This document shows positions 1 to 20,868 of a DNA stretch of 20,868 bases, one piece after another. Below the pieces are notes generated by a model. It ran no database searches. It was given only the letters and a program-made list of their open reading frames with translations, and was not told the DNA's origin. The position numbers and the translations under genes were made by a program. Each line of letters opens with the position of its first letter. Positions within the stretch are counted from its first letter, which is position 1. Source of the DNA: a virus; the IMG/VR virus record IMGVR_UViG_3300027917_002310, positions 1 to 20,868 of that record; one strand, written 5' to 3'.

Positions 1-621
1 GCTTGGAGTCGGGCTTGGAGAAGGAGAAGGAGAAGGAGAAGGAGAAGGAGAAGGAGAAGGAGAAGGACTCGGACGAGGACAGGCTTCACTCGACTTGAAG
101 GCATCCCTCACGACCTCGACACATTCACGCATCGAGCCAGGGCCCCAGCAGTCGTCAACCTGCAGCGAGCCACACCGAGGGATCGTGACCCAGTACGAGA
201 CGAGGGCCGTTTCTCCAGGACCAATTCGATTCGGCCCGGCCATCTGTGGATCGCCAGTGACCGTTTCCTGAGTAGCACAAGTGAGGTCGTCGTCCGTGTA
301 CGCTGCCAGCCGAGAGTAGATCTCCACCTTCCGGTTGTTGGTGATCCGGAATCTCCGCTGCCCACCCTGAAGGTGACACCCACCATCACCCCACTCGTCG
401 AAGACGATCTCGACCAGAGCCCCGTTCGACTCCCAGTGCCTTCCCCTTGGTGTAGCAGGCTGGGCAGGAGTCGTGGTCACGGCCACTCCCTCGTCTCCCG
501 CTTCCTCGAAGGAGAGTTGAGGGCTCGACGGAGTTTCGTTACAGCTCACTGTGCATAGCGCCAGTCCAGTAACGATCACCAGCGCGTAGAACAGCACTAC
601 GTCCTTCACCCTGTTCGACAT
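1..621 (-). CDS. Putative phage lipoprotein with Pro-Ser repeat tail (partial, runs off left edge)
   Basis: The frame starts at ATG 621 and stays open to position 1, giving 207 residues with no stop, so the gene is incomplete here. Its ATG overlaps the stop of the upstream gene (TGATG), which implies translational coupling. Residues 1-26 are a charged start plus a hydrophobic stretch ending TVSC at Cys27, a non-ideal lipobox (Thr rather than Leu/Val/Ile at -3). Either a lipoprotein or a simple Sec/membrane anchor is possible. Residues 60-180 form a compact domain with six cysteines (81, 115, 150, 158, 167, 181). From residue 184 it becomes a Pro-Ser dipeptide repeat coded by a hexanucleotide tandem repeat. 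It follows the lysis-type block; Rz1-type outer-membrane spanins are also Pro-rich lipoproteins, but they are much shorter, so that role is only a guess. Family not recognised. Confidence 0.75.
   Translation of the reverse strand, partial: MSNRVKDVVLFYALVIVTGLALCTVSCNETPSSPQLSFEEAGDEGVAVTTTPAQPATPRGRHWESNGALVEIVFDEWGDGGCHLQGGQRRFRITNNRKVEIYSRLAAYTDDDLTCATQETVTGDPQMAGPNRIGPGETALVSYWVTIPRCGSLQVDDCWGPGSMRECVEVVRDAFKSSEACPRPSPSPSPSPSPSPSPSPSPSPTPS
17..66. repeat. Hexanucleotide tandem repeat (AAGGAG)n coding Pro-Ser
   Basis: About 8.3 uninterrupted copies of AAGGAG lie on the plus strand (CTCCTT on the coding strand). Read in the frame of the overlapping minus-strand gene they give CCT TCT codons, a Pro-Ser dipeptide repeat that continues as degenerate Pro-Ser/Thr codons to the window edge. 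A 6-bp unit keeps the frame, so copy-number changes would lengthen or shorten a linker without breaking the protein. Confidence 0.95.
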
Positions 622-1085
622 CACACCCACCCTTGACTCATGTTGCTGAGCGCATCGTACTGCTCATCCACGCTCGGCCAACCACCAGCCGACACTGGAG
701 AGAACCTGTCCTTGTAAGGATCGCGGGACCACCGCGAGTATTTGGCCAGCACTCGCCGAGGATCCTGCCCCTGCATCAGCCCCCGTAGCCTGCGATCGAG
801 CGAATCATCACCACCGAACCGCTGCATGAGCACGTCGTTGAAGTAGTTCTGGAACTCGTTCGTCCTCGTCCCCTCGACCGGCCTACGCACACTGGACCGG
901 GCACCGACGGCTCCCCCGGCAGCGTCCCGGAACCTGCCCCTCCTGCCTCCAGTCACGCCACCAGTCCGAACGGAATGCTGGTAAGCCCCCATCGTCGAGC
1001 GAGGATCCCTTGCCCCTCCCCACCTGGAGGCCCGAGCACCACCCTGTGCTACTTGATGAGAGATGCTGCTGGATCTTGGTTCCAT
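621..1085 (-). CDS. Hypothetical phage protein, Arg/Gly-rich N-terminus
   Basis: A 154-residue protein from ATG 1085, which lies just after the stop of a 32-codon ORF. Its TGA overlaps the ATG of the next gene (TGATG). Residues 1-75 are low-complexity and rich in Arg, Gly and Ser (net basic, probably disordered). Residues 76-154 look folded, with an aromatic segment (EFQNYFNDVLMQRF) followed by charged helices. There is no signal peptide or membrane segment. The ribosome-binding site is weak, so expression probably depends on coupling. No family recognised. A basic, disordered N-terminus would fit nucleic-acid binding or a virion protein, but nothing decides between them. Confidence 0.6.
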   Translation of the reverse strand: MEPRSSSISHQVAQGGARASRWGGARDPRSTMGAYQHSVRTGGVTGGRRGRFRDAAGGAVGARSSVRRPVEGTRTNEFQNYFNDVLMQRFGGDDSLDRRLRGLMQGQDPRRVLAKYSRWSRDPYKDRFSPVSAGGWPSVDEQYDALSNMSQGWV

Positions 1086-1086
1086 C

Positions 1087-1185
1087 TCAGTACCCGAAAC
1101 AGGCCATCCAGCGATTCCACTGCACGAGGATGGTCGTGATCCTCTTAGATCGACGGCTGCCCATGAGAGGCAGGATCGCCTTCAT
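1087..1185 (-). CDS. Small hypothetical ORF (32 aa)
   Basis: An ATG at 1185 opens a 32-codon frame ending in TGA one base before the ATG of the next gene (TGAGATG). The peptide is basic and Trp/Met-containing (GSRRSKRITTILVQWNRW in the middle). A GAGG lies nine bases upstream. It fills the only gap between the endolysin and the next gene, so it could be a real small protein or a leader that couples translation. Evidence is positional only. Confidence 0.35.
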   Translation of the reverse strand: MKAILPLMGSRRSKRITTILVQWNRWMACFGY

Positions 1186-1200
1186 GATGGCAACCTCGGG

Positions 1201-1761
1201 TCACGCCACCGCTCCCGTAAGGCTTCCGATTGCGCTGAGTATCCCATACACTACTCCCCCTGCAATGCTAAGGAGGATGGTATAACCAAAACAGGCTTGG
1301 AAGTGCATTGGATCCTTCGTCCTGAAGTCCCCGCCCCACTTCCAGCCCTCGTCCTCGAACGGCTTGATGATCTCCAACGGCATGTCGCCATCGGTACCAA
1401 GCTGGTTCGTCGCGGCATTCAGGTCGATGGCGATCCCCCACGCATGGGTAGAGAGCTTGTGGCCTCGACGCTTTGCCCTCCAGTTGTACGTCCCGTCGAA
1501 GGTGGCGATCTTGTTCCAGTCACCGTTCCGGGAGATCGTGTCCAGGATCTTGCCCAGTGAGCTGAGCAGACGGTAGTGGATCCTGATCCTACGGACGGTA
1601 ACAGAGTGGTCCCACCCGAGCGGCAACGGAGCCGGCAGCTCCAGGATGCCCTGGGTGTGGTGCTCCCAGTTGGGATGAACTGTCCCATCCTCGCGGATGT
1701 ACGACTCCGGGTCGCCGAAGGTCTTTCGGATCTCGGCCAGTCCTGTAGGAACGATAATCAC
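1201..1761 (-). CDS. M15-family peptidase endolysin with C-terminal hydrophobic segment
   Basis: A 186-residue protein from GTG 1761, whose start overlaps the previous stop (GTGA). The core matches the Peptidase_M15_4 / VanY-like pattern: STHAWGIAIDLN gives zinc ligands His106 and Asp113, and WKWGGDF followed by DPMHFQ gives the third ligand His153 with Asp150 as likely catalytic acid/base. Such enzymes cut D-Ala-D-Ala or L-Ala-D-Glu type bonds in peptidoglycan stems and act as phage endolysins. Length up to about residue 156 is normal for the family. Residues 157-186 are an added hydrophobic, glycine-rich stretch (about 160-178 could span a membrane), which is unusual for a soluble endolysin. 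It sits directly after a holin/spanin-like gene, which supports a lysis role. The enzyme class is fairly sure; the exact bond cut is not. Confidence 0.85.
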   Translation of the reverse strand: MIIVPTGLAEIRKTFGDPESYIREDGTVHPNWEHHTQGILELPAPLPLGWDHSVTVRRIRIHYRLLSSLGKILDTISRNGDWNKIATFDGTYNWRAKRRGHKLSTHAWGIAIDLNAATNQLGTDGDMPLEIIKPFEDEGWKWGGDFRTKDPMHFQACFGYTILLSIAGGVVYGILSAIGSLTGAVA

Positions 1762-2108
1762 CTGCCGTTCCTCCGGAGCAGCATCTCGACCCCTGCCAGC
1801 CTCTCCCGGATGTCTTCCATTCGAGCATGCTGCTCGTCTTCCTTTTCGACATGCCCCTTGATCATGGTGAACATCAGCTCGAACCGCTCGCTAGACACTG
1901 CATACGCAATGTCGTTCTTGTTCAGCCGAGCCTCGATGTTGGCGATGCAACCGTCCTGTCTTTTCTCGTGAACCTCCATGGCCTTGAACTCCCGAACCAC
2001 GAACCACTTCAAGGACGCCCACAGCCACGTCAACACCCCTTGGATGGTGAGAATCACCACGGCAGTCAAACCAGGGTGGTCAGAGATGAGGCTGTTGAGG
2101 TCGCTCAC
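1758..2108 (-). CDS. Membrane-anchored coiled-coil protein, holin- or i-spanin-like
   Basis: A 116-residue protein from GTG 2108, overlapping the previous stop by GTGA; its own stop overlaps the endolysin start in the same way. It has one hydrophobic segment at about residues 14-37 (Trp-rich end, TWLWASLKWF) followed by a long charged helical tail with heptad-like spacing up to the basic end RRNGR. One N-terminal membrane anchor plus a coiled coil is the plan of inner-membrane spanins (Rz) and of some small phage holin-associated proteins. Position immediately before the M15 endolysin supports a lysis function. No specific family is recognised, so holin versus spanin is left open. Confidence 0.65.
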   Translation of the reverse strand: MSDLNSLISDHPGLTAVVILTIQGVLTWLWASLKWFVVREFKAMEVHEKRQDGCIANIEARLNKNDIAYAVSSERFELMFTMIKGHVEKEDEQHARMEDIRERLAGVEMLLRRNGR

Positions 2109-2437
2109 AGTCTAGTCCTGATCTGGTAGGCGTTCCACGTTGCGAACGCCGACCACAGCACGATACAGGTGATTGCGAAGATGCGGGCATGGGTCTTGTT
2201 CTTCGCTTTCATGTCCGCGTAGAGATAGATGAATGCAGCCGTCGAGACTGTCTTCAGCACCAGCCGAGCCACCTGATCCTGCATCAGCGGGTTCAGCTCT
2301 CGGGCCCCCAACGACAGTCCGTACTCGGTCGTGGCCAGGTCTGCTGCCCCAGCAGTCCCCATCCCAATGCCGAGCCAATCAGCCGGAGCAGCTGGCGTTG
2401 CTACCAGCAGGCTGAGCGTAATGGCAAACCCTTTCAC
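2105..2437 (-). CDS. Small membrane protein, DUF5658-like
   Basis: A 110-residue protein from GTG 2437, with GGAG about ten bases upstream overlapping the previous gene's end. It shows an N-terminal hydrophobic segment (3-19, possibly a cleavable signal ending APA), the pattern ADLATTEYGLSLGARELNPL at residues 32-51, and two further membrane segments at about 56-75 and 84-103. The D-x3-TT...G...E-NPL pattern is that of DUF5658-type membrane proteins, whose function is unknown. Location at the head of the lysis block makes it a possible holin (several membrane spans, small size), but that is inference from context only. Confidence 0.6.
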   Translation of the reverse strand: MKGFAITLSLLVATPAAPADWLGIGMGTAGAADLATTEYGLSLGARELNPLMQDQVARLVLKTVSTAAFIYLYADMKAKNKTHARIFAITCIVLWSAFATWNAYQIRTRL

Positions 2438-2442
2438 TACGT

Positions 2443-2940
2443 TCAGTCTCCTACTACCGCCCAGTCAGTGTCGGGGGCTGGGCCAAACAGCCCCCTCGCC
2501 TTCTCGTAGATCACCCCGTCGTACTGGATCCGATAGGCGACCTGAACCCCCTCACCGTAGGCGTTCTTGAAGGTGTTGGTTCGTAGCTGCACCGGGCTCG
2601 TTCCAGGCACGTCCACCCCTGAGAGCACCCAGGTGTCTCGGGTGTCGTCGTAGCAGTTCCCGCAGACGCTCTGCACGAATGGGCCCGGATCGTCGTTGGT
2701 CACCGTCGCCAGCGCCGAGTCGCTCGGGTCCGTGTTCGGCAGCGTCGTGCTGCTCCACGTCGGGTGACACAGTCTCAGCGGATTGCCCGCTACACATGCC
2801 TCGAAGTCGGAGGTCAGGCTGGCCTCCATCGTGTCCATCCAGGCATCGGCTTCGGCCTGCGCCTCGGTCAAGGTGATCTGTGCGCTGGCCACCCCACCAT
2901 GGAAGAGCAGCATGGTCAGGATCATCAGCAGCTTCTTCAT
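2443..2940 (-). CDS. Secreted hypothetical protein, Sec signal peptide, four Cys
   Basis: The start is ATG 2940, chosen because it follows GAGAGGTGA and opens a textbook signal peptide: MKK, a hydrophobic core, then VASA before Gln21. The frame extends upstream but that part is inside the LamG gene and has non-coding character. The mature part is about 145 residues with cysteines at 49, 58, 93 and 96, including a CGNC pair (93-96) that recalls redox or metal-binding CxxC motifs. The rest (QLRTNTFKNAYGEGVQVAYR) looks like beta-structure. No family recognised. It lies 14 bases after the triple LamG gene and is the last of five consecutive signal-peptide genes. Confidence 0.7.
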   Translation of the reverse strand: MKKLLMILTMLLFHGGVASAQITLTEAQAEADAWMDTMEASLTSDFEACVAGNPLRLCHPTWSSTTLPNTDPSDSALATVTNDDPGPFVQSVCGNCYDDTRDTWVLSGVDVPGTSPVQLRTNTFKNAYGEGVQVAYRIQYDGVIYEKARGLFGPAPDTDWAVVGD

Positions 2941-2954
2941 CGGCTCACCTCTCG

Positions 2955-5072
2955 TCACTGAAAGAACCCAACGCCCAGATTCCAGAGGGCGTCGATCTCG
3001 CCTGGAACCGGTGGGCGGTTCCACTGAGTGAAGTGATCGAGAACCCCACGGAACGTAGACGTACTGGTGTGACTGATGTTGAGATTGTGCCCGGCCGTCT
3101 GAGGCACGTAGACAAATGAGCTGGCAGTCTGGGCCGACAGCTGCTCGTCTGCATCGTAGTAGGCGATGTACCCGTAGCCCGTAGCCGGATCCCAATAGCA
3201 GTTCATGAAGACCCACTCGTCCTGAGGGAAGGTGCTGAAGGCAACCGTTGCCAAGATGGAGACAGCACCGTCGTAGAAGGTACAGGATGCAGTAGTAGTA
3301 GTCAGGCGGCCTGCATCTCCCGTGTTCCCCCACAGCTGACTCCAGAAATAGTCGGTGCTGCTGGCAGTGTCCTGAATCCCCCACACAGATCGCCAGAACC
3401 CCGACGTCGCACTCCCGCGAACGCCGTCTGCAGCAACGGTCAAGTAGGAGCCATCAGCAGAAAAGTAGACCCCCATCCCACTATCCGGCAGCTCCACCAG
3501 CCCTGCGGCCTGGGTGGGGGTGCTGACTCCGGTCAGGTCGTTGGAGCCCCAAGAGTCTACGTAGGGGCCACCGTTCTCGGTCATGTTCCAGCAAGAGACG
3601 CCATTGGAGCCACGAAGGCCAGCAGCTTCGGCCTGCTCACACGTCATGCCCTTGCCGGAGTTGGAGAGGGCGGCAACAAGAGTATCGAACGGAAGATCAG
3701 TTCCCCGAATCAACAGAGACGGACCCAGGTCTCCAGTGAACCCACTAGATCCATCTGGTGCAGCTGCTACGCCAAAGCTCTCCGAAGTGTCACGCACAGA
3801 CATCGACCCAAGAGGAGACAGGTCCCACGAGAAAGAAGCTCCATCTACTGACACTCCAGCTGCACCAGCCGACGTGTCTACCGCACCACACGCAAATATC
3901 CGCGTGGTGCTGTCAGTGAACAACGGAGCAGAAAGGATGTGTGTGGAGCTGCCGACGGTGTCGTATGCGTACACAGCCAGTCTCTCAGAGCTGTCGAAGT
4001 ACATTCTCCACTCAGGAGCAACGTCAGCCTTGGCCATCATGTACATCGAGGCGTTCAGCAGGGTTGGTACACTCCAAGAGCAGAACAACATGTCGTCGGA
4101 GGACCCGCTGAGTGAAGCAGTGTCCGAAGCAGTAGCATACGAACTACCTCTGATGAAGTGCGCTGCATACCCCCGCGCCCCACCTTTCGCAGTGGGCGTG
4201 TTCACGGGGGTGAGGTCGAAGGCATCTCCATAGGAGACAAGGGGGGCTGTCGCCTCCAGCTCTCCTGTGATCGTCCCAGCCGCCCCTGAGATCGAGTCCC
4301 TGATCCCCCAGGACGAGAGGTCCATCGACCAGCAGGCAGTGGCAGTCGTGTTCTCCTCGACCCACTGACAGTCACGCCCAGCTCCCGAGTTGTACAGGTC
4401 AGATGCCGGCGGCTCGCCGTCGATGAAGAAGATGAGCTGGTCTATGATTCCAGCAAGGTCTGGACCGACGAGGTTGGACCCGATGAGGAGCGGCTCAGAG
4501 GTGTTCGACACGTCGTAGTCCATGTCGTCGGCATCCGAGGTGTAGGCAGCCCCATTGATGGAGATTCGCGCCTTCTTGAGAGGGTCGTAGAAGTAGCCAC
4601 AGACAAAGGTCTTGGCATCCGGTGTGAAAGCAGCACTCACCGAGGTCGAGGTATCCCCAACCAATCCCTCGGAGAAGTAGACAGTGACTACATTCGTCTC
4701 CGTGTGAATGTACAGCTCGCTATTGGTAAAGCCACCCTTGTAGAGGAGGACTTCGTCGTTCCCTACATCATCCATCCACAGGCAGGCTGCCAGCCCCTTG
4801 CCATTGGAGTGATCGAAGGCTGCCTGATCCGGCACGGAGACGAAGTCGCCCGAAGAGAACGTCGCCGACTCTGCCCGGTTGGTGTACGCCGAATCCCACC
4901 CCAAGTTGTCAGGGTCGTCGAACCTGTATTGGGCAACCATCCCCGTGAAGTAACCCGGCAGGAGAGCCGTGGCCATGTCCACTGATGCTTCGTCGTCTGG
5001 AGCCTCATAGACAGGGCTCTGAGCCCACGCCGGGAGCCCGAAGAGCACGAGAGCAGCCAGCAGCCTCTTCAT
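2955..5072 (-). CDS. Secreted triple LamG/concanavalin-like domain protein (putative receptor-binding or adhesin protein)
   Basis: A 705-residue protein from ATG 5072, with GGAG six bases upstream. Residues 1-17 are a signal peptide (MKRLLAALVLFGLPAWA) before Gln18. Three LamG/ConA-like beta-sandwich units follow at about 45-230, 245-473 and 495-705. Each closes with a related motif: LYNSGAGRDC (226-235), LSNSGKGMTC (469-478) and LWNLGVGF (696-703). Between units there are matching linkers (CWSMD...DS, CWNMTE...DSWG). Each unit has its own cysteine pair (97/158, 331/395, 597/625). LamG folds usually bind glycans or proteins; in phages they occur in tail-fibre and adhesin-type proteins. Its place in the fibre region suggests host-surface binding, but a signal peptide is not expected for a virion protein assembled in the cytoplasm. 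Confidence 0.8.
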   Translation of the reverse strand: MKRLLAALVLFGLPAWAQSPVYEAPDDEASVDMATALLPGYFTGMVAQYRFDDPDNLGWDSAYTNRAESATFSSGDFVSVPDQAAFDHSNGKGLAACLWMDDVGNDEVLLYKGGFTNSELYIHTETNVVTVYFSEGLVGDTSTSVSAAFTPDAKTFVCGYFYDPLKKARISINGAAYTSDADDMDYDVSNTSEPLLIGSNLVGPDLAGIIDQLIFFIDGEPPASDLYNSGAGRDCQWVEENTTATACWSMDLSSWGIRDSISGAAGTITGELEATAPLVSYGDAFDLTPVNTPTAKGGARGYAAHFIRGSSYATASDTASLSGSSDDMLFCSWSVPTLLNASMYMMAKADVAPEWRMYFDSSERLAVYAYDTVGSSTHILSAPLFTDSTTRIFACGAVDTSAGAAGVSVDGASFSWDLSPLGSMSVRDTSESFGVAAAPDGSSGFTGDLGPSLLIRGTDLPFDTLVAALSNSGKGMTCEQAEAAGLRGSNGVSCWNMTENGGPYVDSWGSNDLTGVSTPTQAAGLVELPDSGMGVYFSADGSYLTVAADGVRGSATSGFWRSVWGIQDTASSTDYFWSQLWGNTGDAGRLTTTTASCTFYDGAVSILATVAFSTFPQDEWVFMNCYWDPATGYGYIAYYDADEQLSAQTASSFVYVPQTAGHNLNISHTSTSTFRGVLDHFTQWNRPPVPGEIDALWNLGVGFFQ

Positions 5073-5075
5073 CTT

Positions 5076-5567
5076 CTACTCCACGTACACAGTGCGCTGA
5101 GCAGTCGGTGCCTGCTCCAACTTCCAGTGCCAGTTCAGGACCGTAGGCGAGCTGAGGGAACAAGGGACGTTGGCCTCGAAGGTCACCTCATTGGTTCCGG
5201 TCGTGAAGTTGACGTCACCCGACTCGTAGTACCCGGCACTTCCCTGATCGGAGTAGTCGCTCCCACTGTCCACGTAGCACCCAAGAGATCCGGAGTCGTT
5301 GTAGCAGGAGATGTAGTAGTCAGTCGTGAGGATGCGGAGGTCGGTGGCGTTGACACACTCGGTCGTGGTGAACAGTCTCCCCCCGAGGAAGCTCCCAGAC
5401 GGAATCTCCACCCGCATGAACGCCGTGTCGACCGACTCCGTCACCGCCTTGACGCCGGAAGCGATGGCCGCTGCTCCTGGGCCTGAAGGCGGCGGGAACG
5501 TCTGAGCCAGGGTCAGAGCGACCCAGACCACACTGAATGCCGTCAGCCCGACGAGTAGGTTCTTCAT
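5076..5567 (-). CDS. Secreted hypothetical protein, Sec signal peptide, four Cys
   Basis: The start is ATG 5567, overlapping the TGA of the fibre gene (ATGA); the frame is open further upstream but that would run inside the fibre gene. It has 163 residues. A hydrophobic signal (MKNLLVGLTAFSVVWVALTL) ends in Ala before Gln22. The next stretch, 23-60, is Pro- and Ala-rich and may be a stalk or helix. The domain at 60-163 is rich in Tyr, Ser, Gly and Asp with cysteines at 71, 88, 97 and 136, probably beta-sheet. No ribosome-binding site is obvious, so translation probably depends on coupling to the fibre gene. A fibre-associated tip or chaperone-like partner would fit the position; the family is not recognised. 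Confidence 0.7.
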   Translation of the reverse strand: MKNLLVGLTAFSVVWVALTLAQTFPPPSGPGAAAIASGVKAVTESVDTAFMRVEIPSGSFLGGRLFTTTECVNATDLRILTTDYYISCYNDSGSLGCYVDSGSDYSDQGSAGYYESGDVNFTTGTNEVTFEANVPCSLSSPTVLNWHWKLEQAPTAQRTVYVE

Positions 5568-8140
5568 GGGATCGTTGCCAGCGCGTACCAGGCATAGGTG
5601 TCCGAGGAGTTCTTCGCACACACCTCGAAGGTGTCCGCCACCCCCGCCCCACCCTCGTCTCGCCACAGCACGCCGCGAGTAGTGGCGTCACAAGTCGGCT
5701 TCGTACCAGAGTCGGCCACCACCGGCCCCTGTGGCTTGATGATGAGCCGGTTTGCTCCCGTCTGCTGTGTCGTGCCAGATCCCAGCACTGTTCCAGTGCG
5801 GAGATAGATCCAGCCCGGAGCGCCAGCGCCTGTCCCGCGACCACCTTGGATGACGACTGCTCCTCCGTCGTAGTCGGTATTCCCTTCCGCAGAATCGACG
5901 CCCATCCAGAGTGATTGTGCTGGCGTCGAGTAACCGTTGACGTCGACCCCACCAAGCTGGGTGTAGCCTTGGGCCCCGTGAGCAAAGAAGGCGTTCTGTA
6001 GGGTGTTGAGACTGGAACCCGAAGCTGCTCCCCCAGGGGCGATGTCAATAGAAACACTCCCTCCTGCTGCCGTACCAGTCCCTATCCCAGAGCGAATGTA
6101 GGTTCCCGTCGAGGACGTGTCGGTTCCAGTGGCCCGCTTCCCCTGAAGGACGATGTGGTCCGACGAATCCCAGAGTCCAGCCGTAGTGTTGTCCGCGAAC
6201 GAGTAGGCCGGGAGCGTCGCGCTGCCGTCCAGGGCCAGAAGGGGAACGGTCGTGGTGACGTCAGTCTCGGTGATGGTCATTCGGGTGGTCTCCGACTGGG
6301 CGGTGCCCCCAGAACCAAGCGTGCTGCCAGTACGAAACCGAATCACCCCAGGAGCGCCCGCACCCGTTCCGAGGCCCCCTCTCATTTCCAGGGTCCCACC
6401 ATCGCCGTCGGTGACTCCGCTGTAGATGTCCGTTCCCCGAATGTGGACAGCCCCAGCCGAACCTCCGACATTCAGTCCACCCACGATGATCTGCCCAGAA
6501 GATCCGTAAGCCCAGAAGGCAGCCTGAGAAGTGTTCACCGTGCTCCCACTCGTCGTCGACGCGGGATAGACGTAGAGCCTGACGTCTCCACCGCCGCCGG
6601 TCCCGGTCCCAGCTCCACCATGGATCACTGCCGCAGCAGTCGAGGACTGATCCGTCCCGCTCTCGGTCCTTGCCGTCATACCCGCTGCGCCATTCGCCCC
6701 AGCGTAGGTCCCAACAGTAGGATTCGCCGAGAAGGAGTACGACGGAGCAGTCCTAACCCCATCTGGAGCAAGCAGGGGAATCGTATTGGTGATTGCTGCT
6801 TCTCCAACTGTCATTCTGGTAGTAGCAGTCTGCTGAGTAGAACCGCTCCCAAGAGTTGTTCCAGTCTGAAATTGGATCGTTCCGGGCGTCCCAGCACCTG
6901 TTCCAAAACCGCCCTGAAGGTTCAGATTCCCACCATCGCCGTCGGTGACTCCGGCTGGGGTCGCATTGCCGATGATCTCAACATCGGCTGGAGCACCAGA
7001 GCCGATCTCAAGCCCACCCAGTCGGATGTTCCCGGGTCCACCGTCGGCATAAAGCACGTTCTGGGCGCTGTTCTGTGAGGAGCCTGAGACAGTCCCAGCT
7101 GGCGCTACTTGGAGCCGCAGCGTGCCACCAGCTCCAGTGCCTGTCCCCACGCCTGGACGGATGTACAGAAGCCCCCCGCCCTCATCGGTCGTTGCCGTAG
7201 AAGCATCGACGCCCGCAAAGGTAGTCGTCCCAATGTTGGAGTTGGAATCAAGTCCCCCCAGAGTCAGCGCCCCACTCAGGCCGTTCACACTCAACACTGT
7301 CTGGAGAGTGTTCGACGTGCTGCCAGAGCTGGCAGCTGGCAGGGCGACCTCCATCGACAGAAACCCCCCGCCCCCAGTGCCGGTCCCAACCCCACCCTTG
7401 ATGTAGGTTCCCGTTGCCGCCTGATCAGTCCCGGTCATCCTCTGACCCTGGAGGACGATATGCCCTGAGTTGTTGCGAATGCCTGTAGTTGGATACCCAG
7501 CAAAACTGTATGAGGGCGCGTCTACGCTCCCACCTGGAGCAAGCAGCGGCCAGAACACGCCCGAGCCTGGGAAGTAGTCGTTCGCCGAGATGAGCGCCAC
7601 CCGGTAGGACTGAAGAGTCACATCACCAAGCGCGGTGGCCGTGGTGCCAAAGAACTCGACGTCGATGCCAGAACTGAACGTGAAGGTGTCCGAGGGGGTC
7701 GGGGTTGGAAACAGCTCGCCCGTCGACTCGTAGGTCTGGGCCGCGCCACACGCGAGCCCGTCCGATGCCGACACGTAGCAGTAGCCGTGGAGAGTCACCA
7801 AGGCTGCGTTGCCCGTGGTCGCCCGAGAGAGGAACCCAACAGAGCCAACATCTACTCCGACCGTCTTCGAGTTGGCGTTTGCTGCCGTCTCGTAGGTTGC
7901 GTGGATCTCGAAGCCAGCAAAGTCGTTGGACCCCCCAAGGGAGTCCGCAGGGATCGTACAGGTTGCCAGGACTTCCTTGATCGTACCAGTCGTCGGGGCG
8001 TTGACTGCCGTTTCGGAGCAGAGGTTGTAGACCCCGCTCGCGTAGGTATCGAGGCCGGTGGTGGTGCCCTCAGGCGGGTAGACGACCTGACTGAACGCCA
8101 GAGCCGGGAGGATGAGCAGAGCGAGCAACAGTCGCTTCAT
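5564..8140 (-). CDS. Secreted repetitive tail-fibre-like protein
   Basis: An 858-residue protein from ATG 8140, with a strong GGGAGGTAA site that overlaps the previous gene's stop. Residues 1-17 are a signal peptide (MKRLLLALLILPALAFS) before Gln18. Residues 45-185 resemble the jelly-roll-like domain common in phage fibres (IPADSLGG...AANANSKTVGVDVG). Residues 198-803 are Gly/Thr-rich repeats: PLLAP-type starts at 198, 455 and 633, and GDGG...GTGAG.PG...LGSG blocks at 399, 577 and 755. The end (PTCDATTRGVLW...FEVCAKNSSDTYAWYAL) is a small C-terminal domain seen in fibres and collagen-like proteins, with a likely Cys817-Cys841 pair. Trimeric beta-rich fibre structure and host recognition are inferred. 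The signal peptide is the odd element. Confidence 0.8.
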   Translation of the reverse strand: MKRLLLALLILPALAFSQVVYPPEGTTTGLDTYASGVYNLCSETAVNAPTTGTIKEVLATCTIPADSLGGSNDFAGFEIHATYETAANANSKTVGVDVGSVGFLSRATTGNAALVTLHGYCYVSASDGLACGAAQTYESTGELFPTPTPSDTFTFSSGIDVEFFGTTATALGDVTLQSYRVALISANDYFPGSGVFWPLLAPGGSVDAPSYSFAGYPTTGIRNNSGHIVLQGQRMTGTDQAATGTYIKGGVGTGTGGGGFLSMEVALPAASSGSTSNTLQTVLSVNGLSGALTLGGLDSNSNIGTTTFAGVDASTATTDEGGGLLYIRPGVGTGTGAGGTLRLQVAPAGTVSGSSQNSAQNVLYADGGPGNIRLGGLEIGSGAPADVEIIGNATPAGVTDGDGGNLNLQGGFGTGAGTPGTIQFQTGTTLGSGSTQQTATTRMTVGEAAITNTIPLLAPDGVRTAPSYSFSANPTVGTYAGANGAAGMTARTESGTDQSSTAAAVIHGGAGTGTGGGGDVRLYVYPASTTSGSTVNTSQAAFWAYGSSGQIIVGGLNVGGSAGAVHIRGTDIYSGVTDGDGGTLEMRGGLGTGAGAPGVIRFRTGSTLGSGGTAQSETTRMTITETDVTTTVPLLALDGSATLPAYSFADNTTAGLWDSSDHIVLQGKRATGTDTSSTGTYIRSGIGTGTAAGGSVSIDIAPGGAASGSSLNTLQNAFFAHGAQGYTQLGGVDVNGYSTPAQSLWMGVDSAEGNTDYDGGAVVIQGGRGTGAGAPGWIYLRTGTVLGSGTTQQTGANRLIIKPQGPVVADSGTKPTCDATTRGVLWRDEGGAGVADTFEVCAKNSSDTYAWYALATIP
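5732..7549 (-). repeat. Internal repeat array of the fibre gene
   Basis: Within the fibre gene, a Gly-rich unit (GTGTGGGG-type followed by SGS..NT.Q) occurs four times, near residues 250, 331, 510 and 686. A second unit (TDGDGG-type to TRMT) occurs three times, near 399, 577 and 755. At DNA level a 26-bp stretch is identical at 6394-6419 and 6928-6953, 534 bp apart, which equals the 178-residue protein period. This shows recent duplication or gene conversion inside the fibre. Confidence 0.85.
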
Positions 8141-8143
8141 GGG

Positions 8144-8878
8144 TTACCTCCCGAGTGAAATCGTCGTGGTGATGTTCTCCCGGGTTCCGCCATCGCTCGT
8201 CCCGTAGGCAAGCGAGACCCGGCAAGCACCGAAGACACTGTTGGGGATCTTGTAGGAGATCCCTTGGCCTGGAGTTGAGAACTGACAGACCGTCCCGCTC
8301 AGGACTCCATCACCGCAGTCGGAGCTTGGGCCTGGGTAGACCCTAACAGCACCTGACCCAATGGCGTTCTCCTTGCAGAACATCGCAATGTCGAGCGTTC
8401 CCAGGTCCCCGGCTACGTACAGTACAGTGAGCTGAACAGTGTCCCAGCCGCTGGTGTTGATCCAGCCGTCGTCGACTCCAGTCCCACACCGGAGTTTCTT
8501 GTACCTCCAAGGATGCCCGTCGGAGAGATCGATGGCTGACTCCACCGTGACCTGATCTGCGCTCGCCTTCGCTGTGACGACCCTCAGATGGTTCACTCCG
8601 GAACTCAGCTGAACCAGGAGCACGTCTCCCACCCCGATGTCGGTGAACACGTCGTCGGCAGCATTCACCCCCGTAACGGTAACGGAGGATCCCGAGGTCT
8701 CGATCTGACCACGTCCCTCGATGAACCCACCGAATGGATCTCCACCCTGACCGTCGAGCACACAGAAGGTAGCAGTGGTCGACGCAACGTCATACGAGTA
8801 GGTGAAGTTCCCCGATCTCTGATCCTGTCCGAAGACAGGCAGAGCCAGCAGTACGAGTCCGACCAAGAACTTCTTCAT
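8144..8878 (-). CDS. Secreted hypothetical beta-sandwich protein, Sec signal peptide, six Cys
   Basis: The start is ATG 8878, after GGGAGAGGGAG, eleven bases beyond the stop of the adaptor gene. The frame is open upstream, but that part overlaps the adaptor gene and lacks coding character. The protein has 244 residues. Residues 1-17 are a signal peptide (MKKFLVGLVLLALPVFG) before Gln18. The mature part is beta-rich with six cysteines. Its second half (GWINTSGWDTVQLTVLY ... GACRVSLAYGTSDGG) has the strand pattern of small beta-sandwich virion proteins often found beside phage fibres. Function is not recognised. It opens the five-gene signal-peptide series and lies between the neck adaptor and the fibre, so a fibre-base or surface role is plausible. 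Confidence 0.7.
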   Translation of the reverse strand: MKKFLVGLVLLALPVFGQDQRSGNFTYSYDVASTTATFCVLDGQGGDPFGGFIEGRGQIETSGSSVTVTGVNAADDVFTDIGVGDVLLVQLSSGVNHLRVVTAKASADQVTVESAIDLSDGHPWRYKKLRCGTGVDDGWINTSGWDTVQLTVLYVAGDLGTLDIAMFCKENAIGSGAVRVYPGPSSDCGDGVLSGTVCQFSTPGQGISYKIPNSVFGACRVSLAYGTSDGGTRENITTTISLGR

Positions 8879-8888
8879 CTCCCTCTCC

Positions 8889-9581
8889 CTACCACATGCC
8901 CCCGACAGCCTGAGGCATCTGGAGCACCTTCGATGCGTTGACGTAGTACTCCTGCTCCAACTTCGACAGCAGCAGTTGATACTCCACGTCCCAGTGTGGG
9001 ACGGGGTCACCCTTGGCGTGCTGCATCTTCGCAGCTGCTCCAAGGTAGAGCACAGCGTGGAACGCCAGTGGGAAGCGTATGTCCTGAGCAGACCCGAGGG
9101 TGATCTTCGGTGCCGACTTCTCGTAGAGCAGCTTGAATGCCCCATAGCCAGCCGAGTCGTTGGGAATCCACAGCAGCCGATCATTCTCGGCGTAGGACGT
9201 GCTCAGCAAGCCAACAGCAAACATCTGCTCGTTCTGGTAGCGCCCTGTCGCCCGCATGACTGCCATGGACTGGATGTCGACTTCCTCCCAGGGTCCATAG
9301 CTGTCCTGGGTGTTCCATAGCAGTCCGTTCGGCCCGATGTTCGCCAAGTCGTCAGGCACCGAAGCGAACCCACTAGTGAAGGAGAAGGTGTTAGTCCCCG
9401 TGGGATGGAGCTGGAACTTGAAGTTCCAGGGCCGGTGAGACCACAGCAGGTCACTGGCCCTCTGGATGAAGTTCTGGACGCGAGTTACACGAGCTGCCGG
9501 GATCGAGAAGAGATCCGTGTCCGTCTCATCGAAGTTGGTCAGTAGGGTGTTGGCCAGATCGTCGACAGACGTGAACTGCAT
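8889..9581 (-). CDS. Putative head-to-tail adaptor / neck protein
   Basis: A 230-residue protein from ATG 9581, with AAGGAG eight bases upstream. The N-terminal helical part (VTRVQNFIQRASDLLWSHRP, then WNF) matches the pattern of head-completion or tail-tubular proteins of short-tailed phages (T7 gp11-like or P22 gp4-like), where N-terminal helices with a Trp-Arg-Pro-Trp segment dock on the portal. The middle is beta-rich, and residues 170-215 form helices (FPLAFHAVLYLGAAAKM). Its place after the capsid genes and before the fibre genes fits a connector that closes the portal and joins the tail. It has no cysteine and no signal peptide, unlike the genes after it. The assignment rests on pattern and position, not a firm family match. 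Confidence 0.6.
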   Translation of the reverse strand: MQFTSVDDLANTLLTNFDETDTDLFSIPAARVTRVQNFIQRASDLLWSHRPWNFKFQLHPTGTNTFSFTSGFASVPDDLANIGPNGLLWNTQDSYGPWEEVDIQSMAVMRATGRYQNEQMFAVGLLSTSYAENDRLLWIPNDSAGYGAFKLLYEKSAPKITLGSAQDIRFPLAFHAVLYLGAAAKMQHAKGDPVPHWDVEYQLLLSKLEQEYYVNASKVLQMPQAVGGMW

Positions 9582-9586
9582 CGGAG

Positions 9587-10372
9587 TTACTCCTTGTCAG
9601 GCAGGTGCCCGACCTTGCGGATCCTCCACTTGGCCTGCTTCGTCAGGTGCTTCCGGATGGCTGGGTCGTCGAGAAGCTGCTCGGCCAGCTCCTTCTTGTC
9701 GATCTCCTTGCCCTTGGCAGCCTTCTCGGCCATCTCCATGGCTACCGCCTTCACCTCGGCGAAGAGGTCAGCCTCGGACTCCTCGATGATCTCCTCGTCG
9801 TGCTGCACAGCCCCACCGAGCCGCTCGTTCCTCTTCTGGAGGATGATGAGGGCTCGCTGGTACGACACCCCCGGCGGTGCTGGGGTGATCCCGGCCTTCT
9901 TCGACACCTCGATCTTGGTCTGCTCGGCCGCGATCTCGGCTTCGGCCCACGCCACGACATGATCCGCGAACCTGCGCTCGGCATCCTGCTTTACCGCCTC
10001 GAAGGTGTCCCGGTCGACGACCGGAGGGAGGAAGGTGATCCCTCGACTCGTCCAAGCCGAGTTCGCCTTCCCGCTGGTCACGTCAATGCCCAGCATGTTG
10101 CGGATTGCGTCTGCCGCCTTCCAGTTGTAGGACGACCCCGGCCCGGGAATCCCGTACTCGGAGGTGGTGTACTGGTCCTGCATCACGTAGGTTCCAGGAA
10201 CGGGCTCACCAGTGTCGAACAGACACGGACGCTGAGACAGATCCTTGCAGCCCGGAAGTCGCATGGACTTGCCGCCCCACTCCAGATCGACCCACTCCTC
10301 GGACGGGTTGTACAAGCCGTACTTCTCCGGTTCGGGGAAGAAGTTCGGCAGCTTTGCTGCATTCGTCGCCAT
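9587..10372 (-). CDS. Hypothetical phage structural-region protein with coiled-coil C-terminus
   Basis: I place the start at ATG 10372 (MATNAAKL), with GGAGAG five bases upstream. The frame could be extended to ATG 10444, but that would overlap the previous gene and lacks a good binding site. It has 261 residues. The N-terminal half carries aromatic and Pro/Gly-rich segments (NFFPEPEKYGLYNPSEEWVD, then SMRLPGCKDL). Residues 120-160 and 180-250 are charged helices, highly Ala/Glu/Lys-rich, ending in a basic tail. No family recognised. The next gene is the neck adaptor, so it may be a virion or assembly protein. Confidence 0.65.
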   Translation of the reverse strand: MATNAAKLPNFFPEPEKYGLYNPSEEWVDLEWGGKSMRLPGCKDLSQRPCLFDTGEPVPGTYVMQDQYTTSEYGIPGPGSSYNWKAADAIRNMLGIDVTSGKANSAWTSRGITFLPPVVDRDTFEAVKQDAERRFADHVVAWAEAEIAAEQTKIEVSKKAGITPAPPGVSYQRALIILQKRNERLGGAVQHDEEIIEESEADLFAEVKAVAMEMAEKAAKGKEIDKKELAEQLLDDPAIRKHLTKQAKWRIRKVGHLPDKE

Positions 10373-10383
10373 CGTCTCTCCTC

Positions 10384-10400
10384 TAGGGGGTAGTCCCCTA
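10384..10400 (-). other. GC-rich hairpin at gene junction
   Basis: On the coding strand TAGGGG-ACTAC-CCCCTA forms a perfect 6-bp stem with a 5-base loop. It overlaps the stop codon of the upstream gene (10400-10398) and ends just before the GGAGAG site of the next gene. There is no T-run, so a simple rho-independent terminator is unlikely; mRNA processing or stabilisation, or control of the next start, is more plausible. Confidence 0.55.
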
Positions 10401-11123
10401 TCGTCGATCTCCGACACTCCGCATGTACTCGCCGATCTCGACATCCGAGATGGACTCGATCACCTTGTCCGCGTACCGGTGGAACTCACGGCTCCGGTAG
10501 TCCATCTCGTCGGCGTTGTCACGCTTCCTCTTCTCATGCGCCTCTCGGGGGCGCGTGATGAGCACGTCTCTCAGATGATCTGCGTACTCCTTGTCCGTCA
10601 TCCGGAACCCACGAGCAGCGTCCTCGGCCTTCAGAAGGAGGCTGTGATCGAATGGGAGGTACTTTCCCGGCAGATCGACATACCAGCCTTCTTCGTCCCT
10701 TGGACCCTCGTGGATGAACCAGATTCGGTTCGGCTTCTTGAACGTCAATCCCTGACACGGCATGTCCGGCATCGTCACCCGAAGGGGTTCGATGTCCGAT
10801 TCCATCCGGTCGACGACCCTACCCAGAGCATGCCGTCCGTAGACGACATCGTGTGGGTTCTCGTGGTCCTGCGGAGTCCGGAACACCCACCGCACCCACA
10901 GAGGCACGGCATCCGGAGCGAAGACCTGGATGGCCTTCATGATGTTGGAGTCCCACGGGTACATCGAGTCAGGGATGCAGGTGTACTCGACCGCAACTTC
11001 CCGGTAGCCGGGAGCGGTGTGGAACGAGTCGGACGGTGTGATGGGAAGCGCAGGACCCGTGTCCTGCACGACAGGCTTCACCGAATCAGGGATGAGCCCC
11101 GCGCTCCACTCAGCAAGTTCCAC
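10398..11123 (-). CDS. Hypothetical phage protein
   Basis: A 241-residue protein starting at GTG 11123; AGGAGG five bases upstream makes this start convincing. Residues 35-110 have an aromatic, probably beta-rich character (YREVAVEYTCIPDSMYPW, then LWVRWVFRTPQ). Residues 110-165 continue with Pro/Trp segments (PNRIWFIHEGPRDEEGWYVD), and residues 170-241 are charged helices with many Arg/Asp/Glu residues. There are two cysteines and no signal or membrane segment. It lies between two probable virion proteins in the head block. No family recognised; virion or assembly role by position only. Confidence 0.65.
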   Translation of the reverse strand: MELAEWSAGLIPDSVKPVVQDTGPALPITPSDSFHTAPGYREVAVEYTCIPDSMYPWDSNIMKAIQVFAPDAVPLWVRWVFRTPQDHENPHDVVYGRHALGRVVDRMESDIEPLRVTMPDMPCQGLTFKKPNRIWFIHEGPRDEEGWYVDLPGKYLPFDHSLLLKAEDAARGFRMTDKEYADHLRDVLITRPREAHEKRKRDNADEMDYRSREFHRYADKVIESISDVEIGEYMRSVGDRR

Positions 11124-11131
11124 GGAACCTC

Positions 11132-11956
11132 CTAGAAGAGGTACTGGTCGTCGAAGTCCCGCAGGAACCCGGCCTCGATCTCTGATGCGAACAGCCGGCA
11201 GGCATCCCCTCCCTGGAGGAAGTGGATGAATCCGGTGAGCACCTCCGCACTGTCGAACACGAAGGTGTCGGGACCGACTCGGACGCCATCGACGTAGAAG
11301 CGGACCTTGCCCGCATTCGACACGCCGGGGTACCCGATTCCCACGACGACCTTCAGCTCCTTCTCCTCACCATCGCCCCACGTCAGGCCGGTGTCGACCG
11401 TGTCGGTGGTCCCGTTGTTCAGGATGGTCTCGACGTTGATGGTGCCTGCCTGCACGTTGAGACAGGCCAACTCGTCGTAGTCGTCGATGGCGGCCTGGAA
11501 GGCTTCCACCTTGCGAACTCCGAGGGCACACTCGGCCGCACCCGACACGTCCTCGATGGTGAGCTTCGCCCTCACCATGAATGGAGCCGAGGTGCCGACG
11601 ACGTGGTTGAGCCGCGCTCCCGCCGCGAGGAAGGAGTTGATCACGTACTCCACGCCCTCGGCGTTCGCTTCGTCCAGCCCGATGTCCAGCTTGGCCTCGG
11701 CGGAGTCCATCACCGGACCGAGCAGGGTCTGCGACCCGGCCATCCGATAGAGGACGTCACCGTAGGGAGTGCAGAGCCGACCGTTGTTCCCGTCGCCTGC
11801 CGTTGGGAAGGCGTAGGGTGCCGGACCCAGCACCGGGTAGTTGACGTTGCACGGGTGGTAGAAGTACCCGCAGTCCTTCAGGGACGACGCCAGCTTGTTT
11901 GGGGAGATCTGTCCGTCTGCGATCTGCCGCCGATGAATCCCGACTTCGCCTGCCAT
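11132..11956 (-). CDS. Putative virion (head decoration/fibre-like) beta-rich protein
   Basis: A 274-residue protein from ATG 11956, with GAAGGAGAG upstream. It starts MAGEVGIHRRQIADGQISPN, a short polar N-terminal arm of the kind seen in phage fibre and decoration proteins. The rest is beta-rich. Near residues 220-232 the segment KVRFYVDGVRVG resembles the strand-turn signature of LamG/ConA-like sandwiches. Its neighbour upstream is the major capsid protein (69 bases away), the classical place for a capsid decoration or head-fibre gene. It has no signal peptide, which contrasts with the beta-rich proteins after 8889. The role is inferred from place and fold pattern. Confidence 0.6.
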   Translation of the reverse strand: MAGEVGIHRRQIADGQISPNKLASSLKDCGYFYHPCNVNYPVLGPAPYAFPTAGDGNNGRLCTPYGDVLYRMAGSQTLLGPVMDSAEAKLDIGLDEANAEGVEYVINSFLAAGARLNHVVGTSAPFMVRAKLTIEDVSGAAECALGVRKVEAFQAAIDDYDELACLNVQAGTINVETILNNGTTDTVDTGLTWGDGEEKELKVVVGIGYPGVSNAGKVRFYVDGVRVGPDTFVFDSAEVLTGFIHFLQGGDACRLFASEIEAGFLRDFDDQYLF

Positions 11957-11972
11957 CTCGTCTCTCCTTCAT

Positions 11973-12010
11973 CCCCGTTAGGGGAGGGTGCCGAGGGGAG
12001 TCTCCTCCCC
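11973..12010 (-). other. Two hairpins after the major capsid gene
   Basis: On the coding strand GGGGAG-GAGA-CTCCCC (12010-11995) is a perfect 6-bp stem with a GNRA-type tetraloop, 16 bases after the capsid stop. It is followed by CCCC-TAAC-GGGG (11984-11973), a weaker 4-bp stem just before the next gene's binding site. Neither has a T-run. A partial terminator or an RNase-resistant 3' end for the capsid mRNA would fit the need for high capsid expression. Confidence 0.5.
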
Positions 12011-12025
12011 CCGGCTGGCCATGAG

Positions 12026-13327
12026 TTACACGTCGCCGAGAGCGGGATCCTTGAGGTCACGGATGACCGCATTCGCGCAGGGCATCACGTTCCCGATGTT
12101 CTCCATCGAGGCCATGAAGGCGTCCCAGCGGAACCGGTACGAGCTGTTGTTCGCGCCGATGGCGAGGTGGAGCATGGACCCTTCGTCGATCCACGCCATC
12201 TCCTGCGACACCCACCGGAAGAAGGTGTCCCACGAGAGCAGGAACAGCTCACGCGGGATGATGTCGAAGGACATGTTGATGCGCAGCGCCACGCCGGGAG
12301 CGTAGTGAACCAGCTCGCCCTCCGACTTGTAGCCGGTGGACTTGTCGTAGCTCCCGCCCTCGACGGCCCGCCGACGCTCGGGGGCCACGAACTGGATGTA
12401 CTTCTCGATCTGGCCCGGACCGGTCCAGATGTCGCTGACGCGCTTCCCGCAGCCCTCCCGAACGGTGTGGCAGGTACGGATGAGCAGCTGCTCGGTCAGG
12501 TCACGGAGGGAGCCCCCGTTGGAGTCCACGACCGACTTCAGCTTCTCGTTGCCCACCGCCGTCCGGTCGAGACCGTGGATGGTGGTCTTGTGGGTGCCGT
12601 CGTCGATGAGCCCTCGCAGGCACTCGGCGAAGACGTCGGTGAGCGCGTAGTTCGCGGCCAGCCCGACGACCACGTAGATGAGGTCGTCCGCCACCGCGTT
12701 GGTGTAGGTCGGGGTGCCGGTCACCGTGAAGGTGCGGGTCTGGGGGTTGACCGACGCCACGCGAACTGCGTCCAGCGTGCTGCGGGCAGAGGTCGGAGTG
12801 CCGCTGTCACGGACGGAGATCTTCATCCCCTGCCGGACGAGCTTCATCCCGATGGGCTCCTTGATGACGATACCGCCCGCACCGGACGACTCGACGTAGC
12901 CCCGGATCCCGTCGACCGTCGAGACGAGAGTGGACTCGATGTACTTCCCGAGGTTGGAGACGGTCTCCTCGGTGCGCCGACGCACCTCGCCGCCGTTCCA
13001 GGCCGACTTGTTGGTGTTGGCCGCCTTGCGGGTCAGCCCACCGATGTTCATCGTCCCGGTGAAGATGGAGGGCTTCAGGGTGAACTGCACCTCGGACCGC
13101 TCCGCAGCGTCCTGCAGGTCGCCACCGTCGACGATCTGCCCGACGTTCTGGGGCAGCGCGAGCACGCCGTTGTACTTCACGTCGCCTTCGGAGACGCGAG
13201 AACCGGCAGGGATTGCCGTCTTGACCTTGGCACGGAACGGAGCCTCCTCGTTGAGCATGGGCTCCAGCGCCTTGGTCGGGTACAGCACCTTGAGGGCGTA
13301 CCCGAGATTGGGGAACTCACCAGCCAT
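12026..13327 (-). CDS. Major capsid protein (HK97-fold type)
   Basis: A 433-residue protein from ATG 13327, with GAGGA eight bases upstream. It directly follows the scaffold-like gene, the standard order for a major capsid protein. Residues 1-100 contain the extended N-arm and early strands (VSEGDVKYNGVLALPQNVG). A long helix with RRRTEETVSNLGKYIESTLV (116-135) fits the spine helix. Residues about 160-222 look like a small beta-barrel insertion (MKISVRDSG ... VADDLIYVVV), as in several long capsid proteins. The end FRWDAFMASMENIGNVMPCANAV is typical of capsid C-termini. The length is within the usual 300-450 range. The subfamily is not identified. Confidence 0.8.
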   Translation of the reverse strand: MAGEFPNLGYALKVLYPTKALEPMLNEEAPFRAKVKTAIPAGSRVSEGDVKYNGVLALPQNVGQIVDGGDLQDAAERSEVQFTLKPSIFTGTMNIGGLTRKAANTNKSAWNGGEVRRRTEETVSNLGKYIESTLVSTVDGIRGYVESSGAGGIVIKEPIGMKLVRQGMKISVRDSGTPTSARSTLDAVRVASVNPQTRTFTVTGTPTYTNAVADDLIYVVVGLAANYALTDVFAECLRGLIDDGTHKTTIHGLDRTAVGNEKLKSVVDSNGGSLRDLTEQLLIRTCHTVREGCGKRVSDIWTGPGQIEKYIQFVAPERRRAVEGGSYDKSTGYKSEGELVHYAPGVALRINMSFDIIPRELFLLSWDTFFRWVSQEMAWIDEGSMLHLAIGANNSSYRFRWDAFMASMENIGNVMPCANAVIRDLKDPALGDV

Positions 13328-13348
13328 TTTCGGATCCTCTTTCGAGGG

Positions 13349-14482
13349 CTACGGCATCAGCTCCTCAGCTCGCTTGCGAGCGTAGTCAGCTGACCACGCA
13401 CCCTCCTTGCCCTTCACCTCCGGAGCACTGAGGCTGGTACCACGACTTCGAGTCTTCCCTCCTGCTGCGTCGTTGCGTGCCTTGCCAGTTTTCTGGAACC
13501 TCGACTTCAGCTCCATCGCCTCCGCGTACTCCTCCATCAGCTCAGCAACCGCCTCGTCGATGGGGATGCCTGGCGCACCCTTTGGAAGGGAGCGCAAGAA
13601 CCCCTGGATGCGGTCCTTGATGCTCTGATGGAGCGTGCGGAAGAGAAGTCCATCTGTCGGGATCCCGTACTTCTTGGCTTCGGCTTCGACGGAGTCGGTG
13701 AACTCCTGCTTCGTGGCCTCAGCCCTCTCCGAACGGCTCTTGGCGTCTTGTCTCTCCTGTTGCAGCCGCTCCTTGGCATTGTCCTCGGACGACCTGAAGT
13801 TCTTCGCTGCCTGTCGCAGCTCTCGTTCCAGCCTCACCTTCTCTGGCTTCGAGAGGTTCCAGTTGCGAAGCACCTCCTTGAGGTCGGACTGAGCTTCCCG
13901 GAGGTCGTCCTTGATGTCGTCTCTGTCCTCAGGAGGAGCTGACTCCAGCTTGCCCCTGAGGAACTCAACCTGCTTCTGCAGCTTGCCGTGCTCGGCAATG
14001 ATCTGCATCTGCTCCTGTTGGATTTCCTTGTATGCCTTGTCGGCTGCCTGAAGTTCGTCTGCCGCTTCCTTGACCTCAGCATCCTCTGCGATGACCTCGT
14101 TGAGGTCCGGGTCGGGAACGGTAGTCAGCTTCTCAAGCATCCCCTCCATCGACTGGAGACGCTTGTGCATGTCCGAAAGCGACTTGGACTGCTGCCAGAC
14201 ACCCTCCGCGAGGGCTTCCTCGTCGCCGTCGTACTTCGCCAGAAGCTTGGCGTAGGCACCCTTCTTCCCTTGAGTGGCACCTTCGCCTTCATCCCCTTCC
14301 CCACTGTCGTCCGTCTTCTCGCCGTCGCCTTCCGGGGAAGCGTCCTTCGTTGACTGGGAACCTTCTTCCCCACCGTCGTCAACATCCGGTGGGGCACCTC
14401 CGTCTTCGCCTTCTCCCTCTCCAGTAAGGAGGGACTCGTCCGGCTCGGGAGGATCCGTGTTCGTCTGGGTCTCCAACGTCAT
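13349..14482 (-). CDS. Scaffold-like protein (acidic N-terminus, long coiled coil)
   Basis: A 377-residue protein from ATG 14482, with GAGGT six bases upstream. Residues 1-75 are highly acidic and Gly/Ser-rich (disordered). Residues about 130-260 are a long charged coiled coil (KLQKQVEFLRGKLES and similar). Residues 270-330 are more compact (KYGIPTDGLLFRTLHQSIKD), and the last 45 residues are basic. Acidic start, coiled-coil middle and a basic tail that contacts the capsid protein are the usual plan of phage scaffolding proteins, and the major capsid gene follows 21 bases later. There is no sign of an internal protease domain. The scaffold shapes the procapsid and leaves before packaging. Confidence 0.75.
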   Translation of the reverse strand: MTLETQTNTDPPEPDESLLTGEGEGEDGGAPPDVDDGGEEGSQSTKDASPEGDGEKTDDSGEGDEGEGATQGKKGAYAKLLAKYDGDEEALAEGVWQQSKSLSDMHKRLQSMEGMLEKLTTVPDPDLNEVIAEDAEVKEAADELQAADKAYKEIQQEQMQIIAEHGKLQKQVEFLRGKLESAPPEDRDDIKDDLREAQSDLKEVLRNWNLSKPEKVRLERELRQAAKNFRSSEDNAKERLQQERQDAKSRSERAEATKQEFTDSVEAEAKKYGIPTDGLLFRTLHQSIKDRIQGFLRSLPKGAPGIPIDEAVAELMEEYAEAMELKSRFQKTGKARNDAAGGKTRSRGTSLSAPEVKGKEGAWSADYARKRAEELMP

Positions 14483-14497
14483 CTTGCTACCTCACTT

Positions 14498-14512
14498 CAG
14501 GGGTAGGCCCTG
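14498..14512 (-). other. GC-rich hairpin before scaffold gene
   Basis: On the coding strand CAGGG-CCTAC-CCCTG forms a 5-bp stem with a 5-base loop, in the 42-base gap before the scaffold gene. Its loop shares the CTAC core with the hairpin at 10384-10400. There is no T-run, so a processing or mRNA-stabilising role is more likely than termination. Confidence 0.5.
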
Positions 14513-14524
14513 TGAGTTCTGGCA

Positions 14525-14770
14525 TCAATCTACAGCAGGTTGCAACGAAGGCGCAAGCCGGGATACCTGCTCGTCCGTCATCTCGGGGAGACCGTTGAAA
14601 CGGACTGGGTCCAGCTTGATCGCGTTCGTGCAACGATGGCACTTGAGAATCACGGGGAACGCGCCCCCGGAGTTGAACCGGCTCATGACCACTGCCCTTC
14701 CCCGAGGAGCATCATCCGACACCGGACCGATCCGGTCAGCCCCACAATGAGAGCAGGTGATCAACTTCAT
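14525..14770 (-). CDS. Small zinc-ribbon protein, Com-like in outline
   Basis: An 81-residue protein from ATG 14770 that overlaps the previous stop (ATGA). It has two CxxC knuckles, CSHC (6-9) and CHRC (44-47), separated by 34 residues, enough for one zinc ribbon. N-terminal and central parts (KLITCSHCGADRIG, then VILKCHRCTNAIKLD) resemble in outline the Com translational regulators of Mu-type phages. The C-terminal 25 residues are helical. A regulatory or nucleic-acid-binding role is plausible, but the spacing is longer than in Com, so the family assignment is weak. Confidence 0.6.
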   Translation of the reverse strand: MKLITCSHCGADRIGPVSDDAPRGRAVVMSRFNSGGAFPVILKCHRCTNAIKLDPVRFNGLPEMTDEQVSRLAPSLQPAVD

Positions 14771-15288
14771 TCGATAGCTCCTGCCTGCTCGGCAGCCGTG
14801 GGCCGGGAAGCCATGATCAGCTTGGCAGCTTCCTCCTCCGTCTTGGCCTGCCCCGTCCGCACGAGTTCGGCAGCCTTCGCCCGCTCGCCGAGACTCAGCC
14901 CGCCAAGGGGACCTTCAGCTGCTGCCCGTTCCCGAGCTGCCTGCATCTGGACGGCCTTCTCGGCCTCGGCACGCTTCTGCTCTGCCTTCAGCCGCTGACC
15001 ATAACCAGCACCAGTACGCACCGGGCCGACCTGGGTCCGAGACGCTTCCTGAGCCGTGACAGGAGCCGCAGGAGCCGCAGTCTCGATAGCTCCTGCCTGC
15101 TCGGCAGCAGGCATCGGCGTTGGAGCGAGGTACGGTGCAGCCTGCTCTGGCGTGAGCTGGAAGAAGCCCTCACGGGTGACCCTGATCACAGAACCGTCCG
15201 GGCGCTTCCAGATGACTCCTCCCTCGGCTGCGTTGACCATCCCAGTGGGAGGCTGATTCAAGTCCTCCCAGATCTCCACGTCAGCCAT
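14767..15288 (-). CDS. Hypothetical phage protein with duplicated AAEQAGAIE motif
   Basis: The start is ATG 15288, supported by a strong AGGAGGAGG site; it overlaps the end of the upstream gene by 8 bases. It has 173 residues. Residues 1-55 look folded (VEIWEDLNQPP, then VIWKRPDGSVIRVTREGF). Residues 56-95 are an Ala/Pro/Thr-rich linker, and residues 96-160 are charged, Ala-rich helices. The nine-residue motif AAEQAGAIE appears at 61-69 and again as the very last residues 165-173, exactly 104 residues apart, coded by a 26-bp direct repeat. No family recognised. Lying between portal and scaffold genes, it may be an assembly or head protein. Confidence 0.65.
   Translation of the reverse strand: MADVEIWEDLNQPPTGMVNAAEGGVIWKRPDGSVIRVTREGFFQLTPEQAAPYLAPTPMPAAEQAGAIETAAPAAPVTAQEASRTQVGPVRTGAGYGQRLKAEQKRAEAEKAVQMQAARERAAAEGPLGGLSLGERAKAAELVRTGQAKTEEEAAKLIMASRPTAAEQAGAIE
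14771..14796. repeat. 26-bp direct repeat, copy 1
   Basis: Identical to 15083-15108 and 312 bp away from it (104 codons, in frame). This copy codes the C-terminal motif of the 173-residue protein and ends four bases from its stop codon. Recombination between the copies would remove 104 codons without shifting frame and keep the same C-terminus. Confidence 0.9.
15083..15108. repeat. 26-bp direct repeat, copy 2
   Basis: The second, internal copy of the repeat at 14771-14796, coding residues 61-69 of the same protein. Perfect identity over 26 bp, with flanks that differ on both sides, suggests a short duplication or gene conversion. Confidence 0.9.
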
Positions 15289-15424
15289 TGGTCTTCCTCC
15301 TCCTTGGGAGTCTCTTGAACCGGAGCCCACACTTCTTGCAGACTCCGACGTACTCCTCGGCTTCGACCTCCTCGATCTCTGCGTGTGGGCAGATGATCGG
15401 CCGCTTGTTCTCGTCGAGAGCCAT
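15281..15424 (-). CDS. Small zinc-knuckle-like protein (47 aa)
   Basis: An ATG at 15424 overlaps the stop of the preceding small gene (TAATG), and the TGA lies inside the next gene. It has 47 residues: an acidic middle (EIEEVEAEEYVG), a possible metal site made of Cys12-x-His14 and CKKC (29-32), and a basic end (RFKRLPRRRKTNG). The protein could bind zinc and nucleic acid. Tight overlap on both sides supports a real gene. No family recognised. Confidence 0.6.
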   Translation of the reverse strand: MALDENKRPIICPHAEIEEVEAEEYVGVCKKCGLRFKRLPRRRKTNG

Positions 15425-15561
15425 TACGCCTTGTCGAGGGCCTTGGCCTGCTCGTGCGCCTTCATGGTGCCGTAGACGTAGGCCCCGTAACGCTTCGAGC
15501 CGGGCTTGAGCCCCTTCTTCTTGGCCATCTTCTTGAGCGCCTCGTGCATCTTCTTGGGCAT
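15424..15561 (-). CDS. Small basic phage protein (45 aa)
   Basis: An ATG at 15561, with GGAG six bases upstream, just after the portal stop; it ends in TAATG shared with the next gene. It has 45 residues, Lys-rich: MPKKMHEALKKMAKKKGLK, then GSKRYGAYVYGTMKAHEQ. Short basic proteins with this KKKGLK...AYVYGT pattern are common near phage structural genes; their function is not established. A DNA- or capsid-binding accessory role is only a guess. Confidence 0.65.
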   Translation of the reverse strand: MPKKMHEALKKMAKKKGLKPGSKRYGAYVYGTMKAHEQAKALDKA

Positions 15562-15570
15562 CGAGATCTC

Positions 15571-18324
15571 CTAGACCGGAACAGGTGGAGTCGGCGGCGG
15601 CTCGGGCGGAAGGGGCTCGGAGCCTACAGGAGGACCACCACTCTGACCACCAGGCTGTCCAGCAGGCTGCGGTCCTGCAGCAGGCGAAACCCCACCAGGA
15701 GCAGGAGCCCCAGGACCAGCCATCAACTTGTAACCCTCGACCACGGCACGGAAGCGCAAGAACCGCTCGACGGTCTTCTGGGCAGTGGCGACATCGTTGA
15801 GGTGCTTCGCAGCGAGCTGTCCGAAGAATTGCTCCATCTCGATCTTCGCACTGAGCATCTGGCTCCAGACCAGATAGATCCGTTCCTCTATCTGGCGGGG
15901 GAGGAAGACCGGAGGAGGAGGAGGCTCGGGAGGAGGGCTCTGCATCGCGGACAGTTGGGCCTGCGTACCAAGTGCGCCGGAAACTGCCTGATCGTACTTC
16001 TCCTTCGCGTCCGTGTAGTCAACCTTCATCTGGGCGAACATCATCTGGGCCTGCTCGGGAGGAGGCTCGCCACCGTACTTCTCCCGGGTCTTCTGGTCCT
16101 GCATGGAGACGCGCTGGAACTCGTCCTGCCACCCAGCCAGGAGCGGAGCGAGCACCTTCCACCCAGCACGCTCCTGAAGAAGCTGACCTTCGTGCTGTTT
16201 CAGGTAGGTGCCGAGAACCTGGGAGATGAGGAACGGATCATCGAGGGTGCCGTCGATGATGGGGAGCTTGCCGTTGTCCACGAATTCGACCCACACGCGC
16301 TTGGCGTGGTCGATCTGGACATTGGAGCGCTCGTTGAGGTCGTTGGGCAACCCCATCAGCTCGACGGCCTTCTTGCGAACGAGGGGATCGTTGAGGTCGA
16401 CCAGCCCATCGGTGATGGCCTGACGAGTGGACTCCCTGATGATGATGGAGCGGTCGATGTAGGCTTGGCGCTCCACGTCGACCCGGGTGTGCCCGGCGAT
16501 GGCGTCCCGCTTGAACTGGTGGGTCTCCCAGACTCCGTCGGGGGACTCGGCCTCGTACTCGTCGGGGTCCTCGCGCAGGACCCAGAGCATCTGGAGCTGG
16601 TGCTCCCACACCTTCTTGAAGGCGGTGGTGATGCCACGCTCCCGGGTGCCACGACGACGCTCTGCCTGCTCGCCGAGGATCTGGAGCCCGGAGGTCGTCG
16701 TGACGTTGCGCGGAGCCTCGCCGATCTCGATGTCGGCTGGCCCGATGATCTTGGTGATGTCCTGCATCATCTGGTCGCGCTCGGTGTTCACGCCCTGCGG
16801 CATGGTAATCGCGCCGAAGACCTCTGGCTTGGCGTTGGGGTTCAACGCGCCGACACGGTATCTGAAGAGCTTCGCACCTCCGTATCCGGCACGGAACTCG
16901 GGGCCTTGCAGATCGGCGTCCTCGGGGATGAGCAGGTTCGGCGAGCCCATCCGCTCGCGGGCGTCGATGGTCTGCGAGTCGATCCCGTTGATCCGGTTCT
17001 GCGGAGAGACGATGTCGTCGGGAAGGCCCTTCCCCCAGAACTCCTGCTCCCTCACCTTCCAGCGTGCTGAGGCGTACATGACGAGCGGAGTGTGCGCGAT
17101 CTTCTTTCCCGACTCGTCGGTGAGGTCGATGACCAGATCACGGTCGTCGACGACAAGAGCCTGCTGTTCACCGATGATCCTGACGAGACGACCCTTCGGG
17201 AATCGGTAGGTAGGCTCGACTGTCATCTCGTAGACCCGGACGTGGTTGTCGAAGATGCCGGCGTCGAGCGCAGTGTCGAACCTGCCTACGATGTCCCACT
17301 CACCGAGAAGGGGATGCTCCCGAAGGAGGTCGACAGGGTCTTCCGGCTGGACCTTCGCGGCAAGATCAGGCCAGTGCTCATCGATGTAGTCGAGGGAGCG
17401 CACCTTGCACGAGCCGTGCATCCGAGCAGTGAGCGGAGTGACGAAGACGCCCGCGTTCTGCGGGTAGTACTCCATGGGGATGATGATTTCCAGCCCCGTG
17501 TTCCCCTTGGGGACCTCACCGCCGAGAGGACGGCCAAACACGTCCGCGCCCCTGGAAGTCTGCTCGTCGAGGTTGGTGGGCTGGAGATTGCCCTGACGGC
17601 ACTCAGGACAGACCTCCATGGTGGTGATGTCGTCCTGATCCTTCAGGTCCATCTCCGAGTAGGCCGAGAACGTAGCCTGCGGGTTGTTGGAGCGGAGGGC
17701 CAGGAAGCCGGTTGGGGCCTCGACTTCAGAGTAGTAGGCAGAGCACGCTGTGCATTGCATCGGCTCCGAGACCGGGCTCCACACGAGGTCGTAGTGGGAG
17801 GAGTCCCAGAAGGAGCGGAAGGTCGCCGTACCCATGGTCACGCAGTTGCGGATGAAGGTGTCTCGGAGTTCGTCCCAGTCCAGTTTGTTGAGCCGGTCGG
17901 TCAGGATGTCGTGGGCGACCTTGGCGGAAGCCTCGATGCGAGGGTTGCGCGAGTAGGTCGGAACCTTTGGAACCCACTGACGCTTGGCCAGTGTGGCGAA
18001 CTCCACGTCGATAGAGGGAGCGACGATGTTGGTGACCGGTCGCGGGATCTGGGAGTTGAGGGAGCCCCGCATCTCTCGGAACACGTAGCCGCGTGCGCCC
18101 TGGATGAGGGCGTCGGTGTGAAGCTCGATCCACTGCCGACCGATGTCGTAGTAGATGTTGCGCACGACCCGCTGCATGTGGCGGTCGCGGTACGTGTTGT
18201 ACTGAGTGAAGTGGCGGTTGCGGAAGTCGACCAGCTCGGCAGGGTCACCGCCCTGCTTAGGGAAGCGGTGATACGACTGGTCCTGCACGTCTACATCGAT
18301 CTGGATAGACTCTCCCGTTTCCAT
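15571..18324 (-). CDS. Portal protein, unusually long, with CxxC...CxxC insert
   Basis: A 917-residue protein from ATG 18324, overlapping the previous stop (TGATG). It lies between terminase and scaffold/capsid genes, the standard portal position. The long sequence with a central helical core (NRINGIDSQTIDARERMGSP, then GLQILGEQAERRRG) fits the large portals of P22-like and other short-tailed phages. The portal forms the twelve-subunit ring through which DNA enters and leaves the capsid. Residues 191-242 hold two knuckles, CTAC (191-194) and CPEC (239-242), a likely zinc-ribbon insert. The C-terminus is helical at about 800-860, then Pro/Gly-rich and low-complexity. It is longer than most portals (400-750). 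Confident on role, not on subfamily. Confidence 0.8.
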   Translation of the reverse strand: METGESIQIDVDVQDQSYHRFPKQGGDPAELVDFRNRHFTQYNTYRDRHMQRVVRNIYYDIGRQWIELHTDALIQGARGYVFREMRGSLNSQIPRPVTNIVAPSIDVEFATLAKRQWVPKVPTYSRNPRIEASAKVAHDILTDRLNKLDWDELRDTFIRNCVTMGTATFRSFWDSSHYDLVWSPVSEPMQCTACSAYYSEVEAPTGFLALRSNNPQATFSAYSEMDLKDQDDITTMEVCPECRQGNLQPTNLDEQTSRGADVFGRPLGGEVPKGNTGLEIIIPMEYYPQNAGVFVTPLTARMHGSCKVRSLDYIDEHWPDLAAKVQPEDPVDLLREHPLLGEWDIVGRFDTALDAGIFDNHVRVYEMTVEPTYRFPKGRLVRIIGEQQALVVDDRDLVIDLTDESGKKIAHTPLVMYASARWKVREQEFWGKGLPDDIVSPQNRINGIDSQTIDARERMGSPNLLIPEDADLQGPEFRAGYGGAKLFRYRVGALNPNAKPEVFGAITMPQGVNTERDQMMQDITKIIGPADIEIGEAPRNVTTTSGLQILGEQAERRRGTRERGITTAFKKVWEHQLQMLWVLREDPDEYEAESPDGVWETHQFKRDAIAGHTRVDVERQAYIDRSIIIRESTRQAITDGLVDLNDPLVRKKAVELMGLPNDLNERSNVQIDHAKRVWVEFVDNGKLPIIDGTLDDPFLISQVLGTYLKQHEGQLLQERAGWKVLAPLLAGWQDEFQRVSMQDQKTREKYGGEPPPEQAQMMFAQMKVDYTDAKEKYDQAVSGALGTQAQLSAMQSPPPEPPPPPVFLPRQIEERIYLVWSQMLSAKIEMEQFFGQLAAKHLNDVATAQKTVERFLRFRAVVEGYKLMAGPGAPAPGGVSPAAGPQPAGQPGGQSGGPPVGSEPLPPEPPPTPPVPV

Positions 18325-18644
18325 CAGCCTGCCTTCTCATCATCAGATGGGGCGAACCGAGGAACGGGAGGCGTTGCAGGGCGGGACGGCTCGACGAGCA
18401 AGTCGCTACCGGGGAAGCGATAGACGCGCTCCTCGTCTGGGTCTGGATCTGCGGGTGTGGCCTCATCCCTCGGTTGAGGTGGCCGTCGCACCTCCCGGAG
18501 CGCCCCCGGGTAGGTGAGTGACATGATCCGGTCAAGCAGCTCACGCTTCTCCAGTTCGAGATCGCGTATCTGCTGCTTGAGATCAGCGTTCTGTGCTGAG
18601 ACTACGTCGAGAGCCTTCTCAAGGGCTCGTCTTGCTCCGAACAC
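18324..18644 (-). CDS. Small coiled-coil protein before the portal
   Basis: A 106-residue protein starting at GTG 18644. Residues 1-43 are a strong coiled coil (LEKALDVVSAQNADLKQQIR, then DLELEKRELLDRIMSL). Residues 50-106 are Pro/Asp/Arg-rich and probably disordered. Its stop overlaps the portal start (TGATG), so the two may be coupled. GGAG nine bases upstream lies in the loop of a hairpin (18648-18663). Small proteins with coiled coils at this place can be assembly or terminase-linked factors, but no family is recognised. Confidence 0.65.
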   Translation of the reverse strand: MFGARRALEKALDVVSAQNADLKQQIRDLELEKRELLDRIMSLTYPGALREVRRPPQPRDEATPADPDPDEERVYRFPGSDLLVEPSRPATPPVPRFAPSDDEKAG

Positions 18645-18647
18645 AAT

Positions 18648-18663
18648 GCACAGCTCCCTGTGC
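18648..18663 (-). promoter_or_regulatory. Ribosome-binding site presented in a hairpin loop
   Basis: On the coding strand GCACAG-GGAG-CTGTGC is a perfect 6-bp stem whose four-base loop is the Shine-Dalgarno sequence of the GTG start at 18644. The stem ends three bases before the start codon. An accessible loop could hold the site for the ribosome, or protein binding to the hairpin could block it. Confidence 0.5.
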
Positions 18664-18692
18664 GTAAGTGTCCACGAAGAAGGCGGCCTACG

Positions 18693-18809
18693 TCAACAGG
18701 CCCCGATCAGCTTCTTGAGGAGGGCCTCGGTCAGCTTCGGGGCCGGGGTCTTGGGCTTCTCGCTGGGCTTCGACTCGGTTTTCTTGGAGGTCGTCTTCTT
18801 CTCGGGCAT
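18693..18809 (-). CDS. Small Lys-rich peptide (38 aa)
   Basis: An ATG at 18809 stands after AGGGAGA, nine bases past the terminase stop. It codes 38 residues, very Lys/Thr/Pro-rich at first (MPEKKTTSKKTESKPSEKPK) and then a short amphipathic helix (LTEALLKKLIGAC) to TGA. It has a good binding site and spacing, so it is probably translated. No family recognised. It is followed by a 48-base gap that holds the hairpin of the next gene. Confidence 0.55.
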   Translation of the reverse strand: MPEKKTTSKKTESKPSEKPKTPAPKLTEALLKKLIGAC

Positions 18810-18818
18810 CTCGTCTCC

Positions 18819-20432
18819 CTACCACATTTGCGGCCGGTGGTACTGCTCGCCGAACTGCTCCTTCATCTTCTCCTGCGCAGGCTTGACGAACTTCTCGCTG
18901 AACCACTTCCTCCGCTGTTCGAGTGGAGAGGAGGGCTCGTCGTCTTCCCTGGCTGCTCGCTCTGCATCCGCTACATGTCGCCACCCCCCCGGCATCGTGA
19001 AGAATGTTGCCTGTGTGAAGGCGTCTACCTGGTCATCATACCTGCCCTTGTCAAACGCTGCACACTCCTCGATGAACTCCCAGACCCAGCGTTCCTTCGA
19101 GCCGTCCTTCTTCTCGGGGAGGTAGACGTTGCCCCCCATGAGGAAGGGAATGGCAGCCTCGACGCGGGACATCTTTGAGCCTTGAGGCTTGAAGGGGACG
19201 ATGCCGGGCATCTCGTGTTGAAGGGTCTGCTTGATGGCCGGGCCCATTGCCGTGTCTTCCACGACCTTGGCTCGGGCCTGGGGGTAGAGGGAGGCGAAGC
19301 GGCGCATGTGGTTGGCCACCTCGTTCAGGTTGAAGTGCCCCCGGATCTGGTCGACGAGGTAGAGGGAAGCACCCTTGCGAGCCCAGACCTGCCCGACCGT
19401 GTAGTCGGATGTCGCGGTGTCCTTGAGGGCCATGTCCCACGACTGGATCCACTGGGAGCAGTCGTCGGGAAGGGTGGTATAGAAGTTCCACCAGTCACGA
19501 AGGAGCTTGCCACCGCCCTCGGGAGTGGGGCGCTGCTGGTAGAGGGCCGACCACCAGTACGGAGAGAGGCCGCGCTGCTTCTGCTCGTAGAGAGGGTCGT
19601 CGAAGAAGCGATCCGGCCAGAGGGGCTCGCCGGGCTCTCGGCCCAGCACGTCGTTCTCTTCGGCGAGCGCCGGGATCTTGATGATCGTCCAGTCCCCGAT
19701 CCCCTCGTCGTCCTTCTCGATCCGTCCGAGGAGGTCGTCTTCGTGCCAGCGCGTTGCAATGAGGATGACGACCGCGTTCGGTTCGAGTCGGGTCTGGGAG
19801 GTCGCCTGCCACCAGTTCCAGATGTTCTCGCGGTGGGTCTCGGAATTGGCCTCCTCGTCGTTCTTGATGGGGTCGTCGATGATGAGGAGGTCCGCGCCTC
19901 GACCGGTGATCTGACCGTGGGCACCCGTGGAGATCATCCGGCCACCCATGGTGTTCGCCCACTCGTCGGCAGCCATCATGTCCCGCTTGATCAGGAGATT
20001 CAGGTACTCGGTGTGCTCCATGATGATGTCGCGCACCTGCCCACCGAACTGCCGAGCGAACATCTCACCGTAGGAGGCGAGCACGATCTGATCAGGGGGG
20101 TGGCGGGTCATCCACCAGATGGGAGTCCAGACATCGAGGAGTCTCGACTTGCCGTGGCGAGGCGGCATCGAGACCATCAGCTTCTTGATCTCCCTCTTCT
20201 CCAGCCGGACGATCTGATTGGAGAGGTAACGGAGATGCCGGGCCTCCTTCCACTGCCCGCCTGAGAGGTGGATGGCAAGGTCGGCAGGGTTGTCGACGAA
20301 CCCCCTCGGTCTCCCTCTCCCTCGCGTCACTCCCTTCAGCTGGTCGATGAGCTTCTGGAACTGGGCGTCCGTGAGCTTGTCCCGAGCAGCTGGGTTCTTG
20401 ATCAGCTCGCTGAGGGTAGGGAGCTTCTCCAT
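18819..20432 (-). CDS. terL: Terminase large subunit (packaging ATPase/nuclease)
   Basis: A 537-residue protein from ATG 20432, preceded by AGGA seven bases upstream. The ATPase domain has Walker A PPRHGKS (90-96), Walker B LLIIDD (182-187) and the coupling motif ATRWH (226-230). The RNase-H-like nuclease domain has acidic residues in SWDMALKD (Asp333), VVEDTAMG (Glu392, Asp393) and YDDQVDAF (Asp466, Asp467, Asp470). All are the expected catalytic groups, so it should be active. It pumps DNA through the portal into the procapsid and cuts the concatemer. Length is normal for the family. No small subunit is visible nearby; only 436 bases of the upstream side are in view. Confidence 0.93.
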   Translation of the reverse strand: MEKLPTLSELIKNPAARDKLTDAQFQKLIDQLKGVTRGRGRPRGFVDNPADLAIHLSGGQWKEARHLRYLSNQIVRLEKREIKKLMVSMPPRHGKSRLLDVWTPIWWMTRHPPDQIVLASYGEMFARQFGGQVRDIIMEHTEYLNLLIKRDMMAADEWANTMGGRMISTGAHGQITGRGADLLIIDDPIKNDEEANSETHRENIWNWWQATSQTRLEPNAVVILIATRWHEDDLLGRIEKDDEGIGDWTIIKIPALAEENDVLGREPGEPLWPDRFFDDPLYEQKQRGLSPYWWSALYQQRPTPEGGGKLLRDWWNFYTTLPDDCSQWIQSWDMALKDTATSDYTVGQVWARKGASLYLVDQIRGHFNLNEVANHMRRFASLYPQARAKVVEDTAMGPAIKQTLQHEMPGIVPFKPQGSKMSRVEAAIPFLMGGNVYLPEKKDGSKERWVWEFIEECAAFDKGRYDDQVDAFTQATFFTMPGGWRHVADAERAAREDDEPSSPLEQRRKWFSEKFVKPAQEKMKEQFGEQYHRPQMW

Positions 20433-20445
20433 GGGCTGATCCTAC

Positions 20446-20459
20446 CCCCTCTGGAGGGG
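20446..20459 (-). other. Hairpin before the terminase gene
   Basis: On the coding strand CCCCT-CCAG-AGGGG forms a 5-bp stem with a 4-base loop. It lies 14 bases upstream of the terminase ATG and is followed by GTAGGATC, which includes the likely binding site. There is no T-run. It may tune translation or protect the 5' end of the mRNA. Confidence 0.45.
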
Positions 20460-20462
20460 CTT

Positions 20463-20687
20463 GGGAAGTGGTCGAAAAGGTGGGAAGTGGGAAGTGGGAA
20501 CCGGCTACCCTACATAAGGGGTAGTTCCCAAAATTATGTTCCCATGTCGTAGGTCGTAGAGAACGGAACGACTTACGGGGTGGGAAGTACGTTTCTGAAG
20601 AGTTCCCGTTCCCGGCCCTTCAGGCTGCCGGGAGAACGGGGGAATGGGCTTTTCCCTGGGAAAACGGCACTTTCGCTTTTGGGAAGT
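20463..20687. repeat. GGGAAGT / GTTCCC short repeat cluster
   Basis: GGGAAGT occurs at 20463, 20482, 20489, 20582 and 20681, with a variant GGGAACC at 20496. The inverse-oriented GTTCCC occurs at 20524, 20538, 20602 and 20608, the last two in tandem. That is ten sites in about 225 bp, in both orientations, in a gene-free stretch. Such density is unlike the rest of the window and suggests binding sites for a phage protein. Confidence 0.7.
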
Positions 20688-20834
20688 ATGGGGCCCAACG
20701 ACTTAGGGGGAAAAAGCGAAAGTCAGTCTCGTCGGGTCCGGTGGTAGAGACAGAAGCCCCGCACGGGTTGGGTAGAGCGTGCTGGGGAGAGTGGGTTCCG
20801 GTTCCGGCGCAGTTCTCCAACCCCCTCGGAACCT

Positions 20835-20854
20835 ATATTCGTGGAGGCGAATAT
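20835..20854. promoter_or_regulatory. AT-rich inverted repeat at right edge
   Basis: ATATTCG-TGGAGG-CGAATAT is a perfect 7-bp inverted repeat with a six-base spacer, AT-rich in a GC-rich region. It could be an operator. On the plus strand the spacer holds GGAGG, six bases before a TTG codon and 18 before an ATG at the window end, so a rightward gene may begin here. This cannot be judged without sequence to the right. Confidence 0.4.
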
Positions 20855-20868
20855 TGTCTTTCAGAATG

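Follow-up and report, generated by a model that had tools for sequence, protein, structure and literature searches.

Members of an uncultured tailed phage group carry three to seven adjacent late genes whose products, fibre- and lectin-like proteins, bear export signals. In the window analyzed here, the whole 20,868-base stretch of IMG/VR virus record IMGVR_UViG_3300027917_002310, five such genes (A to E) stand in a row, and their products are very probably secreted and disulfide bonded. Comparison of homologues shows the signals to be conserved, specific to the module, and coupled to cysteine pairing. We read them as export signals because of this conservation, the pairing of the cysteines, the splitting of a fibre domain into a protein with its own signal peptide, and a homologue that lacks both the signal peptide and the cysteines. 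The initial annotation had proposed either export to the periplasm or cell surface or an unusual route of fibre attachment during or after lysis; the same evidence supports export well, and the data do not choose between a surface role and post-lysis assembly.

Signal peptides and gene content of the window

All genes read in the window are on the minus strand (Table 1), and Rfam and tRNA searches gave no match. Each of the five proteins begins with MK, followed by an unbroken hydrophobic core and a small-x-small motif at 15 to 21 residues; with a slash at the predicted cut, the N termini are MKKFLVGLVLLALPVFG/QDQ (A), MKRLLLALLILPALAFS/QVV (B), MKNLLVGLTAFSVVWVALTLA/QTF (C), MKRLLAALVLFGLPAWA/QSP (D), and MKKLLMILTMLLFHGGVASA/QIT (E). 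Purine-rich Shine-Dalgarno-like stretches lie upstream of four of the five starts (A, B, D, and E), and the start of C overlaps the stop of B (ATGA), as in translational coupling.

Signal peptides were called with a rule-based scorer using charge, the h-region, and the residues at -3 and -1. The criteria for Sec/signal peptidase I were a short basic n-region, an uncharged hydrophobic core, and small residues at -3 and -1, all within ~15 to 30 residues. The scorer recovered 21 of 22 textbook Escherichia coli signal peptides and was positive for 0.5% of random proteins with the composition of the window; on non-gene open reading frames (ORFs), it was positive at 0/90 first starts and at 6/415 internal start codons. 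In phage T7, it called 3 of 52 proteins, all small membrane or lysis-type proteins, and in the first part of the genome of Cellulophaga phage phi38:1 it called 1 of 56, with none in the structural block. In the window, it called all five of A to E, plus F and the lipoprotein at the window edge, and none of the 11 head/neck genes, which serve as an internal control. The initial annotation's statement that all five genes begin with a signal peptide, and that head and neck genes do not, was borne out, and the five signals are of the classical Sec/signal peptidase I kind behind well-placed starts; among head/neck orthologues in nine relatives, 0 of 71 had a signal peptide, with every nearby start allowed.

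A fold search with A returned weak beta-sandwich matches, with TM-scores mostly below 0.5, too low to name a fold; many of the proteins matched are phage tail or fibre proteins. AlphaFold2 left residues 1 to 21 of A disordered and folded the remainder (pLDDT 82), and the structure prediction for C (confidence 57) was not used. B had no Pfam or PHROG match; it resembles the exported fibre of the relative L017 (E = 3e-8), which matches a PHROG tail fibre at 1e-5. E had no match. The description of D as a triple LamG protein holds only through a relative: Pfam found no Laminin_G_3 (PF13385) match in the window protein itself but three such stretches (E = 3e-25) in the L012 homologue, which is 46% identical to window D over 562 aa.

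Gene F stands at the start of the lysis block and is probably a membrane protein belonging to it, and a short gene lies between the endolysin gene H and the lipoprotein gene at the window edge. In the window, L010, L016, L018, and L078, putative lipoproteins rich in Cys, with linkers rich in Pro/Ser or Pro, are found along with the array or further downstream, past the lysis genes; L012 is also among the relatives with lipoproteins. These lipoproteins are possible outer-membrane anchors.

Table 1. Positions of the features discussed, in the window and in other phage sequences
Sequence	Feature	Position	Strand	ORF start	Description
Window	Gene A	8144..8878	-	8878	244 aa; predicted signal peptide residues 1-17 (8828-8878); beta-rich; 6 Cys in mature part
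Window	Gene B	5564..8140	-	8140	858 aa, repetitive, fibre-like; predicted signal peptide residues 1-17 (8090-8140); 6 Cys in mature part
Window	Gene C	5076..5567	-	5567	163 aa; predicted signal peptide residues 1-21 (5505-5567); 4 Cys in mature part
Window	Gene D	2955..5072	-	5072	705 aa, lectin-like; predicted signal peptide residues 1-17 (5022-5072); 10 Cys in mature part
Window	Gene E	2443..2940	-	2940	165 aa; predicted signal peptide residues 1-20 (2881-2940); 4 Cys in mature part
Window	Gene F	2105..2437	-		110 aa, DUF5658; signal-peptide-like N terminus and more hydrophobic segments
Window	Gene G	1758..2108	-		116 aa, one transmembrane segment; holin-like, judging by its position beside the endolysin
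Window	Gene H	1201..1761	-		M15-type peptidase, endolysin
Window	Putative lipoprotein	1..630	-		Lipobox, Pro/Ser repeats, six further Cys; runs off window edge
Window	Head/neck block	8889..20432	-		TerL, portal, scaffold, major capsid protein (MCP), and neck-region genes, without signal peptides
Window	TerL	18819-20432	-
Window	Portal	15571-18324	-
Window	MCP	12026-13327	-
L010	Putative lipoproteins	9411-10223, 10220-11359
L016	Putative lipoprotein	13997-15133
L018	Putative lipoprotein	3436-5151
L078	Putative lipoprotein	15240-16004
L010	A homologue	3252-4342			In frame with upstream codons
L012	GroES-like ORF	9380-9670
L084	A homologue	7770-8423			No signal peptide
G006	Fibre-like gene	39500-41602			700 aa; no signal peptide
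L066 (MW202444.1)	Sep15/SelM redox domain gene	15948-16193
L066 (MW202444.1)	Fibre-like protein	16398-20159			1254 aa

Conservation and cysteine pairing in related phages

Scans with MCP, TerL, and A yielded a dozen related contigs; L005 and L011, from the TerL scan, proved to be an unrelated phage and were left out. In the nine relatives mentioned above, all 12 orthologues of A to D carry a signal peptide, and further signal-peptide-bearing homologues were found for each of A to E in L078 and for A in L080. Overall, 18 of the 19 homologues of A to E have a signal peptide, the exception being the A homologue of L084. The initial annotation had suggested searching related genomes for a similar run; one relative, L078, has seven genes in the order A, LamG protein, E, B, C, D, and lipoprotein. 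Homologues starting downstream of the hydrophobic stretch, which would have spoken against such signals, were confined to the distant L084, with none in a close relative. Non-homologous neighbours at the same position likewise carry signal peptides, two of them in L009 (VKRFLLLALLVSPLLFG/QD and MRSFVLSVLMLLATTASA/QV), one in L010 (MRRSVLLVLLIAATAIG/QE), two in L002 (MKKTLFLLLLLIPFLGYG/DE and MKKLLLVLALLPVPGWA/QI), two more in L016, and one in L017.

The array behaves as a module placed differently in different genomes, since it is carried both by L012 (A-B-C-D), a phage with a distant MCP, and, as seven genes in a row, by L078. The large contig G006 has A with two exported neighbours and a lipoprotein. 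G008 has a 127-base terminal repeat; G006 was rejected as a complete genome, its end repeat being a chance 20-base match. A GroES-like ORF, read by eye, lies directly upstream of the array in L012. In L010, A is in frame with ~120 upstream codons starting MKAVYSPC, so that the signal peptide would be internal unless translation begins at a GTG or TTG, which leaves the start ambiguous. Searches of INPHARED by tblastn with A, B, D, MCP, portal, and the A homologue of L084 gave no match, and TerL gave only matches of ≤43% identity; no cultured relative was found there. The host search, contig scans of genomes with MCP and A alignments, likewise returned no relative.

Across homologues, the signal peptides vary freely and the mature parts are conserved. 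Between the window and L078, the mature part of C is 85% identical, with different signals and an alignment that begins at residue 21, the cut; E is 79% identical and has a different signal sequence. The cysteine counts of the mature proteins (Table 1) are all even, and compared with the head proteins cysteines are 2.3-fold as frequent (odds ratio, P = 0.001; the count includes the lipoprotein). In A, cysteines are lost only as pairs: C39 and C131 are missing together in L016, L017, L018, and L038, C188 and C198 are both missing in L038, and C168 and C219 are kept throughout the signal-peptide-bearing homologues. Pairwise loss fails for the C domain in L010, and the claim is limited to A. Disulfide bonds by themselves need not imply export, as phage Milano forms them without any signal peptide (PMC10491603).

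The A homologue of L084 (hhalign probability 98%, E = 5e-14) is a natural control for the whole finding. It lacks all six cysteines along with the signal peptide, starts exactly at the mature position, preceded by a stop codon and a ribosome-binding-like site, and is flanked by genes of the neck type and the tail propeller type. C, in turn, is homologous to the C-terminal domain of signal-peptide-bearing fibres in L009 (E = 3e-20) and L010 (E = 1.5e-10). The domain is fused to the fibre in these two phages. In the window, L012, and L078 it is a separate gene that carries a signal peptide itself, which is what one would expect if fibre and domain have to arrive in one compartment.

Gln occupies position +1 after the predicted cut in ~28 of 32 cases (by eye), including 5/5 in the window. 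In Bacteroidetes, Gln follows the signal peptidase I cut in a mean of 71% of substrates (the Q-rule), with a continuum outside the phylum (PMC5837995). The pattern seen here resembles that rule, and other phyla vary. The clear ribosome-binding sites do not point to Bacteroidota in particular, and we do not assign the host to that phylum.

Fibre-like proteins with the YCSDC C-terminal domain, which they share with this group, were surveyed more widely in IMG/VR phages, chosen regardless of their N termini and also read by eye (the scorer wrongly called L041 and overlooked L044 and L063). By eye, ~18 of the 21 proteins whose start could be read carry a signal peptide or an N-terminal membrane segment, and the 1,254-aa fibre-like protein of GenBank phage MW202444 likewise has an N-terminal signal peptide. 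Cultured phage fibres with partly similar middle regions have no signal peptides. Single exported fibre-like proteins are a broader trait of uncultured phages, and the array is its extreme form. The rarity claimed by the initial annotation thus applies to the array, which is the unusual part, and not to single signal-peptide-bearing fibre-like proteins, which are common in IMG/VR phages; in the literature searched, which excluded subscription journals and preprints, no account of such an array was found. A gene for a Sep15/SelM redox domain, a possible thiol-disulfide helper, lies just before the fibre-like gene in MW202444.

Possible sites of action of the exported proteins

The usual assumption is that tailed phages fold their virion proteins in the reducing cytoplasm and build their particles there, which makes export signals on fibre- and lectin-like proteins odd. 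We favour the reading that the exported A to E join virions at lysis, to which we give close to, though below, an even chance, over a role at the envelope or cell surface. A to E would be a module, expressed late, whose products are of the fibre, fibre-tip, and lectin types and are exported via Sec by the infected cell. Host signal peptidase I would cut off the signal peptide, mostly leaving an N-terminal Gln, and in the oxidizing periplasm of a two-membrane host the proteins would fold with disulfide bonds. Our best guess is that they would wait there until the downstream holin and endolysin genes open the cell, and that released particles would then gain them as an outer adhesion apparatus, the head, neck, and tail meanwhile having been assembled in the cytoplasm as usual. 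The signals are established by comparison of homologues, which also gives strong backing to export and disulfide bonding; from them we infer Sec export, signal peptidase I cutting, and oxidative folding in the periplasm. A two-compartment assembly of some tailed phages, in which Sec-exported parts with periplasmic disulfides are added to a cytoplasmic particle at lysis, could well apply but is somewhat more tentative.

Several observations point to attachment to virions at lysis: A directly follows the neck-region gene g11, its L084 homologue lies inside a virion gene block, and it is single-copy in both G006 and G008. The array lies with late genes ahead of the lysis genes, the exported L017 fibre has matches among PHROG tail fibre families, and phage tail and fibre proteins are among the fold matches of A, weak as these are. 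However, INPHARED gave no cultured relative; the nearby lipoproteins suggest an envelope function; and beside its exported fibre-like genes G006 has a separate fibre-like gene without a signal peptide or any cysteine. This gene could be the real tail fibre, and phages of this type may have an ordinary fibre as well.

It is possible, though on balance doubtful, that the exported, disulfide-bonded proteins never join the virion and act instead at the envelope, at the surface, or on lysis debris, through receptor masking, phage exclusion, blocking of readsorption to debris, or cell-cell sticking, perhaps held by the lipoproteins. The signal peptides and cysteine pairs fit such a role, as do the lipoproteins in the window and five relatives and the separate fibre-like gene of G006, and phage-coded exported lipoproteins are known to act in superinfection exclusion (discussed in PMC11437467). 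The position of the array among late virion and lysis genes would be late for exclusion, however, and in L084 the A homologue has no signal peptide and sits among virion genes; moreover, the fibre/LamG set changes fast between relatives, as host-range fibres do. Many phage fibres attach through their N termini, and AlphaFold2 leaves the N-terminal segment of A free, so the hydrophobic N termini might stay uncleaved and anchor the fibres in the inner membrane or, as an attachment peptide, in the particle. We consider this improbable, as the cleavage motif stands directly before the conserved part, usually with Gln at +1, the cysteine pairing fits full export, and an attachment peptide common to these proteins would be expected to keep its sequence, which these segments do not. 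That the hydrophobic starts are vestigial, accidental, or the product of wrong start codons is very improbable: the L084 homologue without the segment and the ambiguous start in L010 would agree with it, but chance accounts for only ~0.5 to 1.4% per start, the segment is kept in all but one of the homologues, and all five starts have ribosome-binding-like sites or ATGA coupling.

Implications and relation to known phage proteins

With a conserved exported array on one side and the cytoplasmic, Cys-free version in L084 on the other, periplasmic maturation versus adhesin coating becomes a testable question: either part of a tailed phage matures in the periplasm, or these phages coat cells or debris with adhesins. 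Receptor-binding proteins of metagenomic phages may be secreted, which would affect annotation, host prediction, and laboratory expression.

The closest precedents appear to be PblB, lambda Lom and Bor, and T5 Llp. Lom, Bor, and Llp are single phage-coded exported proteins, and lom lies in the tail-fibre region of lambda. Like the proteins described here, they are phage coded and carry a signal peptide or a lipoprotein signal, but they are single small membrane proteins or lipoproteins rather than an array of fibres and lectins. PblB, known from streptococcal phage SM1 and with a pneumococcal relative, is a tail-type protein that also acts as an extracellular adhesin, with a signal peptide predicted for the pneumococcal protein (PMC4508584). 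It is a comparable case, but it is a single Gram-positive prophage protein released by lysis, for which no array or cysteine pairing has been described. Phage Milano is a tailed phage with many disulfides in its neck and tail (PMC10491603, PMC10811340) and resembles the predicted cysteine pairing here; its bonds, however, link the subunits of virion proteins of the ordinary kind, the paper reports no export of such proteins, and the word "cytoplasm" is absent from the text (PMC10491603). Tail fibres of the PHROG 28766 and 18345 type, with T7 gp17 comparable in role, are likewise repetitive and encoded with late structural genes. The known fibres of T7 and the partly similar ones of Dinoroseobacter phage R5C, Pseudomonas phage VSW-3, and Bacillus phage Moonbeam lack signal peptides, and the module adds Sec signals and cysteine pairs to this plan. 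The fibre-like proteins of IMG/VR phages and MW202444 with the C terminus YCSDC...NGAWVCN share both the Sec signal and the paired Cys motif; they are mostly encoded by one or two genes and not by a run of five to seven that includes homologues of A, C, D, and E.
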